A stretch of DNA of 64,000 bases from Enterococcus hulanensis. GTDB lineage: Bacteria; Bacillota; Bacilli; Lactobacillales; Enterococcaceae. Both the position numbers and the translations under genes were made by a program. This document shows positions 1 to 64,000 of the stretch, piece after piece. Where the stretch lies: NCBI RefSeq assembly GCF_005405485.1, contig NZ_BJED01000005.1, positions 75,654-139,653 on the forward strand. The letters run 5' to 3'. Below the pieces are notes generated by a model that ran no database searches, was not told where the DNA came from, and was given only the letters and a program-made list of their open reading frames with translations. Numbering within the stretch: the stretch's first letter is position 1; each line of letters opens with the position of its first letter.

Positions 1-12
1 GTTATCGCTGCG

Positions 13-77
13 GATGTTTAGCGGAATGATATACGGCTTGAAAATCAGACTTATTTTTCGGTACGAAAAATAAATAC
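13..77 (+). repeat. Dispersed hairpin element, copy 1 of 3
   Basis: A stretch of about 65 bases that recurs at 11035-11099 and 59436-59504. Shared blocks are a GTTTAG-like start, ATGATATACG, AATCAGA and then a hairpin: CTTATTTTTCG, a short loop and CGAAAAATAA. The hairpin ends 25 bases before the ATG of the following EIIC gene, the same distance as in the copy before the E2 gene. Function unknown; it may be a cis-acting RNA or a small non-autonomous repeat. Confidence 0.6.
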
Positions 78-102
78 ATTAAAATGAAAAAGGAGTAATG
101 AA

Positions 103-1524
103 ATGTTAGAAACATTAAAGAGCGTTTTTGATACGTTTGGGTCGGCTGTTTTTGTTCCGGTAATGATTTTTGTGGTTGCCAAAGTATTAAAAGTGAAGAC
201 TCAAAAGGCATTTTTATCTGGATTATATGCAGGTGTAGGGTTGATGGGCTTCACGTTGATTTTGAACTCATACACCCCGATTATTTCTAAAGTCGTTCAA
301 CAGATGGTCGATCAAACTGGAATCAATCTTCCTGCATTTGATGTGGGTTGGCAAGCGACTGCGTTAGTGGCCTATTCGACAGAAGCGGGTATGATCTACT
401 TGGTGATTGCCTTAGTTTTACAAACGGTACTTTTCTTAGTGAAATGGACCAACGTCTTCCAGCCTTCAGATTTATGGAATAACTATTCCTACATGGTTTG
501 GGGTTCGATGGTTTATCTAGCTACGAAAAATATGATCTTAGCAGTTGTCTTGATGTGCTTGTTGAATATGTATAGTTTGTTATTGTCAGAAATGTTGGCT
601 AGAAGATGGTCCAGCTATTATCATTATCCAAATTGTACGATCATTGCGATGCACAATATCGAACCTGGAATCTTTGCCTTATTGATGGACCCGATTTGGA
701 ATATGTTCGGCTTACACAAAGTTCGCTTGAATCCGCAAGGCTTACAGAAGAAATTAGGTTTCTTAGGCGAACCGATCTCACTAGGTTTGTTCTTGGGTCT
801 GTTTTTAGGAATTCTAGGAAATATCAGTAATTTAGCTGAATTATCTGCTTGGGGTCAAATTACAGAAGTAGCGATTGCAACGAGTGCGGTAATGGCGATC
901 TTCCCGAAAGTAGCGGGGATTTTCTCACAAGCCTTCAACCCAATCTCACAAGCAGCTAGTAAAAATGTCCGCGGCAACAATGAAGGTCGTGAGTGGTATC
1001 TAGGAGTAAACGATGCGACTGGTTATGGTGAACCAGCAACATTGATCTCAGGAATTCTTTTGATTCCGATCATGGTCTTTATCGCAATGATCTTACCTGG
1101 CAACCAAACGTTACCGGTTGTTGACTTGTTGGCGATTCCGTACATGGTTCAAGCGTTGGTATGTTTGTCGAATGGGAATATTGCCAAGACATTATTAAAT
1201 GGTGTGATCTGGTTCAGCTTAGGTCTGTATATGTGTTCATACACTGCACCAATGTTTACAGAAATCGCGCAAACAGTTGGGGTTACTTTACCAGCCGGTG
1301 CATTGATGGTGACAAGCTTCAATATTTTAGGAAAACCGATTTTTGGTTTGATCTTCTTGGCCTTTTTAAGTCAAAATCCATTGCTGATCGGTTTGACGAT
1401 CGTTGCATACTTTGTCGTTTATTTCTTATTCCGCAAAAACAAAGAAGCGTTCTATGGATATGTTGAACGGGCTGCGGCAAAAAACAGCGTTGAGATTCCA
1501 GATGGAAAAACCAAGGTAGCTTAA
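103..1524 (+). CDS. PTS galactitol-type EIIC component
   Basis: Membrane permease subunit of a phosphotransferase system, 473 residues, the normal length for the galactitol (GatC/SgcC) family. It is almost wholly hydrophobic, with many membrane segments from residue 10 onwards. Family signatures are DVGWQA near residue 80, a GxxGEPI-type loop (FLGEPISLG) near residue 227 and the late LPGN motif. Together with EIIA and EIIB it would import and phosphorylate a polyol or related sugar. Those partners are not in the window and should lie just upstream. A GGAG site precedes the ATG at 103. The genes that follow (dehydrogenase, epimerase, rhamnulose-1-P aldolase) are close behind and probably co-transcribed. 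The substrate cannot be read from the sequence. Confidence 0.88.
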   Translation: MLETLKSVFDTFGSAVFVPVMIFVVAKVLKVKTQKAFLSGLYAGVGLMGFTLILNSYTPIISKVVQQMVDQTGINLPAFDVGWQATALVAYSTEAGMIYLVIALVLQTVLFLVKWTNVFQPSDLWNNYSYMVWGSMVYLATKNMILAVVLMCLLNMYSLLLSEMLARRWSSYYHYPNCTIIAMHNIEPGIFALLMDPIWNMFGLHKVRLNPQGLQKKLGFLGEPISLGLFLGLFLGILGNISNLAELSAWGQITEVAIATSAVMAIFPKVAGIFSQAFNPISQAASKNVRGNNEGREWYLGVNDATGYGEPATLISGILLIPIMVFIAMILPGNQTLPVVDLLAIPYMVQALVCLSNGNIAKTLLNGVIWFSLGLYMCSYTAPMFTEIAQTVGVTLPAGALMVTSFNILGKPIFGLIFLAFLSQNPLLIGLTIVAYFVVYFLFRKNKEAFYGYVERAAAKNSVEIPDGKTKVA

Positions 1525-1545
1525 TAGAGAAGGATGAAAGAACTC

Positions 1546-2607
1546 ATGACAAAAAAGATGAAAGCAAGTGTATTGATAAAACCTGGTGTATTGGAAGTTC
1601 AAGAGGTGGATGTGCCAGATATTGGTGAAGATGAGGTATTAGTAAAAGTCGCTTACGCGGGGATCTGCGGCTCAGATGTGCCCCGCGCAAACTTAGAAGA
1701 TGGTGCAAGAATGTATCCGCTCATTTTAGGACATGAATTTAGTGGAACGGTTGATCGGGTAGGATCACAGGTCACTAAAGTTCAAGTCGGAGACAAGATC
1801 GCTGTTGCACCACTGATCCCGGACCCCAATTCTGAATATACAAAAGAAGGGTCCTATGGTCTCAGTGACAATTATAACATAATCGGTACAGGCAGTAATG
1901 GTGCCTTTGCAGAATACGTGAAAGTCCCTGAAGAGCATTGTGTGGTAATGCCGGAAGACTTGGATTTATTGTCCGCGGCTGGGGTAGAGCCGGCGACGAT
2001 CAGCTGGCATGCAATGCAGCGTGCCAATATGAAGGTCGGCGATACGGTAGCGGTTCTTGGCTGTGGACCGATCGGGCAATTTGCGATCCAGATCGCGAAA
2101 ATATTCGGAGCTAAAAAAGTGATTGCGGTCGATATTTTTGACGATAAATTGGCATTGGCAAAACAACTCGGCGCAGATGTGACCATCAACAGCAAGGAGC
2201 AAGATTTAGAAGAAGCCATCAAGGCAGAAACAGGTCTAGGCGTCCATGTAGTGATTGAAACTGCCGGCAGTAAGTTTACTCAGAAGCAAGCATTGCTGAT
2301 TACGCGCAAACACGGAACAGTGGTATTGGTAGGAATCTCCCATCAAGATTTGCCATTGTCTGAACATGAGGCAGAACGCATCATGCGTGCCGAGCTGACG
2401 ATTACAGGCTCATGGAATTCCTATACAGCACCTTATCCTGGACGTGCATGGGAAGCAACACTGGAAGAAATGTCTAAACGTCGGATCAAATTCAAAGAAA
2501 TGGTGAGTAATGAGATCACGTTAACGGATTTGCCAGAGGTGCTGCCTAAGATGTTTAAACGGGAACTTGCTTATAACAAAATCGTTGTTGCAGTCAATCC
2601 AGAGTAA
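1546..2607 (+). CDS. Zinc-type alcohol dehydrogenase, GatD/sorbitol dehydrogenase-like
   Basis: NAD(P)-dependent medium-chain dehydrogenase of about 353 residues, probably oxidising the polyol phosphate delivered by the upstream PTS. Catalytic-zinc motifs are present (GICGSD near residue 40, GHEF, GVEP), as is a Rossmann motif VLGCGPIGQFA. The four-cysteine structural zinc lobe normally found after the first 90 residues is missing: that stretch (IPDPNSEY..., then NYNIIG) has no cysteine. I prefer the ATG at 1546 because the GAAGGA ribosome site lies about 12 bases upstream; an ATG at 1534 is nearly on top of it, and 1558 is also possible. It follows EIIC by about 20 bases. Galactitol-1-phosphate 5-dehydrogenase is the nearest known role; the exact substrate is not known. 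Confidence 0.82.
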   Translation: MTKKMKASVLIKPGVLEVQEVDVPDIGEDEVLVKVAYAGICGSDVPRANLEDGARMYPLILGHEFSGTVDRVGSQVTKVQVGDKIAVAPLIPDPNSEYTKEGSYGLSDNYNIIGTGSNGAFAEYVKVPEEHCVVMPEDLDLLSAAGVEPATISWHAMQRANMKVGDTVAVLGCGPIGQFAIQIAKIFGAKKVIAVDIFDDKLALAKQLGADVTINSKEQDLEEAIKAETGLGVHVVIETAGSKFTQKQALLITRKHGTVVLVGISHQDLPLSEHEAERIMRAELTITGSWNSYTAPYPGRAWEATLEEMSKRRIKFKEMVSNEITLTDLPEVLPKMFKRELAYNKIVVAVNPE

Positions 2608-2622
2608 AAGGGGACCGAATCG

Positions 2623-3318
2623 ATGTTAGAACAATTAAAAGAAGAGGTATTTCAAGCAAACTTAGCGTTACCAAAGCAAGGATTAATCAAATATACGTGG
2701 GGAAATGTCAGTGCTTATGACCCTGAGACGAAGTATTTCGTTATCAAGCCCAGTGGTGTCAGCTACGAAGAAATGAAAGCTTCAGATATGGTGGTCGTTG
2801 ATCTAGAAAATAATGTGATCGAAGGAGAATTGAACCCTTCATCCGATACACCGACTCACGCAGTGCTGTACAAAGCATTTCCGGAAATCGGCGGAATCGT
2901 CCATACTCATTCGACTTGGGCGGCGGCTTGGGCTCAATCGGGTTTAGATGTTCCGGCAATGGGAACGACCCACGCCGACACATTTTATGGTTCCGTTCCA
3001 TGCGCACGTTTCCTAACGCAAAATGAGATCGACGAAGGATACGAACACGAAACAGGCAATGTCATTGTCGAAACCTTCAAACAACGTGAAATCAAACCGT
3101 TGGAAGTACCTGGTGTGCTGCTTCATGGACATGGACCATTTACTTGGGGCAAGGATGCTCATAGCGCAGTGATGAATGCGGTGGTATTGGAAGAAGTCTG
3201 CAAGATGAACTTGCTGACACGTCAATTGAATTCATTTGCAGAAGAGCTGCCGCAACGTGTGCTGGATAAACATTATCTGCGCAAACATGGAGCGAATGCT
3301 TATTACGGACAGAAATAG
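2623..3318 (+). CDS. araD: L-ribulose-5-phosphate 4-epimerase family protein (AraD/UlaF-like)
   Basis: Class II aldolase-fold enzyme of 231 residues, the usual AraD length. Zinc ligands are the HTH of IVHTHS (His94, His96) and His170 in LLHGHG. The family position that is Glu in true aldolases is Asp here (NPSSDTPTH), as in AraD epimerases, and the C-terminal [13 protein letters not shown] is typical of AraD/SgbE/UlaF. The predicted reaction is epimerisation of L-ribulose-5-P to D-xylulose-5-P, feeding the pentose phosphate/phosphoketolase route. It starts 15 bases after the dehydrogenase with an AGGGGACC ribosome site. Whether the in-vivo substrate is L-ribulose-5-P depends on the unidentified PTS substrate. 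Confidence 0.82.
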
Positions 3319-3343
3319 TTATTAATTAGGGAGGAGGATGACG

Positions 3344-3526
3344 ATGATTAGCGATTTGTTTATCTTGATTGGGCTAGCCTTTTTTATCAAAATCTTTTTT
3401 GACGGCGCAAAAAAACTAGTGATTGGAGCCAATGGGGATGTCGTAAAAAGTAAGACTTATTGGATTCACGGTGTGTTGGGTGTGGCTTTTATGATCGTGG
3501 CTCGACTAATTACAGTCCTCCTCTAA
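3344..3526 (+). CDS. Small membrane protein of the PTS operon
   Basis: About 60 residues with two predicted membrane helices (roughly 4-20 and 42-60) joined by a short charged loop. The start at 3344 is chosen because GGAGGAGG sits 7 bases upstream; the ATG at 3338 overlaps that site. It lies between the epimerase and the rhamnulose-1-P aldolase with gaps of about 25 bases on either side, so it is probably translated as part of the operon. No family recognised and no function assigned. Confidence 0.6.
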   Translation: MISDLFILIGLAFFIKIFFDGAKKLVIGANGDVVKSKTYWIHGVLGVAFMIVARLITVLL

Positions 3527-3548
3527 TTAAATGACGGAGGATGATGGA

Positions 3549-4394
3549 ATGAAGATTCATGAGATTAGTCAGGCTCCTTTTATCCGAGAAATGTGTGAAG
3601 CAACGAGTCAGCTATGGGCCTATGGCTGGGCGGAGCGAAACGGCGGGAATATCAGCTATCGGCTGCCCCAAGAGGAAGTTCAATATTATCTCAATGTCGA
3701 CCAGATTAAACGGACAGTTGCCTTAGAGTTCACAGTAAAAAATTTAGCGGGGGAAATATTTCTCGTGTCGGGATCAGGCAAGTATTTTAAAAACATTCAA
3801 AAAAATCCGGCTGATAGTTTAGCGATCATTCGCATAAACACAGAAGGGGATAAATACGAATTATTGTGGGGATTAGAGAATGGTGATCTGCCAACTAGTG
3901 AGTTAGCATCGCATCTTCAATGCCACCAAGTTCGTATCGCACAAGATCCAGAGCATCGAGTAATCTTGCATACCCATGCAACAGCAATATCTGCAATGAC
4001 GTTTATTCATGAGCTGGATGAGAAGAAATTCACCAAAACGCTATGGCAGATGATCACCGAGTGTTTAGTCGTTTTTCCAGATGGTGTATCAGTCCTTCCT
4101 TGGATGGTTGCAGGAACGAGTGAGCTAGGTGCCGCTTCGGCAGAAAAAATGCGTGATTCTCGAATCGTTATTTGGCCGCACCATGGAATTATGGGAGCCG
4201 GACAAACGATGGATGATGCTTTTGGTCTAGTTGAAACAGCCGAAAAGGCGGCGCAGATTTACTTGCAAATCTGCTCAACAAGACAAGAAATCAAGCAACA
4301 GATTACGGATACTCAGCTTTTAGATCTAGCTGCAAAGTTTCACGTGAAACCGAAACCGGGGATATTAATGGAAGAAGGCTTGAGAAATGACTAA
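3549..4394 (+). CDS. rhaD: Rhamnulose-1-phosphate aldolase
   Basis: Class II aldolase of about 281 residues that should split L-rhamnulose-1-P (or a similar ketose-1-P) into dihydroxyacetone phosphate and an aldehyde. Similarity to enteric RhaD is visible along the chain: ERNGGNIS near residue 30, VSGSGKYFKN, the catalytic Glu in LPTSELASH, zinc histidines in LHTHAT, then TECLVVFPDGV and PWMVAGT, and the WPHHGIMG histidine. The start is set at ATG 3549 because GGAGG lies 8 bases upstream; an earlier in-frame ATG at 3531 precedes that site. Its 3' end overlaps the next gene by 8 bases, suggesting coupled translation. No rhamnose isomerase or kinase is nearby, so a PTS-derived ketose-1-P may be the real substrate. 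Confidence 0.87.
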   Translation: MKIHEISQAPFIREMCEATSQLWAYGWAERNGGNISYRLPQEEVQYYLNVDQIKRTVALEFTVKNLAGEIFLVSGSGKYFKNIQKNPADSLAIIRINTEGDKYELLWGLENGDLPTSELASHLQCHQVRIAQDPEHRVILHTHATAISAMTFIHELDEKKFTKTLWQMITECLVVFPDGVSVLPWMVAGTSELGAASAEKMRDSRIVIWPHHGIMGAGQTMDDAFGLVETAEKAAQIYLQICSTRQEIKQQITDTQLLDLAAKFHVKPKPGILMEEGLRND

Positions 4395-5412
4395 TGTGGT
4401 CGTGATCGGTGATCCATTTGTTCCAGCGGATAATTTGGCGGCTGCCGCCAAAGGCTTGATGCTTGAATCTCCCCTTAATATTCAGAGGTTTGACTGGCAA
4501 GCGGAAAAATCACGGTCAGAATTTCGTGAGGTTATCAAAATCTTGGAGCATGATGGACCGAATGGTTTTGAGCTGTCTTCCGATATATTGGCAGCGGTGT
4601 CGACGGCTGAGTATTTGCTGGTTCATTTAGCGCCAGTTTCACAAAACTTACTAGCCCATGCGAAAAAATTAAAGATGATCGGGACCTGTCGAGGCGGGTT
4701 AGAGCATATTGATTTAGCGGAAGTGAAGAAATCAAAGGAGCTTTCGGTGATTAATGTCATTCGAAATGCAGAACCAGTCGCGGATTTTACGATGGGTTTG
4801 ATGTATGCTACGGTGCGCAATATTGCGGCTTCTGCCATTCAAGTGAAGAATGGTGATTGGCCGCAAAACTTTCCCAATGATGCCTATAAAACATCCTTTT
4901 CCAATCTAAAGGTCGGCTTGGTAGGATTAGGCCACATTGGAAAAATCGTGGCAAAACGTCTGACTGCTTTAGGCTTAGAAGTCAGCGCATATGACGCTTT
5001 TGCCCAGCAAGCAGCGCTGGAGCAAGAAGGCTATCAGATAAAACTAAAAAGCTTGCAGGAGATTTTTAGCGACTCGGATGTGGTATCCTTGCATCTGCGG
5101 GTGGTCCCAGAGACAATAAATTTGATTGATCAGTCACTATTGCAATTAATGAAGCCGAGTGCCTACTTGATCAATACTGCTCGACCAGACATTATTAAGC
5201 AGGAAGACTTGATTGAGTGTTTAACGAAAAAGAAAATTGCAGGTGCCGGTATCGATGTATTATGGGAAGAACCGATTGCACCAGATGAACCATTGCTGAG
5301 ATTAGACAATGTGGTAATCACTTCGCATATTGCCGGAGATACGATCGACGCGATCGAGCGCTCCCCGCAATTACTGCAAAAAGAAATGAATAAAGTGCTG
5401 CAAAAAGCTTAG
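4387..5412 (+). CDS. D-isomer-specific 2-hydroxyacid dehydrogenase
   Basis: NAD-dependent dehydrogenase of 341 residues in the phosphoglycerate/D-lactate dehydrogenase superfamily. It shows the Rossmann motif GLVGLGHIGK near residue 177, catalytic Arg in LHLRVVPET, Glu in DVLWEEP and His in TSHIAGDT, in the usual order. It overlaps rhaD by 8 bases and closes the operon before a strong terminator. A plausible job is reducing or oxidising the 2-hydroxy acid arising from the aldehyde released by the aldolase (lactaldehyde/lactate-type chemistry), but that is inference from position. There is no C-terminal ACT domain as in some SerA proteins. Confidence 0.82.
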   Translation: MTNVVVIGDPFVPADNLAAAAKGLMLESPLNIQRFDWQAEKSRSEFREVIKILEHDGPNGFELSSDILAAVSTAEYLLVHLAPVSQNLLAHAKKLKMIGTCRGGLEHIDLAEVKKSKELSVINVIRNAEPVADFTMGLMYATVRNIAASAIQVKNGDWPQNFPNDAYKTSFSNLKVGLVGLGHIGKIVAKRLTALGLEVSAYDAFAQQAALEQEGYQIKLKSLQEIFSDSDVVSLHLRVVPETINLIDQSLLQLMKPSAYLINTARPDIIKQEDLIECLTKKKIAGAGIDVLWEEPIAPDEPLLRLDNVVITSHIAGDTIDAIERSPQLLQKEMNKVLQKA

Positions 5413-5438
5413 GTAGAATCGTCTACCTAAGCTTTTTT
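5403..5438 (+). terminator. Rho-independent terminator
   Basis: Perfect 15-bp stem (AAAAGCTTAGGTAGA and its complement) with an ATCG loop followed by a T run, overlapping the stop of the 2-hydroxyacid dehydrogenase. Closes the first operon. Confidence 0.93.
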
Positions 5439-5494
5439 GCTCACTTTTCACAAATTAGTGTACTTTTTTTTCTGACTTTTAAAAAAAGAGCGTA

Positions 5495-5523
5495 TTAATC
5501 ATTTGTCGAAAGCGCTTTATACT
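5495..5523 (+). promoter_or_regulatory. Promoter with cre site for the sorbitol operon
   Basis: A TATACT -10 box at 5518-5523 runs straight out of a palindromic CcpA site (TCGAAAGCGCTTTAT, about 5506-5520). The -35 is weak (near 5495). Binding of CcpA here would sit on the promoter, which predicts glucose repression of the gut operon. The same arrangement, CGCTTTATA, recurs at 24216 and 25977. Confidence 0.65.
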
Positions 5524-5554
5524 GAGCCTGTAATTAAGAGGAGGGAATACAACA

Positions 5555-6355
5555 ATGTCAGATTGGTTAGACGTGGCAGGCAAAAAAGTAATCGTAACAG
5601 GTGGATCATCAGGAATCGGAGCAAGTATTATCGATGAATTGCTGGATCAGGGAGTGATCGTGGCGAACTTTGATCTTCAACCTGGAAAGGTAACGCATGA
5701 GAATCTTTACTATTTTCAGACAGATATTTCGAATCGGCAGCAGGTAGAAGAAAACGTCGCAAAAGTGGTTGAAGAATTAGGGCAGATCGATGGATTAGTC
5801 AACAACGCCGGGATCAATATCCCGCGCTTACTAGTGGATAAGGACAATCCCCATGGACAGTTTGAATTATCAGAAGATGTCTTTGACAAAATGATGGCGA
5901 TCAATCAAAAAGGTCTATTTTTAATGACACAAGCAGTGGCGCGGGCGATGACGCAAAGACACGAAGGAGTAATCATCAACATGTCTTCGGAAAGCGGTTT
6001 GGAAGGATCAGAAGGTCAAAGCCCCTATGCTGCGACCAAAGCCGCCGTCAACAGCTTTACCCGGTCATGGTCTAAAGAGCTGGGAAAACAAGGCATTCGA
6101 GTGGTAGGAATAGCGCCGGGAATTATGGAAGAAACAGGGTTGCGAACGGAAGCTTATGAGACAGCACTTGCCTATACACGAGGAATTACCGTTGAAGACC
6201 TGCGAAAAAACTATAACAAAACTACGACGATCCCATTGGGGCGGAGCGGCAAGCTCAGTGAAGTCGCTGACCTAGTGTGCTATTATTTATCTGACCGGTC
6301 TAGTTACATTACTGGTGTTACGACCAACGTTGCTGGAGGAAAAACACGAGGATAA
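5555..6355 (+). CDS. gutF: Sorbitol-6-phosphate 2-dehydrogenase (SDR family)
   Basis: Short-chain dehydrogenase of 266 residues. It would oxidise sorbitol-6-P, made by the PTS downstream, to fructose-6-P with NAD. Seen: the glycine motif TGGSSGIG near residue 16, NNAGIN near 86, catalytic Ser in INMSSESG, and YAATKAA (Tyr and Lys) near 160. The NIPRLLVD segment after NNAG and the TRGI segment are typical of the GutF/SrlD group. It is the first gene of the operon, with an AGAGGAGG ribosome site. The order gutF-gutR-gutM-PTS matches the known lactobacillus sorbitol operon, which supports the assignment. Confidence 0.9.
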   Translation: MSDWLDVAGKKVIVTGGSSGIGASIIDELLDQGVIVANFDLQPGKVTHENLYYFQTDISNRQQVEENVAKVVEELGQIDGLVNNAGINIPRLLVDKDNPHGQFELSEDVFDKMMAINQKGLFLMTQAVARAMTQRHEGVIINMSSESGLEGSEGQSPYAATKAAVNSFTRSWSKELGKQGIRVVGIAPGIMEETGLRTEAYETALAYTRGITVEDLRKNYNKTTTIPLGRSGKLSEVADLVCYYLSDRSSYITGVTTNVAGGKTRG

Positions 6356-6376
6356 AAGAAAGGTGGGGGTAATAAA

Positions 6377-8221
6377 ATGGCACTGATCAATCGCTGGTAT
6401 CAATTATTGCAGCATTTTATTACTCATGATCGCCTGAGTCTGAGTGAGCTGCAAAAAATAACTGGTACAAGCGCACAAACCACCAAAAAAGCGATTCAAT
6501 TATTGAATGATCAAATGGAACGGGTCGCATTGATCGAGGAGAAAGATAATATTTACTCGCTGAAAGTAATGGATTCTTATCAGTTCTCAGAGATTATGAA
6601 CGGGAGTTTAAAACAACAAACGGATTTCAATTCAAGTACAAAGCGAATTGCCGTTTTGATTGATTGCTTCATTAATCAAGAGGATTATATCGTGATCGAT
6701 GATCTGTCGGAGGCATTAGGGGTCAGTCGTTCAACGGTCAATAAGGATTTGCGAAATTTGAAGCAATTAATGTCAAAATATCAAATTTCTTTGATTGGTA
6801 CACCTAATAAAGGCCTGCGAATAGCTGGAACGGAGTCTCAATTACGCCTGCTTTATTTGCAGCATGCGTATGACTATCTGGAACAGCCAACTTTAAGTGA
6901 GGAATTGTTGGAGCGAATTGATGAGATTGCTTTGAGTAAAAAATTGGATTTTCGCACCTTGGGTTTATTACAAAAAACGATTATTTTAACGATTCAGCGA
7001 ATCCAAGCCGGGAAGCCGTTGGCACAGGCAGTTCCGTATTATGTGAATTATTTTGCCGGCGATCGATTATTAGAAGAATTATTTGTTAGCTTGGCGACCG
7101 ATTACAGCTTGACGATCAGCAACTTTGATTTTGATTTTCTCTGTTTTCCGTTAAATATTTTCAATAATAATTTAGTTCCCGAGGAGCGGGCGGACAACAA
7201 AGAGGTTAAAACCTTGTTTCAATTGATGATGGATCAAATCAATGCTGCGGTGATCATCAATGTAGATCAAGCAGAATTGTTCCAAAATATCCGAGCACAT
7301 TTTATGTTTCTGATCAATCGAATCATTTTTCAAATTGAGACCTATGATATTTTTCGGGAGGAATTCAAACAAAAGCATGCCTTTGCTCATGAGCTGGCGG
7401 AAATAGGGGTCGCGGCATTAGCTGATTATTTACAAAAACCCAATCAGCCGTCGGAGCTTTCGTACCTAGCCATTTATTTTGAATTGGCTTTGAAATCCGA
7501 CGCGCAGCCAAAGATGAAAGAGATCGCAGTGGTCTGCAATACCGGCAAGGGAACTGCTCTCATGATCAAGCGTCAGCTGGCAACAGTCTTAGGACCAAAT
7601 ATTCGAATTGCGCATTATTCAGAGGAAGAGTATGAAACGAAGGATCTGGATCGCTACTTTGCGGTATTTACGACGATACCTTTGAAGCATACAAAAGCAA
7701 CGACTGCGGTGATTAAGCTGACGGATCTATTCAATGAAAATTGGCTGTTAAGTGAATGGAAGCGAATCGTCGCTTCAAAGGCGGCAGCGTTTGAACATAT
7801 TCGGTTTTCTTTCGAGCATTTGGATAAGCAGTTAGGTTATGAGGAAAACTTGGTTGAGCTGTTAGATAAATTACGGGACAAAAATTTGATCGATGATTCT
7901 TTTAAGAAGTACATTTTGAAAAAGGCGCAAGAAGAATCAGCAGTGATCGATAATGGCATCGCTTTCCCCCATGGGATCAATCATCAAAGCGAGGAAATTC
8001 TTGTAACGATTGGCATTTATCCAGAGGGACGATCCGTAGAAGAGATTGAACTGATTTTTCTGGTGGCTATTCCAGAGAATCTGACGTTAGCGATGGAAGA
8101 TGAATTATTGAGCTTTTACGATACGATTTTTGTTATCTCTTCTAGTGAGACCTTGCGGGAACAGGTCAAGCGGATAAACACTAAAGAAGAATACCGTCAG
8201 TTATTAGTAAAAGGGTTCTAA
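6377..8221 (+). CDS. gutR: Sorbitol operon regulator, PRD/PTS-domain activator
   Basis: BglG/MtlR-type transcription regulator of 614 residues. It has an N-terminal winged helix, a second HTH near residue 100-140 (ALGVSRSTVNKDL) and PRD-type helical regions between about 180 and 390. An EIIB-like domain follows with an intact cysteine loop (VVCNTGKGTA, near 390), then a C-terminal EIIA-like domain with the phosphorylatable His in AFPHGINH near residue 535. Such proteins are controlled by PTS phosphorylation and activate their own PTS operon. Its place between gutF and gutM fits GutR of the sorbitol operon. Start ATG 6377 has AGGTGGGGG upstream. Confidence 0.88.
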   Translation: MALINRWYQLLQHFITHDRLSLSELQKITGTSAQTTKKAIQLLNDQMERVALIEEKDNIYSLKVMDSYQFSEIMNGSLKQQTDFNSSTKRIAVLIDCFINQEDYIVIDDLSEALGVSRSTVNKDLRNLKQLMSKYQISLIGTPNKGLRIAGTESQLRLLYLQHAYDYLEQPTLSEELLERIDEIALSKKLDFRTLGLLQKTIILTIQRIQAGKPLAQAVPYYVNYFAGDRLLEELFVSLATDYSLTISNFDFDFLCFPLNIFNNNLVPEERADNKEVKTLFQLMMDQINAAVIINVDQAELFQNIRAHFMFLINRIIFQIETYDIFREEFKQKHAFAHELAEIGVAALADYLQKPNQPSELSYLAIYFELALKSDAQPKMKEIAVVCNTGKGTALMIKRQLATVLGPNIRIAHYSEEEYETKDLDRYFAVFTTIPLKHTKATTAVIKLTDLFNENWLLSEWKRIVASKAAAFEHIRFSFEHLDKQLGYEENLVELLDKLRDKNLIDDSFKKYILKKAQEESAVIDNGIAFPHGINHQSEEILVTIGIYPEGRSVEEIELIFLVAIPENLTLAMEDELLSFYDTIFVISSSETLREQVKRINTKEEYRQLLVKGF

Positions 8222-8275
8222 CGAGGCAGGTGTACGAAGAGAAAGCTCTTTGTATCAGAAAGGAATGGGTAGGAT

Positions 8276-8755
8276 ATGAATATCTTTGTTTTAGGCGCTA
8301 TTGCAATTATTGCTTACATTCTCCAAATTTTCTTAGGGATGAAGCAGATCAAAAATTTTAATTCTGTCTATATTCGAATGAAGCGTAAAGGAAAAGTAGC
8401 GATCGGCCGTCGCCCGGGAAAAATCGCTTCAGGGACGATCTTGCTATTAGGTGTTGATCATACAGGACTTATCAAAGATGCTGAAATGATGCAAGGGACT
8501 TCGATTTTTGCCCGCTTCAAACCACGTCCGCAATTTGTCGGTATTGATATCCATCACCTGACGGAAGCACCGATGCTGATGAAGGAAAATAAACTGACAC
8601 GACAAGCCGCAGCGAATGCACAAAAAATTTATTTAGAGGTCGAGCAGGGAAATCATCGAGAAGAAGCGCCTGTCTCGCCAATCTTCAATATAGGAAATCA
8701 ATTGTCCTTAATGAAAGGTACGATTCAAGCTAAATTAACTAAAAGGAGTGTTTAA
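8276..8755 (+). CDS. gutM: Glucitol operon activator GutM
   Basis: 159-residue GutM-family protein with one N-terminal membrane helix (residues 3-20) followed by a basic region and the conserved GRRPGKIASGTILLL and GTSIFARFKPRP segments. GutM proteins assist activation of sorbitol operons; the membrane anchor suggests it acts near the PTS. It lies between gutR and the EIIC gene and ends 2 bases before the latter. A paralogue of only 125 residues is at 16012. Confidence 0.87.
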   Translation: MNIFVLGAIAIIAYILQIFLGMKQIKNFNSVYIRMKRKGKVAIGRRPGKIASGTILLLGVDHTGLIKDAEMMQGTSIFARFKPRPQFVGIDIHHLTEAPMLMKENKLTRQAAANAQKIYLEVEQGNHREEAPVSPIFNIGNQLSLMKGTIQAKLTKRSV

Positions 8756-8757
8756 AA

Positions 8758-9318
8758 ATGGATTATATTACAAAATTTGCGGAAGGCTTTATGAGCCTAT
8801 TCCAAACGGGTGCTGAAACATTTATTAGTTGGATGACGGGGATTGTTCCAGTTGTTTTGATGCTGATGGTAGCCATGAATACATTGATTGCATTTTTAGG
8901 AGAAGAACGCGTAACGAAAGTCGCGAAAGTATCGTCTAAAAATCCTTTTACCCGCTATCTGGTATTGCCGTTCGTTTCTGCTTTTATGCTGGGAAATCCA
9001 ATGTCATTTACGATGGCCCGCTTTTTACCTGAGTTTTATAAGCCAAGCTATTATGCAGCGAATGCGCAATTCTGTCATACGAGTAATGGCGTTTTCCCTC
9101 ACATCAATCCCGGGGAGTTGTTTGTTTGGATGGGGATTGCCCAAGGGATCACGCAGCTGGGCTTGAATTCGATGGAGCTGGCGATTCGTTATATGTTTGT
9201 TGGTTTAGTCATGAACTTTATTGGCGGCTGGACGACGGATTTCACGACAGCGTTTGTTTGTAAACAACAAGGAATCCAGTTAAGCAAAACAGTCGATGAT
9301 GTCGCAGTGACAGAATAA
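8758..9318 (+). CDS. srlA: PTS glucitol/sorbitol EIIC component
   Basis: 186-residue membrane subunit of the sorbitol PTS (SrlA/GutA type). It begins with the family pattern [24 protein letters not shown] and then the FLGEERV loop. A conserved central segment ([14 protein letters not shown], then [14 protein letters not shown]) is shared with the paralogue at 16405. It is translated directly after gutM with an AAAAGGAG site and is followed by the EIIBC and EIIA genes. Role: sorbitol passage across the membrane, phosphorylated by the EIIB part of the next protein. Confidence 0.92.
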
Positions 9319-9338
9319 GGGAAACAGGAGGAAGAAAA

Positions 9339-10343
9339 ATGGCTTATAATAGTATTAAGATTGTAAAAGGTTCTGGCGGCTATGGCGGACCTTTAGTAAT
9401 TACACCAACAGAAGAGAAACATAAATTTGTCTATGTGACTGGCGGCGGAGACAAACCCAGTATCGTTAATAAAATTGAAGAGCTGACAGGGATGGAATCG
9501 GTCAACGGCTTTAAGACGTCGATTCCAGACAATGAAATCGCTCTTGCGATCATTGATTGCGGCGGGACATTACGCTGCGGAATCTATCCTAAAAAGAATA
9601 TCCCGACAGTAAACATTGTACCGACTGGAAAAAGCGGTCCCTTAGCACAATACATTAATGAAGAAATCTACGTGTCCGCGGTTGGTGAAAATCAAATCAT
9701 GCTGGCAGATGAATCTGAAGCGGCAGGCAAACCAGCCTTCATTACTGAAGAAAAACCAGAGCGTGAGTTTAAATATTCGACCGATAAGAAAATCACTGAA
9801 CAAAAAGCGGAGCAAAAAAGTTTTATCGCAAAAATCGGAATGGGTGCTGGTAAAGTCGTAGCGACATTTAATCAATCAGCCCGCGAAGGTGTACAAACAA
9901 TGATCAATACGGTCATTCCTTTTATGGCCTTTGTATCCTTATTAATCGGAATCATTCAAGGATCAGGGATCGGGACTGTGTTTGCAAACCTGATGAAGCC
10001 GTTGGCTGGAAATGTTTTTGGTCTAATCATCATCGGCTTTATCTGCTCGCTGCCATTCTTGTCTCCATTATTAGGACCTGGTGCAGTTATCAGTCAGATT
10101 TTGGGAACCTTGATCGGGGTAGAAATCGGTAAAGGGAATATCCCGCCGCAACTAGCTTTACCAGCGTTATTTGCTATCAATACCCAAAATGCCTGCGACT
10201 TTATTCCGGTTGGACTGGGATTGGAAGAAGCAGAAGCGGAAACAGTGGAAGTTGGAGTGCCGTCAGTCTTATATTCACGTTTCTTAAATGGTGTTCCACG
10301 GGTAGTCGTTGCTTGGTTAGCGAGCTTCGGATTATACAGTTAA
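9339..10343 (+). CDS. srlE: PTS glucitol/sorbitol EIIBC component
   Basis: 334-residue SrlE-type subunit. The N-terminal EIIB domain (to about residue 140) carries the expected cysteine in [12 protein letters not shown] near residue 71. A charged linker follows, then a hydrophobic C-terminal half with [14 protein letters not shown] and [12 protein letters not shown], typical of this family. It transfers phosphate from EIIA to sorbitol entering through EIIC. The spacing of 20 bases to srlA and 21 to srlB shows a single transcription unit. Confidence 0.92.
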
Positions 10344-10364
10344 AAAGGTTTGGAGAGATGAAAG

Positions 10365-10718
10365 ATGATTTTTGAGACGCAAGTTACCAACATTGGCCCA
10401 GAAGCCGAGATGTTTCAGCAAGAAAAGATGTTGATTTTTTTCGGCGATGATGCACCAGAGACCTTAGCGGATTATTGCTATAACATCCAATTGACACCGT
10501 CCACCGACGAGATCACAACAGGAATGATTTTTTCCTTCGATGATCAAGCGTATAAAATCACGGCAGTAGGCGATGTGGTGAAGAAGAACCTCGACGATTT
10601 AGGACATATCACCCTGCGCTTCGATGGTTCAGAAACGGCAGAGCTTCCAGGTACGCTTTATGTGGAAGACAAGGAAATGCCGACGATCACAGTTGGAACA
10701 AAGATTGCGATTAGTTAA
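10365..10718 (+). CDS. srlB: PTS glucitol/sorbitol EIIA component
   Basis: 117-residue soluble EIIA of the glucitol type; the size matches the family. Features are FGDDAPETLADYC, the DDLGHITLRFDG segment holding the probable phosphorylated His, and ELPGTLYVE. It is the last gene of the operon, followed by a long terminator. It shares the ELGHI/DLGHI region with the paralogue at 18045. Confidence 0.9.
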   Translation: MIFETQVTNIGPEAEMFQQEKMLIFFGDDAPETLADYCYNIQLTPSTDEITTGMIFSFDDQAYKITAVGDVVKKNLDDLGHITLRFDGSETAELPGTLYVEDKEMPTITVGTKIAIS

Positions 10719-10720
10719 GA

Positions 10721-10783
10721 ACATTCATCTAAGAGTTGCATTTAACTAGTTTAAATGTACACTTTTAGGTGAGTGTTTTTTTG
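10721..10783 (+). terminator. Long rho-independent terminator
   Basis: Arms ACATTCATCTAAGAGT (10721-10736) and ACTTTTAGGTGAGTGT (10761-10776) pair with a few G-T pairs. They enclose a second small stem (CATTTAA/TTTAAATG) and are followed by seven Ts. Ends the sorbitol operon. Confidence 0.85.
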
Positions 10784-10847
10784 ACTATAAAGTAAGTATA
10801 AAATTTTCAGATGAATAAATCGCTTTGTAGCGGGTATCTCCATGTCT

Positions 10848-10958
10848 GGCTTCACGAACTAGCTTTATCGGCAATAAGCAAAAACATTTCGAAATTTGAG
10901 AAGCAATTTAGAAATATTTTGGTCTTATTGCTCAAAAGCTGAGCGAGTTCGCGAAGCC
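10848..10958 (+). repeat. 111-bp palindromic repeat, copy 1 of 2
   Basis: Nearly identical to 24010-24120 in the same orientation. The whole unit folds on itself: the ends are GGCTTCACGAACT and AGTTCGCGAAGCC, followed inwards by CAATAAG/CTTATTG and an A/T-rich stem. The terminal pair is G-C here and A-T in the other copy, so both sides changed together. Lies in the 490-base gene-free stretch before mtnK. No ORF, so it looks like a MITE/REP-type element or a structured RNA. Confidence 0.85.
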
Positions 10959-11034
10959 TTTCTTATCAGTCAAACTTTTCGCAGTTTAATGCTGGGGAGG
11001 TTCGGTCGGAGAGTTTAAGTATAAAACTGTTCGA

Positions 11035-11099
11035 GTTGTTTAATTTGATGATAGGCGTGACGAGAATCAGAAGCATTTTTCGTGTTTTTAGAAAAATGA
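11035..11099 (+). repeat. Dispersed hairpin element, copy 2 of 3
   Basis: Matches 59436-59504 well (GATGATA, CGTG, CGAGAATCAGA) and 13-77 less well. The hairpin is CATTTTTC/GAAAAATG, where the other copies have TTATTTTT/AAAAATAA: a paired change that keeps the stem. It ends about 110 bases before mtnK, further than in the other two copies. Confidence 0.55.
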
Positions 11100-11208
11100 C
11101 ACCATTAAAGTGAGTTAGCTGTGACTTTTACTTTGTGCTTTTAGCGTAATCGGATGTGAAAGATTTTTTTATTTGTGGGCTGGGAATTTAAACGAATGAG
11201 GCGATAAT

Positions 11209-12444
11209 ATGAAAATGACACCGAGGGAATCGGCGGCGTATCAAGAGCATTTTCTAATGGATACGCAAAGGATCAAACAATATGTTATGGAAAAATTGGG
11301 CGTTTTTCCAACTGATGCACCCTTGACCGTCACGGAAATTGGTGACGGCAATATTAATTATGTTTTTCGTGTGGTGAATGAAGCTACGCAAGAAAGCTTG
11401 ATCATTAAGCAGGCGGACGTGTTGCTGCGTTCATCTGGACGGCCATTGGCGATCGATCGAAATCGAATCGAGGCCGAGATTTTACGTTTGCAAAATGATT
11501 TGGCTCCGCAGTTTGTACCAGAGGTTTATTATTATGATCAAAAGATGCACGCGTTGACGATGGAAGATGTTTCCGATTATCAAAACATGCGCTATGAGTT
11601 GATCGATAAGAAAGTATTTCCTAATTTCAGCGAGGAGATTGCCGAATACCTATCGCGTACACTGCTTTTAACGAGTGATCTGGTTTTGGATCGCGGGGTG
11701 AAAAAGCAGCGGGTCAAAGAGTTTATCAACCCGGAAATGTGCGATATCAGCGAGGATTTAGTATTTACAGAGCCCTATGACGATTATAAGCAGCGGAATA
11801 TTTTGACTCCGGGAAATGAACGTTTCGTCAGGGAAAACTTATACGAAAATGAGCCGCTGCAAGCAGAAGTCGCGCTGCTGCGTAATAATTTCATGAACAA
11901 CGCTCAATCGTTGCTGCATGGGGACCTTCATACGGGTTCGGTTTTTATCAATCCATCCGGCTTGAAGGTGATCGATCCTGAGTTTGCCTTTTATGGACCG
12001 GCGGGGTATGACATAGGGAATGTCCTGGCGCATCTTTATTTTCCAATGGTCAAAAATCTATTTGATCCAAGCTGTGATCCTGCTTTTCATCAATGGATTA
12101 AAGAAACGATTGCGGCAGTTTATGATCAAGTTCAAGCGAAATTATCTATGTGTTACGATGAGGCTGTGACTTTTTCGTTGTATCGCAATCATGCGTTTAA
12201 GGATACGATGCTGCAGGGGATCATGGCAGATGCGGCAGGGTATGCCGGCACGGAGATCATCCGCAGAGTCGTAGGGGATTCAAAGGTGAAGGAATTATCT
12301 TTGATCGCCCTAGAGAAAAAAATCGCAGCAGAACAAATGCTGATAACACAAGGAATTCAATTAATTATCAATCGCCGTCACATTACGAGCGGCGGTCAGC
12401 TAGTCGATGGCATCAATGCACTAGACGAAAGCTTTGCTTTTTGA
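11209..12444 (+). CDS. mtnK: S-methyl-5-thioribose kinase
   Basis: Kinase of 411 residues phosphorylating 5-methylthioribose (and in some bacteria 5-deoxyribose) at C1. It has the aminoglycoside-phosphotransferase fold: VTEIGDGNINYVFRV near residue 42 as nucleotide loop, LIIKQA with the ATP-binding Lys, catalytic Asp in LLHGDLHTGS near 240, and metal-binding IDPEFAFYGP near 260. The length is normal for MtnK. It is followed by mtnA 26 bases later. No S-box or T-box leader was recognised upstream. With mtnA and a class II aldolase it forms the DHAP-shunt gene set. Confidence 0.92.
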   Translation: MKMTPRESAAYQEHFLMDTQRIKQYVMEKLGVFPTDAPLTVTEIGDGNINYVFRVVNEATQESLIIKQADVLLRSSGRPLAIDRNRIEAEILRLQNDLAPQFVPEVYYYDQKMHALTMEDVSDYQNMRYELIDKKVFPNFSEEIAEYLSRTLLLTSDLVLDRGVKKQRVKEFINPEMCDISEDLVFTEPYDDYKQRNILTPGNERFVRENLYENEPLQAEVALLRNNFMNNAQSLLHGDLHTGSVFINPSGLKVIDPEFAFYGPAGYDIGNVLAHLYFPMVKNLFDPSCDPAFHQWIKETIAAVYDQVQAKLSMCYDEAVTFSLYRNHAFKDTMLQGIMADAAGYAGTEIIRRVVGDSKVKELSLIALEKKIAAEQMLITQGIQLIINRRHITSGGQLVDGINALDESFAF

Positions 12445-12470
12445 AAAAAATGAAGTAGAAGGTGAGTCAA

Positions 12471-13526
12471 TTGGAAAGACAGGATTATACGATGCCGACG
12501 TTGTTACAATATGAAAATGTGGCGTGGTATGAAGATGGCAAAGTCCGCATTTTAGATCGGCGAATCTATCCGACTCGGGTGGAGTTTGTAGAATGTGAGA
12601 CGCATCAAGCGGTCGCGCAAGCCATCACGGACATGGTAACTCAAAGCGCGGGGCCATACACCGCAGCAGGCATGGGAATGGCCTTAGCAGCGGAAGAGAG
12701 TAAGGCGTTGGAGCCGGTTGATCAGCTCGCGTATCTAAAAAAAGCGTCTCATACGATTGCTAACGCACGTCCAACGACGGCGAATCGCATGACACTGATC
12801 ACTGAAAAATGTGTCGCAGTCGCAGAAGCAGCGTTAGAAAAAGGTGAAGATCCAACAGAGGCAATCAAACAAAATACGATTGATTCCTTGAACCGCCGCT
12901 ATTATACGATGGATCAAGTAGCAAAATATTTGATCGGAAAAATCCCAGATAATGGGACGGTTTTGACCCAGTGCTTTGGTGAGACGATCATTGGGATGCT
13001 GCTGCGTGAAGCTATCGAGCAGAAAAAAACACTGCGTTTCTTCTGTGCGGAAACACGTCCGTATTTGCAAGGGGCACGCTTAACGGCTAGTTGCTGTGCG
13101 GAGATGGGGTTTGATACGACGGTTGTTTCTGATAATATGATCGCCTATTTGATGGAACATGAAACAATCGATCTATTTACTTCAGCCGCCGATACGATTG
13201 CCCAAGACGGCTATATCGCCAACAAGGTCGGAACCTATCAAATCGCTATTTTAGCCCAGCGTTTCGGTGTTCCTTATTTTGTGACGGGAATTCCCGATAC
13301 GGATAAAACGAGTCATGAAAGCATCAAGATCGAGATGCGTGATCCTGAACAGGTGATGGAGTTTAATGGGATTAAGCATACCCTAGAGGGCGTCAAAGCG
13401 ATCTATCCGTCCTTTGATATCACACCGCCGGAATTGATCGGGGCGGTAGTGACGGATCGCGGGTTTTTTTCACCCTATGATTTGCACCGCTACTTAAAAG
13501 AGCAGCCGGAAAATAATTTTTATTGA
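12471..13526 (+). CDS. mtnA: S-methyl-5-thioribose-1-phosphate isomerase
   Basis: Isomerase of about 351 residues converting the aldose-1-P made by MtnK into the ketose 5-methylthioribulose-1-P (or 5-deoxyribulose-1-P). Seen: ARPTTANRM near residue 110, the catalytic Cys in VLTQCFGE near 167, then AETRPYLQGARLTA and the catalytic Asp in SDNMIAYLM near 230. The start is probably TTG 12471, placed 5-6 bases after AGAAGGTGA; GTG 12462 overlaps that site and ATG 12492 is a shorter alternative. The stop is followed directly by the aldolase gene. Confidence 0.9.
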   Translation: MERQDYTMPTLLQYENVAWYEDGKVRILDRRIYPTRVEFVECETHQAVAQAITDMVTQSAGPYTAAGMGMALAAEESKALEPVDQLAYLKKASHTIANARPTTANRMTLITEKCVAVAEAALEKGEDPTEAIKQNTIDSLNRRYYTMDQVAKYLIGKIPDNGTVLTQCFGETIIGMLLREAIEQKKTLRFFCAETRPYLQGARLTASCCAEMGFDTTVVSDNMIAYLMEHETIDLFTSAADTIAQDGYIANKVGTYQIAILAQRFGVPYFVTGIPDTDKTSHESIKIEMRDPEQVMEFNGIKHTLEGVKAIYPSFDITPPELIGAVVTDRGFFSPYDLHRYLKEQPENNFY

Positions 13527-13538
13527 TTGGAGCAGAAG

Positions 13539-14180
13539 ATGAAACATCTAAAAGAACGCGAGCTGATCGTTGAATATGGCAAGAAGCTCATTACCGAAAA
13601 ACTAACGACAGGAACGGGAGGCAATATCAGCATTTATTTTCCAGAAGAAGAAGCGATGCTGATCAGTCCAAGCGGGATTCCTTATTTTGAGACAAAGCTG
13701 GAAGATATTGTTTTGCTGGACCTTCAGGGAAATGTGCTGGAAGGCAATCGTAAGCCATCAAGCGAGTATGATCTCCACAGTATTTTTTACGCGAATCGTC
13801 CGGATGTCCGCTCGGTCGTCCATACACATTCGGAATATGCGACCACCTTTGCCTGTTTGCAGCAGGAGATTGAACCGCTGCATTATATTATCGGATCTGT
13901 CGGTGAGAAGGTTCGTTGCTGCGAGTACAAAACTTTCGGTACACGGGAATTAGCGGAGGAGGCCTTCAATTTTATCCATGATGACAATGGAATTTTGTTA
14001 GGCAATCATGGTGTCTTAACTATCGGGCCGGACTTAGCTAGTGCCTTTGGTGTTGCAAAGGACATCGAATTTTTAGCAAAACTGGATTATCGAGCACGCT
14101 GCATCGGAACACCGAAGTTGCTGAATCAAGAACAAATGAAAGAGGTTTTGGAGAAATTCGAGACCTATGGACAACAATAA
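13539..14180 (+). CDS. Class II aldolase of the DHAP shunt (FucA/Ald2-like)
   Basis: 213-residue class II aldolase. It keeps the catalytic Glu in KPSSEYDLH (residue 76) and zinc histidines in VVHTHSEY, with a further histidine in LLGNHGVL. In bacteria with mtnK-mtnA-aldolase operons this enzyme cleaves 5-(methylthio)ribulose-1-P or 5-deoxyribulose-1-P to dihydroxyacetone phosphate plus a small aldehyde. That role is inferred here from the operon, as the sequence alone also fits L-fuculose-1-P aldolase. ATG 13539 is chosen with GGAG 6 bases upstream; it starts 12 bases after the mtnA stop. A strong terminator follows. Confidence 0.82.
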   Translation: MKHLKERELIVEYGKKLITEKLTTGTGGNISIYFPEEEAMLISPSGIPYFETKLEDIVLLDLQGNVLEGNRKPSSEYDLHSIFYANRPDVRSVVHTHSEYATTFACLQQEIEPLHYIIGSVGEKVRCCEYKTFGTRELAEEAFNFIHDDNGILLGNHGVLTIGPDLASAFGVAKDIEFLAKLDYRARCIGTPKLLNQEQMKEVLEKFETYGQQ

Positions 14181-14227
14181 AAAGGTCGCGACTTTTGTGA
14201 AAGCAAAGTCGCGGCCTTTTGTTTTTT
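14181..14227 (+). terminator. Rho-independent terminator
   Basis: Stem AAAGGTCGCGACTTT / AAAGTCGCGGCCTTT with a 9-base loop and a T-rich tail, starting right after the aldolase stop codon. Confidence 0.93.
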
Positions 14228-14560
14228 CACTTTGTGAACGGGGATGAAAAATCCAATGAATTCATAGTGCGACTGTTCACAATTGAATAAGCATATTTCC
14301 ATATTGGAATTGGTCTAGGATTTTTAAACACGCTGGGAACTCAATAATGATAAAAAGTACTACTTATATCATTGTGAAACATTCTTCAATCAAAAACAAA
14401 TTTCTTATTTATCTAAAATTAGAATAAATAACTGCTCTTTGTAGATTAGTTATTTAAAGAATGTGTAATTGTGATTCTAATGTTCTTGTAATGATTTTAA
14501 TATAATAGATGCTATCTCCTGTTTGCTGATATATAACGTTTTTTACGGTACAAAACACTT
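14228..14560. other. Gene-free stretch, nothing recognised
   Basis: About 330 A/T-rich bases between the mtnK operon terminator and the promoter region of the next operon. No ORF with a ribosome site, no clear RNA fold and no match to the repeats elsewhere in the window were seen. Confidence 0.5.
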
Positions 14561-14564
14561 TTGT

Positions 14565-14574
14565 AACATATGTT
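14565..14574. promoter_or_regulatory. Upstream CATATG palindrome
   Basis: AACATATGTT, identical to the site at 56272-56281 in front of the other SorC regulator. Lies about 40 bases upstream of the -35, possibly an extra SorC-family site. Confidence 0.45.
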
Positions 14575-14603
14575 CCAATTGCTGGAAAATGATAGTTTGT
14601 GAA

Positions 14604-14640
14604 AAGAAAGCGTTGACATGGTTGTTTACGGTGTTATACT
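14604..14640 (+). promoter_or_regulatory. Sigma-A promoter with cre overlapping -35
   Basis: TTGACA (14613-14618), 16-bp spacer, TATACT (14635-14640). A cre-like GAAAGCGTTGACA covers the -35 box, the same fused arrangement as at 56228-56240. It drives the DRL-like/PTS operon and predicts CcpA repression. Confidence 0.8.
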
Positions 14641-14655
14641 AAAGTTGTCTTAAGG

Positions 14656-14685
14656 CATATGTCAAAGTCTTTGTCATATGTCAAA
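14656..14685 (+). promoter_or_regulatory. Tandem operator for SorC-family regulator
   Basis: CATATGTCAAA at 14656 and again at 14675, a period of 19 bp, just after the predicted transcription start. The 56272-56300 region has two CATATG cores at the same 19-bp spacing. The two regulators (18510 and 56351) share recognition-helix residues SRSLVSKYL, so I read both as operators for this pair. Confidence 0.6.
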
Positions 14686-14704
14686 AAAGTATGGAGGGGT
14701 AATA

Positions 14705-15955
14705 ATGACACTTTACGGGAAGCTTTTGGAACGAGAAAAAAATGGTGCGCCGATCAAGGTCGGGGTAATTGGTGCAGGTCAAATGGGATTTGGGATGATT
14801 GCTCAGATTTCGACGATTCCAGGAATGGCAGTAACAGGTATCAGCGATATCAATAAAGAGGCTGCGCAGCGTGCAGCGGATGCGTACAATGCAAGTGCAG
14901 AGAAAAAAGTGGACATTCTAGTCAGCTCAGATTTTAAAGAAATCATTCATTCGGATAAGGTAGAAGTTATTGTGGATGCGACTGGAGTGCCAGAAGTCGG
15001 CGCACAAATTTCGTTAGAAACACTGTTGGCGAAAAAACACATCGTATTGTTGAACGTGGAAGTGGATATCACGATCGGACCATTGATGAAGAAAATGTAT
15101 GATTCAGCAAACTTAGTTTATACCGGTTCTGATGGCGATGAACCTGCTGCAACGACAGAGTTGTTTGAATTCGCGAAAAGTATGGGCATGGAAGTGCTGG
15201 TCGCTGGTAAAGGCAAGAACAACAAGTTAAAAGTTGGCGCGAACCCAGATACCGCACAAGCAGAAGCAGATTCTAAGAAAATGTCCAGCCACATGTTAGC
15301 AGCTTTCCAAGATGGTACGAAGACCATGGCAGAAATGAACTTATTATCAAATGCGATCGGTTTTGTTCCTGATAAAGTGGGTATGCATGGCATCAGCGGT
15401 GACGTCGATTCAGTAGTTAAGGATTTAGACCTGAAAGAAAACGGCGGCGTCTTAGATAAATATGGTGTCGTTGAATATGTGGATGGGTTAGCACCAGGAG
15501 TGTTCGTCATCGTTAAAGGGCAAAATGATGGTGCACGTCATGAATTAAGCTACTTGATGAAAAAAGGCGACCGCGATCACCATATCTTATATCGTCCTTA
15601 TCACTTAGCAAGCCTAGAAACACCGATCACAATCGCTAAAGCAGTCTTAAATCATGATCATGCGATCGTTCCATTGGGCGCACCGATTTCTGAAACAGTT
15701 GCGGTAGCGAAGAAAGACATAAAGGCCGGAGAAAAAATCGACGGTATCGGCGGATATTGTGTTCGCGGTGTGTTAGAAACGCATGCGGATCTCGTTAAGA
15801 ACAACAATGTGCCGATTGGTTTAGTCGGCGGTTCATCTGTTGCGAAACGTGATATTAAAGACGGCACTTTCTTAACGTATGATGATATTGAAATCGATGA
15901 ATCAACAACGGTTTATCGTTTACGGAAGCTTCAAGATTCGACATTTGGTGAGTAG
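14705..15955 (+). CDS. DRL/DXR-II-like oxidoreductase with SAF domain (COG4091)
   Basis: 416-residue protein with an N-terminal NAD(P)-binding domain (VGVIGAGQMG near residue 20), a homoserine-dehydrogenase-like middle and a C-terminal SAF region (about 320-400). Blocks typical of the Brucella DRL family, which interconverts deoxyxylulose-5-P and methylerythritol-4-P, are visible: LLNVEVDITIGP, GDEPAATTELFEF, VAGKGKNNKLKVG, MHGISG, GVVEYVDGLAPGVFV and YRPYHLASLETPIT. ATG 14705 has GGAGGGG 7 bases upstream; an in-frame ATG at 14678 overlaps the operator. It heads an operon with a glucitol-type PTS, so its substrate is probably a phosphorylated polyol. Whether it is methylerythritol phosphate or something else is unknown. 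Confidence 0.75.
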   Translation: MTLYGKLLEREKNGAPIKVGVIGAGQMGFGMIAQISTIPGMAVTGISDINKEAAQRAADAYNASAEKKVDILVSSDFKEIIHSDKVEVIVDATGVPEVGAQISLETLLAKKHIVLLNVEVDITIGPLMKKMYDSANLVYTGSDGDEPAATTELFEFAKSMGMEVLVAGKGKNNKLKVGANPDTAQAEADSKKMSSHMLAAFQDGTKTMAEMNLLSNAIGFVPDKVGMHGISGDVDSVVKDLDLKENGGVLDKYGVVEYVDGLAPGVFVIVKGQNDGARHELSYLMKKGDRDHHILYRPYHLASLETPITIAKAVLNHDHAIVPLGAPISETVAVAKKDIKAGEKIDGIGGYCVRGVLETHADLVKNNNVPIGLVGGSSVAKRDIKDGTFLTYDDIEIDESTTVYRLRKLQDSTFGE

Positions 15956-16011
15956 GTAAATTTTAGGCAGATGGGGAGTCTCCTCATCTGCTTTTGGAGA
16001 GGATGTAGCTT

Positions 16012-16389
16012 ATGAGCGGCTTAGTTATTGTGTTGATCGTTTTAATGCTTAGTCAAAGTCTTTTAAGTCTTGTTCAGGTGAAATATTATCAAAGCTTCAT
16101 CAAGAAGATCACCACTGAACAAGCAGGAACAGAGTATGAATTTTATACCGAAGTTGTTAAGGGAAAAGTACTGCGGACAATTGTTGCAGTTGTTGTCGAT
16201 GCTGAGGGAAAAGTCATTCAGTGCTATATCTGCAAAGGGTTGACGATTTTTGCACGCTTTAAAGAGGAGCAGTCCTACCAAGGAGCGCAATTAGTTAACT
16301 ATCGGACAGCGGCAGAGGCAAAAAAGGCGCCGCAAATAGAAAAGGCACTGGCACAAATTTACACACGCAAATTGGAAGCGGTTACCTAA
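16012..16389 (+). CDS. Short GutM-like protein
   Basis: 125-residue relative of GutM with an N-terminal membrane helix (residues 3-22) and the family block KGLTIFARFKEEQSY, compared with TSIFARFKPRP in gutM at 8276. It is about 34 residues shorter than gutM; the basic GRRPGKIASG segment is replaced by VVKGKVLRTIVAVVVDAEG. It sits between the DRL-like gene and the EIIC gene, as gutM does in the sorbitol operon. It probably serves as an accessory activator for this operon, although the regulator here is SorC-type rather than GutR. Confidence 0.75.
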   Translation: MSGLVIVLIVLMLSQSLLSLVQVKYYQSFIKKITTEQAGTEYEFYTEVVKGKVLRTIVAVVVDAEGKVIQCYICKGLTIFARFKEEQSYQGAQLVNYRTAAEAKKAPQIEKALAQIYTRKLEAVT

Positions 16390-16404
16390 AAGGAGGATTT
16401 TATA

Positions 16405-16938
16405 ATGAAATATATCGAATGGGCAGGAAAAAACTTTATTGGTATGTTTGAAGCCGGCGGCGAACAATTCATGGGCTACATGACCGGGATCGTACCATTA
16501 TTGATCGTACTATTAACTTTTACTTATTCAGTCATTGCATTTATCGGTGAAGAACGTGTTGACAGAGCCATCCGCTATTGTTCAAAATATATGATTTTAC
16601 GTTACTCGTTGATGCCGATCTTGGCTGTTTTGATGTTGACGAACCCGATGGCTTATACGTTTGGTAAATTTGTTCGGGAAGAAGAGAAGCCGGCTTTTTA
16701 TGATGCAGCGGTATCTTTTGTCCATCCAGTAACGGGGCTGTTCCCTTATGCTAATGCAGGTGAGCTGTTTGTTTATCTTGGTATTGCAAATGGTGTGACA
16801 AAGGCCGGCTTTAGTCAGTCAAGCTTGGCAGTTCGCTATTTCTTAGTAGGGATTGTCGTGATTTTGATGCGTGGGATCGTCACGGAAAAACTGACGAAAT
16901 TTATGATGGCTAGAGAAGCGAAGAAAGCGACTGCGTAA
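16405..16938 (+). CDS. PTS glucitol-type EIIC component (second system)
   Basis: 177-residue SrlA-family membrane subunit. It shares with srlA at 8758 the MTGIVPLLIVLL-type start, FIGEERV, LTNPMAYTFGKFV and GLFPYANAGELFVYLG. An AAAGGAGG ribosome site precedes it. With the next two genes it makes a complete glucitol-type PTS distinct from the sorbitol one; divergence from srlA argues for a different substrate. The neighbouring DRL-like enzyme, rather than a sorbitol-6-P dehydrogenase, supports that. Confidence 0.88.
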   Translation: MKYIEWAGKNFIGMFEAGGEQFMGYMTGIVPLLIVLLTFTYSVIAFIGEERVDRAIRYCSKYMILRYSLMPILAVLMLTNPMAYTFGKFVREEEKPAFYDAAVSFVHPVTGLFPYANAGELFVYLGIANGVTKAGFSQSSLAVRYFLVGIVVILMRGIVTEKLTKFMMAREAKKATA

Positions 16939-16951
16939 AGGAGGAATCGTA

Positions 16952-18016
16952 ATGTACAAAACAGTATTTGTAAAACCTGGAAATAAGGGCTGGGGTGTTG
17001 GTTTGACCTTAACACCGAATGAGCAAAAAAATAAAGTTGTTTCTGTTACCGGCGGCGGTATCCATCCAGTGGCGCAGCAAATCGCTGATCTGACTGGCGG
17101 GATTGCCTGTGATGGTTTTAAGAATCAAATCCCTGAAGAAGAAACATTATGTGCGGTCATTGACTGCGGCGGAACAGCGCGAATCGGTGTTTACCCAATG
17201 AAGCGTATCCCGACAGTCGATGTATTGCCGTCTTCTCCTTCTGGTCCATTATCAAAACATATTACCGAAGATATTTTCGTTTCAGGTGTTCGGCCGGAAG
17301 ATGTGGCTGTGCTGGAAGATGCGAATCTTGAGGATCGTCAAATGGCGGCCATCAATCATGGACATGCTGAAGATGCCGAATCTGCGGCGACAACGGAAAA
17401 AATAGTGACGGAAGGTCGCGAATCGGAAGAAGAATTTAGAGAAAGATATTCGAAGATCAAAGAGGAGCATAAGGAAGAACAAGCCAAAAAAGACAGCTTC
17501 CTAGTTCGTTTCTCTCGGGGAATCGGCGGCGTAATGAGTACCTTCTATCAATCAGGCCGTGACGCGTTAGATATGCTGTTGAAAAATATTATTCCATTTA
17601 TGGCATTTATCAGTATGATCGTGGGAATTATCAATTATACTGGTATTGGTGACTGGTTAGCGAAAGTTCTTTCGCCGTTAGCAGGTTCTTTGCCGGGGAT
17701 GATCGTATTGGCCTTGATTTGTAGTATTCCGATCTTGTCGCCAATCTTGGGACCTGGTGCCGTAATTTCGCAGGTTATCGGTGTTTTGATCGGTACGCAG
17801 ATTGCGAACGGTTCGATTCCTGTCCAGTATGCATTGCCAGCGTTGTTTGCGATCAATGCTCACGTAGGTTGTGACTTTATTCCGGTTGGTTTATCACTGG
17901 GAGAAGCAAAACCGGAAACTGTGGCCATCGGAGTACCGGCGATTTTATACGGTCGGATGCTGACAGGCTTCACGGCGGTAATTTTGGCTTGGTTAGCTAG
18001 TTTCGGTATGTATTAA
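16952..18016 (+). CDS. PTS glucitol-type EIIBC component (second system)
   Basis: 354-residue SrlE-type protein. EIIB cysteine is in AVIDCGGTARIG near residue 72 (the second cysteine of the sorbitol copy is absent). A linker of about 50 charged residues (roughly 125-175) is longer than in srlE at 9339. The membrane half has [14 protein letters not shown] and [12 protein letters not shown]. It phosphorylates the incoming polyol. Spacing of 13 bases after EIIC and 28 bases before EIIA indicates one mRNA. Confidence 0.88.
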   Translation: MYKTVFVKPGNKGWGVGLTLTPNEQKNKVVSVTGGGIHPVAQQIADLTGGIACDGFKNQIPEEETLCAVIDCGGTARIGVYPMKRIPTVDVLPSSPSGPLSKHITEDIFVSGVRPEDVAVLEDANLEDRQMAAINHGHAEDAESAATTEKIVTEGRESEEEFRERYSKIKEEHKEEQAKKDSFLVRFSRGIGGVMSTFYQSGRDALDMLLKNIIPFMAFISMIVGIINYTGIGDWLAKVLSPLAGSLPGMIVLALICSIPILSPILGPGAVISQVIGVLIGTQIANGSIPVQYALPALFAINAHVGCDFIPVGLSLGEAKPETVAIGVPAILYGRMLTGFTAVILAWLASFGMY

Positions 18017-18044
18017 AAAAAGTTTGAATGGAGCGAATGGATGG

Positions 18045-18398
18045 ATGGTAAAATCTAAAATTATTGAAATCGGCAGCATGGTGCCTGCTTTTGAAGAGGA
18101 ACGCTTGATTATTTTGTTTGGTCCTTCTGCAACTGCGGAGCTGAGAGATATTTGTGTGATCCATGAATTTGAGGATCGTCCGAAAGATGCCCTGAAAGTC
18201 GGCGGAAAAGTTAAATTCGGCGATCAAGAATTCACGATCGAAGAGGTCGGCTCACAGGCAAATGCGAATTTTGAAGAATTGGGACATATTTCGATTTATT
18301 TTCGTAACGCGATCGGAGAAATTTTACCGGGAGCCATTATTGTCAGCCCGGGAGTTTTTCCAAGCTTTGAAGTCGGCGGCGTGATCGAGATTATTTAG
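18045..18398 (+). CDS. PTS glucitol-type EIIA component (second system)
   Basis: About 117 residues, the same length as srlB, with the family segment NFEELGHISIYFRN (probable phospho-His) and LPGAIIVSPG. The ATG at 18045 is preferred: it gives the family length and begins MVKSKIIEIG, matching the start of srlB. A TTG at 18024 would add seven residues. Last PTS gene before a weak terminator and the SorC regulator. Confidence 0.86.
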   Translation: MVKSKIIEIGSMVPAFEEERLIILFGPSATAELRDICVIHEFEDRPKDALKVGGKVKFGDQEFTIEEVGSQANANFEELGHISIYFRNAIGEILPGAIIVSPGVFPSFEVGGVIEII

Positions 18399-18410
18399 AG
18401 CAAAAGTCGA

Positions 18411-18439
18411 GGATGTGCCGAACACGGGTGCATCCTTTT
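18411..18439 (+). terminator. Weak rho-independent terminator
   Basis: GGATGTGCC / GGGTGCATCC stem with a short loop and TTTT tail between the EIIA gene and the regulator. Partial read-through is likely, so the regulator may be co-transcribed. Confidence 0.5.
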
Positions 18440-18509
18440 CTCCTTGCGCCCTCGCAGAATCAACCGTATAGTGAATGTGACCAAAAGTTGTTCAGAGGAT
18501 GGGATCGAA

Positions 18510-19472
18510 ATGGCTATAAAACATAATCGCGACATCGTAAAAGTAGCTACGATGTATTACAAAAAGAATTTGAAGCAGTCGGAGATCGCCAAACGTCTGG
18601 GCATCTCTCGTTCATTGGTTTCAAAGTATTTGAATGACGCAAAAAATGAAGGCATTGTTGATATTTTTATAAAGAGCGAAAGCGCCTATTCGATTGAATT
18701 GGAACTGGCTTTAGAAGAAACTTTCGGGTTAAAAAAGGCCGCGGTGCTTGATACCAGCAGTTTGCGCAAGGATGAGGTCGAACGCTTGCTGGTTCAAACG
18801 GCGATCACAGCTTTTCAAAAAGAAATCGCGAAGGCTGAAACGATCGGGCTTTCGTGGGGCAAGATGCTGCGCGGGATCGTCGATGAATATCCCTATGAGA
18901 ATCATGCGGATGCCACGATCATCCCTTTGATCGGCGGGCTGGGTTCTGAGATGGTGGATGTCCATTCCAATCAGTTGGCCTATGATCTGTCGAAAAAACT
19001 GCGGGCGAAATGCAAGTATCTATATGCGCCGGCATTGGTGGATAATGCCTTTATCAAAAAGAGCTTGATTGAAAATGACGGGATTCGGGATGTCTTGGAA
19101 GCGGGAAAAAATGTTGATTTTGCATTAGTTGGGATCGCCAGCCCTTTTTCTAAAAACAATACGATGACTGAGATCGGTTACGTCGATCAGCAGGACATTG
19201 ATGGATTGGAAAAATTAGGCGTGATCGGCGATGTCAATTCGAAATTCATCGATCAGGCAGGACAAGAGGTTTCCTGTGAGATCAATGAAAATGTAATCGG
19301 ATTAGGCGTTGAAGAGGTTCGCAAAATCTCAAATGTAGCAGTCGCCTGCTACGAAGAAAGTAAAAAGGATGTACTGTATGTGGGAACGAAGACGAAGATT
19401 TTCACTCATATTACCGTAACCGACAGTTTAGCTGAATATTTATTGGAACAAGCAAAAACCGAGGCACACTGA
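18510..19472 (+). CDS. SorC-family transcriptional regulator
   Basis: Sugar-binding regulator of about 320 residues: N-terminal HTH (QSEIAKRLGISRSLVSKYL, residues about 25-43) and a C-terminal phosphosugar-binding domain (IGLSWGKML, VIPLIGGLGSE-like IIPLIGGLGSE, ALVGIASPF, then ENVIGL). ATG 18510 is chosen because AGAGGATGGG precedes it; an upstream in-frame start at 18444 lies within the terminator region. Closely similar HTH to the regulator at 56351. Likely controls the 14705 operon through the CATATG pair at 14656-14685, with the phosphorylated PTS product as effector. Confidence 0.85.
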   Translation: MAIKHNRDIVKVATMYYKKNLKQSEIAKRLGISRSLVSKYLNDAKNEGIVDIFIKSESAYSIELELALEETFGLKKAAVLDTSSLRKDEVERLLVQTAITAFQKEIAKAETIGLSWGKMLRGIVDEYPYENHADATIIPLIGGLGSEMVDVHSNQLAYDLSKKLRAKCKYLYAPALVDNAFIKKSLIENDGIRDVLEAGKNVDFALVGIASPFSKNNTMTEIGYVDQQDIDGLEKLGVIGDVNSKFIDQAGQEVSCEINENVIGLGVEEVRKISNVAVACYEESKKDVLYVGTKTKIFTHITVTDSLAEYLLEQAKTEAH

Positions 19473-19490
19473 GTGTCTCGGTTTTTATTT
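19454..19490 (+). terminator. Rho-independent terminator
   Basis: AAAAACCGAGGCAC / GTGTCTCGGTTTTT stem spanning the stop codon of the SorC regulator. With the A-run on the left it may also serve the convergent hydrolase gene. Confidence 0.85.
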
Positions 19491-19493
19491 AAG

Positions 19494-20420
19494 TTAAGGT
19501 ACATATTTTTGGATAAATTCGGTCACTTTTTTCTGATACATACTGGGATCACTGCTCAATGCTTCGGCGTGTTTGGCACCGTGAACGACATATTGTTCTT
19601 TGGGTCCTTTTGTGGCGGCGTAAACTTCAGCCAGCATCGAATAAGGAACGAAATCATCCTGATCACCGTGGATAAAAAGCATTGGACGCTTGTTTTTGTT
19701 CAACTGCTTGATGGCATCTGCTTCGCCAAAAAAGTAGCCTGCACGAATTTTTGTCACCAAGCTGGTAACAGGAATCAAAGGAAATGACGGCAGATTGAAC
19801 ATCTGCTTCAGCTGATAGTTCAGCTCGCCCTTCACTGAGCTGTAGCCGCAATCTTCGACAAAGGCTTTGACATTGTCTGGCAGTTTTTCGCCGCTGGTCA
19901 TCATAACAGTCGCGCCTCCCATACTGACACCGTGAAGAACGATTTCAGATTGAGGATCTTTTTTGACGACACGGTCGATCCATTGCAGATAGTCTTTCCG
20001 CTCATGCCAGCCGAAGCCGATATAGTCGCCTTCGCTTTTTCCATGTCCGCGAGCATCCGGCATCAAAACATTATAACCGAGGTCATGATAGATTTTCGCG
20101 TATTGCGGCATATCAGAAGCCTGCCCCATATAGCCATGAGCGATGATCACCGTTTTATGCTGATCCTTTTCCGCAGGCAAATAATACGCTGATAATTTCA
20201 GCCCGTCGGTTGAGGTAAGCTGCCAGTCGCTGCGGTTGTTTGTATCATTGAACCAATTTTCGGCGGAAATCAATTCCGTCGATTTCTTTTTGGAGCCGTC
20301 CGCCAGAAAATCCTTTTTAGCTGGAACAACGGCATAGGAATAGAAATAATTTCCCGCCGCGATTAATACGATCACTAAGACTAGGATGATCCCTAGAATA
20401 ATTTTTGTTGGTCTATTCAT
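19494..20420 (-). CDS. Membrane-anchored alpha/beta hydrolase
   Basis: 308-residue serine hydrolase with one N-terminal membrane anchor (residues 6-27), so the catalytic domain is probably outside the membrane. Alpha/beta-hydrolase signs: VIIAHGYMGQ (oxyanion loop) near residue 91, DARGHGKSEG, nucleophile in LHGVSMGGA near 170, acid in HGDQDDFVP near 258 and catalytic His in HGAKHAEA near 285. This pattern fits the BAAT/peptidase S9-like lipase group found widely in Firmicutes. It stands alone between the SorC regulator and rbsR. Substrate unknown. Confidence 0.82.
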   Translation of the reverse strand: MNRPTKIILGIILVLVIVLIAAGNYFYSYAVVPAKKDFLADGSKKKSTELISAENWFNDTNNRSDWQLTSTDGLKLSAYYLPAEKDQHKTVIIAHGYMGQASDMPQYAKIYHDLGYNVLMPDARGHGKSEGDYIGFGWHERKDYLQWIDRVVKKDPQSEIVLHGVSMGGATVMMTSGEKLPDNVKAFVEDCGYSSVKGELNYQLKQMFNLPSFPLIPVTSLVTKIRAGYFFGEADAIKQLNKNKRPMLFIHGDQDDFVPYSMLAEVYAATKGPKEQYVVHGAKHAEALSSDPSMYQKKVTEFIQKYVP

Positions 20421-20593
20421 TTTTTCCTCCTAAAACATATCATTAGCAGTATAGAAAAAAATCAAGTCTATAGCAAGTTTCCAACTGGTGTATTTACAGG
20501 ACCAGCTATCCATGAGAAAATGTAGCAGAATTTGAAGCAGGATGATATCCGGCGCGAACAATCATTACCTTACTATGAAGTAGGAGAGAGCAG

Positions 20594-21586
20594 ATGAAAA
20601 ATAAAAAAATTACCATCAAGGATGTCGCGAAACAGTCTGGGGTCTCGATCGCAACAGTCTCCCAAATTTTAAACGGCAATGAGGGGAAATTTAGTCCTAA
20701 AACGGTCGAAAAGGTCTTGGCGGCCAAAGCGGATCTGAATTATGAACCCGATTATTTTGCGCGGCGAATGATCATGAAAAAAAGTAAGACGATCGGAGTG
20801 TTGATTCCGGATATCACCAACCCGTTTTTTAGTACGCTGGTTCGCGGGATCGAAGGGGTCTTGTATCGCGAGAATTTCGTGACGATGCTATGTAATGCGG
20901 ATCTTGATACGAAAAAAGAGACCGATTATTTAGAAGAATTGAGTCGGCGCGGAGTTGACGGCTATATCATCGCTAGTTCGGCGATCTCTAATCAGGCCAT
21001 CAATGAAACACTGCGAAAAAAGAATCTGCCCTACATTGTGTTGGATCAGAAGAAGGCAGAAGGCTTCAGCGATGCAGTCTTGACCGATGATTTTTCTGGC
21101 GGAAAAATTGCCGGCGAACATTTGAGACAATTGGGCCATCAAAAGGTCGCGGTTGTTTTACCGGAAGATGCGACGGAAAATATCAAAACACGCTTAACAG
21201 GTTTTCAAGAAATTTATCCCGATGCGTTCCTGATTAATGGGGAACTGTCTAAAGATGGCGGACGCCAAGCAGTACAGAAAATCGTTGAAACGGATGCGAC
21301 GGCGATTTTTGCGATCAATGATGAAATAGCTTTTGGGTTATATCTAGGTCTTGCTGAGGCGAAGAAAAAAATTCCGCAGGACTATAGTGTGATCGGTTAC
21401 GATAATGTCGATATGTGCGAATACGTTACGCCGCAGCTGACCACGATCGCGCAGCCTATCTATGAATTAGGCCAAACGACCGCACGATTATTACTGGAAA
21501 GAATCGAGCAGCCGGAGAAAGATTGGGAAGAAAAGACACTGCCGGTTCAATTAATTCAACGATTTTCAACAGCACACTTGAAATAG
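20594..21586 (+). CDS. rbsR: Ribose operon repressor RbsR (LacI family)
   Basis: 330-residue LacI-type regulator: HTH TIKDVAKQSGVSIATVSQIL at residues 7-26, hinge, then a periplasmic-binding-like domain with SKTIGVLIPDITNPFF near 60 and VIGYDNVDMCEYVTPQLTT near 275. It precedes ribokinase and ribose pyranase genes and the two AAAACGTTTT palindromes between, so RbsR is the natural call. GTAGGAGAG ribosome site 7 bases before ATG 20594. A terminator overlaps its 3' end, so the structural genes have their own promoter. Confidence 0.87.
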   Translation: MKNKKITIKDVAKQSGVSIATVSQILNGNEGKFSPKTVEKVLAAKADLNYEPDYFARRMIMKKSKTIGVLIPDITNPFFSTLVRGIEGVLYRENFVTMLCNADLDTKKETDYLEELSRRGVDGYIIASSAISNQAINETLRKKNLPYIVLDQKKAEGFSDAVLTDDFSGGKIAGEHLRQLGHQKVAVVLPEDATENIKTRLTGFQEIYPDAFLINGELSKDGGRQAVQKIVETDATAIFAINDEIAFGLYLGLAEAKKKIPQDYSVIGYDNVDMCEYVTPQLTTIAQPIYELGQTTARLLLERIEQPEKDWEEKTLPVQLIQRFSTAHLK

Positions 21587-21609
21587 CTTTCAAGCTGTGC
21601 TATATTTTT
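21571..21609 (+). terminator. Rho-independent terminator inside rbsR end
   Basis: AGCACACTTGAAA pairs with TTTCAAGCTGTGCT around a 4-base loop, followed by a T-rich tail; the left arm lies in the last codons of rbsR. Confidence 0.8.
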
Positions 21610-21617
21610 GGTGTCGA

Positions 21618-21646
21618 ATTAAAACGTTTTAATAAAACGTTTTAAT
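21618..21646. promoter_or_regulatory. Double RbsR operator
   Basis: Two AAAACGTTTT palindromes whose CG centres are 13 bp apart, between the rbsR terminator and rbsK. CG-centred A/T palindromes are typical of LacI-family operators; RbsR is adjacent, and CcpA may also compete for them. Confidence 0.75.
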
Positions 21647-21684
21647 CAGGAGCAAATGAATCAATTTGAAATGGAGTGGATAAA

Positions 21685-22590
21685 ATGAATACGATTACAG
21701 TTATTGGAAGTATCAATCTTGACCGCACGATTCGCGTGAAGCAAATGCCGAAACCTGGAGAAACGATGCATACAAAAGAAATTTTTTCTGCCGGCGGAGG
21801 CAAGGGCGCCAATCAAGCCGTCGCAGCGAAACGTTCTGAAGCCGCTACCAACTTCATCGGCGCTATCGGCAATGATGAAGCAGGAGAAATGATGCGTGAG
21901 CTTTTATCAGAAGAAGGCATTGAATTGTCTGGCGTGCAAACCTTAGAAAAACAAGCAACCGGCCAAGCCTATATCATCGTGGATGATCAAGGGGAAAACA
22001 GCATCATGATCCATTCCGGTGCTAATAACGCATTTACACCGGAGCAAGTACAAGCACATGCGGATGTGATCAAAGCCAGTGATTTCGTCGTCGCTCAATT
22101 TGAAAGCACTTTAGAAAGTACGATCGAAGCTTTTTCAATCGCCCGTGAAGCAGGTGTAAAAACGATTTTAAATCCAGCACCGGCTTTGGAACAGGTTCCT
22201 GAAGAATTATTGAAGGTCACAGATATGATCATCCCCAATGAAACCGAAACAGAAATTTTAACAGGGATCAAGGTGATGGATGAAGCAAGCCTAAAAGCAG
22301 CCGCGGATCATTTACATCAGTTAGGGATCGAAGCGGTGATCATTACGATCGGCAGCAAGGGTGCTTTTTACGACGTTCAAGGACGCAATGGAATCATTCC
22401 AGCTTTCAAGGTCAATGCAGTAGATACTACTGCCGCCGGCGATACCTTCATTGGTGCCATGAGCAGCGTCTTGGAAAAAGACTTCAGTAATTTAGAAGAA
22501 GCGATCAAATATGGCAACAAAGCCTCTTCGGTAACGGTTCAACGCTTCGGCGCACAACCATCTATTCCATACAAAAACGAATTGAACTAA
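21685..22590 (+). CDS. rbsK: Ribokinase
   Basis: PfkB-family sugar kinase, about 301 residues, making ribose-5-P from ribose and ATP. Seen: [14 protein letters not shown] near residue 4, the substrate loop [14 protein letters not shown] near 35, [12 protein letters not shown] near 220 and the catalytic [11 protein letters not shown] near 247. Start ATG 21685 has GGAG 8 bases upstream; an upstream GTG at 21676 overlaps it. First gene of the rbsK-rbsD-transporter unit, controlled by the operators just before it. Confidence 0.93.
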
Positions 22591-22606
22591 CGAAAGGATC
22601 TTTATC

Positions 22607-23002
22607 ATGAAAAAAAGCAAAGTCATCAACTCAGATATTTCACGCGTGATCGCACAGATGGGTCATTTTGATCAATTAAGTATTGGCGATGCCGGCATGC
22701 CGGTCCCAATGACAACGGAAAAAATCGATTTAGCAGTAGATAACGGCATTCCTAGTTTTATGGATGTGTTAAACAATGTGTTGGAGGAACTAGCGGTTCA
22801 ACGAATTTATTTAGCAGAAGAAATTAAAACTGAAAATCCTGAAATGTTGAAAAAAATTCAAGCACGCTTACCTGAAACCCCTGTGACATTTATTCCTCAT
22901 AGCGAGATGAAGGCAGCCTTGCATGACAGCAAAGCGTTTATCCGGACGGGTGAAATGACCCCATACGCGAACATTTTATTGGAAAGCGGCGTCGTATTTT
23001 AA
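22607..23002 (+). CDS. rbsD: D-ribose pyranase
   Basis: 131-residue RbsD that speeds conversion between beta-pyranose and furanose ribose so that ribokinase can use it. The family start ([17 protein letters not shown] with the catalytic His), IGDAGMPVP and the C-terminal [15 protein letters not shown] are all present. It follows rbsK by 16 bases. Length is the family norm. Confidence 0.94.
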
Positions 23003-23026
23003 ACACCGCAATGAGGAGGAAATAGC

Positions 23027-23914
23027 ATGAACACAACAGCGATCTTGATCGGCTTAGGTCCGTTACTAGGTTGGGGGCTTTATCCAACCATTGCATCAAA
23101 AATCGGCGGACGTCCCGTCAATCAAATATTAGGCTCGACTTTAGGCACATTGATATTTGCCTTGATCTTTGCGATCGTCAACGGGATGGGACTTCCGACT
23201 GGAATGGATCTGATCTTCTCGATCCTTTCAGGTGTGGGCTGGGCAATTGCTCAAATCATTACCTTCCAATCCTTTACCTTGATCGGCTCATCTCGGGCGA
23301 TGCCGATCACGACAGCTTTCCAATTACTGGGGGCTTCCTTGTGGGGAGTCTTTGCTCTAGGCGATTGGCCAGGTGCCAGCGCGAAATTATTAGGCGGCTT
23401 TGCCTTAGTTTTGATTATCCTAGGTGCTTGGATGACGGTGTGGACAGAAGAAAAGACACAAGAAAAAGCCAGCATTTTGAAAAAAGCCGTACTATTATTA
23501 GCAGTCGGTGAAATCGGTTATTGGGCCTACTCAGCTGCACCGCAAGCAACCAGTATCGATGGGATGCACGCCTTCTTGCCGCAAGCGATCGGCATGCTTT
23601 TAGTGGCGCTGGTCTACTCTGTGATTTTAAGTGTGAAGGACAAAGAAAAATCTGCGTTGACTGAAGCAGTTTCTTATAAACATATTTTTTCCGGCTTCTT
23701 TTTCGCCTTTGCAGCCTTGACCTATTTGATCTCTGCACAACCGAACATGAATGGATTAGCAACCGGCTTCATCCTATCCCAAACTTCCGTGGTTCTCGCA
23801 ACCTTAACCGGGATCTGGTTTTTAGGACAAAAGAAAACAAAAAAAGAAATGACGATTACGATCATCGGTTTGGTGCTGATTTTAGCAGCCGCTGCGATGA
23901 CGGTAATGATCTAA
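23027..23914 (+). CDS. rbsU: Ribose uptake protein RbsU-like (GRP family)
   Basis: 295-residue membrane protein with about ten helices, of the glucose/ribose porter (DMT-related) family: GLGPLLGWGLYPTIASKIGG at the start, ITFQSFTLIGSSRAMPITTA in the middle. It would import ribose without phosphorylation, consistent with the presence of ribokinase and with the absence of an rbsABC transporter. It closes the operon with a strong terminator. Confidence 0.87.
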   Translation: MNTTAILIGLGPLLGWGLYPTIASKIGGRPVNQILGSTLGTLIFALIFAIVNGMGLPTGMDLIFSILSGVGWAIAQIITFQSFTLIGSSRAMPITTAFQLLGASLWGVFALGDWPGASAKLLGGFALVLIILGAWMTVWTEEKTQEKASILKKAVLLLAVGEIGYWAYSAAPQATSIDGMHAFLPQAIGMLLVALVYSVILSVKDKEKSALTEAVSYKHIFSGFFFAFAALTYLISAQPNMNGLATGFILSQTSVVLATLTGIWFLGQKKTKKEMTITIIGLVLILAAAAMTVMI

Positions 23915-23942
23915 AGCTGTCGATTTTCGACAGCTTTTTTTT
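23913..23942 (+). terminator. Rho-independent terminator
   Basis: AAAGCTGTCGA / TCGACAGCTTT hairpin and eight Ts at the stop of the ribose transporter. Confidence 0.93.
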
Positions 23943-24009
23943 CGCCCTTGTAGAGATAGTATGAAAATTTCACAAGTAAAACATTGAATCAGTAACTTTA
24001 GCGATGTCC

Positions 24010-24120
24010 AGCTTCACGAACTAGCTTTATCGGCAATAAGCAAAAATATTTCGAAATTTGAGAAGCAATTTAGAAATATTTTGGACTTATTGCTCAAAAG
24101 CTGAGCGAGTTCGCGAAGCT
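24010..24120 (+). repeat. 111-bp palindromic repeat, copy 2 of 2
   Basis: Same length and orientation as 10848-10958 with only a handful of base differences. Ends AGCTTCACGAACT and AGTTCGCGAAGCT pair with each other; the outermost pair is A-T rather than G-C. One internal difference (ATATTTC rather than ACATTTC) improves pairing with the opposite arm. Lies downstream of the ribose operon, no ORF. Confidence 0.85.
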
Positions 24121-24210
24121 TTTCTTAATCGAAATAGTTTTCTTTTATCGCAGAAATGTTTTTAAAGAAATCGAAGCGGATGATTTTTATGAAAGCTATG
24201 GGGAATTCAA

Positions 24211-24227
24211 AAAAAGCGCTTTATAGG
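24211..24227 (+). promoter_or_regulatory. cre-like site with embedded -10
   Basis: AAAAAGCGCTTTATAGG resembles the cre/-10 fusion at 5511 and 25977, about 65 bases before the next gene. Suggests a CcpA-controlled promoter for the uncharacterised genes that follow. Confidence 0.5.
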
Positions 24228-24290
24228 ACATTTTGAGCTAAAATAGCATAAGAGCTTTTGTTTTAGAAAGAGTAGGAAGAAGGAGAGGTT

Positions 24291-24692
24291 ATGAAGCTAA
24301 CCATTTCATTAGACATTCTGGAGGAGGCTTTTTATTATGTGTCACCAATGAAGCCTGTGTCCACTGTGCCTTTGATCTATGCGACTTTTCTGATAGAAAA
24401 ATCCCAAGTGGCATATATGATAGATAATAAGCCCAAGTTCATACGAAAAATTGAACGCTTATTTAAGGCCGCGTTTCACGAGATTATTCAAAAAAATCAA
24501 GCGTATAGCGAAATTCTTGATCAAGACCAGCTTTTGCCGCTGGAAGAACACCTAGCCCAACAAAGTCAGTTGATCGAATCTGTAAAAGCAGCGATCCAAA
24601 AATATCCAGAATTGAATTTGATTCGCATAGAGCTTGCGGGCAGTTGGCCTGTCTTCCAAACAGAAGCGGGGCATTTAGATTTTACAGAGTAA
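24291..24692 (+). CDS. Hypothetical protein, 133 aa
   Basis: Not recognised. A soluble, probably mostly helical protein with no membrane segment and no clear catalytic motif. Residues 45-110 are rich in charged helix-forming residues. Good AGGAGAGG ribosome site 6 bases before ATG 24291 and typical codon use support it as a real gene. The next small gene follows after 31 bases. Confidence 0.62.
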   Translation: MKLTISLDILEEAFYYVSPMKPVSTVPLIYATFLIEKSQVAYMIDNKPKFIRKIERLFKAAFHEIIQKNQAYSEILDQDQLLPLEEHLAQQSQLIESVKAAIQKYPELNLIRIELAGSWPVFQTEAGHLDFTE

Positions 24693-24723
24693 TATGAAGT
24701 ATTAAGTTGAAAGGATGAAAGAA

Positions 24724-25026
24724 ATGGACATGACTTATTTTGAAGGACAAACTGCTTTTTTAGAGGATTATCAAAAAGTTGCAAAGACAGGATCGATCGA
24801 TTCGGAGCAGGTGATCGATAAAGTAATGGAGCAATTAAATAAACCAACACCAGACGATAATTTGTATTATATCCTGCCTGGTGAGGATACCGCTAATGGA
24901 CTGGCGGTCAGATTTCCGTTTCGCAAAGAATTGATCGCGCTGGATAATGAAGCGACTGTTTCTACCCAATTCTTCTATGAAGGGTCGCCGTATGAATATG
25001 AAGTTGCTGAAGATGAGCAGCTGTAA
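24724..25026 (+). CDS. Hypothetical protein, about 100 aa
   Basis: Not recognised. Acidic soluble protein; central segment DDNLYYILPGEDTANGLAVR and C-terminal EGSPYEYEVAEDEQ. ATG 24724 lies about 9 bases after AAAGGA and is preferred; 24715 and 24730 are alternatives. Followed by a terminator, so it ends the short unit started at 24291. Confidence 0.6.
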   Translation: MDMTYFEGQTAFLEDYQKVAKTGSIDSEQVIDKVMEQLNKPTPDDNLYYILPGEDTANGLAVRFPFRKELIALDNEATVSTQFFYEGSPYEYEVAEDEQL

Positions 25027-25030
25027 TAGG

Positions 25031-25067
25031 AAAGACTTTCAAGTTTAAGAGCTTGAAGGTCTTTTTT
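25031..25067 (+). terminator. Rho-independent terminator
   Basis: AAAGACTTTCAAG / CTTGAAGGTCTTT with seven Ts, five bases after the preceding stop. Confidence 0.9.
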
Positions 25068-25072
25068 TGAGC

Positions 25073-25100
25073 TTGCTTTAAAAAAAGAAGCTGGTATGAT
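25073..25100 (+). promoter_or_regulatory. Sigma-A promoter
   Basis: TTGCTT (25073-25078), 16-bp spacer, TATGAT (25095-25100) with a TGG extension before the -10. Drives the 25145-25876 genes. Confidence 0.6.
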
Positions 25101-25144
25101 GGATACAATATGGTTTGTTATTTTTTTAGCAAGAATGGGAGGTG

Positions 25145-25303
25145 ATGGTCTTGCATGATTTACCAGCAGCAGGGCTGTTTCCTGCAGGCGATGAATTAAA
25201 AACTGAAAGGGAGTTAATGAATTGTTTATTCTTGAAAAGAAAGCGGAACCAGAACAACAAATATGGGATCATATCAAACGAAATTATCAGGGGGAAAAAG
25301 TAG
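25145..25303 (+). CDS. Possible 52-aa leader ORF overlapping next gene
   Basis: ATG 25145 follows a very good GGGAGGTG site and reads 52 codons to TAG at 25301-25303. It overlaps the start of the 25222 gene by 82 bases in another frame. Its first half (HDLPAAGLFPAGDE) looks protein-like, the second half is basic and probably a by-product of the overlap. It may be a leader peptide coupling translation to the next gene, or the remains of a frameshifted N-terminus of that protein. Confidence 0.35.
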   Translation: MVLHDLPAAGLFPAGDELKTERELMNCLFLKRKRNQNNKYGIISNEIIRGKK

Positions 25304-25551
25304 CAGTTGTTGGCGTGAAAAAGCAAATGCCACAAACCTTCTTACGTAATAAGCAAGTTATTTTTTACGAAAGTCTTACTGGGCAATCGTTAGTGGAGGA
25401 AGGCGAACGATTCTTAAATAAATTCGCAAAGGATTACTCGGCTTTTGTCTTTTATTTAGATTGTCCTTCAGAAGTAGGCGATCAGCTGGTTGAAGCCGGT
25501 CGTAAATTAGGTGTCAGAGTAACCGTTACAGTGGAAGAAAAGGCTGCTTAA
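25222..25551 (+). CDS. Hypothetical protein, 109 aa
   Basis: Not recognised. Soluble alpha/beta-looking protein: VAVVGVKK near residue 28, VIFYESLTG, FVFYLDCPSE near 77 and a final strand VRVTVTVEEK, which together resemble a small open beta-alpha fold. It begins with TTG 25222, 8 bases after AAGGGAG; no ATG is available near. The next gene begins 10 bases after its stop. Confidence 0.58.
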   Translation: MFILEKKAEPEQQIWDHIKRNYQGEKVAVVGVKKQMPQTFLRNKQVIFYESLTGQSLVEEGERFLNKFAKDYSAFVFYLDCPSEVGDQLVEAGRKLGVRVTVTVEEKAA

Positions 25552-25561
25552 GGAGCGGCTT

Positions 25562-25876
25562 ATGTGGAAAGAAGTCATTCGACAGAAGACCGTTCAAAAT
25601 ACTATTTTACGGAGCGGCTTACGACTGCTGCATCAACAAAATTGGCGTCAAAGCAAGGACAAAAAAGCCTTACTAGAGATTTCCGGGCAGCTGCAAAATG
25701 TCATGCAGCTGCATTTAGGCACAAAGAATCTAGTTGTAGGCATTCCTGGCTTTGGAAAAGAGGTAACGCTATTAGAAGTGGATGAACCCACGTTTGTTCC
25801 TCACTATAAAATAGATCAAGTTGTCGAATCTGCCGAAGGGCATTTTATCAAGTTAAAATTAATAAAAACCATTTAG
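25562..25876 (+). CDS. Hypothetical protein, 104 aa
   Basis: Not recognised. Basic N-terminal half (residues 1-45) followed by LVVGIPGFGKEVTLLEVDEP; the GIPGFGKE stretch is only loosely like a nucleotide loop and I would not call it one. AAGGAG ribosome site, spacing suggests co-transcription with the 25222 gene. A terminator follows. Confidence 0.55.
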   Translation: MWKEVIRQKTVQNTILRSGLRLLHQQNWRQSKDKKALLEISGQLQNVMQLHLGTKNLVVGIPGFGKEVTLLEVDEPTFVPHYKIDQVVESAEGHFIKLKLIKTI

Positions 25877-25906
25877 AGAGCTGCACGAGCGTGCGGCTCT
25901 TTTTTC
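25877..25906 (+). terminator. Rho-independent terminator
   Basis: AGAGCTGCAC / GTGCGGCTCT around GAGC with six Ts, immediately after the 25562 gene. Confidence 0.92.
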
Positions 25907-25929
25907 GTCGCCACTCTCGAAAAAAGGAA

Positions 25930-25986
25930 TTTCCACTTTAATGTGGAAAATAAAAAATTTATCTCTTTTAGAAAACGCTTTATAGT
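25930..25986 (+). promoter_or_regulatory. Operator, cre and promoter of the cellobiose operon
   Basis: A 7-bp inverted repeat TTTCCAC-6-GTGGAAA (25930-25949) is a probable regulator site. It is followed by a cre-like AGAAAACGCTTTATA (25970-25984) that runs into a TATAGT -10 (25981-25986). The regulator encoded at 29470 is the obvious candidate for the inverted repeat. Confidence 0.6.
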
Positions 25987-26016
25987 TGAGCTATAGAAAA
26001 AGAGGAGGGAGTTTAC

Positions 26017-26352
26017 TTGGGAGAAGCAAAAATTGGAACAGAAATGGATTCAATGGCGATTATTTTACATGCCGGAAATGCAAAAAGTGATGCATACGAA
26101 GCGTTGCAGGCTGTAAAGCAAGGCGAATTTCAACTATTTGAAGAAAAATATCAATCAGCAAAGGCTGAAATCAAATTAGCCCATAAAGCGCATGCTGAAA
26201 TGCTTCGTCGGCTTTCTGCTGAAGAACGCATGGACGAAGTTGATTTACTGCTGGTTCACGCTGAAGGACATTTAACATCAACAGATATAGCGGTTGATAT
26301 GATCGGTGAGTTTGGTGAGTTGTATAAATGGAAGGAGACTATGAATGGATAA
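26017..26352 (+). CDS. PTS lactose/cellobiose EIIA component
   Basis: 111-residue helical EIIA of the lactose/cellobiose family. Typical segments: MAIILHAGNAKSDAYEAL near residue 13 and LLLVHAEGHLTSTD near 78, which holds the phosphorylated His. TTG 26017 is taken as start because AGGAGGGA lies 7 bases upstream and the first ATG would remove conserved residues. Its stop overlaps the GH1 start by 8 bases. Supplies phosphate to the EIIB encoded at 27776. Confidence 0.88.
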   Translation: MGEAKIGTEMDSMAIILHAGNAKSDAYEALQAVKQGEFQLFEEKYQSAKAEIKLAHKAHAEMLRRLSAEERMDEVDLLLVHAEGHLTSTDIAVDMIGEFGELYKWKETMNG

Positions 26353-27739
26353 GAATTTTTTATGGGGCGGAGCGACAGCTTCTTATCAATGTGAAGGTGC
26401 TTGGGACGTAGACGACAAGGCAGAATCAATGTGGGATCGTTATTTGCATGAGAATGATTTGGAAAACGGCGATATTGCCAGTGATCATTACCATCATTTT
26501 GAGGAAGACATTCGGATGATGAAAGAAGGCGGACAGAATTCGTATCGCTTTTCTCTTTCTTGGCCGCGTATCATCAAGAATAAAGAAGGAGACATCAATG
26601 AAAAGGGAATCGCCTTTTATCAGCGCTTGTTAGATGCTTGTCAGCGGTACGATATTGAGCCCTTTGTCACGATTTATCACTGGGATCTTCCCCAATATTG
26701 GGAGGACGAAGGCGGCTGGCTAAATAACAAAGTGGCTTACGCCTTTGAACATTTAGCAAAGGTCTGCTACGAACATTTTGGAGATAAGGTCCGAAACTGG
26801 ACGACATTTAATGAACCGAAATGGTTTATTGCCAACGGCTACTTTATTGGAAATTATCCGCCAGGCCTGCAAGATGTACAAAAGACGATGATCGGCGCCT
26901 ATAATGTAATGCTGGCTAGTGCTTTAGGTGTTCGAGCATTTCGGACAGGGAACTATCAAGGACAAGTAGGAATCGTTCACAGCTACACACCAGTCAATGG
27001 TGTTGATGATTCGATCGAAACGCGGATCGCGATGCGCTATGCGGATAATTATTGTAACAACTGGATTTTAGATACCGCTGCTTTAGGTGAGTTTCCGATC
27101 GATCTTGTAGCTAAGCTAGCGCAAGATTATGATATCAGCTTTATGAAAACCGAAGAGTTGAAGATTATCAAAGAGAATACGGTCGATTTTATCGGACTAA
27201 ACTACTATGCGCGGGCGTTAGTGAAGCCTTATACCGAAGGCGAAACGCAGCTGGTGTTCAATCATTCTGGGAAAAAAGGCGAAAGCAAGGTAGTTATCAA
27301 GGGTTGGTTTGAACAAGTCAAAGATCCAAACAGCGAGTTCACTGCTTGGGATACAGAAATTTATCCAAAAGGTTTGCAGGATGGCTTGATCGAGGCTTGG
27401 GATCGTTATCACCTGCCGATTTATGTGACTGAAAATGGTGTCGGTGTACGTGAAGACGTGACAGTAGATCAAGTGAACGACGACTATCGGATTTCATTTA
27501 TGAATGACCACATCAATGCCCTTATGAATGCAATGGATCAAGGAGCAGATATTCGCGGTTATTATGCTTGGGCTTCGTTTGACTTGTACTCATGGAAAAA
27601 TGGTGTAGAGAAACGCTACGGCTTAGTCGCTGTGGACTTTGAAAATGCTCAGATCAGAAAACCTAAAGCTTCATATTATTGGTTCAAGGATATCATCGAA
27701 AGCAACGGCGAAAAAATCCAGAGAAGATCGTTTGAATAA
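26345..27739 (+). CDS. 6-phospho-beta-glucosidase (GH1)
   Basis: 464-residue glycosyl hydrolase family 1 enzyme that splits phosphorylated cellobiose or beta-glucosides made by the PTS. It begins FLWGGATASYQCEGA. The acid/base Glu is in WTTFNEPKWF near residue 160 and the nucleophile Glu in PIYVTENGVG near 360; the YGLVAVDFE and KPKASYYWFK end blocks are normal. It lies within the PTS operon between EIIA and EIIB and so shares its control. Confidence 0.92.
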   Translation: MDKNFLWGGATASYQCEGAWDVDDKAESMWDRYLHENDLENGDIASDHYHHFEEDIRMMKEGGQNSYRFSLSWPRIIKNKEGDINEKGIAFYQRLLDACQRYDIEPFVTIYHWDLPQYWEDEGGWLNNKVAYAFEHLAKVCYEHFGDKVRNWTTFNEPKWFIANGYFIGNYPPGLQDVQKTMIGAYNVMLASALGVRAFRTGNYQGQVGIVHSYTPVNGVDDSIETRIAMRYADNYCNNWILDTAALGEFPIDLVAKLAQDYDISFMKTEELKIIKENTVDFIGLNYYARALVKPYTEGETQLVFNHSGKKGESKVVIKGWFEQVKDPNSEFTAWDTEIYPKGLQDGLIEAWDRYHLPIYVTENGVGVREDVTVDQVNDDYRISFMNDHINALMNAMDQGADIRGYYAWASFDLYSWKNGVEKRYGLVAVDFENAQIRKPKASYYWFKDIIESNGEKIQRRSFE

Positions 27740-27775
27740 TTGCTGAAATACATTTTGAAGAAGGAGAGGAAAAAA

Positions 27776-28066
27776 ATGAAAAAAATCATGTTGGTATGCA
27801 ACGCGGGAATGTCGACGGGGATGTTAGCCAAAAAAATCGAAGCAGCCTCTGATCATACATTGGAAGTAAGTGCTTATAGTGAATCAGAATATCAAGATTA
27901 TCTTGAGGGTGTGGATCTAGTATTGATCGGTCCGCAAATTCGCTTCTTAAAACCTCAGATCGAAGCGGCAGTAGAGGTTCCGGTCGAGGCAATCTCGCCA
28001 ATGAAATATGGCATTATGGATGGCAAAGGCGTTTATGAGGATATCAAAAAATTGATTGGAGGATAA
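27776..28066 (+). CDS. PTS lactose/cellobiose EIIB component
   Basis: 96-residue EIIB of the cellobiose type with the phospho-cysteine in MLVCNAGMSTGML (Cys 8 or so) and VLIGPQIRFLKPQI in the middle. ATG 27776 has AAGGAGAGG upstream. Directly followed by EIIC after 6 bases. Confidence 0.92.
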   Translation: MKKIMLVCNAGMSTGMLAKKIEAASDHTLEVSAYSESEYQDYLEGVDLVLIGPQIRFLKPQIEAAVEVPVEAISPMKYGIMDGKGVYEDIKKLIGG

Positions 28067-28072
28067 GTAGTC

Positions 28073-29377
28073 ATGGGATTTAGTACATTTAGCGATACGA
28101 TGGATAAATACATCTCACCTTTAGCAAATAAATTAAGTCAGCAACGTCATTTGAAAGCGACGCGCGATGCCTTTATGTCCATGCTGCCAATTACTTTGTT
28201 TGGTTCGATTCCGATCATTTTGAATGCACCGCCTGTGACGGAAGATACGAAAAATGGTTTTTTGTTAGCTTGGGCCAGCTTTGCAGAAAAAAACAGCTTG
28301 GTTTTAAATTGGATCAGCGGCGTGACCTTGAGTGCGATGGCCTTATTTATCTGTGTAGGTGTGACCTACTTCTTATGCCGTCATTATAAAGAAGACGTTT
28401 TGCGCCCGATCATGTTTGCTCTTGTCGGCTTCCTGATGCTTGTATTGACGCCATTGAAAATGGGTTGGGACGGTAAAGAAGTCGAGATCAGCTTTTTAGA
28501 TGGGCGAGGGATTCTGCTGTCACTTTTTGTCGCGATCGTTACGGTGGAGGGTTACCATTGGATGCGCAAAAGAAATATCGGCCGGATCAAGATGCCGGAC
28601 AGTGTTCCGGCTTCGCTATCAGAGACGTTTGCTTCTTTGGTTCCAGGTTTGATTTTGATGGCCTTCTTTTCAGTGATCTTTATTATTTTCCACGCATTTG
28701 ATACGACGGCGGTTCAGTTCTTATACAATATTATGGCTCCAAGCTTCAAGGCGGCCGATAGTCTGCCGTTTACGATTATCAGTGTCTTTTTGATCCATTT
28801 ATTCTGGTTCTTTGGAATTCATGATGCGGCTTTGGCAGGGATTCTTGGTCCGATTCGTGATGGAAACCTATCGATCAATGCGGCAGAGAAAATGGCGGGC
28901 AATGATCTCAGCAATATTTTTACAACACCGTTTTGGACGTACTTCGTTATTATCGGCGGATCAGGTTCAGTATTAGCATTGGCCTTTTTAATGATGCGTT
29001 CGAAATCAAAACAGTTAAATACGGTTGGTAAAATCGGGTTGATTCCTTCTTTATTCGGGATTTCTGAGCCGTTGATCTTTGGAACGCCGTTAATGCTGAA
29101 TCCGATTTTCTTCTTCCCATTCATTTTTACTTCGGTATTGAATGGTATTGTCACTTACCTGTGCATGTCATGGGGGATCGTTGGGAAGACTTTCGCAGTC
29201 TTTTCATGGCAGATGCCGGCACCGATCGGAGCGTTTCTTTCTACGATGGATTGGCGAGCGGTCGTGTTAGTCGTGATCTTGATCGTTTTAGATGGGCTTT
29301 TGTATTATCCTTTCTTGAAGGTGTATGAGAAGAACCTTGTTCAACTGGAAAAAGAGAGCGATACAGAATCAGCCTAA
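28073..29377 (+). CDS. PTS lactose/cellobiose EIIC component
   Basis: 434-residue membrane permease of the cellobiose family (CelB/LicC). Signs: LKATRDAFMSMLPITLFGS near residue 27, FWFFGIHDAALAG near 240, and PSLFGISEPLIFGTPLMLN near 325, the substrate-binding loop. Length is normal. Last structural gene; a terminator-like hairpin separates it from the regulator. Confidence 0.93.
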   Translation: MGFSTFSDTMDKYISPLANKLSQQRHLKATRDAFMSMLPITLFGSIPIILNAPPVTEDTKNGFLLAWASFAEKNSLVLNWISGVTLSAMALFICVGVTYFLCRHYKEDVLRPIMFALVGFLMLVLTPLKMGWDGKEVEISFLDGRGILLSLFVAIVTVEGYHWMRKRNIGRIKMPDSVPASLSETFASLVPGLILMAFFSVIFIIFHAFDTTAVQFLYNIMAPSFKAADSLPFTIISVFLIHLFWFFGIHDAALAGILGPIRDGNLSINAAEKMAGNDLSNIFTTPFWTYFVIIGGSGSVLALAFLMMRSKSKQLNTVGKIGLIPSLFGISEPLIFGTPLMLNPIFFFPFIFTSVLNGIVTYLCMSWGIVGKTFAVFSWQMPAPIGAFLSTMDWRAVVLVVILIVLDGLLYYPFLKVYEKNLVQLEKESDTESA

Positions 29378-29389
29378 TGTTATAATAAG

Positions 29390-29422
29390 AGCGTAGAAGT
29401 TTCGCGGCTTCTATGCTTTTAT
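29390..29422 (+). terminator. Terminator-like hairpin
   Basis: AGCGTAGAAG / CTTCTATGCT with an 8-base loop and TTTTATT tail between the EIIC gene and the regulator; probably partial. Confidence 0.7.
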
Positions 29423-29469
29423 TGGGATAACGATCAGTTAAAAGTCATTTATTTAGAGGAGGGATCATA

Positions 29470-31332
29470 GTGAATATTTCTCAAAGACAAGAAAAGATCC
29501 TAGAGAAATTGTCCCTAAATCAACAGCCTTCCACTGCCAGTCAGCTATCAAGAGAGCTGGGGGTTTCTTCGAAGACGATTCGAAATGATATTCAGCAGCT
29601 GAATCAGCTTTCTGAACAGCCGATGATCCTTTCAAAAGCGGGGACAGGGTTCTCTCTAAACCCTGAAATAAGCCGATTTCAACAGACCAAGATCGAAAAG
29701 CAGTCTCCTAATCTTTCATTTGAATTACTGGCAAGACTGTTAGACCAGAAAGATTGTGACTTTTACGAATTGGCCGATGATTTCTTTATCAGTGAATCTA
29801 CTTTGGATCGGATGGTCAAGGAGCTAAATGCGCTGATTAGCCAAAATGATCAGCGGCTCATGATCAAAAGAAAGCATAACCGGCTTTTTATTGAAGGTGA
29901 CGAAGCAGCTAAACGTCGTGTCTTTACGTTATTTTTAAATCAAGAGATTGAAACGAACAAGCTGAGTTTAGATAATTATTCCGATTATTTTGATCAGCTT
30001 GATTTAGCAAAATTATCGAAAGTGATAGTAAACGTCCATCAAGAGGAAGGATTTATTATCAATGATTTCACAACGATCTCGTTTATTTTGCATATCGCGG
30101 TTTTATTAGAAAGAGTGAGTAAGAAAAGCTATTTGAATCCATCGCAGGCTGTGCTAAAGAAAGGTAAAAGTAAGCAGCTGACTTTAGCGATGGTTGATCG
30201 ACTGGAACAGGTTTTTGGCGTTGAGATACCAGAAGAGGAGTATGCGTATATCTATCGACTTTATTCTGGTTCGGTCGTCTCTGATGAGGATTTGGCGGAT
30301 AAAAAGCTGAAACGAATCATTGAAGGGGTATTGAAGAATATCGATTCGATTTTTTTCATTGATTTTACTCAGGATGAAAAAATTACTGATTATCTGATGA
30401 CCCATGTTTCTGCTTTGTATAAACGCTCCGCTCACAAGCAATATCTGGTCAATCCATTATTAGACGAAATCAAAAGTAAATTTCCTTTTGTCTATAATGT
30501 GAGCGTCTATGCTTCAGGTTTTCTCCAAGAGCAGCTGAGCATCCAATTTCCTGAAGATGAAGTCGCATACCTTTCACTGCATTTTCTTTCTGCCTTAGAA
30601 AATATTCGAATGCATAAGAAAAAACGTATCTTGCTGGTATCTCCTTACGGTGTTGGCAATCAGCGGGTCGTTAGGAATCAATTGAATAAGATTCAGGAAT
30701 TTGAAGTCGAATTGTCAGTGGCAGAATCTATCTTTGCGATGACCGACGAAATTACAAAAGATCAGTCATTGATCGTAACGACGGAAGCCTTAGATGTGAA
30801 AACTACTGTTCCGATCTATCACTACGACTCTTTTTTGACAGACTCTGATTTAGCCAAGATTCAAAAAATCTTGATCGAAGAAAATCAGCAGCCTTCTGTG
30901 TTACCAACATTTTTAAAAGAAGAACTATTTTTCCCTCAGCAAGAATTTACGACTAGAGAAGAAGCGATTCGCTTCCTTTGTCAGGAACTATGGGAAAAAG
31001 ACTATTGCGAAAAGGATTATGTAGAAAAAGTATTGCAGCGGGAGACGTTATCCAGTACCGCCTTCGGAGATTTCTATGCGCTGCCTCATGCGATCAAACG
31101 TGAAGCGAAGAAGAACGCGGTGGCGATTTGTTCATTGTCAAAGCCGCTGCAATGGAAAGAAAAGAAAGTCAAATTGGTTTTGTTGTTGGCGTTAAAGGAA
31201 GAACGAGATAATTCCTTTGAGCAGCTCTTTGAAGAACTGGTAGTGATGCTAAACGACGCTGCTCGAGTAAAAAAACTCGCAAAGCAAACAAATTTTCAAG
31301 ATTTCATGCAGATCTGTCAGGCTGCTGATTAA
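29470..31332 (+). CDS. LicR-like PRD/PTS-domain regulator
   Basis: 620-residue BglG/MtlR-family activator. It has an N-terminal HTH (TASQLSRELGVSSKTIRNDI, residues about 18-37), a second HTH and PRD regions through about 390, and an EIIB-like segment (RILLVSPYGVGNQR). That segment has Ser-Pro-Tyr where gutR has a cysteine. A C-terminal EIIA domain carries the phospho-His in YALPHAIKRE near residue 538. GTG 29470 follows GAGGAGGGA. It sits directly after the cellobiose PTS and presumably activates it through the inverted repeat at 25930. Confidence 0.86.
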   Translation: MNISQRQEKILEKLSLNQQPSTASQLSRELGVSSKTIRNDIQQLNQLSEQPMILSKAGTGFSLNPEISRFQQTKIEKQSPNLSFELLARLLDQKDCDFYELADDFFISESTLDRMVKELNALISQNDQRLMIKRKHNRLFIEGDEAAKRRVFTLFLNQEIETNKLSLDNYSDYFDQLDLAKLSKVIVNVHQEEGFIINDFTTISFILHIAVLLERVSKKSYLNPSQAVLKKGKSKQLTLAMVDRLEQVFGVEIPEEEYAYIYRLYSGSVVSDEDLADKKLKRIIEGVLKNIDSIFFIDFTQDEKITDYLMTHVSALYKRSAHKQYLVNPLLDEIKSKFPFVYNVSVYASGFLQEQLSIQFPEDEVAYLSLHFLSALENIRMHKKKRILLVSPYGVGNQRVVRNQLNKIQEFEVELSVAESIFAMTDEITKDQSLIVTTEALDVKTTVPIYHYDSFLTDSDLAKIQKILIEENQQPSVLPTFLKEELFFPQQEFTTREEAIRFLCQELWEKDYCEKDYVEKVLQRETLSSTAFGDFYALPHAIKREAKKNAVAICSLSKPLQWKEKKVKLVLLLALKEERDNSFEQLFEELVVMLNDAARVKKLAKQTNFQDFMQICQAAD

Positions 31333-31338
31333 TCAAAC

Positions 31339-31380
31339 AACCGTCAAAATCCAGCATTTATGGATTTTGACGGTTTTTTT
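31339..31380. terminator. Bidirectional terminator
   Basis: AACCGTCAAAATCCA / TGGATTTTGACGGTT, 15-bp perfect stem, T run on the plus strand; on the minus strand it lies beyond the transporter stop and can serve that gene too. Confidence 0.9.
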
Positions 31381-31386
31381 GTGTGG

Positions 31387-32562
31387 TTAAAAGATCAGGC
31401 CTGTGATAATCGCGCTCAAGAAGCTGACGAGGCTGGCACTTAATAAGATTTTCAAGCCATGCTTAGCAACTAGATTACCCTTTTCTTCATTAAGACCTTT
31501 CATGGCACCAGAGATGATGCCAATAGAAGAGAAATTTGCAAAGGAAACTAAAAAGACAGAGATGATGGCGGTTGTCCGCGCTGAGAAGTCCCAGCTGCCT
31601 TTGGCTAATTCAGTCATCGCCACAAATTCATTCGTCACTAGCTTGGTTGCCATCAAGCTTCCGGCGTCCACGGCTTCCTTCCAAGGAATCCCCGTGATGA
31701 ATGCCAGCGGTGCAAATACATAACCTAATATTTCTTGGAAGGTCAGTCCGGTGATTTTAGCAAAAATGAAATTGATCATCGCGATCAATGCTACAAAACC
31801 GATCAGCATCGCTGCGACAGTGACGGCGACATGGAAGCCGTCTAAGATATATTCCCCCAGCATTTGGAAGAAGGTTTGCTCTTTGTCCTCTTCGATCACT
31901 AATTCGTCGTTTTCCAATTGGTAAGGATTGACGATCGATGCGATGATGAAGCCGCCGAACAAATTCAATACCAATGCAGTAATCACATACCGCGGTTGGA
32001 TCAGTGCCATGTAAGAACCCACGATCGACATGGAAACAGTCGACATCGCTGAGATACTCATGGAGGTCAAGCGCTGTTCAGATAATGTCGGTAATTCCTT
32101 TTTAATAGAGATGAAGACTTCTGATTGACCTAAGATCGCTGACGCAATCCCGTTATAAGATTCCAATTTGCCCATGCCGTTGATTTTGCTGAGGGCAAGA
32201 CCGACACTCTTCATGAAGAGCGGCAAAATTTTAATGTAACGCAAGATCCCGATGATCGCAGAAATGAAGACGATCGGCATCAAGACGTTTAGGAAAAAGG
32301 GAAAGCTGCCTTTATTCGCAATTCCGCCAAATACAAAATCTACACCAGAGCCGGCGAAACTCAGCAAAGCATCAAAAACACCGGCCAAGCCGCCAACGAT
32401 CGTTGTTCCCACCGTAGTTCGCAGTAAAATAAAACCTAATAAAAATTGCAGCACCAGCATGATCAAAATCGGCGAATACCGAATCTTTTTACGATCACTA
32501 CTGATCAAAAAACTTAAGGCCAGAACAATCCCTAACCCAATAATACCTATCACAAAATGCAA
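31387..32562 (-). CDS. nupC: Nucleoside transporter, NupC/CNT family
   Basis: About 391 residues, concentrative nucleoside transporter importing nucleosides with protons or sodium. Motifs: the gate region DFVFGGIANKGSFPFFLNVL near residue 75, NGIASAILGQSEVFISIK near 145 and SAMSTVSMSIVGSYMAL near 185. The likely start is TTG 32562-32560, since AGGAG lies 6-7 bases upstream on the minus strand. An upstream ATG at 32616 would add 18 residues not typical of the family. Monocistronic, convergent with the LicR-like gene and divergent from the BusR-like gene. Confidence 0.87.
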   Translation of the reverse strand: MHFVIGIIGLGIVLALSFLISSDRKKIRYSPILIMLVLQFLLGFILLRTTVGTTIVGGLAGVFDALLSFAGSGVDFVFGGIANKGSFPFFLNVLMPIVFISAIIGILRYIKILPLFMKSVGLALSKINGMGKLESYNGIASAILGQSEVFISIKKELPTLSEQRLTSMSISAMSTVSMSIVGSYMALIQPRYVITALVLNLFGGFIIASIVNPYQLENDELVIEEDKEQTFFQMLGEYILDGFHVAVTVAAMLIGFVALIAMINFIFAKITGLTFQEILGYVFAPLAFITGIPWKEAVDAGSLMATKLVTNEFVAMTELAKGSWDFSARTTAIISVFLVSFANFSSIGIISGAMKGLNEEKGNLVAKHGLKILLSASLVSFLSAIITGLIF

Positions 32563-32774
32563 AGAATCACTCCTAGTTAGAAAAATAATCTGAACTAGCG
32601 TAGCTTTTTTTGCCAAAAATTGCGAAGGATAGCTATGAAAACCATGCCTCTATGAATAAATTCTAAACACGAAAACACTAACAACTTCATTTTTAGTCTC
32701 TTGCAATGATTAAAGCTTTTCCAAAAAAAATATGCTATGCTTGAAAAGAATTCAGCAGAAAAAGAGGGATCGGA

Positions 32775-33413
32775 ATGGAAGGGGAAAACAAAAAGCGGGT
32801 CTTGCTGCCGCGCTACCAGCAAGTAGCGGTAGAGATCGCTGAGCGGATCGCCGACAAACGTTATCAAGTAGGAGAAAAAATTCATGCACGTTCGACTTTA
32901 GCCAGCAACTTCAATGTTTCTCCCGAAACGGCCCGCAAAGCGATCAATGTGTTGGTCGATCTCGGCATCATGGAAGTCCGTCATGGCAGCGGAGCATATG
33001 TCCTATCGCGAGAAAAGGCGCAGGTTTACTTTGAAAAATATCAAGATGTGCAATCCATTCAAGAAATTAAAAATGAGATCCAAGCCAGTGTGGAAAAACA
33101 GAAGCAGGAATTGGATAATGTCAGCGAGCTGTTGAACCAGCTTTTATCTCAAACCAAGCGGGTCCATAATGTTGCGCCTTTTGTTCCTTACGAATTGACG
33201 CTGACCGAAGAGGCGGAGCACTTAGAAAGCACAGTCAATGACTTGAACATTTGGCATGAGACTGGTGCGACCATCATTGCCATTCAGCAAAACAATGAGC
33301 TACTGCTGTCGCCCGGACCCTACGCCAAGATCTGTGCCGGCGATACCTTGTTTTTTGTCGGCAATGAGCTGGTCTTACAGCGGATGCAGCATTTGTTTTA
33401 CCCAGATAAATAA
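32775..33413 (+). CDS. busR: BusR-like regulator: GntR HTH plus RCK_C domain
   Basis: 212-residue protein. The N-terminal GntR-type winged helix includes RSTLASNFNVSPETARKAIN near residues 39-58. A coiled-coil linker rich in Glu/Gln/Lys spans about 85-130, and a C-terminal TrkA-C/RCK_C domain holds PFVPYELTLTEEAE, GATIIAIQQNNELLLSPGP and GDTLFFVGN. That architecture is BusR, the cyclic-di-AMP-dependent repressor of glycine-betaine uptake. The betaine transporter busAA-busAB lies about 7 kb downstream with a matching palindrome over its promoter. In other species busR is often next to busA; here other genes lie between. Followed by a strong terminator. Confidence 0.8.
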   Translation: MEGENKKRVLLPRYQQVAVEIAERIADKRYQVGEKIHARSTLASNFNVSPETARKAINVLVDLGIMEVRHGSGAYVLSREKAQVYFEKYQDVQSIQEIKNEIQASVEKQKQELDNVSELLNQLLSQTKRVHNVAPFVPYELTLTEEAEHLESTVNDLNIWHETGATIIAIQQNNELLLSPGPYAKICAGDTLFFVGNELVLQRMQHLFYPDK

Positions 33414-33420
33414 TCCCGAA

Positions 33421-33450
33421 AAAGGAAAGCCGCGGCTTTCCTTTTTTTTT
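33421..33450 (+). terminator. Rho-independent terminator
   Basis: AAAGGAAAGCCG joined directly to its complement, then nine Ts. Ends busR. Confidence 0.92.
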
Positions 33451-33454
33451 ACAT

Positions 33455-33537
33455 TAAAGTCATAAACCGAGTTCAGGTGTGAAAAAGAAGATACCATTCT
33501 TTTTTTTACTGAAATAGGTTTATGACTTTATTTTTTT
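33455..33537. other. Nested long hairpin between busR and next cluster
   Basis: TAAAGTCATAAACC (33455-33468) is perfectly repeated in inverse at 33517-33530 and followed by seven Ts. The 48-base loop contains its own stem (AAAAAGAA / TTCTTTTT). It comes right after the busR terminator, so a second terminator is not needed for busR. A small RNA ending in its own terminator, or a processed spacer, would fit. Confidence 0.5.
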
Positions 33538-33567
33538 GAGCGGTTGCGGCAATTTTCATCAAAACCT

Positions 33568-33611
33568 GTTAAAGAATTGTTTTGATCCAGTTTAACAACA
33601 GTTTAACAATT
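33568..33611 (+). promoter_or_regulatory. Four tandem 11-bp units, OmpR/PhoP-type box
   Basis: GTTAAAGAATT, GTTTTGATCCA, GTTTAACAACA and GTTTAACAATT follow each other exactly at 33568, 33579, 33590 and 33601. TTAACA-N5-TTAACA spacing equals the PhoP box form. A two-unit relative lies at 40358-40379 before the kinase/regulator operon. It sits 65 bases before the small membrane protein gene, in activator position. Confidence 0.6.
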
Positions 33612-33675
33612 CGTAGCTGTCTATTGTTTTTTGATGGCTAGACTGTGTTTAAGAAGTAAAAGATGAGGTGTAAAA

Positions 33676-33858
33676 ATGAGAATTCGTGGAAAACTTCTTT
33701 TTTCTGAAAAAAATGAAGATGCTAAACGAAAAAAGGAGACCTTTAGCAAAGGAGAAAAAGTTGTCTTTGTCGCCCTCTGCATTTTTATTGCCGCTCTTTT
33801 TATACTGACTGTTTACGCTGTGGCATTCACAGTGTCTAGATTAAAATTTTTGATCTAA
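33676..33858 (+). CDS. Small membrane protein, 60 aa
   Basis: Charged, very basic N-terminal 25 residues and one membrane helix (about 29-52) ending in a short basic tail. GATGAGGTG ribosome site, 25 bases before the glycosyltransferase start, so it is the first gene of the surface-polysaccharide unit. No family recognised; the pattern suggests a membrane tether or accessory peptide. Confidence 0.6.
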   Translation: MRIRGKLLFSEKNEDAKRKKETFSKGEKVVFVALCIFIAALFILTVYAVAFTVSRLKFLI

Positions 33859-33882
33859 ATCAATGGAGTGGAGGAAAAAAAG

Positions 33883-34899
33883 ATGAAACATTTAACATTT
33901 GTAGTACCAAGCTATAACTCTCAGGATTATTTGGCCCGCTGTGTGGACACATTATTGGCAGGGGAAGAGGATGTAGAGATTATTATCGTAAATGACGGGT
34001 CCACCGATGATACTGCAGCGATTGCTGATGGCTATGCTGCGGCTCATCCGACGATCGTAAAAGTAGTGCATCAAGAAAATAAAGGACACGGAGGAGCCGT
34101 CAATGCCGGCTTGGCTCATGCCACAGGTCGGTATCTTAAGGTGGTGGATTCCGATGATTGGCTAGACATTACAGGCCTTGCTTCCGTCCTTTCCCAGATG
34201 AAGAACTGGGAAGAAAATCAACTCACAGTCGATATGATCGTCTGCAACTATGTCTATGACCATTTATATGATGAGAAGCAGCATACGGTGGATTATCGCA
34301 ATGTTTTTGAGGCAAACGAGATTTGCGGATGGGAAAATATCGGACGCTTTACGCCTTCTCAATACCTGATTATGCATGCGCTGATTTTCAATACTGAAAT
34401 TCTGCGAAAGAGCGGCGTAGAGCTGCCGTTGAATACTTTTTATGTGGATAATCTATTCGCTTATCAACCGCTGCCTTATGTGAAAAAAATCTGCTATTTA
34501 GACGTTGATTTGTACCATTATTTCATTGGTCGTGATGATCAGTCTATCAACGAAAGCGTCATGATGGAGCGGATCGATCAGCAAATCAAAGTGACGAAAA
34601 TCGTCTCCGAATGTACCGATCTTGCCGCTGTGGAGGTTTCGAAGCTATCCACGTACATGATGAGGAATATCTCGATTATGTTGGCTATCTCTTCGATCCA
34701 TTTGTTGCTGATCGGGACAGATGAAGCTTTGGCTAAACGAAAGGAATTATGGAACCACATCAAGAATATCAACCGGAAGCTGTATTGGAAATTACGACTG
34801 CAAACTGTCGGCGGACTGACTTATCTTCCTGGGAAAATCGGGGGTCTTGCGACGGTTACGGGCTACCGAGCAGCCAAAACGGTCATTAAATTTCAATAG
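33883..34899 (+). CDS. Glycosyltransferase family 2
   Basis: About 338 residues, GT-A fold inverting transferase. Seen: FVVPSYNSQDYLARC at the start, IIIVNDGSTDDTA near residue 35, NKGHGGAVNAGL near 70 and the metal-binding VVDSDDWLD near 90. The C-terminal half is likely the acceptor/membrane-contacting part. ATG 33883 chosen with TGGAGG 9 bases upstream over GTG 33868. Adjacent Glf suggests it adds or precedes galactofuranose in a wall polymer or glycolipid; the sugar cannot be read out. Confidence 0.85.
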   Translation: MKHLTFVVPSYNSQDYLARCVDTLLAGEEDVEIIIVNDGSTDDTAAIADGYAAAHPTIVKVVHQENKGHGGAVNAGLAHATGRYLKVVDSDDWLDITGLASVLSQMKNWEENQLTVDMIVCNYVYDHLYDEKQHTVDYRNVFEANEICGWENIGRFTPSQYLIMHALIFNTEILRKSGVELPLNTFYVDNLFAYQPLPYVKKICYLDVDLYHYFIGRDDQSINESVMMERIDQQIKVTKIVSECTDLAAVEVSKLSTYMMRNISIMLAISSIHLLLIGTDEALAKRKELWNHIKNINRKLYWKLRLQTVGGLTYLPGKIGGLATVTGYRAAKTVIKFQ

Positions 34900-34918
34900 T
34901 TGAAAAGGAGGGCTGTAA

Positions 34919-35482
34919 ATGGCGGAAGTTTATATTGCGTTAGTGGATACACCGGGACTTTTCGCAAGCATTATTAAGAAAGTCATTGGTATTGACTATT
35001 GCCACGTTGTCCTCGCATTGGATGAAGCATTTGAACAAGCGTATAGTGTCAACCGAAGAAATCCGGCAATTCCCTATTTTGCCGGATTTGTTAGAGAAGA
35101 TTCAGAAAAGATTCTACGCAAATTTCCTACAGCGTCTTACAGAATCATTCGTTTGCCCTGCTCAATTGAACAAAAGGAAAGGATTCAAAAAGAGCTGGAA
35201 GCATGCTATGAAATACGCTGGAGGATTCACTACTGTCTTGTTGGGCTGCCTTTTTTAATGTTGAACCGACCTTTTCAGCAAAAGAATCATTATACGTGTT
35301 CTTCATTTTTAGCAAAGCTGCTTGATGAACAAGCAATTTCTTTATTTGATAAACATTTTTCGCTTGTAACACCGAGAGATTTCTATGAATTGACTCAGTT
35401 TGAGCAGATTTATGAGGGATCATTTTCCCAATATCTCAGTTATCAAGCTCAGCAGAAGGAGGCGAAGGGGCATGCTTGGTAA
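34919..35482 (+). CDS. Permuted NlpC/P60-like (YiiX-type) cysteine hydrolase
   Basis: 187 residues. The circularly permuted papain-like pattern is seen: an early His in GIDYCHVVLALDE near residue 30 and a late Cys in HYTCSSFLAKLL near residue 126, in an order opposite to ordinary NlpC/P60. No signal peptide is visible, so the location is unclear, although a hydrophobic stretch (VGLPFLMLN) is present. It overlaps the next gene by 11 bases. It could cut an amide or thioester in a lipid- or wall-linked compound made by this cluster. Confidence 0.65.
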   Translation: MAEVYIALVDTPGLFASIIKKVIGIDYCHVVLALDEAFEQAYSVNRRNPAIPYFAGFVREDSEKILRKFPTASYRIIRLPCSIEQKERIQKELEACYEIRWRIHYCLVGLPFLMLNRPFQQKNHYTCSSFLAKLLDEQAISLFDKHFSLVTPRDFYELTQFEQIYEGSFSQYLSYQAQQKEAKGHAW

Positions 35483-36515
35483 GTATAAGCTCAGCATCGT
35501 TCTGCTGTTGCTACTAATCATACTGACAGTGAGTACTTTTCTTCAATCGAATGATCTTCCTGCAGTGGTTTCGGCTTTATCAGAGATGAGTCTTTTGTGG
35601 CTGACGCTTGGTATTTTGTCGGTTCTCTTGTTTGTCATTTTAGAGGGTGTGATGATTTGGCATTTATTGCGCTCTTTTCAAAAGGGGATCGGACTGTATC
35701 AATGTATCTGTTGGTCGTTCATTGGTTTTTTTGTATCAGGAATTACTCCATCAGCGACAGGCGGACAACCGATGCAGATTTATTACATGAAGCGTGCAGG
35801 TATCAAGGTCTCAGCAAGTATGCCTGTGCTGATGATACTCGCTGTTTTGTATAAGCTGGTGATGGTAAGCATTGGAGCGGGGCTCAGTCTTTTCTGGGCA
35901 ACAGGACTCGCGGCTTACTTCGGTGATTTTTTATGGTTGTTTTACCTTGGGTTGGGACTAAATAGTTTTGTGGTTGTCTTACTGATATTCATTATGCTCC
36001 GTCCGCTTTATGCGGAAAAGCTGATCTTAAAAATCGAGAGACTTTTGACCGCTATGCGTATTTTGAAAGAATCGCCGGAGCGGCAAACGAGATGGCTTTC
36101 AGCAATTGCAGAATATCAACAGGTTATCGGTTTTTTTCGTAAACATAAAACCACATTGCTTTCGGTTGCACTAATGACCTTTATCCAACGGTGTCTGCCT
36201 TTTCTATTGATTTGGATTATTTATCGGGGAATGGGTCTTTCAAGTGTGGGAATACTGTCCTTGATGGCTTTGCAGGCGGCCGTCACTTTGGCAATCGATC
36301 TGCTGCCGCTGCCAGGCTCTATGGGGGTAGCTGAATTTGTTTTTACAACGGTTTTTGCGGCTGTTTTTAGCGATAAGCTGCTGCCTGCTGCATTGTGCAT
36401 TTCAAGAGGACTCAGTTTTTATCTGCTCATGATCGTGAGTGCGGCTATTTTCGCTGGGGTTCACTTTTCAAAAGGTAAAACCGCAAAAAAGGAATATCGT
36501 GATTTTTTAATTTAA
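35472..36515 (+). CDS. Flippase-like lysylphosphatidylglycerol-synthase-type membrane protein
   Basis: About 347 residues, eight or so membrane helices, UPF0104/AglD-type (the MprF-like flippase domain without the catalytic domain). Characteristic: WSFIGFFVSGITPSATGGQP near residue 90, and LPLPGSMGVAEF near residue 280. ATG 35472 is chosen with AGAAGGAGG upstream, 24 codons inside a longer open frame. Likely moves a glycolipid or lipid-linked sugar across the membrane for the cluster; the substrate is inference. Confidence 0.78.
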   Translation: MLGKYKLSIVLLLLLIILTVSTFLQSNDLPAVVSALSEMSLLWLTLGILSVLLFVILEGVMIWHLLRSFQKGIGLYQCICWSFIGFFVSGITPSATGGQPMQIYYMKRAGIKVSASMPVLMILAVLYKLVMVSIGAGLSLFWATGLAAYFGDFLWLFYLGLGLNSFVVVLLIFIMLRPLYAEKLILKIERLLTAMRILKESPERQTRWLSAIAEYQQVIGFFRKHKTTLLSVALMTFIQRCLPFLLIWIIYRGMGLSSVGILSLMALQAAVTLAIDLLPLPGSMGVAEFVFTTVFAAVFSDKLLPAALCISRGLSFYLLMIVSAAIFAGVHFSKGKTAKKEYRDFLI

Positions 36516-36542
36516 AGAAATGACTAGAGGAGCTGATTTTAG

Positions 36543-37736
36543 ATGACAAAAAGAAATAGACCAGATGTACTAGTAGTAGGGGCGGGTTTTGCGGGCTCTG
36601 TTTGTGCCAGAGAATTCGCCGAAAAGGGATTCAAGGTATTAGTTTTAGAGGAGCGATCGCATATTGGCGGAAATATGTTCGATGGACCCGACAAGAATGA
36701 CTTGATGATTCACTGGTATGGACCGCATATTTTTCATACGAATAATCAGACTGTTTTTAACTGGTTGGACCGTTTTACTGATTGGCGGCCTTATGAACAT
36801 CGTGTTTTAGGAAGAATCAAAGGGGAAGAAGTACCGATCCCCTTCAACTTTACCTCGATAGATACGCTGTTTCCCAGTAAGACGGCCCAACGGTTGAAGA
36901 AAAGGCTTATTCAGGCCTTCCCAAACAAGGAACGGATCACTGTTTCAGAACTGACGGGTCATCAAGATGAAGAGCTGGCAGAATTAGGCGACTTTATTTT
37001 TGAAAATGTTTTTGTCCACTATACAGCAAAGCAGTGGGGAATTCCTGTCGAGCAAGTGGACTCCGCAGTAATCAATCGAGTCCCTGTTTTATTAAGTTAT
37101 GATGATCGCTATTTTCAAGACGAGCTGCAGTTTATGCCTAAGAATGGTTATACGGAGTTGTTTAAGCAGATATTGAATCACGAGAATATTGTCCGTCGAT
37201 TAGGAGTTTCCGCTGATGCGGTTCTTCGACTAGAAGCTGAAGGGCGTATTCTATTTGAAGGAGAAGTATTTGAAGGTCCGGTGATCTATACGGGGGCACC
37301 AGACCAGCTGTTGAATTATCACTTTGGCCGGTTAGAGTATCGTTCACTGGATATGTCTTTTGAAACCATCAAAAAAACGCAATTTCAAAAGGCAGCAGTT
37401 GTTAATTATCCGAATGAGGAGAAATTCACACGAATCACAGAATTTAAACAATTGACCGGTCAAGTCAAGGAAGGGGTTACTGCTATTTTAAAAGAATATC
37501 CTAGTGCCTATACTGGCAAGGATAAACTTGAGCCATACTATCCGATCGAAACGGCGGCGAATCGAAAACAATACGAAGCCTATCGGAACAAGCTGATCAC
37601 GTGGGAAAATCTTTATCTCTGCGGCCGATTAGCGCAATATAGATATTTTAATATGGATGAAGTGATTGAATATGCTTTGCAGCTTTCAGCAGCTATCATG
37701 AAATTAGATAGCGTATCATTCGTCGCGAACAGCTAA
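36543..37736 (+). CDS. glf: UDP-galactopyranose mutase
   Basis: 397-residue flavoenzyme converting UDP-galactopyranose to UDP-galactofuranose. FAD motif VLVVGAGFAGSVCAREFAE near residue 9, EERSHIGGNMFD near 36, HWYGPHIFHTN near 58, then LPFNFTS-like IPFNFTS, and the C-terminal GRLAQYRYFNMDE, all typical of Glf. Last gene of the cluster. It indicates that this strain makes a galactofuranose-bearing surface glycan. Confidence 0.94.
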   Translation: MTKRNRPDVLVVGAGFAGSVCAREFAEKGFKVLVLEERSHIGGNMFDGPDKNDLMIHWYGPHIFHTNNQTVFNWLDRFTDWRPYEHRVLGRIKGEEVPIPFNFTSIDTLFPSKTAQRLKKRLIQAFPNKERITVSELTGHQDEELAELGDFIFENVFVHYTAKQWGIPVEQVDSAVINRVPVLLSYDDRYFQDELQFMPKNGYTELFKQILNHENIVRRLGVSADAVLRLEAEGRILFEGEVFEGPVIYTGAPDQLLNYHFGRLEYRSLDMSFETIKKTQFQKAAVVNYPNEEKFTRITEFKQLTGQVKEGVTAILKEYPSAYTGKDKLEPYYPIETAANRKQYEAYRNKLITWENLYLCGRLAQYRYFNMDEVIEYALQLSAAIMKLDSVSFVANS

Positions 37737-37741
37737 AAATC

Positions 37742-37780
37742 AAAAAGTACTGCTAGACTTCGTCTGGGCAGTACTTTTTT
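37742..37780 (+). terminator. Rho-independent terminator
   Basis: AAAAAGTACTGC / GCAGTACTTTTTT with an inner AGAC/GTCT stem, directly after glf. Confidence 0.93.
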
Positions 37781-37810
37781 GCTTGAACAAACAATAATCA
37801 TTGTTCAAGC
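37781..37810. other. Second hairpin after glf
   Basis: GCTTGAACAA and TTGTTCAAGC (10-bp arms, 10-base loop) immediately follow the glf terminator. No T run, so it is not a terminator on either strand. Role unknown. Confidence 0.45.
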
Positions 37811-37895
37811 GACCGATAAAAATTAGATGTCAAAAATAATAAAAAACTCGTGACCGAAATTAAGCAGTTTTTATGTTTTTGCAAAGGAATAAGTC

Positions 37896-37947
37896 TGGAA
37901 AAAAGCAAAGATCCAAGCTGAAGAGCATTTCGCTGCAGCTTGGATCT
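37896..37947 (-). terminator. Rho-independent terminator for response regulator
   Basis: 12-bp perfect stem AGATCCAAGCTG / CAGCTTGGATCT, followed on the minus strand by a T-rich tract. It begins 9 bases after the regulator stop. Confidence 0.85.
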
Positions 37948-37956
37948 ATAAAGTAA

Positions 37957-38649
37957 TTATGGTCGAAAGCGATAACCGGCTCCCCAGACAGTTTGGATAT
38001 GCTGCGGGTTGGCGGGATCTTTTTCGATTTTTTCTCGCAGTCTGCTGAGATGGACCGCCACGGTTCGGCTATCGCCGATTGCATCCAGTCCCCAAATTTT
38101 TTCGTAAAGAGCTTCTCGAGTAAAAACAATCTCAGGATTAGACATTAGAAAAAGGAGCAGCTCATATTCTCTGTTTTTAAACTCCACTTCGATGTTATCG
38201 ACAAAAACGCGTCTTGTTTTGGTATTTAGTTTAAACTTCCCATAATCTAAAACTTCAGAAACGACTGAGGTATTTTGCTGAGAGGCACGTGCATACTGAG
38301 CTAAGTTTGCCTTCACCCGAGCCACAAGCTCCATTGCTGAGAAGGGCTTTGTAATGTAATCGTCAGCACCGACACCGAGTCCCATGATCTTATCCGCATC
38401 TTCTACCTTGGCAGTTACCATTAAAATAGGAATGGAGAGTTTTTCCCGCAGCTGCTTGCATATCTCCACCCCATCCATATCAGGCAGCATTAGATCCAGT
38501 AAAATCAGATCGTAAGAATTGGAAAGGGCCTCTTCCAAGCCTAAATGACCGTTCATGACCACTTTTGTTTCATACCCATTAATTGTGAGAAAATCCTGTT
38601 CTATTTTTGCTATTGCCTTGTCATCTTCAATGATCAATACTTTATCCAT
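37957..38649 (-). CDS. OmpR/PhoB-family response regulator
   Basis: 230 residues: receiver domain with acidic pocket (IIEDDKAI), phospho-Asp in LILLDLMLPDMDG near residue 53, Thr in MVTAKVED and Lys in YITKPFS. A C-terminal winged helix (about 130-228) ends in RTVAVHLSRLREKIE and VWGAGYRFRP. It is the second gene of the operon, overlapping the kinase by 8 bases. DNA sites are likely the 11-bp repeats at 33568-33611 and 40358-40379, which would make it an activator of the glf cluster and of itself. Confidence 0.9.
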   Translation of the reverse strand: MDKVLIIEDDKAIAKIEQDFLTINGYETKVVMNGHLGLEEALSNSYDLILLDLMLPDMDGVEICKQLREKLSIPILMVTAKVEDADKIMGLGVGADDYITKPFSAMELVARVKANLAQYARASQQNTSVVSEVLDYGKFKLNTKTRRVFVDNIEVEFKNREYELLLFLMSNPEIVFTREALYEKIWGLDAIGDSRTVAVHLSRLREKIEKDPANPQHIQTVWGAGYRFRP

Positions 38650-40102
38650 TCTCGATCCCCTCCAATACTGGTAATGTGATGATGATTTTTAGTCCATTTT
38701 CTGGTCCGTTATCCGCCTGAATCGTTCCTGAAAAGCGGTGGATAATCTTAGCTGAAATGGCTAACCCCAGACCATTTCCATTCCGTTTTCCAGTACTAGT
38801 GCGCGCCTTATTCCCGCGATAGAATATTTGAAACAACTTGTTTAATGAATCCTCGGATACTCCGGGTCCGTTGTCCTGAAAGATGATCGTGATATGATCA
38901 TTCTCTTGATAGGATTTTATCAGTAATTGGTTATCCTTTTCTGCTCCATACTTTAATGCATTTTCTGATAGATTTGTAAAAACAGTCCGCAATTGAACAG
39001 GATCGGCTTCGACATATTTCTGGTGGGTCGTATTCTCCAATGTGACGGTCATGTTCTCTTCATAGTCTTCTGCGGCTCCTTTTGCAAAACTATCAAGAGC
39101 TAAGCCGATATCGAAGATCTCTTCAGAAAAGGGAAACTCGCCAATATCCAGCTTTGAAAAGAGAAAGAGCTGTTGAACGATGTGTTCTAGGTCATCTGTT
39201 TTGGAAATGATTGTTTCCAGGTATTCTTTTTGCAGCCGTGGCGTAGCGGCCACACCTTCAACCAGTCCTTCTGCATATGTTTTTATCGATGTCAGGGGGG
39301 TGCGAAGATCATGAGAAATTCCAGCCACAAGTTCTCGCCGGTTCTCGTCGTCTTTTTTTCTGGCTTCGATTAACTCCTGCAGCTGCCTTGCCATCTCATT
39401 AAAATCATTACAGACTTCGGCAAATTCATCCTTTCCTTCGTAGGTGATCCGATAACCTAAGTTTCCGTCCCTGATCTTATGGACACCATTGACGAGGATG
39501 TTCAAAGGATTGATGATGCTGCGAAAAACGAACCTTGTCAAGATTCCATTTGTTAATACGATCGCAAAAAGAATGAATATAGCAAATAATACGCCAGGAT
39601 TGATTGTTTGGTTGATCAGATCAAAACGATTGTCTTTATCATAATCATGATCTTTGTTATAAAGATAAACGCGATACTGTCCGGCTTGAACAGTAAAAAG
39701 AGCAGTATTATCGATAGTATAATGGCCGCGGCTCTTATCTTTCTCCTGAGCCAAAGTAGTGAGAGGCGATGTGGTGAAATTGCCGTCTTGATAAAGCTCC
39801 TTATTTCCTTCATACAGAGCGATCGAAACAGCCTTGCTTTTTTGAGGAAGATCGAAGGAAGCAAGATCACTTTTGATTTTTTCCTCGTCAGCATATTTCC
39901 ATTCTGTTGATCGGCTTTTCATTTCCGCGACTGTTTGGTAAAACACATCATTGCTCCTTGAATGAAGATTGCCCTCTATGCCTGCATAGTTAAGAACGAT
40001 ATTGATAAAGATTGCTGATAACAACAAACATAACAATATCGGTATGATGATCATTAAGATGTTGGAAAAAATCAGTCGTCGTCGAATGGTCACGCCCTTC
40101 AC
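38642..40102 (-). CDS. Sensor histidine kinase
   Basis: 486 residues. Two membrane helices (about 10-32 and 160-182) flank an extracellular sensor domain of about 125 residues. Then HAMP (about 185-235), the phospho-His in VAGISHDLRTPLTS near 263, N-box ENALKYGAE, and G-boxes DNGPGVS and GNGLGLAI. It is placed before its response regulator rather than after, which is the less common order. The region before it has a two-unit PhoP-like box, so autoregulation is likely. Signal unknown; the neighbourhood points to envelope functions. Confidence 0.9.
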   Translation of the reverse strand: MKGVTIRRRLIFSNILMIIIPILLCLLLSAIFINIVLNYAGIEGNLHSRSNDVFYQTVAEMKSRSTEWKYADEEKIKSDLASFDLPQKSKAVSIALYEGNKELYQDGNFTTSPLTTLAQEKDKSRGHYTIDNTALFTVQAGQYRVYLYNKDHDYDKDNRFDLINQTINPGVLFAIFILFAIVLTNGILTRFVFRSIINPLNILVNGVHKIRDGNLGYRITYEGKDEFAEVCNDFNEMARQLQELIEARKKDDENRRELVAGISHDLRTPLTSIKTYAEGLVEGVAATPRLQKEYLETIISKTDDLEHIVQQLFLFSKLDIGEFPFSEEIFDIGLALDSFAKGAAEDYEENMTVTLENTTHQKYVEADPVQLRTVFTNLSENALKYGAEKDNQLLIKSYQENDHITIIFQDNGPGVSEDSLNKLFQIFYRGNKARTSTGKRNGNGLGLAISAKIIHRFSGTIQADNGPENGLKIIITLPVLEGIENG

Positions 40103-40357
40103 CCCCCTTTTTAACAGTATACGAAATACGCACTGCCTATTTCACCTTTTTAATGAGATAAGCGTAAAAAGTTTTCGTCATTTTTCACGGCTTGTCATAA
40201 TAGGATTTAATGCTTTTGCCAGCAAGCAGCAAAACCGGACTTAAAGGACCTATTATCAGATTGCCGATTGCAATTCAATGTGTGAAAAGATGGATCAGAA
40301 ATATTCTTTTGCCTTCCTTATTAGAGGGTAAACAAAAAGGTATAAATATGTCGCACG
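40103..40357. other. Gene-free stretch, kinase leader region
   Basis: About 255 bases upstream of the kinase. No ORF with a ribosome site and no repeat shared with the rest of the window; presumably the promoter and untranslated leader of the kinase operon. Confidence 0.4.
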
Positions 40358-40379
40358 AAATAGTTAACAGTTGTTAAAC
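40358..40379 (-). promoter_or_regulatory. Two-unit OmpR/PhoP-type box
   Basis: Read on the minus strand: GTTTAACAACT then GTTAACTATTT, again with an 11-bp period. The first unit differs at one base from the unit at 33590. About 255 bases upstream of the kinase start. Confidence 0.5.
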
Positions 40380-40497
40380 TAGCGAAGGGAAAAGCTGGGG
40401 GACTAGCGTATGTAGCCTGTTAAAATATATCGAATGATCGATATGTTTAAATTGGTGAGTGAGCTTCGTGATTTACTGAAAATTTTCAGCATCTTCT

Positions 40498-40542
40498 TTG
40501 ACAAAAGTGACCACATGGTGTTAATGTGGTATGGTCACTTTT
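40498..40542 (+). promoter_or_regulatory. busA promoter with BusR-type palindrome
   Basis: TTGACA at 40498-40503 followed by AAAAGTGACC (40503-40512) and its complement GGTCACTTTT (40533-40542), with an inner CCACAT/ATGTGG pair. The palindrome covers the spacer and start region, so a bound repressor would block the promoter. GTGAC/GTCAC cores are what BusR is known to bind; the run of Ts means it could also act as an attenuator. Confidence 0.62.
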
Positions 40543-40560
40543 TTAGAGGAGGATATTTTT

Positions 40561-41760
40561 TTGAGTAAAGTTAAGGTAGAACATCTGACTAAAATTTTCG
40601 GCAAGAAGCACCAGCAAGCCCTTGCGATGATTCAAGAGAATCGCGACAAGAACGAAATTTTAGCACAAACAGGTGCAACTGTCGGTGTATATGATGCAAG
40701 TTTTGAAGTCAATGAAGGAGAAATTTTTGTCATTATGGGGCTTTCCGGCAGCGGAAAATCCACAATGATTCGTTTATTAAATCGCTTGATCGATCCAACT
40801 TCTGGTGAGATTTACATAGATGGAGAAGACATTGCCAAAATGGACAAAGAAGCACTGCGAGAAGTGCGTCGACATAAGATCAATATGGTTTTTCAAAATT
40901 TTGGTTTGTTTCCTCATCGAACGATTTTAGAAAATACAGAATACGGTCTTGAAGTCCGAGGCGTGCCTAAGGCGGAACGTCAAGCTAAGGCAGAGAAGGC
41001 CTTAGAAAACTCGGGCTTATTAACATTTAAGGATCAATATCCTAGTCAATTATCCGGTGGGATGCAGCAACGGGTCGGTTTAGCGCGGGCTTTAGCCAAT
41101 GATCCAGAGATTTTATTAATGGATGAAGCTTTCTCGGCCTTGGACCCATTGATTCGTCGTGAGATGCAGGATGAATTATTGGATCTGCAATCAAACGTGC
41201 AAAAAACGATCATCTTTATTACCCATGATTTGAACGAAGCATTGCGTATCGGTGATCGAATCGCTTTGATGAAGGACGGACAGATCATGCAGATCGGTAC
41301 AGGAGAAGAAATCCTAACCCATCCAGCAAACCAATATGTCAGAGACTTTGTTGAAGACGTGGATCGTTCGAAGGTCTTGACTGCCCAAAACATCATGGTA
41401 CCTGCTTTGACGACGAATATCGAAGTTGATGGACCAAATGTTGCGTTGAATCGGATGCGCAAAGAAGAAGTCAGCATGCTTTTAGCTGTGGACCGCAAGC
41501 GCAAGCTGAAGGGAAGTCTTACAGCCGATAAGGCATTAGAGGCTCGCAAAAACAATTTAACACTGAAAGAAGTCATCGACAAAAATGTCCGCCGCATCCC
41601 TAAGGATATGCTGGTTACTGACATTTTCAATCTGATTTTTGATTCGCCGGCACCGCTGGCCGTAGTCGAAGGCGACCGCTTAGTCGGCGTCGTTATTCGC
41701 GGCAGTGTCTTAGAAGCGTTGGCAGATACAGAAACAGAAGAGGTGAAATTGAATGTTTAA
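40561..41760 (+). CDS. busAA: Glycine betaine/proline ABC transporter ATPase
   Basis: About 399 residues, ATP-binding subunit of an OpuA/BusA-type osmolyte importer. Walker [11 protein letters not shown] near residue 60, signature [16 protein letters not shown] near 160, Walker [15 protein letters not shown] near 183, and a pair of CBS domains at about 280-395 that sense ionic strength in this family. The start is TTG 40561 with AGAGGAGG 8 bases upstream; the open frame extends to an ATG at 40531 inside the operator, which lacks a ribosome site. It overlaps busAB by 8 bases. Confidence 0.9.
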
Positions 41761-43477
41761 TTTTTTACAGCAAGCTTTGCCCGTCGCAGATTGGGTTGAA
41801 AGTTTTACAGAATGGTTAACAGGAACATTTGCAGGACTGTTCTCAGCGTTGCAGCATGCAGGACAATTTTTGATGGATGGGATGACGAATCTGTTAACGA
41901 TGATTCCGCCCTTATTATTGATACTTATCTTAACGGTCGCCGCCTTTTTTATCTCCAATAAAAAATGGGGACTGACGAGTTTTACTCTGATCGGCTTATT
42001 ATTTATATACAATCAAGGTATATGGATCGACTTGATGAGCACAGTTACTTTGGTGCTTTTATCTAGTCTACTGTCAATCATCATCGGGGTACCATTAGGT
42101 ATCTTGATGGCGAAAAATGAGACAGCGAAAAAGATCATCACGCCGATCTTAGACTTCATGCAGACAATGCCGGGGTTCGTGTACTTGATCCCAGCCGTTG
42201 CCTTCTTCGGGATCGGAATGGTTCCCGGGGTTTTCGCATCAGTGATTTTTGCTTTGCCGCCAACTGTACGTTTTACTAACCTAGGGATTCGCCAAATTCC
42301 GAAAGAATTGGTGGAGGCTTCTGATTCATTTGGTGGAACAGGGCGTCAAAAATTATTTAAATTAGAATTGCCGTTAGCAAAAAGCACGATCTTAGCAGGG
42401 ATCAACCAAACAACGATGCTTGCTCTATCGATGGTCGTGATCGCGTCAATGATCGGAGCTCCCGGTTTAGGTCGCGGTGTACTGTCAGCGTTGCAGCGTG
42501 CACAGGTTGGGAATGGCTTTGTCAATGGTTTGGCATTAGTCATTTTAGCCATCATTATTGACCGCTTCACGCAAAACATCAATAAACCAAAACAACAGGC
42601 GGCTGAAAAAATGCCGAAAACGAAAAAGAAAAAAATCGGGATTGCAGCAGGTGTCGTAGCGGCAATTGTGTTACTTGCTTCTTTTGGCTTCGGCGGATCA
42701 TCTAACGAAAACAAAGGAACGATCAACCTAACTTACGTGGAATGGGATACAGAAGTTGCATCCACCCATGTAGTCGGCGAAGTCTTAAAAGAAATGGGCT
42801 ACAACGTCAACATGACACCATTAGACAATGCGATCATGTGGGAATCTGTCGCAAAAGGCGAATCGGATGCAATGGTAGCTGCTTGGCTGCCGAACACCCA
42901 CAAATCCCAATTTGCTCAATACAAAGATCAAGTTGATGATTTGGGTGTCAATCTGAAAGGTGCTAAGGTCGGCATCGTCGTTCCAGATTATATGGACGTA
43001 AACTCGATCGCAGATTTAAGTGATCAAGCCAATAAAACGATTACGGGAATCGAGCCGGGGGCAGGAGTTGTGAACGCAGCTGAAAATACCTTGAAGGCTT
43101 ATCCAAACTTAGCAGATTGGAAGGTCTCAACCTCATCATCAGGCGCTATGACCGTCGCCCTTGGTCAAGCAATTAAAAAGAAACAACCGATCGTCATTAC
43201 CGGCTGGTCGCCGCATTGGATGTTTGCTAAATATGGATTGAAATATTTGGAAGATCCAAAAGGGGCGATGGGATCAGAAGAAGCGATCCATACGATGGCA
43301 CGTAAAGGTCTGAAGGAAGACCAACCTGAAGCCTATAAAGTATTGGATAATTTCCATTGGAACCAAAAGGATATGGAAAATGTCATGCTCGCCATCAATG
43401 AAGGAACAGATCCATCTCAAGCAGCCAAAGACTGGATCAAAGACCATCAAAAAGAAGTCGATGAGTGGAAGAAATAG
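41753..43477 (+). CDS. busAB: Glycine betaine ABC transporter permease/substrate-binding fusion
   Basis: 574 residues. The N-terminal permease (about 1-290) has the inner-membrane signature [21 protein letters not shown] lysine-rich segment and a membrane helix (about 300-318) follow, then an externally displayed substrate-binding domain (about 325-574) with aromatic and WSPHWMF-type ligand residues. The fusion is the OpuABC/BusAB form of Lactobacillales. With busAA it imports betaine on osmotic upshift. Ends at a terminator. Confidence 0.92.
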
Positions 43478-43486
43478 TAGAAGCAG

Positions 43487-43521
43487 AAAATTGCTGGTCC
43501 AGGGGGATCAGCAATTTTTTT
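43487..43521 (+). terminator. Rho-independent terminator
   Basis: AAATTGCTGGTCC / GGGATCAGCAATTT with one mismatch and a T run after busAB. Confidence 0.85.
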
Positions 43522-43590
43522 GTCTAAAATTCTTGAATGCTCAACTTTCATAAATCTTTTCAAAAAAGAGTGATTCCCATTAATTACCGT

Positions 43591-43660
43591 TTTCATGATT
43601 AATGATGAAAAAAGGATGCCTTTTAACAAAGAAGGAAATTGACTATGATGAATATAAGAG
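43591..43660 (+). promoter_or_regulatory. Duplicated promoter module, copy A
   Basis: The palindrome-like TTTCATGATTAATGATGAAA (43591-43610) lies 33 bases before a TATGAT -10 (43644-43649), and the bases between resemble those at 55835-55867. The same 20-mer and same spacing occur at 55815-55873. Likely operator plus promoter for the regulator-first PTS operon. Confidence 0.65.
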
Positions 43661-43745
43661 ATAGTGAGGGTGTCTAGTTAAATGATTTATGGCAACCCAT
43701 TTTTCTCTTGGAAAAATGATTATTTCAAAACGAGGAGGTGTGAAA

Positions 43746-45689
43746 ATGGAAAAAAGCATGCGGCGTCGGAATCAGTTATTATCATTACTCCTTTCTGAAA
43801 GCGATTACAAAGCGACGGATTATTTTGGTGAGAAGCTAGAGGTTTCGACAAGAACGATTTTGAATGATGTGAATTTTTTGAACAAGGAACTGGTAAAAAA
43901 AGAAATAGAGATCGTCAAGGTTCCGCGGCACGGGATTAAATTAGTTGGTATTGACGGGAAAATCAGTCAGATTGCCGATATTTCAGTGGAAAATGGCGTG
44001 GATGTTTATGACGTATTGGGCAGAAGAGAAGCGATCTTCCGTCAATTATTTCTGAACCCGGAAGGACGATTGTTAGAAGGCTTGGAAATCGATTTTTTTA
44101 TCTCTGATTCAACACTTAAAAAGGATTTGGATTATTTGCAGCGTTATCTGCGTCGTTTTGAAGTCAAGATTTGTCAAAGTAAACGCAAAGTTGCACTCAA
44201 GGGAGCAGAGGCGGATATTCAACAATCCTATCAAAATTTTCTGATGACGAAGTTTCCTGATACTTTGCTGGTCAATAATGATGAGCTGCTGATCCAACTG
44301 AGTAATTATTTTCCGGAGACACGGATTCAGCTAGTCAAAGACACGCTGGAGAAGTTTTCGGATATGTTTTATAGCGATATTTCAGATAAGTATTTTTCAG
44401 CAATTTTTCTTACAATTTTATGTTTGCTTACTCGAGCAGATAAGGGCTGTCATATGACGATCGAAGAAAAGAAGAAAAACGAATTAGAAGATTTGGCGCT
44501 TTACACTCAAACCTATGAAATCTGCGCCTTCATTTCTGCTAACAGTTCGATCGAGCTTTGGTACCCCGATATTTATCATTTATCCGAAACACTCTATGCC
44601 ATGAATGTAAAACCCTATTACAAATCAGCGAAGCAGTATAGCGATTGTTATCAAGAAGCGGTAGAAGAATTGATGGCCGATTTAGGCAATTTGCTGAATA
44701 TTGATTTTTCCGGTGATCAGGAATTACATGATTCGCTGATGACTCATATCGTACCGATGATCTATCGTCTGCGTCGCAATATTTTGATCAAGAATCCTTT
44801 TATGGAGGAAATCAAAAACCGCTATTTATTGTTGTATTCCATGATGTGTTACGCCACCAGCAGTATCGCACAACGTTTTTCAATCGAAATTACTGGTGAT
44901 GAGATTTCTTTTCTGGTGATTTATTTTCAAGTTTCTTTGGAACGAAAGTATGGTGTGAGCTTCCGCAATATTTATGTGGTTCTTTCGCGCGGGCTGATTA
45001 CTGGTGATTTGATTTATACGAAAATTCGGCGAATCATTCCTCATACGGACAAGGTGATTCAAATGACAACAAAAGATTTCGCGCAGGTGACATTGAATTC
45101 GCGGGATGTCGTTGTGACTACTGATACCAGCTTAAAGGCCAAAAATGTCGTATACATTTCTCCGATGATCAAAGACGAAGAGATCAGCCGCATTGTCCAT
45201 ACCTATTACAAACGCTACAACGCGACTGCAAAAGAAAAAGCACAGGTTCAAAATCAATGGATCAATCCCGAACTTATTTTTCTGCAGCAGCATGTGGAGA
45301 ATAAGGAAGAGTGCCTGAATTTTATGATCCAACAATACCAGGAGCTGGGGATCGCGAAAAAGAATTTCGGTGAATCTGTTTGGGTCCGGGAGAAGTTGGG
45401 CGATACTAGTTTTTCTGTCAGTGTTGCGATTCCCCATGCGGACCCGAGTGAAGTCAATCAAACCTCGATCGGGATCATGACATTGGATAAGAAAATAAAT
45501 TGGGGCATCAATAATGTCAATGTGATTCTATTTTTCGCCATTTCGGATACGGATATCGATGCGGCCAAGAGCAAAATTACCGGCTTACTTGAGTTTATCG
45601 AGAAGGAGGAGAATGTTGAAAAGCTGATACAAGTAACAGACAAACAGACACTTTTGGATTTAGTGATGGGGGAAGGGAGTGCAATTTAG
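43746..45689 (+). CDS. PRD/PTS-domain regulator of galactitol-type PTS operon A
   Basis: About 647 residues, BglG/MtlR family. N-terminal HTH (YFGEKLEVSTRTILNDV, residues about 25-41), PRD regions between about 190 and 400, an EIIB-like segment (NIYVVLSRGLITGDL) without cysteine, and a C-terminal EIIA-like domain with phospho-His in SVAIPHADPSEV near residue 560. ATG 43746 has GAGGAGGTG upstream; the frame is open to 43689. First gene of its operon; the EIIA gene starts right at its stop. Probably activates its own promoter at 43591-43649. Confidence 0.86.
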   Translation: MEKSMRRRNQLLSLLLSESDYKATDYFGEKLEVSTRTILNDVNFLNKELVKKEIEIVKVPRHGIKLVGIDGKISQIADISVENGVDVYDVLGRREAIFRQLFLNPEGRLLEGLEIDFFISDSTLKKDLDYLQRYLRRFEVKICQSKRKVALKGAEADIQQSYQNFLMTKFPDTLLVNNDELLIQLSNYFPETRIQLVKDTLEKFSDMFYSDISDKYFSAIFLTILCLLTRADKGCHMTIEEKKKNELEDLALYTQTYEICAFISANSSIELWYPDIYHLSETLYAMNVKPYYKSAKQYSDCYQEAVEELMADLGNLLNIDFSGDQELHDSLMTHIVPMIYRLRRNILIKNPFMEEIKNRYLLLYSMMCYATSSIAQRFSIEITGDEISFLVIYFQVSLERKYGVSFRNIYVVLSRGLITGDLIYTKIRRIIPHTDKVIQMTTKDFAQVTLNSRDVVVTTDTSLKAKNVVYISPMIKDEEISRIVHTYYKRYNATAKEKAQVQNQWINPELIFLQQHVENKEECLNFMIQQYQELGIAKKNFGESVWVREKLGDTSFSVSVAIPHADPSEVNQTSIGIMTLDKKINWGINNVNVILFFAISDTDIDAAKSKITGLLEFIEKEENVEKLIQVTDKQTLLDLVMGEGSAI

Positions 45690-46163
45690 GTGGCTGACTT
45701 TTGGGATGAAATGTACTTAGACGAGCATTTGGTAGATTTGGAAATGGACGAGCCGGATAATTTTTCCGCATTGGCAGCATTAGCCGATCGTCTTGAGGAA
45801 AATCAGTGTGTTAATGGAGCATTCAGCTTGGCGATTCAAGAGCGGGAAAAAGAATTCGCGACCGGCTTGCCCTTGGAACATATAGGGGTTGCGATTCCTC
45901 ACACCGATTCAGAATATGTCTTCAAGCAATCGATGGCGATCGGCATTTTAAAGCAGCCGGTGATGTTTGAAATGATGGGTTCCCCGGAGGTCCTAGTTCC
46001 GGTAAAAATCATGTTTATGCTGGCGATCAAGGAACCGAAAAAGCAATTGGAATTTTTACAGGCATTGATCGATATGTTTCAAACAGACGAAAAGGTCTTA
46101 GCAATTATTCAAGCAAAATCGGCAGCGGAAGCCGTGAAAAAAATGAAACAGAATTTAAATTAA
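45690..46163 (+). CDS. PTS galactitol/fructose-type EIIA component (operon A)
   Basis: 157-residue EIIA-2 domain protein; phospho-His in GVAIPHTDSEYV near residue 70. GTG start immediately after the regulator stop. The paralogue at 52473 shares the GLP(L/T)...INVAIPHTDS region and MLAIK(E/Q)P. It gives phosphate to the EIIB encoded next. Confidence 0.88.
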   Translation: MADFWDEMYLDEHLVDLEMDEPDNFSALAALADRLEENQCVNGAFSLAIQEREKEFATGLPLEHIGVAIPHTDSEYVFKQSMAIGILKQPVMFEMMGSPEVLVPVKIMFMLAIKEPKKQLEFLQALIDMFQTDEKVLAIIQAKSAAEAVKKMKQNLN

Positions 46164-46176
46164 GGACGTGGAAAAA

Positions 46177-46461
46177 ATGAAAAATATTTTACTAGCATGT
46201 GGTTCAGGGATCGCGACTTCAACAGCGGTCAATGGAAAAATTTCTAAATTATTGGATGAAAATGGTTATAAAGGCAAATACAAAATTACGCAATGCAAGA
46301 TTTCCGAAGCCCCTAACAAAGCATCTAATTATGATTTTTTGATCTCCACAACGGTGATCCCTAAAGATTTGGACTGTGAATCTGTTTCGGGTGTATGCTT
46401 TTTGACTGGTGTGAACACCAAACCGACGATCGATCGCATTTTAGAGTTGATGGAACAGTAA
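46177..46461 (+). CDS. PTS galactitol-type EIIB component (operon A)
   Basis: About 94 residues; phospho-cysteine in ILLACGSGIATSTAV at the N-terminus, normal for the galactitol EIIB family. ATG 46177 is preferred over GTG 46168 because AGGACG lies upstream. Followed by EIIC 38 bases later. Confidence 0.9.
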   Translation: MKNILLACGSGIATSTAVNGKISKLLDENGYKGKYKITQCKISEAPNKASNYDFLISTTVIPKDLDCESVSGVCFLTGVNTKPTIDRILELMEQ

Positions 46462-46499
46462 TCTGCACAAAATAATACGAGTAAAGAGAGGGAATAATC

Positions 46500-47873
46500 A
46501 TGGATACTATTATTAAAGTGTTTCAATTTATTCAGGGGTTGGGTGTATCCGTTGTAATGCCAATTGTCATTTTTATCATTGGTTGTGCCTTCCAAACTGG
46601 CGTTGGGAAAAGCCTTCGGGCAGGTCTGACAGTTGGGGTCGGCTTTATTGGTTTGAACTTGGTCATCAACTCGTTGTTAGGAACCAGTCTTTCGCCAGCC
46701 GTGCAGGCGATGGTTGATCGCTACGGTCTCAGTTTGTCGACGATCGATGTAGGATGGCCGGCTTCTGCGGCGATCGCGATGGGTTCGACAGTTGGACTGA
46801 TCATCATCCCGTTAGGATTATTGGTCAATATTTTGATGCTGCTGACCAACACGACTCAAACAGTTGACGTAGATATTTGGGATTATTGGCACTTTGCCTT
46901 TACCGGAGCATTAGTAGCGATCATTACCGATACTTTGTGGTTAGGAATCGTTGCGGCAGTCGTAAATATGATCATTATTATGGTTTTGGGCGATGTTACC
47001 GCTCCGGAGGTGGAAAAATCACTGGATCTGCCGGGTGTTTCGCTTCCCCATGGGTTCACGACCGCGTATGCACCGATCGCAATGGTGATCAATAAATTGA
47101 TCGATCTGATTCCTGGGGTAAGAAACATCAACATTAATATGGATACTGTTCAAAAGCGCTTTGGTGTTTTCGGCGAACCAATTTTAGTTGGAACCTTCTT
47201 AGGAATTATTATTGGGATTATTGCAGGATACAACGTGACCGACGTATTGACACTAGGTGTTTCGCTGGGAGCTGTTTTGGTCTTGATTCCGAAAATGGCG
47301 GCTTTATTGATGGAGGGTCTGATCCCAATCAGCGATGCGGCCAGCGAGTTTATTCAAAAGAGATTCCAAAATCGCGGAAAAATCTATATTGGACTTGATT
47401 CTGCGGTAGGTGTGGGTCACCCAGTTACTTTAGCGATCTCATTTATCTTAGTTCCATTATTGATTTTCTTGGCAGTTGTATTGCCGGGAAATACGGTGAT
47501 GCCATTTGCCGATTTGGCAGTTATCCCGTGGATGTTCGTATTGATCACGCCGATCGTAAAAGAAAATGGCTTCAGAGGGTTGATCGTCGGATTAATCGTC
47601 TTGGTTTTTGGTCTATGGATCGCCACGGATTTAGCACCGATGATCACGACTGCTGCCAACAATGTAAACTTCCAAATGCCGGAAGGGGCATCGCAGATTT
47701 CATCGATTTGTGATGGTGCGAATCCACTCACTTGGGCGATCGTTCGCTTAAATGGACTGGGCTATATCGGTACAGGAATTGGGGCTGCTGTTGCGGTGGT
47801 CATGGCGATTTGGAATCGCAATCGAATCAAAAAAGAAGCGGCACAACTGCACGATGGCGGAGAAGCAGCTTAA
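46500..47873 (+). CDS. PTS galactitol-type EIIC component (operon A)
   Basis: 457-residue membrane permease, same family as 103-1524 and 53012-54424. Motifs: GVGFIGLNLVINS near residue 49, DVGWPASAAIA near 78, FGVFGEPILVGT near 223 and IYIGLDSAVGVGHPVT near 300. Forms a complete galactitol-type PTS with the preceding EIIA and EIIB. Substrate not determined. Confidence 0.92.
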   Translation: MDTIIKVFQFIQGLGVSVVMPIVIFIIGCAFQTGVGKSLRAGLTVGVGFIGLNLVINSLLGTSLSPAVQAMVDRYGLSLSTIDVGWPASAAIAMGSTVGLIIIPLGLLVNILMLLTNTTQTVDVDIWDYWHFAFTGALVAIITDTLWLGIVAAVVNMIIIMVLGDVTAPEVEKSLDLPGVSLPHGFTTAYAPIAMVINKLIDLIPGVRNININMDTVQKRFGVFGEPILVGTFLGIIIGIIAGYNVTDVLTLGVSLGAVLVLIPKMAALLMEGLIPISDAASEFIQKRFQNRGKIYIGLDSAVGVGHPVTLAISFILVPLLIFLAVVLPGNTVMPFADLAVIPWMFVLITPIVKENGFRGLIVGLIVLVFGLWIATDLAPMITTAANNVNFQMPEGASQISSICDGANPLTWAIVRLNGLGYIGTGIGAAVAVVMAIWNRNRIKKEAAQLHDGGEAA

Positions 47874-47898
47874 TTCTTTAATAAAGGGGGAGAGACGA

Positions 47899-48405
47899 AT
47901 GAAACGGTTCGAATACGATAAAACATTGTATTTCATGGATGTCCTAGTTACAGGCGTAGTCTCATTGATCGTTTTCCTCATTGCGGTCAGCTCGATCATA
48001 ATCAATTGGATGCCTGCATTGATGGGGTTAGTCGGAATCGTTGCTTTCTATAGTTTTTGGAATGCCCTCGTTGCCAAAGTCACACCAAAAGAAGTGGATG
48101 TAGCAGGTGATACTCTGATCTTACGTTCCTTTAAACGAATTGACGATTACAGTCTGACCCAGCTGAAAAGCTTTAAGATCCGAGAGTTTCCGTCAGCGGG
48201 AAAAATGTATTTGCGGATGGACGGCGGCGGGATTTTAAGAGGGCGCTATTGGTTGAATACAAAAAATTATAATGATGGTCAAGAGCTGTTTCGCTTATTA
48301 CTGGATTTGGAATATGAAAAACATCCAGAATCATTGAAGGCTCGTGCAAGAAGAGTCAATACTGAATATAACGCGCGGATTAAGAAGAAAAAAGAGGCCA
48401 GCTGA
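47899..48405 (+). CDS. Membrane protein with PH-like domain in PTS operon
   Basis: 168 residues with two membrane helices (about 14-34 and 38-58), followed by a soluble beta-rich part (about 65-140) containing GDTLILRSFKRIDDYSL, reminiscent of small bacterial PH-like domains. A basic tail (RARRVNTEYNARIKKKKEAS) ends it. AGGGGGAGAG ribosome site before ATG 47899. Its stop overlaps the next start as TGATG, so translation is coupled. No named family recognised; position suggests an accessory of the PTS or the aldolase. Confidence 0.62.
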   Translation: MKRFEYDKTLYFMDVLVTGVVSLIVFLIAVSSIIINWMPALMGLVGIVAFYSFWNALVAKVTPKEVDVAGDTLILRSFKRIDDYSLTQLKSFKIREFPSAGKMYLRMDGGGILRGRYWLNTKNYNDGQELFRLLLDLEYEKHPESLKARARRVNTEYNARIKKKKEAS

Positions 48406-49052
48406 TGTTAGAAAAAGAAAAAGCAGAAATTATCGCAGCAGGAATAAAATTGGACCGCTATGGATTGATTTCCTTGTCTGGCGGGAATGTGAGTATGCGG
48501 GTGGATCAGGAAACGTTATTGGTTACCCCCAGCGGAATGATGTATGAAGAGATGATTCCCGCTGATGTTCTAGTAATGAACCTTGAGGGGGAAGTCATTG
48601 AAGGTGCGCGGCGACCAAGTGTCGATACGATCGCTATTTGTTATATCTTTCAGCAGATGCCGACTGTCAATGCGGTCATCCATACGCATCAGCCGTATGC
48701 CACAGGGATTGGTTTAGTAGTTGATCGAATCGATTGCGATGTGACGACACTTGCCAATACCGCAAAAGGTCCTGTCAATGTAGCTCCGTATAGTTCAGCC
48801 GCCAGCATCGATATGGGTTACGCGGTCGTTGACCATATCGGCGATCAATTAGCGGTCGTACTAAAAAACCATGGTGTCGTAACCATAGGGAAAAGTTTGA
48901 AGGAGGCGCTGTATGCAGCTGTCTACTTAGAAGAAGCAGCCAAAACATTGTATGTGGCTCATTCTTATGGCGGCGCTATTGCCAAACTTGATGAGGCGCA
49001 GATTCAAACGGCGGTTGAAGTATTTAAGGATTATGGACAGAGTAAGAGTTGA
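48405..49052 (+). CDS. Class II aldolase/epimerase-fold enzyme
   Basis: 215 residues, FucA/AraD superfamily: SGGNVSMR near residue 26, TPSGMMYEEM near 41, zinc His pair in VIHTHQPYATG near 93 and LKNHGVVTIG near 150. At the position where aldolases have Glu it has Asp (RRPSVDTIAI), the state seen in epimerases, so an AraD-like epimerisation is as likely as aldol cleavage. It ends the operon before a terminator. It probably processes the phosphorylated sugar delivered by operon A. Confidence 0.78.
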   Translation: MLEKEKAEIIAAGIKLDRYGLISLSGGNVSMRVDQETLLVTPSGMMYEEMIPADVLVMNLEGEVIEGARRPSVDTIAICYIFQQMPTVNAVIHTHQPYATGIGLVVDRIDCDVTTLANTAKGPVNVAPYSSAASIDMGYAVVDHIGDQLAVVLKNHGVVTIGKSLKEALYAAVYLEEAAKTLYVAHSYGGAIAKLDEAQIQTAVEVFKDYGQSKS

Positions 49053-49080
49053 TTTTTTTACTAGATAGATAGGTAATTAG

Positions 49081-49113
49081 AACTGTCTGCCGATTTTGGC
49101 AGACAGTTTTTGT
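49081..49113. terminator. Rho-independent terminator
   Basis: AACTGTCTGCC / GGCAGACAGTT with a GATTTT loop and T tail; lies between two convergent genes and may serve both. Confidence 0.9.
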
Positions 49114-49118
49114 TTTCC

Positions 49119-50150
49119 TTATTCAGGTTTTAACAGCACCTTCAATTCTTCCCCATTCATCGCTAACCTGAAGGCTTCTTCCCACTGATCCAATGGCAGG
49201 ATTTTCGTGATTACTGGTGACAAATCAATTTCGGAGGTTTGCAGCCATTCAATCGTTTTATGCCAAGAGCTGGTCTTTTGGGTGCGGGAGCCGATGAGCT
49301 GGATTTCTTTGTTTAGGAGCAGGCTCATATCGACAGGTACGGGATTTTTTGCGAACAACCCCTCTTGAATAACGATCCCTTTCTTTTTAACGATTTCTAA
49401 TGCTTGCTGAAGTGCTTGGGGGCTGCCGGAGCATTCAAAAACTTGATCGAAGTCTAGCTGATTTGTTTTTTCCTCAAGCAAAGCTGTCCATTCGATTGTT
49501 TGGCTGTCGATGGCTTGAGCGACACCAAGCTCCTTGGCTTTGGCTAAACGATAAGCGTCTTTTGAGATGCCGATAAGCGTCACCTCTGCTCCCAAGGACT
49601 TCACGACTAATGCCATTAAGACACCAATCGGACCTGGACCGAATACGGCGATTTTCTCATTAGGATGGATGTGTGTTTTTTCCATGGCGGCGTGAATACA
49701 GCAAGCAAGCGGTTCGATCAAAGCAGCGACTTCATTTGAAATGGTATCTGGCAGTTTATGACAGCGTTCAGTTTTTGCCAAAACAAACGTGGCGAAGCTG
49801 CCGTCTACTTGCGTACCGAGTCCTGTTCGCTGGCTGCACAGATTGTATTCTTGAGCCAAACAGTGGATGCATTTTTCACAAACTTGATAGGTTGTCTCAC
49901 TAACGACCCGGTCTCCGATGGCTAGATCTGTTACTTTATCCCCTTTTTTTTGAACTATACCAATGAACTCGTGACCCAATGTAAGTGGTATTTGTTTGTT
50001 ATATTCTCCTTTGAAGGCATGAATATCCGAACCGCAAATACCGCTGAACATTACTTTAATCAAGACCTCGTCATCTTTTGGCAAGGGCTTGTCTAAATCA
50101 CATAATTTCATATTACCCAACCCGCCGGCTACTTTTCTTAATGCTTTCAA
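49119..50150 (-). CDS. Zinc-dependent alcohol dehydrogenase (polyol/threonine dehydrogenase-like)
   Basis: 343-residue medium-chain dehydrogenase. Catalytic zinc: GICGSDIHAF near residue 36, GHEFIG. Structural zinc lobe intact: four cysteines in CEKCIHCLAQEYNLC near 90-104, unlike the 1546 enzyme. Rossmann motif VFGPGPIGVLMA near 170. A lone gene convergent with operon A and divergent from operon B, so it may serve either; oxidation of a sugar alcohol or its phosphate is likely. Confidence 0.84.
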   Translation of the reverse strand: MKALRKVAGGLGNMKLCDLDKPLPKDDEVLIKVMFSGICGSDIHAFKGEYNKQIPLTLGHEFIGIVQKKGDKVTDLAIGDRVVSETTYQVCEKCIHCLAQEYNLCSQRTGLGTQVDGSFATFVLAKTERCHKLPDTISNEVAALIEPLACCIHAAMEKTHIHPNEKIAVFGPGPIGVLMALVVKSLGAEVTLIGISKDAYRLAKAKELGVAQAIDSQTIEWTALLEEKTNQLDFDQVFECSGSPQALQQALEIVKKKGIVIQEGLFAKNPVPVDMSLLLNKEIQLIGSRTQKTSSWHKTIEWLQTSEIDLSPVITKILPLDQWEEAFRLAMNGEELKVLLKPE

Positions 50151-50288
50151 TGCAATGCCCCCTTAATTAATTCTTTTATTTAATATATGTTATTAAAAAT
50201 AAATCTTCTTTAGTATGCCAAGCGTAGCACAGAAGCTGATTGGCTATCTATCACAATTCTTTTGAGAAGTGAACAAAAAGGATTGGTC

Positions 50289-50316
50289 TTGTGAAATAAT
50301 AGGGGGAAGATACAAT
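50289..50316 (+). promoter_or_regulatory. Promoter of PTS operon B
   Basis: TTGTGA (50289-50294), 16-bp spacer, TACAAT (50311-50316), about 22 bases before the regulator start. Only weakly similar to the 43591/55815 module (shared AAAAAGGAT). Confidence 0.6.
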
Positions 50317-50338
50317 TAAATGTGTAGAGGTGATAGTG

Positions 50339-52480
50339 ATGAACAGAAGAATCAATAAAATTTTATTGGATATTTTGCATGAAAAAGAAGATTCATTGGC
50401 CAATTATGCAAAATTATTTAAGGTCTCCGAACAAACGATTCGCAATGACGTCAAAGAAATTAACTTTCAATTGGAAAGCAGTGGTGGAAATAAAGGTATC
50501 TATTTAGAAGATGGCTACCTGCAAATACCGAAGGAGGTCGATCTAAAGGAGCTGTTCAAAACCTATGCATCGTTTCAACACTATCATTTAACCCTCGACG
50601 AACGCCGCACCATCCTAGCTTTACTTCTGATTACTAGTCACGACTATGTGACAACTTACTATCTCTCTGAATACCTCTTAGTGAGCCGCAATACGCTAGT
50701 GAGTGATATCGAGGCATTAAAAAAGTGGTTTGCTAAGAATGATCTGATTTTACTTTCTCATATTGGCAAAGGCTACAAGGTAGCCGGTGATGAAATAAAG
50801 ATTCGCAAGGCAATGACGAAGCTGATTATCTTCAATGGATTGTTTGATTATGGCTATGATTACGCCTTAGGCTGGGAAAATAATATTTTTCAAAACCTAT
50901 TGCTGGATATCATTGATTCAGATAATCGGTACCAAACGGTCAGCCAGCTGTTGATGGAGGCTGAAAAGGAAGAACAACTGCAATTATCCGATTTTTCTTA
51001 TCAGGAGATGATCTGCTATTTGATCATTATGATCGAGCGGATCAAATTTAGTCATTATATTGAGACTTCTGAAACGTTGGAGGGAATGCTGGAGAGTTCA
51101 AAATCCAGTTTTGCCAAAGCAATCATCAAAAAAATCGAGGAAGCGTATGCCATCGAAGCGACTAAGGGGGAACTAGGGTATCTGATCTCGATTTTACGCA
51201 GAAAAAGCTACATTAAAAATAATGGCCGTAAAATCGATTCGATTGAGATTCAGATTTTGATCAATGAGTTTATCTTCAATCTGGCGAAGGAGATGGATAT
51301 CAAGTATTACTTGAACAGCGATTTATTCGACCTACTGGAAAATCATTTAAAGCTGTTGATCTACCGACTTTCCTTAAATGACAGCGTGGTAAATGTGTTG
51401 TTTGATGAAATCTATCAGTCTTATCCAGAGATGTTTGAGATCGTAAAACGAAATTTGCGTGAGATTGAAAGTTACTTGGAGGTCGATATTCAGCAGAATG
51501 AGTTATCGTTTATTGTCATGTATGCGATGGCAATCTTAGAAAACAGCAGTAACACGCATTCCAAGGGCCAGATACGACTGCGGATCGTTTGTAATTCCGG
51601 CAGCGGAACGGCCCAATTGATCAAAGTGAAATTATTATCGGCATTTCCGCAGATTTCGGTGATTTCTGTCGATTCCTCTCATGCGTTGCAAAAGGTTCAG
51701 CCGGATGATCAGGATTTGATCGTCAGCACGGTTCCTTTGAAGTTTGATCAATCGCCGGTTGTGCTGGTGAATCCGATTTTGACTGAGCAGGATATCGTTC
51801 GAATCCAAAAAGCATTGTATAAGATCAAGCCGCGTCATTTCATCGATCAAGATTACTTGATCACTAAAGAAGAAGCGATGATTGAAAATTTCTTGCCAAT
51901 CATTCAAAAATACATTGATGCGGGAGAATATCAAAACTTTTTAAGTGATATCGAATCCTTCAATCGCTTGAATGAACGCTTAACAGCAGAGCCGCAAGAG
52001 GTTAGTCGCTTGACGTCGATCTTGAGTGTGGAGCGTATCGAACTGGATCGGCGATGTAAAGATTGGCAGGCAGCGATTAAAGAAGCCGGCCGATTATTAC
52101 TGGCAGACGAGTTGATTACGGAAGAGTACATTCAAGGGATGATCCAGATGGTCGTCGAAAATGATTCGTATATCGTTATTTCTCCGGGAGTCGCTATTCC
52201 CCATGCGGAATTTTCTCACGGGGCGAAAAAGATCGGCGCGAGCTTTGTCCGTTTAAAAGAGCCGATAAACTTTAATCATCAGAAAAATGATCCAGTAAAA
52301 TATGTAATCGCTTTCTCTTTGCCGGAGGGTGTTTCGATCGGAACCTGTCTATATTATTTTACTGAAATCTTAGCAACGGAAAATTTTTTAGAAATAATGG
52401 ATCAGTGTCGTTCCGAACAAGAGGTAATGGTTCAGTTAAGAAAATTAGAAGATAAAGTGATGGGGTTTCCTTATGAATAA
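50339..52480 (+). CDS. PRD/PTS-domain regulator of galactitol-type PTS operon B
   Basis: About 713 residues, BglG/MtlR family, the longest of the four in this window. N-terminal HTH (YAKLFKVSEQTIRNDV, about 21-36), second HTH near 115 (EYLLVSRNTLVSDI), PRD regions, an EIIB-like domain with intact cysteine (RIVCNSGSGTAQLI near 418), and a C-terminal EIIA domain with phospho-His in GVAIPHAEFSHG near 620. ATG 50339 with AGAGGTG 7 bases upstream is preferred to GTG 50330. Overlaps the EIIA gene by 8 bases. Confidence 0.86.
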   Translation: MNRRINKILLDILHEKEDSLANYAKLFKVSEQTIRNDVKEINFQLESSGGNKGIYLEDGYLQIPKEVDLKELFKTYASFQHYHLTLDERRTILALLLITSHDYVTTYYLSEYLLVSRNTLVSDIEALKKWFAKNDLILLSHIGKGYKVAGDEIKIRKAMTKLIIFNGLFDYGYDYALGWENNIFQNLLLDIIDSDNRYQTVSQLLMEAEKEEQLQLSDFSYQEMICYLIIMIERIKFSHYIETSETLEGMLESSKSSFAKAIIKKIEEAYAIEATKGELGYLISILRRKSYIKNNGRKIDSIEIQILINEFIFNLAKEMDIKYYLNSDLFDLLENHLKLLIYRLSLNDSVVNVLFDEIYQSYPEMFEIVKRNLREIESYLEVDIQQNELSFIVMYAMAILENSSNTHSKGQIRLRIVCNSGSGTAQLIKVKLLSAFPQISVISVDSSHALQKVQPDDQDLIVSTVPLKFDQSPVVLVNPILTEQDIVRIQKALYKIKPRHFIDQDYLITKEEAMIENFLPIIQKYIDAGEYQNFLSDIESFNRLNERLTAEPQEVSRLTSILSVERIELDRRCKDWQAAIKEAGRLLLADELITEEYIQGMIQMVVENDSYIVISPGVAIPHAEFSHGAKKIGASFVRLKEPINFNHQKNDPVKYVIAFSLPEGVSIGTCLYYFTEILATENFLEIMDQCRSEQEVMVQLRKLEDKVMGFPYE

Positions 52481-52937
52481 ACTACTGAGTAATGAAAATC
52501 AAAAATTTCTGTATTACGCCTTTGACGAAAAGGAGCAAACAGCGTTATTGACGAAAATGAGCAAGGTTTTAATTGATGCAGGCTTTGTCCACGAGAGCTA
52601 CAAAGATGCGGTGATTGAGCGTGAACGTGTCTTTCCAACGGGATTGCCGACACAAGGCATCAACGTGGCGATCCCTCATACGGATTCGATCCATGTAAAA
52701 AAGGAAGGTTTTTTAGTAGGTGTGTTAGAGCAGCCGGTCACGTTTGAAATGATGGCAAGCAAGGATGTTTTTTTAGAGGTAGAGCTTATTTTTATGCTGG
52801 CGATCAAACAGCCGGAAGACCAATTGGTGATGCTACAGAAATTGATGTTGTTGTGTCAGGATGAAAAAAATCTACAGTTACTAAAATCAAAAGAGAAGGT
52901 TGTTGAGGTGGAGGAATTATTGAAGACGATCCAGTGA
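52473..52937 (+). CDS. PTS galactitol/fructose-type EIIA component (operon B)
   Basis: 154-residue EIIA-2 protein; phospho-His in INVAIPHTDSIHV near residue 69, paralogous to 45690. Coupled to the regulator by an 8-base overlap; a 74-base gap with an AAGGAG site separates it from the EIIC gene. Confidence 0.88.
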   Translation: MNKLLSNENQKFLYYAFDEKEQTALLTKMSKVLIDAGFVHESYKDAVIERERVFPTGLPTQGINVAIPHTDSIHVKKEGFLVGVLEQPVTFEMMASKDVFLEVELIFMLAIKQPEDQLVMLQKLMLLCQDEKNLQLLKSKEKVVEVEELLKTIQ

Positions 52938-53011
52938 GGACTGGGTGCTTTGTTTGAATCTCAGGGCTTAGTCGTTTTCAAAAAATCATTTATAAAAAAG
53001 GAGAAAAAACT

Positions 53012-54424
53012 ATGTTAGATATGCTTAAAGCGGGAGTTAATTATATCTTAGATCTTGGCGCAGCGGCGATGCTGCCGATCATTTTGACCATTTTCGGTCT
53101 GGTTTTAGGCCAGAAGCTAAGTAAGTCATTTCGTGCTGGTTTGACTGTTGGGATTGGTTTTACTGGTTTGAATCTGGTGATTGGTTTGCTTTCTGATTCG
53201 ATCGGCAAGTCCTCGCAGGCGATGATCGAGCGTTTGGGATTGCAATTGGATATTTTAGATGTTGGTTGGCCCATCGGTGCGGCAATAACGTTTGCGACAC
53301 CGATCGCAGTTATTTTGATTCCAGTCATCTTTATTTTTAATATCATCCTGCTGCGTTTTAATCAGACTAAAACGATGGACGTGGATTTGTGGAATTATTG
53401 GCATTTGATTTTTCCGGGAGCGATGATTTATTATGCGACAAACTCGATTTGGATCGCGATTGTTTGTTCGTTGATCAATACGTTCGTTATCTTCAAGCTA
53501 GCGGATTGGACCGCACCAGCAGTGGAGCATTTCTTCGGCTTGCCGGGAATTTCGCTGCCCCATGGAGAGACGGTCAACTTTGCTCCGCTGACTTATGCGT
53601 TGAATCGATTATGGGATAAGATTCCTGGGATCAACAAAATCGATATCAATGCTAAAAATCTAAAGGATCGTTTAGGAATCTTTGGTGAACCAATGATGAT
53701 CGGTTTGGTTCTAGGTGTCGGAATGGGGCTGCTGGCAGGCTATGACTCTCAAGCTATTATTCAGTTAGGTGTTCAAACATCAGCAGTTATGATCTTGATG
53801 CCAAGAATGGTGGCCTTATTGATGGAAGGTCTGTCACCAATCGCCGAAGGAGCAAAAACATTTATTCAAAAACGTTTCCCAGGAAAAGAAGTTTATATCG
53901 GTTTAGATGCGGCAGTTGTGACCGCTCATCCAGCGATTATCACTGTGGCTTTGTTGATGGTACCAATTACGATTTTACTGGCGGCTGTCTTACCATTCAA
54001 TCGGCTCTTGCCGTTTGCTGATTTAGCTGTACTGCCGTTTACAGTGATTTGGTCAGTGGCAGCTTCAAAGGGCAATATTTTTAGAGGCTTGCTGAATTCA
54101 GTTGCATCCATTTGTATCGTATTATTCATCGCGACGAATCTAGGGGCTCTGACGACAACCATGGCACATGCGGTAGGCTTTGCTTTTCCAGAGGGCGCAA
54201 CCATGATTTCCGGGATCGATATGAGCTGTCATATCACCTTGTGGATCATGCTGAAATTGATCGATCCTTCGAATTTACCGGCCTTTATGGCAGGGATGAT
54301 CGCCTTAGTTATGTACGGAGCTTTGTGGTTCTGGACACGCAATGACATCAAAAAACAATATGGTCTGCCAACTGGAAAAGATGATCCAGATAATACAATC
54401 AAGGGAGCTGAGATGAATGAATAA
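53012..54424 (+). CDS. PTS galactitol-type EIIC component (operon B)
   Basis: 470-residue permease. GIGFTGLNLVIG near residue 46, DVGWPIGAAIT near 88, LGIFGEPMMIG near 222 and VYIGLDAAVVTAHPA near 297 follow the pattern of 46500. It overlaps the EIIB gene by 8 bases. Here the order is EIIA-EIIC-EIIB, unlike operon A. Confidence 0.92.
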   Translation: MLDMLKAGVNYILDLGAAAMLPIILTIFGLVLGQKLSKSFRAGLTVGIGFTGLNLVIGLLSDSIGKSSQAMIERLGLQLDILDVGWPIGAAITFATPIAVILIPVIFIFNIILLRFNQTKTMDVDLWNYWHLIFPGAMIYYATNSIWIAIVCSLINTFVIFKLADWTAPAVEHFFGLPGISLPHGETVNFAPLTYALNRLWDKIPGINKIDINAKNLKDRLGIFGEPMMIGLVLGVGMGLLAGYDSQAIIQLGVQTSAVMILMPRMVALLMEGLSPIAEGAKTFIQKRFPGKEVYIGLDAAVVTAHPAIITVALLMVPITILLAAVLPFNRLLPFADLAVLPFTVIWSVAASKGNIFRGLLNSVASICIVLFIATNLGALTTTMAHAVGFAFPEGATMISGIDMSCHITLWIMLKLIDPSNLPAFMAGMIALVMYGALWFWTRNDIKKQYGLPTGKDDPDNTIKGAEMNE

Positions 54425-54695
54425 AAAACATATTTTAATTGCTTGCGGAACAGGTGTGGCGACATCGACGGTCGTTTGCATGCGCGTGAAGGAAGAGTTG
54501 GAAAAAAATAATATTCCAGCGACAGTTGAACAATGCAAAGTTGCCGAGCTGCCTTCAAAAATCCATGGAGCCGATCTAGTTGTGACTACCACTGCTTATG
54601 AAAGTGATGATATTCCGGTAATTCGGGCATTGTCGTTTTTGACAGGAGTCGGGATCGAGGAAGATGTACAGAAAATTATTGATATTTTGAGTTAA
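54417..54695 (+). CDS. PTS galactitol-type EIIB component (operon B)
   Basis: 92-residue EIIB with the phospho-cysteine in ILIACGTGVATSTVV and the QCKVAELPSKI segment common in the family. It is the active EIIB of operon B; a cysteine-free relative is encoded at 55503. Confidence 0.92.
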   Translation: MNKKHILIACGTGVATSTVVCMRVKEELEKNNIPATVEQCKVAELPSKIHGADLVVTTTAYESDDIPVIRALSFLTGVGIEEDVQKIIDILS

Positions 54696-54754
54696 AGGAG
54701 ACGCAGGCGATTTTTGTCTCAGCAAAACACTTAATTAGGAATGGGAGCGAGCTC

Positions 54755-55492
54755 ATGGAAGGAAAAGTTGCCGTAATTACTGGTGCGGCTAAAGGAATCG
54801 GTCGAGCGATCGCGAAAAAATTTGCAGAAGCTGGCGCGTATACGGTAATTTTGGATTTTGACCAAAAAAGCGGCGAACAAACAGCCGCTGAGTTTTCTAA
54901 CGACTATGCAGAATCATTGTTCATTAAGACGGATGTTTCTGATCCGGAATCATTAAAGCGGGCCAGCGATCAGGTTTTGGCACATTTTCAACGAGTCGAT
55001 ATTTTAGTAATCAACGCGGGAATCAGTTACTTGCATTCCATCAATGAAATTTCGATCGAAGAATGGCAGCGTGTCCTGCATATCAATTTGGACGGGTCCT
55101 TCTATACCTTAAAGGCCTTTTGCGATCATTTTGTAGACGATGTTGGAAAAGTAATTTTTATTACTTCCGGCTCGGCGATCACGGGAACTGGCGGCGGCAT
55201 GCATTATGCCTCTTCAAAGGCGGGACAGCACGGGTTGATGCGAGCTGCTTCAAAAGAGTTCGGGCCTAGGGGAATCAATGTCAATGCGATTGCACCCCGG
55301 GTCATTCAGACAGACATATTAGATACGCTTTACCCTGATGATGCGAGTCGGGAGGAGCTGCTGAAAAAGATTCCGCTGCGGCGCATCGGTCAGCCAGAGG
55401 ATATCGCGAATCTGGCATTGTTTTTAGCAAGTCCGGAAAGTTCTTATATTCATGGACAAATCATATTAGCAGATGGTGGAAGAACCTATTAA
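54755..55492 (+). CDS. SDR-family dehydrogenase of PTS operon B
   Basis: 245-residue short-chain dehydrogenase: TGAAKGIGRAIA near residue 9, VINAGIS near 87, Ser in FITSGSAITG near 140, and the YASSKAG Tyr/Lys near 153. C-terminal YIHGQIILADGG is the usual SDR end. FabG-like overall, but position in a PTS operon argues for oxidation of a polyol phosphate. GGGAGCGAG ribosome site; followed 10 bases after its stop by the EIIB-like gene. Confidence 0.82.
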   Translation: MEGKVAVITGAAKGIGRAIAKKFAEAGAYTVILDFDQKSGEQTAAEFSNDYAESLFIKTDVSDPESLKRASDQVLAHFQRVDILVINAGISYLHSINEISIEEWQRVLHINLDGSFYTLKAFCDHFVDDVGKVIFITSGSAITGTGGGMHYASSKAGQHGLMRAASKEFGPRGINVNAIAPRVIQTDILDTLYPDDASREELLKKIPLRRIGQPEDIANLALFLASPESSYIHGQIILADGGRTY

Positions 55493-55502
55493 AGGAGAGC
55501 CT

Positions 55503-55775
55503 ATGAAAAAAATTTTAGTCGTTGCCGGAACTTCAGATAACAAGCGGAATTTCGCAGTGAACTACATTAGCGAGTTTATGCGGGATAAAGGAATGGAAGT
55601 TGAGGTAACAGGAGAAAGTATCTATGACGTAACAGAAGTTGCAGAAGACATTTCAGCGATTGTAGCGATTGGACAGCCCCAATTTGATACGGCGATTCCG
55701 ATTGTAGATGGGACACCTTTTATTACGAAGTTCAATATGGACAGCTGCTGCCAGCAATTAATCGAAAAAATGTAA
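55503..55775 (+). CDS. EIIB-like protein lacking the phospho-cysteine
   Basis: 90 residues that align with galactitol EIIB proteins over their length: MKKILVVAGTSDNK against IACGTG-type starts, DKGMEVEVTGESIYDV in the middle and a C-terminal PIVDGTPFITKFNMD. The catalytic Cys is replaced (VVAGTS), so it cannot carry phosphate there; the only cysteines are two near the end (DSCCQQ). ATG 55503 has AAAGGAG upstream and is chosen over a longer frame from 55473. It might regulate EIIC or the PRD regulator by competing with the true EIIB. I cannot exclude a degrading duplicate. Confidence 0.65.
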   Translation: MKKILVVAGTSDNKRNFAVNYISEFMRDKGMEVEVTGESIYDVTEVAEDISAIVAIGQPQFDTAIPIVDGTPFITKFNMDSCCQQLIEKM

Positions 55776-55814
55776 AACGAAGAATGGAAGGCGCTGGCTG
55801 CAAGGAAGTTGTAC

Positions 55815-55884
55815 TTTCATGATTAATGATGAAAAAAGGTTGTCTTTAAACGAATATCGGAATTTACTATGATGGGGATGAGAG
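55815..55884 (+). promoter_or_regulatory. Duplicated promoter module, copy B
   Basis: TTTCATGATTAATGATGAAA at 55815-55834 and TATGAT at 55868-55873, identical 20-mer and identical 33-base spacing as at 43591. Several of the bases between also match (AAAAAAGG, CTTT, AAC, GGAA, TTAC). It points at the weak ORF 55900, with no PTS gene behind it, so it may be a relic of an operon end or drive an RNA. Confidence 0.6.
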
Positions 55885-55899
55885 GTAAGGGTTTAGCGC

Positions 55900-56139
55900 T
55901 TGAATATTCTTACCGAACATCTCCAGTCTGACAAACTATTTGAAATGCGGCTGCTTCACTGTGTGATAGATCAAGGGTTCAACGAACGGAAATTTAGATA
56001 TACTCCGACTTTTATCGTGCATCAGAAAGAATTTGGAAAAAGTCATAGTGAAAATCCTCCTTATTGGTCTATTCGTGAGATCCCAATAATAAATGATTTT
56101 TACTATGACGTTTTTTTTGCTTGGATCAGCGGTAAATAG
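55900..56139 (+). CDS. Doubtful 79-aa ORF behind promoter module B
   Basis: Begins with TTG 55900 after a GGTAAGGG-like site. The N-terminus (MNILTEHLQSDKLFEMRLLH) looks like a short helical HTH lead-in, the rest does not resemble a domain I know. It may be the stump of a regulator whose remainder has been lost, or not be translated. Confidence 0.25.
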   Translation: MNILTEHLQSDKLFEMRLLHCVIDQGFNERKFRYTPTFIVHQKEFGKSHSENPPYWSIREIPIINDFYYDVFFAWISGK

Positions 56140-56225
56140 ACGTATGTGAATTCGCGTGACATTTGTTCCGAGAATCGCGTCGTTGGAACATCCGATAAAG
56201 ATGAGCTTGTGAAAAAAATCATTTA

Positions 56226-56263
56226 GCGAAAGCGTTGACACTTGCAGCGCGGGCTCTTATGAT
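56226..56263 (+). promoter_or_regulatory. Sigma-A promoter with cre overlapping -35
   Basis: TTGACA (56235-56240), 17-bp spacer, TATGAT (56258-56263). GCGAAAGCGTTGACA is a cre-like site covering the -35, the same fusion as at 14605-14618. Drives the SorC regulator and the dehydrogenase complex genes. Confidence 0.8.
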
Positions 56264-56271
56264 GACAGTGT

Positions 56272-56300
56272 AACATATGTTAAATATAAGAACATATGAT
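56272..56300 (+). promoter_or_regulatory. Tandem CATATG operator
   Basis: AACATATGTT (56272-56281) and AACATATGAT (56291-56300), CATATG cores 19 bp apart, just after the -10. Same cores and same spacing as 14656-14685. Presumed site for the SorC regulator at 56351. Confidence 0.6.
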
Positions 56301-56350
56301 AATAGACAGACTTACTTAAGAAAGTTTCGCTCGAACGAGGAGGAAGTAAA

Positions 56351-57307
56351 ATGAGTTATTCCGACGACGCACGATTACTGACAGAGATCGCTTCAATGTA
56401 TTACGAAGAAGGCGCCAAGCAATCCGAGGTAGCAAAGAAATTCAATATCAGCCGTTCGCTGGTTTCCAAGTATTTAGCAAAAGCACGTTCCTTAGGCTTA
56501 GTAGAAATTATTATTCATGATGATCTGGTTCATCCTTACCGTTTATTAGAGGAAAAATTAGTTGAAAAATATGGACTGACTGAGGTGATCTGTATTGCAC
56601 CGGCAGCCGCTGAGATGCTGAATAAACGCATTGGTATCGCGGCGGGAAAATATTTGTCCCGCATTTTAAAAGGGGATGAAACAGTTGGTGTCTCCGCCGG
56701 GATGGTGGTTCATGAGGCGGCGCAGAATTTTTTGCCAAAGAATCAAATGGAGAATGTTCGTTTTATTCCGCTGGTTGGCGGTTTGGGACAAGAGCATACG
56801 GCGCTGCAAGCCAACGTGGTCTGTGAGATTTTCGCCCGCAAGAGCGGCGGATCAGTATTGGAGCTGCATGCACCGATCACGGTAGATTCCGCTGAGGCCA
56901 AAAAAGTGTTCATGGCGCAGTCGTTTATCAAGAATGTTTTTGATAAAGGAAAAAAAGCAGATATCGCATTAGTCGGGATCGGCGGTTTACCGGCGTATTC
57001 CACGATGACCAAAGCGTATTTGCCAAATGAAGAGGTACCACTGAGGAAGGAATTATCTGCTGGCAATGTGTCGGGAGATATTTGTTACAACTTTATTGAC
57101 GAGGAGGGCGAATTAACAGAGTGCACTTGGAATGACCGCGTTTTAGCGATCAGTCTGGCGGAGTTAAAACAGATTCCAAAGCGTATTGGGATATCTGGCG
57201 GCAAAGAAAAGGTCAGCGGGATTCGAGCAGCGTTAAAAGGAAAATTAGTCAATGTTTTGATTACCGATGAAGAGACAGCTAAGACGTTACTAGATGAAGA
57301 TAAATAA
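56351..57307 (+). CDS. SorC-family regulator of the dehydrogenase complex operon
   Basis: 318 residues: HTH (QSEVAKKFNISRSLVSKYL, about 23-41) followed by a phosphosugar-binding domain (VGVSAGMVVHE, FIPLVGGLGQEH, ALVGIGGLPAY, DRVLAISLAELK). Helix residues SRSLVSKYL are the same as in the 18510 regulator. It sits 16 bases before the E1alpha gene, replacing the sigma-54 activator AcoR found in Bacillus. The ligand is probably a sugar phosphate, which is unusual for an acetoin operon. Confidence 0.85.
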   Translation: MSYSDDARLLTEIASMYYEEGAKQSEVAKKFNISRSLVSKYLAKARSLGLVEIIIHDDLVHPYRLLEEKLVEKYGLTEVICIAPAAAEMLNKRIGIAAGKYLSRILKGDETVGVSAGMVVHEAAQNFLPKNQMENVRFIPLVGGLGQEHTALQANVVCEIFARKSGGSVLELHAPITVDSAEAKKVFMAQSFIKNVFDKGKKADIALVGIGGLPAYSTMTKAYLPNEEVPLRKELSAGNVSGDICYNFIDEEGELTECTWNDRVLAISLAELKQIPKRIGISGGKEKVSGIRAALKGKLVNVLITDEETAKTLLDEDK

Positions 57308-57323
57308 AAATGGAGGCGCATAA

Positions 57324-58328
57324 ATGATGACAGCAACGAAAAACATCTCGATTCCTAATCGAGCAGGTTTGACGGACGAAAACTTGGTAGAACTTTATCG
57401 CAGAATGTGGGAAATTCGTTTCTTCGATGAGAAGGTGGATCAGTTATTTGCGAAGGGCTTGATCCATGGAACGACCCACTTAGCAGTGGGGCAGGAAGCG
57501 ACCGCGGCAGGCAGCGGAGCTGTTTTACGTAAAACAGATTGGATCACCGCGACTCACCGAGGACATGGACAAACGATCGCAAAGGGTACGAATATCAATG
57601 AAATGATGGCGGAATTATTTGGCCGCACAACTGGTACCAACAACGGGAAAGGCGGTTCGATGCACATTGCCGATCTTGATACGGGAAATCTTGGCGCTAA
57701 TGGTATCGTAGGCGGCGGCTTCCCGATCGCAACTGGTGCCGCACTAACCTCAAAATTGAAAAAGAATGATACGGTCGCGTTAGCATATGCCGGTGACGGC
57801 TCAACCAATGAAGGCAGCTTCCATGAATCATTGAATCTGGCATCCATTTGGGCTCTGCCGGTTGTCTTCTTCATTGAAAATAACCAATACGGAATGAGCG
57901 GACCGTTTAAAACGATGATGAATGTCGAACGTTTATCGGAACGAGCAAAAGCTTACGGTATCGAAGGCATTACAATAGAAGGAAACGATGTTATCGAAGT
58001 CATCAATACAACCTATGACGCAGTGGAAAAAGCGCGTCGCGGCGAAGGTCCTACCTTGATCGAAGCGATGACTTATCGTTGGAAGGGACATTCTAAATCG
58101 GACGCGAAAAAATACCGCACGAAGGAAGAGGAAGAGGATTGGCGCAAGAATCACGACCCAATCAAACTGGCACGGGAAAAATTTGTCGCCGCAGGACTCT
58201 TCACAGAAGAAGAGGCGGAAGAAATTCGTTTAGCAGCTAAACAAGCGATTGAAGATGCAGTGACCTTTGCGGAAGAAAGCCCAATGCCGGAGATCGAAAG
58301 CATGTACGAAGACGTTTATTCAGATTAA
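57324..58328 (+). CDS. acoA: Acetoin/2-oxoacid dehydrogenase E1 alpha subunit
   Basis: 334-residue thiamine-diphosphate subunit. HRGHGQTIAKG near residue 72, GGSMHIAD near 108, GANGIVGGGFPIATG near 122, the TPP-binding AGDGSTNEGSFHE near 155 running to IENNQYGM, and the RWKGHSKSDAKKYR loop near 250. This pattern is the acetoin dehydrogenase (AcoA) version more than PdhA. It pairs with the next gene. ATG 57324 has ATGGAGGCG upstream. Substrate may be acetoin or another methyl ketone. Confidence 0.85.
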   Translation: MMTATKNISIPNRAGLTDENLVELYRRMWEIRFFDEKVDQLFAKGLIHGTTHLAVGQEATAAGSGAVLRKTDWITATHRGHGQTIAKGTNINEMMAELFGRTTGTNNGKGGSMHIADLDTGNLGANGIVGGGFPIATGAALTSKLKKNDTVALAYAGDGSTNEGSFHESLNLASIWALPVVFFIENNQYGMSGPFKTMMNVERLSERAKAYGIEGITIEGNDVIEVINTTYDAVEKARRGEGPTLIEAMTYRWKGHSKSDAKKYRTKEEEEDWRKNHDPIKLAREKFVAAGLFTEEEAEEIRLAAKQAIEDAVTFAEESPMPEIESMYEDVYSD

Positions 58329-58382
58329 AATTGACCTTTATGAAAAATAAATACCTTAATACGAAGTAGGAGGAAGCAGATA

Positions 58383-59360
58383 ATGAGAGAAATCACTTAC
58401 GCGGAAGCGGTCAGAGAAGCGATGTCTGAAGCAATGCGAGAAGATGAAGATATTTTCATGTTAGGTGAAGACATCGGGGTATATGGTGGCGCTTTCGGTG
58501 TCAGCCGCGGCATGGTGGAGGAATTTGGTGAGGAGCGGATTCGTTCAACACCGATCTCTGAATCAGTGATCGCCGGTGCTGCTGTTGGATCAGCAATGAC
58601 TGGGATGCGTCCGATTTTTGAAATTCAATTTTCGGATTTCATTACGATTGCATTGGATCAAATCGTCAACCAAGCGGCGAAGATTCGTTATATGTATGGC
58701 GGCAAGGCGAAGATTCCCTTGGTGATGCGAACACCCGGCGGATCAGGAACTGGTGCGGCGGCGCAGCACTCGCAAAGCTTGGAAAACTGGACCGCTCATG
58801 TTCCCGGGTTGAAGGTTATCCAGCCAGCGACGGCATATGATGCGAAAGGTTTGCTGCATGCGGCGATCGAAGACAATAACCCCGTGATGTTTTATGAACA
58901 CAAGCTTTGCTATCGAACGAGCTCGGATGTGCCGGAAGGAAAATACACGATCCCAATCGGTGTGGCCGATGTAAAACGCGAAGGAACCGATATTTCTGTT
59001 GTGGCAACAGGGATTATGGTGCATAAAGCGCTAGAGGCGGCGGATATTTTAGCAGAAGAAGGTATCCAAATCGAAGTGGTCGATCCGCGCACCTTGGTAC
59101 CGTTAGATAAACAAACGATTATTGATTCTGTTGTGAAGACAGGTAAAGCGGTCGTGGTGACTGAGGCAGTAAAACGCAGCGGGTTCAGTGCTGAGTTAGC
59201 AAGTGTTATCGCGGAAGAAGAATGCTTTGATTTCTTAGACGCACCGATCATTCGTTTAGCCGGCCAAGAGATTCCGATGCCTTACCATCCAGAGCTTGAG
59301 AAGAAAGCCGTTCCTCAAGTGGAGGACATTGTTGACGCTTGTCGTGGATTGATGGCATAG
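58383..59360 (+). CDS. acoB: Acetoin/2-oxoacid dehydrogenase E1 beta subunit
   Basis: 325 residues: EALSEAM-like [20 protein letters not shown] near the start, with the catalytic Glu region [15 protein letters not shown] near 60, and [20 protein letters not shown]. The C-terminal transketolase-C domain ([14 protein letters not shown] to [15 protein letters not shown]) is complete. Preceded by AGTAGGAGG. The 169-base gap after it holds repeat copy 3. Confidence 0.88.
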
Positions 59361-59435
59361 GATGTCAGTCCAACTTTTTGCAGGACATTATGTGAGGAAA
59401 GATAAAAAAGTTCTAACAACGAATTAAAAATCATT

Positions 59436-59504
59436 GATGTTTAGTTGGATGATATACGTGGCGAGAATCAGACTTATTTTTTCGGTCTTTGAAAAAATAA
59501 ATAC
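59436..59504 (+). repeat. Dispersed hairpin element, copy 3 of 3
   Basis: GATGTTTAG, GGATGATATACGTG, GAATCAGACTTATT and the hairpin CTTATTTTTTC / GAAAAAATAA. It lies inside the dehydrogenase operon between E1beta and E2, and its hairpin ends 25 bases before the E2 start, as copy 1 does before EIIC. Placement inside an operon speaks against a terminator role with full strength. Confidence 0.65.
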
Positions 59505-59529
59505 TGAAAAACGAGATAGGAGTGAAAAG

Positions 59530-60747
59530 ATGGCAAATGAAGTATTGATGCCGAAGTTGAGTTCTACGATGGATGTCGGAACGATCACGACTTGGCTGAA
59601 AAATGAAGGTGATTCCGTTGAGATCGGCGAAGCGATTTTTGAGGTAATGACGGATAAAATTGCGATCGAAGTGGAAGCCTATGATGAAGGTATTTTACTC
59701 AAAAAATATATTGGCGACGGTGATAGTGCACCCGTGAATTCAGTGATCGCCTACATTGGTGAGGCTGGGGAAGACGTTCCTGCGGATATGCCGAAAGCTG
59801 AAGCAGAAGCTGCCGAAGAAACAAAAACAGAGGAAGCAGCAGAAACAGTTGAACCAACTGATGCGACTAAAGAAACTACGGTCGCGACCACAAAAGTTCG
59901 AGCAACACCAGCAGCTCGGCGAATCGCCCGCGAAAAAGGCATCGATTTACAAACGGTCCAAGGAACTGGACCGAAAGGCCGAATCCAAGCGTTGGATGTA
60001 AAAGAATATCAAGCGCCCGCAGCGGCACCCGCACAAAAAGCGGCTGAAGGCGAACTGATTCCGTGGAGCGGCATGCGTAAAGCGATCGCGGACAAGATGT
60101 CAGAAAGCAAGCATACGATCCCGCATGTCACGATGAACGCAGAAGTTGATCTGACGAAGGTCATCGAGTTGCGAAAACAATTATTGCCGATGGTGGAAGA
60201 GCGTACAGATGAACGATTGTCTTTCTTGGAGATTATCGCAAAAGCGGCGATGGTCGCATTGAAAGCGTATCCTGAATTTAATGCTCATGCGTATGAGGAT
60301 GGGATCAAGCGATTTAATCAAGTCAATCTTGGTGTAGCGGTGGCCGTTGCTGACGGCTTAGTCGTACCAGTCGTAGAGCAGGCGGATCAAAAGGGTCTGA
60401 GTGATTTGACCGCAGCAGTAAAAGCGGTGACGAAGAAAGCCCGGAACGGTCAATTGCTGCCGACAGAAATGAGCGGCGGCACCTTTACCATCAGTTCGTT
60501 AGGCCGCAGTAAAGTTCAAACCTTTAATCCAATCATCAATTTACCGGAAGTGGCGATTTTAGGAGTCGGCGGAAGCTATGAAAAATTAGTTGTCGAAGAG
60601 ACACCGGAAGGACCGCAAGTAGCAACGATCACCGCATTGAATTTATGTCTATCCTTTGATCATCGGGTCGCTGATGGCGCACCGGCGGCAGCCTTCTTGA
60701 GTATGATCGTTGAACTGCTGGAAAATCCAATGAGCTTGTTGCTGTAG
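59530..60747 (+). CDS. acoC: Dihydrolipoamide acyltransferase (E2)
   Basis: About 405 residues. One lipoyl domain at 1-80 with the lipoyl-Lys in [12 protein letters not shown] near 43, then an Ala/Glu-rich linker (about 85-125), a peripheral subunit-binding domain ([16 protein letters not shown] near 130-165) and the catalytic domain (about 180-405) ending with [16 protein letters not shown], holding the HxxxDG active site. ATG 59530 with ATAGGAG upstream is preferred over the longer open frame from 59434, whose extra residues overlap the repeat. It transfers the acyl group from E1 to CoA. Confidence 0.9.
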
Positions 60748-60760
60748 AAGGAGACTGAAT

Positions 60761-62152
60761 ATGACGAAAAAAACAGATACAGTCGTAATTGGCGCGGGAC
60801 CTGGCGGTTATGTGGCGGCCATTCGTGCGGCGCAATTAGGGCAAAAAGTGACTGTGGTAGAAGCGGAGCATATCGGCGGTGTATGTCTAAATGTCGGATG
60901 TATTCCATCCAAGGCCTTGATCACAGCGGGTCATCGCTATCAAGAAGCACAGCATTCTGATTTTCTAGGGTTGAGTGTAAAAGAGGCGAAGCTGGATTTT
61001 GCTAAAACACAACAGTGGAAGGACCAGCAAGTTGTTAAAACACTGACCTCTGGCGTTGGCATGCTGTTGAAAAAAAATGGTGCGGACGTTATTATGGGAC
61101 GGGCCAAATTTACTGGACCCCAGAGTCTAACCATCACAACAAAAAATGGTGAAGAAAAACTGGAATTCAAACATGCAATCGTGGCAACAGGCAGCCGACC
61201 AATCGAGATTCCTGGTTTTGCTTTCGGCGGCCGCGTACTAGATTCTACCGGCGGACTGAACTTAAAAGAGATTCCGAAAAAGCTGATCATTATCGGCGGT
61301 GGAATCGTCGGCTCAGAGTTGGGCGGTGCGTATCGCAATCTTGGTTCAGAGGTCACGATTATTGAAGGTAGTCCGAATATCGTTCCGAATTTTGAAGCGG
61401 ATATTCAAAAGATCGTGGCACAACGCTTTAAACAAAATGGCGTGGAGATTTTTACCGATGCAAAAGCTAAAAAAGCGGTGGAATCTGCAAATGGTGTCGC
61501 GGTAGAATTTGAGGTTAAGGGCAAAACTCAAACCATCGAAGCAGATTATGTGATGGTGACAGTCGGTCGCAGACCCAATACAGAAAACTTAGGCTTGGAA
61601 AAAGCTGGCGTCAAACTCATGGAAAGAAACTTGATCAAGGTCGATGAGCAATACCGCACCTCACAAAAAACAATTTTTGCGATCGGCGATATCGTAGAAG
61701 GCTTGGCACTTGCTCATAAGGCAAGCTACGAAGCAAAGGTAGCAGCAGAAGTGATCGGCGGGAAAAATGTCGCGAAGGATTATCGCGCGATCCCAGCGAT
61801 CTGCTTCACTGATCCGGAAGTGGCGACAGTCGGCTATACTTTAGCAGAAGCAAAGGCAGAAGGTATCAAAGCCAAGACCGCGAATTTCCCGATGCAGGCA
61901 AATGGCCGCGCCTTGTCGCTGAACGCGACGGAAGGATTCGTCCGTTTGGTCTTTGAAGCAGAGACCGAATTAGTCTTAGGTGCTCAAATCGTTGGAGTCA
62001 ATGCAAGTGATCTAGTGGCTGAGATTACTTTAGCAATCGAATCCTATCTGACATTGGAGGATATTTCTCTGACGATCCATGGACATCCAACACTGTCTGA
62101 AATGGTGATGGATGCGTGCGAAGTTGGGCTGGGGATGCCGATTCATATGTAA
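60761..62152 (+). CDS. acoL: Dihydrolipoamide dehydrogenase (E3)
   Basis: 463-residue flavoprotein reoxidising lipoamide with NAD. FAD motif VVIGAGPGGYVAAIRAAQLG at residue 8, redox disulfide in VCLNVGCIPSKAL near 42, NAD motif IIIGGGIVGSELGG near 178, AIGDIVEGLALAHKA near 310, and the dimer-interface HGHPTLSEMVMDA near 445. Last gene of the complex operon; a strong terminator follows. Confidence 0.93.
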   Translation: MTKKTDTVVIGAGPGGYVAAIRAAQLGQKVTVVEAEHIGGVCLNVGCIPSKALITAGHRYQEAQHSDFLGLSVKEAKLDFAKTQQWKDQQVVKTLTSGVGMLLKKNGADVIMGRAKFTGPQSLTITTKNGEEKLEFKHAIVATGSRPIEIPGFAFGGRVLDSTGGLNLKEIPKKLIIIGGGIVGSELGGAYRNLGSEVTIIEGSPNIVPNFEADIQKIVAQRFKQNGVEIFTDAKAKKAVESANGVAVEFEVKGKTQTIEADYVMVTVGRRPNTENLGLEKAGVKLMERNLIKVDEQYRTSQKTIFAIGDIVEGLALAHKASYEAKVAAEVIGGKNVAKDYRAIPAICFTDPEVATVGYTLAEAKAEGIKAKTANFPMQANGRALSLNATEGFVRLVFEAETELVLGAQIVGVNASDLVAEITLAIESYLTLEDISLTIHGHPTLSEMVMDACEVGLGMPIHM

Positions 62153-62160
62153 GTAAAACT

Positions 62161-62216
62161 AAATAGTCCTCATAAAGATGAATGATCTTATCAATCTTTA
62201 TGAGGACTATTTTTTA
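62161..62216. terminator. Long bidirectional terminator
   Basis: AAATAGTCCTCATAAAGAT / ATCTTTATGAGGACTATTT, 19-bp perfect arms with a 14-base loop, Ts on the plus side and As on the other. Ends both the E3 gene and the convergent permease gene. Confidence 0.92.
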
Positions 62217-63548
62217 ATAGATGAATGAACCAACAATGATGATAATAATCTCAGCAATCAAGGTTCCCATAAATACGGTAGTAAATGTTTGCTTGAAACC
62301 AGTCTTATGATTCAGTCCGGTCAAACTCAAGAAGGTTAATAATACACCGCTTTGGGGAACGATTGTTAAAATATTTGAAGCCACAGCTGCAACCCGATGG
62401 ATCATTTCTGGATTTAGTCCAGTCGACAAATAGTATTCCGAGAAATTTGGCATTACAATTCCCAGTGCCCCTGAAGAAGACCCAGTAATTGCAGCCATTG
62501 ATGAAGTTAAAACGGTTAAACTAATTAGTGGACTGCCTGGAATATTCAGGATTAAGTCAGAAAAAACTTTGAATCCAGGTGCGATCATTACGACTGCTCC
62601 GAAAGCTACAGCTGAAGATGTTGCGAATATTGGACCAACAGAACCAGTAGCACCAACACTCATCGAGCCGATTTTATCTGGAATATAACGATAAAAAAGA
62701 ATCAATGCTAACAAAATGCCGATGATCAAGGCAACATAGATAATATTTTTTTTGATGAAATCATTTCCCAATACACTACCAGAAATCGCGATGATAACCA
62801 GAACGGTTAAAGGCATGATACTGGCAATAAAGGCAGGTTGCTTGCGATTAGAAGTCTCTGTTTGTGCACCTGTAGTATAAGTAGAGAAGTTTTCACCTTT
62901 GGCTAAACTTTTCTTCAGTGTATGTTTCATATAAAACAAGCCGAAAATCACACAACCAATACTCCCCAAGATACTAGGCACAGCAGCAGCGGTAAGAGAA
63001 GTGTCTAAGTATTGGATCGGGATAACATTTTGAATGGCTGGGGTTCCTGGTAAGACAGTCATCGTAACGGTCGCTATTCCTAGCCACAAAGGAATCTGAA
63101 TTAAATTCCAAGCAAGGTCCATTTTTTTGAATAGTGATTTTGCTAATGGTAAAACTGCGAACATCACGACGAACAAGCTGATGCCGCCATACGTTAGGAT
63201 GCCGCTGATGATAAAAATAGCAACGAGTACACGGTAAGGATTATCATATCCGACTTTTTGTAAAATAAAATCGGCGATCGCAACGGTTGCGTTGCTGGCC
63301 TCCATTAATTTAGCTAATATAGAGCCAAGTAAAAAAATCGCGAAGTAATTCAAAATATAAGTGGATAATGCTCCCATATAATTGTTAGGTTGATTTCCCA
63401 ACAGAGAAGTTACCACGTCCATTCGATTCAACAAAACGACAATCAGCGTAGCTAAGGGAGCGGCAATGATAATATTAATTTCTTTTAGTGAAAAATAGAT
63501 GATCGCAGCGACGCCTAGCAAGACGCCGATTGAACCAAGCATACTCAT
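62214..63548 (-). CDS. GntP-family permease
   Basis: 444-residue membrane protein with about twelve helices of the GntP (gluconate/hydroxy-acid) family. Signs: FAIFLLGSILAKLMEASNAT near residue 70, TYGGISLFVVMFAVLPLA near 120, VLPGTPAIQNVIP near 165 and SSAVAFGAVVMIAPGF near 310. It follows a 3-hydroxybutyrate dehydrogenase gene on the same strand, so the substrate is probably 3-hydroxybutyrate or a related acid; gluconate is the alternative. AAGGAGG ribosome site. Confidence 0.87.
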   Translation of the reverse strand: MSMLGSIGVLLGVAAIIYFSLKEINIIIAAPLATLIVVLLNRMDVVTSLLGNQPNNYMGALSTYILNYFAIFLLGSILAKLMEASNATVAIADFILQKVGYDNPYRVLVAIFIISGILTYGGISLFVVMFAVLPLAKSLFKKMDLAWNLIQIPLWLGIATVTMTVLPGTPAIQNVIPIQYLDTSLTAAAVPSILGSIGCVIFGLFYMKHTLKKSLAKGENFSTYTTGAQTETSNRKQPAFIASIMPLTVLVIIAISGSVLGNDFIKKNIIYVALIIGILLALILFYRYIPDKIGSMSVGATGSVGPIFATSSAVAFGAVVMIAPGFKVFSDLILNIPGSPLISLTVLTSSMAAITGSSSGALGIVMPNFSEYYLSTGLNPEMIHRVAAVASNILTIVPQSGVLLTFLSLTGLNHKTGFKQTFTTVFMGTLIAEIIIIIVGSFIY

Positions 63549-63571
63549 GATTTTCCTCCTTCATAAAACTA

Positions 63572-63608
63572 ACGAGGGAAAACATTTCAAATTAATGTTT
63601 TCCCTCGT
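63572..63608. other. Intercistronic hairpin
   Basis: ACGAGGGAAAACAT / ATGTTTTCCCTCGT, 14-bp perfect arms with a 9-base loop, between the dehydrogenase and the permease genes (both minus). The T stretch after it on the minus strand is short (TAGTTTTA), so it may attenuate or protect the mRNA rather than end it. Confidence 0.6.
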
Positions 63609-63615
63609 CTGATGC

Positions 63616-64000
63616 TTATTGCGCAGTATAACCACCATCAAGTAAAACAGCTTGTCCAGTTACACCCTTTGCTTTATCGCTAGCTAAGAAGGAAACATAA
63701 TCAGCAATTTCTTGAACATCGATCAAACGTTTTTGCGGTACGAGCGGGTAAAGAACCTCCTCTAAAACATTTTCCAATGGAATGCCGCGTGTTTTAGAAA
63801 GGTCTTCAAATTGTCCACGAACTAATGGCGTGTCAACATAACCGGGACAGATAGCATTTACAGTGATACCGGAATCAGCAGCTTCTAAAGCCGCGACTTT
63901 AGTTAGACCGACAATCCCATGTTTTGCAGAGTTATAGGCAGATTTTCCAGCAAAACCGATTACGCCATTGATGGATGCCATATTGATGACCCGCCCGTGA
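63616..64000 (-). CDS. 3-hydroxybutyrate dehydrogenase, C-terminal part (cut by window end)
   Basis: The frame runs off the window edge, so only the last 127 or so residues are seen, reading HGRVINMASINGVIG at the edge. SDR catalytic Ser in MASINGVIG, Tyr/Lys in SAYNSAKHG, CPGYVDTPLV, and the end VTGQAVLLDGGYTAQ. The NGVIGFAGKSAYNSAKHGI-type block is characteristic of D-3-hydroxybutyrate dehydrogenase, which interconverts 3-hydroxybutyrate and acetoacetate with NAD. Placed upstream of the GntP permease, which supports this role. Confidence 0.83.
   Translation of the reverse strand, partial: HGRVINMASINGVIGFAGKSAYNSAKHGIVGLTKVAALEAADSGITVNAICPGYVDTPLVRGQFEDLSKTRGIPLENVLEEVLYPLVPQKRLIDVQEIADYVSFLASDKAKGVTGQAVLLDGGYTAQ

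Follow-up and report, generated by a model that had tools for sequence, protein, structure and literature searches.

A DXR type II enzyme in a glucitol-type PTS operon of Enterococcus hulanensis, and its predicted link to a TPP-dependent dehydrogenase complex in branched-polyol catabolism

Introduction

Enzymes of DXR type II (DXR-II), also called DRL (COG4091), interconvert 1-deoxyxylulose 5-phosphate (DXP) and methylerythritol 4-phosphate (MEP), an activity verified by complementation for 11 family members (PMC3847144). A 2026 review states that, of the Enterococcus species it covered, about half combine an incomplete MEP pathway with a complete mevalonate pathway, and suggests an oxidative-stress sensor role for such incomplete pathways in the genus (PMC13001223). 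As to the fate of DXP, a study in Escherichia coli reports that a mutant in the pyruvate dehydrogenase (PDH) E1 gene aceE raises DXP in vivo (PMC3424233), which suggests that E1 enzymes of the PDH class can make the bond in question. A literature search over titles and the beginnings of abstracts, with few subscription papers, turned up no work on the catabolism of methylerythritol or the cleavage of DXP. The stretch of E. hulanensis DNA analysed here (64,000 nucleotides, hereafter the window) carries a DRL gene at the head of a PTS operon and, about 37 kb further on, an operon for an E1-E2-E3 complex.

Results

The DRL gene lies on the forward strand at 14705-15955, within an open reading frame of 14678-15955, and probably starts at the ATG at 14705, in front of which stands GGAGGGG. 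Its product, a predicted oxidoreductase of MEP or a close relative, matches the Pfam families DRL_cat (192 bits) and SAF (41 bits) and contains the three DRL-family motifs quoted in the initial annotation, which had also recognised the SAF domain. The similarity to the Brucella DRL structures 3upl and 3upy extends over the full length, including the NAD(P)-binding, DRL catalytic and SAF domains (E 3.5e-86, 40% identity). Among the ten DXR-II residues treated by Carretero-Paulet 2013, nine are kept (G121, E174, F178, K191, K193, T229, H250, R320 and Y322), including K191, K193 and T229, which are published as substrate residues, and the tenth, V351, is Ile. Three weak-scoring rows of the class sample, taken as DLO-like and not themselves named DLO sequences, lack F178 and R320, and two of them also lack K193. 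For the DRL tree 21 near-identical rows were removed beforehand and these three rows were filtered out, so that it is unrooted; it has neither an outgroup nor named DLO rows, and Brucella is represented by a single row on a long branch. Within this set the window DRL groups with DRLs of Listeria and the Bacillus pumilus group, which speaks against the outcome that had been named as counter-evidence, a clustering with family members of another proven activity. Two Listeria rows are 79% identical to it, and the published DXR-II clade includes other Listeria species and B. pumilus. Judged by its residues and its place in the tree, the window DRL is probably a DXR-II enzyme. In Rossmann folds an Asp after strand beta-2 points to NAD, and the window DRL has such an Asp where the Brucella enzyme has Ser-Ala-Arg-Arg; it is perhaps NAD-dependent. 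As a marker of reaction direction this Asp was considered and rejected, since it is present in nearly all Bacillota DRLs seen and is kept in two DRLs encoded near isp genes, those of Levyella (ispD and ispF) and Kallipyga (ispF).

DRL is the first gene of its operon and is followed on the same strand by genes for a GutM-family protein (16012-16389, PF06923), glucitol-type EIIC (16405-16938, PF03608, NF049923), EIIBC (16952-18016, PF03612/PF07663, NF049924) and EIIA (18024-18398, PF03829), and for a SorC/DeoR-type regulator, SorC1 (18444-19472, PF04198), homologues of which adjoin DRL elsewhere; a terminator-like hairpin lies at its end (19454-19486). The PTS set is complete, and Pfam and NCBIfam agree with the reading of these genes as a second glucitol-type PTS with a GutM relative, the first set belonging to a complete sorbitol operon at 5555-10718. 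It is in the latter operon that the sorbitol-6-phosphate dehydrogenase is found, the DRL operon having none, as originally noted. An Rfam search of the whole window at gathering scores gave no match. In the genome HMG-CoA reductase is present, and a search for IspG, IspF and DXS found no IspG, no IspF and no DXS above the cut-off, which makes a role of DRL in isoprenoid synthesis unlikely here. The earlier argument that the mevalonate route leaves DRL dispensable for synthesis is borne out to this extent, and mevalonate genes are not absent from the genome, an absence that had been named as grounds for refutation.

The second operon comprises five forward-strand genes, encoding the SorC-type regulator SorC2 (56351-57307), E1 alpha (57324-58328) and E1 beta (58383-59360) of a predicted DXP-cleaving dehydrogenase complex, an E2 dihydrolipoyl acyltransferase (59434-60747) and an E3 dihydrolipoyl dehydrogenase (60761-62152; it scores 551 bits with TIGR01350, whose cut-off is 409), and so has the composition of a PDH- or acetoin-type complex. 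Neither this operon (56351-62152) nor the fate of DXP figured in the initial annotation. NCBIfam names for the E1 subunits go no further than PDH-like, and E1 alpha is 49% identical to an acetoin-type E1 alpha of Bacillus safensis. Acetoin clusters carry an adjoining sigma-54 activator; the activator adjoining locus L170 is confirmed by Pfam. In a tree of E1 alpha (77 matches, reduced to 66 rows by dropping identical ones) the window sequence does not group with E1 encoded beside an AcoR-like sigma-54 activator and falls in a five-row set with 100/100 support, of which three rows are DRL-adjacent and one is the E. avium orthologue. B. safensis itself has both a DRL-type E1 and a separate E1 cluster adjoining a sigma-54 activator, and these occupy different parts of the tree. 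The E1 alphas of the DRL type have Thr in 35/35 at a position where 31/37 others have Phe, and the corresponding E1 betas have Gly in 35/35 where 31/36 others have His, Arg or Lys. Near relatives of the window complex adjoin DRL in E. alishanensis and Vagococcus, and the best matches of SorC2 after its E. avium orthologue (97%) are regulators at 56-64% whose genes adjoin DRL in species of Enterococcus and Vagococcus and in an Erysipelotrichia MAG. Upstream of SorC2, at 52473-55492 on the forward strand, lie genes for a galactitol-type PTS (IIA 52473-52937, IIC 53012-54424, IIB 54417-54695) and an SDR dehydrogenase (54755-55492), which may supply the E1 complex as a second feeder; a galactitol-type IIC also adjoins the same E1 type in four other loci (L175, L283, L291 and L292).

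The two operons have promoter elements in common. A predicted operator, TGTAACATATGTT, lies upstream of the DRL operon at 14562-14574, with its palindromic core AACATATGTT at 14565-14574, and occurs in exactly two copies in the 4.74-Mb genome, the other being upstream of the E1 operon at 56269-56281. The predicted DRL promoter (14606-14640, forward strand) consists of GAAAGCGTTGACA at 14606-14618, overlapping a -35 TTGACA at 14613-14618, and a -10 TATACT ending at 14640; 3′ of it two CATATG repeats were seen by eye at 14656-14680. The predicted promoter/operator region of the E1 operon (56228-56300, forward strand) has the same 13-mer at 56228-56240, a -35 TTGACA at 56235, a -10 TATGAT ending at 56263 and a further element, AACATATGAT, at 56291-56300. 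Judged against the consensus, GAAAGCGTTGACA is cre-like. With up to one mismatch, the operator core is found upstream of 19/28 DRL copies in the genus, as against 0-1 of 28 for five control words, and in 11/12 E1 loci of the genus when whole 4-kb loci are searched. A one-mismatch search of the window's own genome showed no enrichment (7 matches against 9 for the reversed pattern), so that the operator evidence is confined to the exact copies and their conservation. Regulation of both operons by SorC regulators and by CcpA is predicted from these common sites.

The two gene sets also occur together across genomes. With the E1 type defined by at least 60% identity, a threshold chosen afterwards, it is present in 34/39 DRL genomes and in 1/359 others among 398 genomes of the class. 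Among the 56 genomes with a glucitol EIIBC (two below-cut-off rows, G125 and G158, excluded) the E1 type accompanies DRL in 34/35 and is found in 0/21 of those with the PTS and no DRL; this EIIBC is present in 35/39 DRL genomes, which suggests a specialised partnership between DRL and the glucitol PTS. Under the genus label g32 all 3 DRL genomes have the E1 type, and the 13 listed genomes lacking DRL have only paralogues of 47-51%. Exceptions occur in both directions. DRL is found without the E1 type in G157, G199, G281 and G365 of the class sample, likewise in G304 save for a partial match (61%, at a contig end) that was not recovered in an ORF scan of that contig, and, within the genus, in G003, G017 and the 74%-complete G004. 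Listeria immobilis has a DRL-PTS operon but no E1 alpha of this type; its E1 alphas are that of PDH and one other, which lies outside the DRL-type group and has only a below-cut-off PDH match. Conversely, G092 has the E1 type without DRL, as do G179 and G085 at 59%. The transporter near the E1 genes of the latter two is an MFS protein (checked in locus L288), and a galactitol PTS beside them, once considered, was rejected. Within 8 kb of DRL itself, in 76 named loci, several ending at contig ends (three of an initial 79, L088, L128 and L134, were left out because the gene caller had missed DRL), EIIC/EIIBC genes are present in 60/76 and E1-complex genes in 24/76. Eleven of these loci carry an aldolase/TIM/UPF0047 set and four a dehydrogenase pair, which are outside what the pathway proposed below explains. 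Taken together, a functional link between the DRL operon and the E1-complex operon is well supported.

Discussion

The operon headed by DRL and that for SorC2 and the E1-E2-E3 complex probably encode a single route for the breakdown of a branched polyol, of which 2-C-methyl-D-erythritol is the likeliest candidate. Methylerythritol would be imported and phosphorylated to MEP by the glucitol-type PTS, and MEP oxidised to DXP by DRL, perhaps with NAD. The TPP-dependent E1-E2-E3 complex would then split DXP into acetyl-CoA and glyceraldehyde 3-phosphate, much as acetoin dehydrogenase acts on acetoin, and both products would enter central metabolism. The DXP-MEP reaction itself is published for family members, and from it we infer the direction and substrate of DRL in this setting; the likely identity of the polyol is drawn from this family activity together with E1 chemistry. 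The initial annotation had already proposed that DRL oxidises a PTS-imported branched polyol, and this agrees with the genes that surround DRL in its operon, with the TPP-dependent complex that co-occurs with it and with the common operator. The chances are about even for a wider combination of claims, namely that this is an undescribed catabolism of methylerythritol-type polyols, that the complex has a new activity as a 1-deoxyxylulose-5-phosphate dehydrogenase (DXP + CoA + NAD+ to acetyl-CoA + glyceraldehyde 3-phosphate + NADH), that DXR-II is mainly catabolic in Bacillota, its isoprenoid use being a later recruitment in some lineages, and that the galactitol-type PTS and its dehydrogenase are a second feeder, for linear 1-deoxypentitols or deoxyxylulose.

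The same operons might serve another branched polyol, such as apiitol (2-C-hydroxymethyl tetritol) or 2-C-methylthreitol. By the same DRL chemistry apiitol 4-phosphate would give a pentulose 5-phosphate, for which a special downstream complex is optional, and this would suit the operon of L. immobilis and the 52/76 named loci where no E1 genes were seen in the 8 kb around DRL. We consider it unlikely, as the 34/35 co-occurrence with an acetoin-type E1 complex fits a methyl-ketone product and a pentulose phosphate needs no such complex. The complex could also be an ordinary acetoin or pyruvate dehydrogenase with an incidental link to DRL, to which the PDH-like names of its E1 subunits and the 49% identity to the B. 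safensis protein would lend themselves; the two separately placed E1s of B. safensis, the operator common to both operons and the co-occurrence of DRL and the E1 type make this improbable.

Two further explanations concern DRL itself, and both appear very improbable. It could belong to a partial MEP pathway, serving isoprenoid synthesis or oxidative-stress sensing, given that family members make MEP (PMC3847144), that incomplete MEP pathways are common in Enterococcus according to the review (PMC13001223), and that isp genes lie near DRL in Levyella and Kallipyga. Against this stands the position of the gene, first in a PTS operon that includes a SorC regulator. Moreover, IspG, IspF and an above-cut-off DXS were all missing from the genome, where no dedicated supply of DXP and no outlet for MEP thus came to light. 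Alternatively, the operon could be a second sorbitol system, with sorbitol 6-phosphate or some other linear polyol phosphate as the substrate that DRL oxidises. The PTS components are named glucitol/sorbitol-specific by NCBIfam, but a complete sorbitol operon with its own dehydrogenase lies 4 kb upstream, DRL keeps its substrate residues, and this PTS partners DRL in 35/39 DRL genomes while occurring in 21 genomes without it.

If a catabolic pathway for methylerythritol is correct, it would explain the presence of DXR-II in bacteria unable to use the enzyme for isoprenoids. The association of catabolic DXR-II with a PTS and an E1 complex is a simple, testable pattern that predicts a new TPP-dependent activity, and it cautions that DXR-II genes taken without their context are poor markers of the MEP pathway and poor drug targets. 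Methylerythritol is released by plants and bacteria and is also formed from isoprene in air, and the pathway would provide a biological sink for it.

Compared with known systems, the window protein resembles DXR type II, as represented by the Brucella abortus DRL (3upl, 3upy), in full-length similarity, the DRL_cat and SAF domains and nine residues, and differs in having Ile for V351 and the beta-2 Asp, in heading a PTS operon, and in occurring in a genome where the searched MEP genes were not found. With the DLO1/DLO2 oxidoreductases (Carretero-Paulet 2013) it shares a superfamily, although it keeps the F178 and R320 missing from the three weak class rows taken as DLO-like. The operon is like the glucitol/sorbitol PTS operon (SrlA-SrlE-SrlB with GutM) in combining EIIC, EIIBC, EIIA and GutM, but has DRL as its first gene, a SorC-type regulator and no sorbitol-6-phosphate dehydrogenase. 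The predicted DXP-cleaving complex shares with acetoin dehydrogenase (AcoABCL) its E1alpha/E1beta/E2/E3 make-up and about 50% E1 identity, the cleavage of an alpha-hydroxy methyl ketone being the proposed analogy, whereas its place elsewhere in the E1 alpha tree, the presence of a SorC regulator where acetoin clusters have a sigma-54 activator, and its Thr and Gly signature residues set it apart.

The DRL operon

The open reading frame at 14678-15955 (+), whose translation more probably begins at 14705, preceded by GGAGGGG, encodes a product that matches the Pfam families DRL_cat and SAF and aligns along its full length with the Brucella DRL structures 3upl and 3upy. It is followed, at gaps of 7-56 bases, by glucitol-family GutM, EIIC, EIIBC and EIIA genes and then by a gene for a SorC/DeoR-type regulator (SorC1); the family matches, structures and gene order confirm the initial annotation of a DRL and SAF oxidoreductase heading an operon with a second glucitol-type PTS and a GutM relative. 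A hairpin scan placed terminator-like hairpins at 18409-18437, between EIIA and the regulator, and at 19454-19486, at the end of the regulator gene. Directly upstream lies an mtnK-mtnA-class II (fuculose-type) aldolase operon (11209-14180), which we take to resemble the 5-deoxyribose/methylthioribose salvage set ("DHAP shunt"); a T-rich hairpin after its aldolase gene, near 14180-14226, was spotted by eye and is absent from the scan list. A separate sorbitol operon at 5555-10718 includes sorbitol-6-P dehydrogenase.

The portion of PMC3847144 drawn on here assigns 53 sequences, 11 of them verified, to DXR-II, keeps them apart from the related oxidoreductases DLO1 and DLO2, reports complementation by none of four DLO1/DLO2 members tested, and lists key DXR-II residues. 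The window DRL conserves nine of the ten key residues checked, V351 being replaced by Ile, and three weak-scoring rows from a sample of 398 genomes of the class (L279-L281) lack F178 and R320, with T229 and H250 kept in two. In a 109-row DRL tree, made by a quick method with no outgroup, the window protein has Enterococcus copies around it, and the supported set to which they belong includes Listeria DRLs as well; the two Listeria rows compared are 79% identical to the window protein. After beta-2 the window protein has Asp, as do nearly all Bacillota DRLs seen, versus Ser-Ala-Arg-Arg in the Brucella DRL, and this Asp suggests use of NAD. Some Enterococcus genomes hold two or three DRL copies (cf. 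loci L061 and L065), which might differ in substrate, and the Glu174 position is Gln in some copies.

A second operon encoding an E1-E2-E3 complex

A search of 18 genomes for E1alpha revealed a copy inside the window itself at 57324-58328, with a second SorC gene (SorC2) ahead and E1beta, E2 and E3 behind. In an E1alpha tree of 66 rows built by a careful method, its nearest relative is an E. avium orthologue that is not beside a DRL, followed by E1alphas of E. alishanensis, Vagococcus and an Erysipelotrichia MAG, all near DRL. Support for this five-row set is 100/100, and a 100/100 branch also parts the window E1alpha from PDH (two rows checked) and one further group; acetoin-type E1s (L170, L174) are closer than PDH, yet fall outside the set holding the window E1alpha. 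The E1beta scores break between 488 and 398 bits. E. avium aside, SorC2 is most similar to SorCs beside DRL (56-64%), and at L065 and L066 SorC1-like and SorC2-like genes are both located behind DRL. Some 18 kb ahead of the window, the genome carries a further E1alpha-E1beta-E2-E3 cluster (L169, G000:C5:47000-66500); its E1alpha is of another type, 45% identical to that of the window. Adjoining the E1 operon, a 444-aa ORF at 62214-63548 (-) matched no family in Pfam or NCBIfam at the cut-offs applied.

Association of DRL with the E1 complex

Among the 398 class genomes, DRL occurs in 39, an E1alpha at least 60% identical to that of the window in 35, and both together in 34; glucitol EIIBC is above cut-off in 56. 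E1 accompanies 34/35 genomes with EIIBC and DRL and 0/21 with EIIBC and no DRL (Fisher p 1.6e-14, the genomes not being independent), and EIIBC starts 1.7-2.2 kb from DRL for 34 of 40 DRL copies. DRL stands without this E1 in G157, G281 and G365, all with weak DRL scores, in G304, where E1 is a partial 61% match at a contig end, and in G199, which has no EIIBC match and whose DRL reading frame begins with an EIIBC-like stretch (L048:1030-2316), which would fit decay of the entire system. G092 alone has E1 without DRL at the 60% threshold; G179 and G085 do likewise at 59%. The presence of DRL and E1 varies within genera: in the genus labelled g32, three DRL genomes have this E1 and the 13 DRL-less genomes listed have only 47-51% paralogues, a pattern repeated in smaller numbers in g24, g68, g54 and g79. 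In the genus of the window, DRL is found in 16 of 20 genomes, its own included, and E1 at 86% or more in 13 of these 16 and none of the four DRL-less genomes. A search for the DRL-type E1 found none in Listeria immobilis and some Enterococcus genomes that carry DRL.

In a scan of 84,980 genomes, the best 80 of 445 relatives represent 79 distinct loci; counts rest on the 76 where the gene caller recognised DRL, several of them cut by contig ends. Within 8 kb of DRL, these loci among the best 80 hold EIIC or EIIBC (60/76), SorC (60/76), E1-complex genes (24/76), an aldolase/TIM/UPF0047 set (11/76, one also with E1) or a dehydrogenase pair (4/76); E1alpha, E1beta, E2, E3 and the latter two sets were verified by family searches in representative loci. 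The first of these sets comprises a ketose-bisphosphate aldolase, an archaeal-type TIM and UPF0047/YjbQ (L070:6149-8214; also L075, L117, L136 and others) and may be an alternative outlet to the E1 complex; in G017, which has no DRL-type E1, TIM and UPF0047 genes immediately precede DRL. The dehydrogenase pair consists of a zinc-type enzyme and a 2-hydroxyacid dehydrogenase-like one, and its genes lie inside some DRL-PTS operons (L061:7510-9588; also L060, L073, L078).

The two operons also share upstream sequence. TGTAACATATGTT has exactly two copies in the genome, at window positions 14562-14574 and 56269-56281, and its core, at one mismatch or fewer, lies upstream of DRL at 19 of the 28 copies in the genus, against 0-1/28 for five control words, and in 11/12 of the E1 loci of the genus. 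Because the motif was derived by comparing the DRL and E1 upstream regions, this conservation counts for more than the motif's rarity taken by itself; at one mismatch it is no commoner in the genome than its reversed form. Across the 435 pairs of 30 window upstream regions, the DRL/E1 pair ties for second place in length of shared word (13 bases), and no other pair has two words of that length; its second word is a cre-like GAAAGCGTTGACA that overlaps a TTGACA -35 box. The only longer match, 34 identical bases at 10924-10957 and 24086-24119, comes from a repeat element in intergenic DNA. The 60 bases preceding these 34 are near-identical too, and the element had no Rfam match.

Proposed chemistry

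We infer the substrates of the DRL pathway enzymes. From family chemistry, an acetoin-type complex could split DXP into acetyl-CoA and glyceraldehyde 3-phosphate, because DXP, like acetoin, is an alpha-hydroxy methyl ketone. In the part of PMC3424233 considered here, a mutant E. coli PDH E1 raised DXP about 20-fold in vivo. In alignments, all 35 DRL-type E1alpha rows have Thr in place of Phe and all 35 E1beta rows have Gly at a position occupied mostly by His, Arg or Lys elsewhere. Judging from human PDH, both positions presumably lie close to the active site, which these substitutions would make larger.

A galactitol-type PTS and an SDR dehydrogenase precede the E1 operon in the window. Galactitol-type IIC is likewise near DRL-type E1 in B. 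safensis (L175), in G033 (L291), in G129 (L292) and in the DRL-less G092 (L283); at L175, IIB and a zinc-type dehydrogenase are present as well. One suggestion that fits this pattern is that linear deoxypentitols or deoxyxylulose would enter through the galactitol-type PTS and join at the same intermediate.

DRL and isoprenoid synthesis

The genome (4.74 Mb, completeness 100) has one HMG-CoA reductase; searches of it gave no match for IspG or IspF and no DXS above cut-off, the best matches being E1beta genes and short ORFs that by length are split transketolase-like genes. An isoprenoid role of DRL is not expected here. IspF searches gave no match in three genomes that carry the DRL operon (Listeria immobilis, E. 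alishanensis and Vagococcus acidifermentans) and gave matches in the Anaerococcus, B. safensis and Levyella genomes. IspD and IspF lie near DRL in Levyella (L086:6433-7657), as does IspF in Kallipyga (L092:11109-11603), with no PTS at either locus. Because these DRLs nest within the PTS-linked group in the DRL tree, their sequences suggest recruitment from catabolism to isoprenoid synthesis. According to the portion of PMC3847144 used here, Finegoldia magna has a functional DXR-II and neither isoprenoid pathway.
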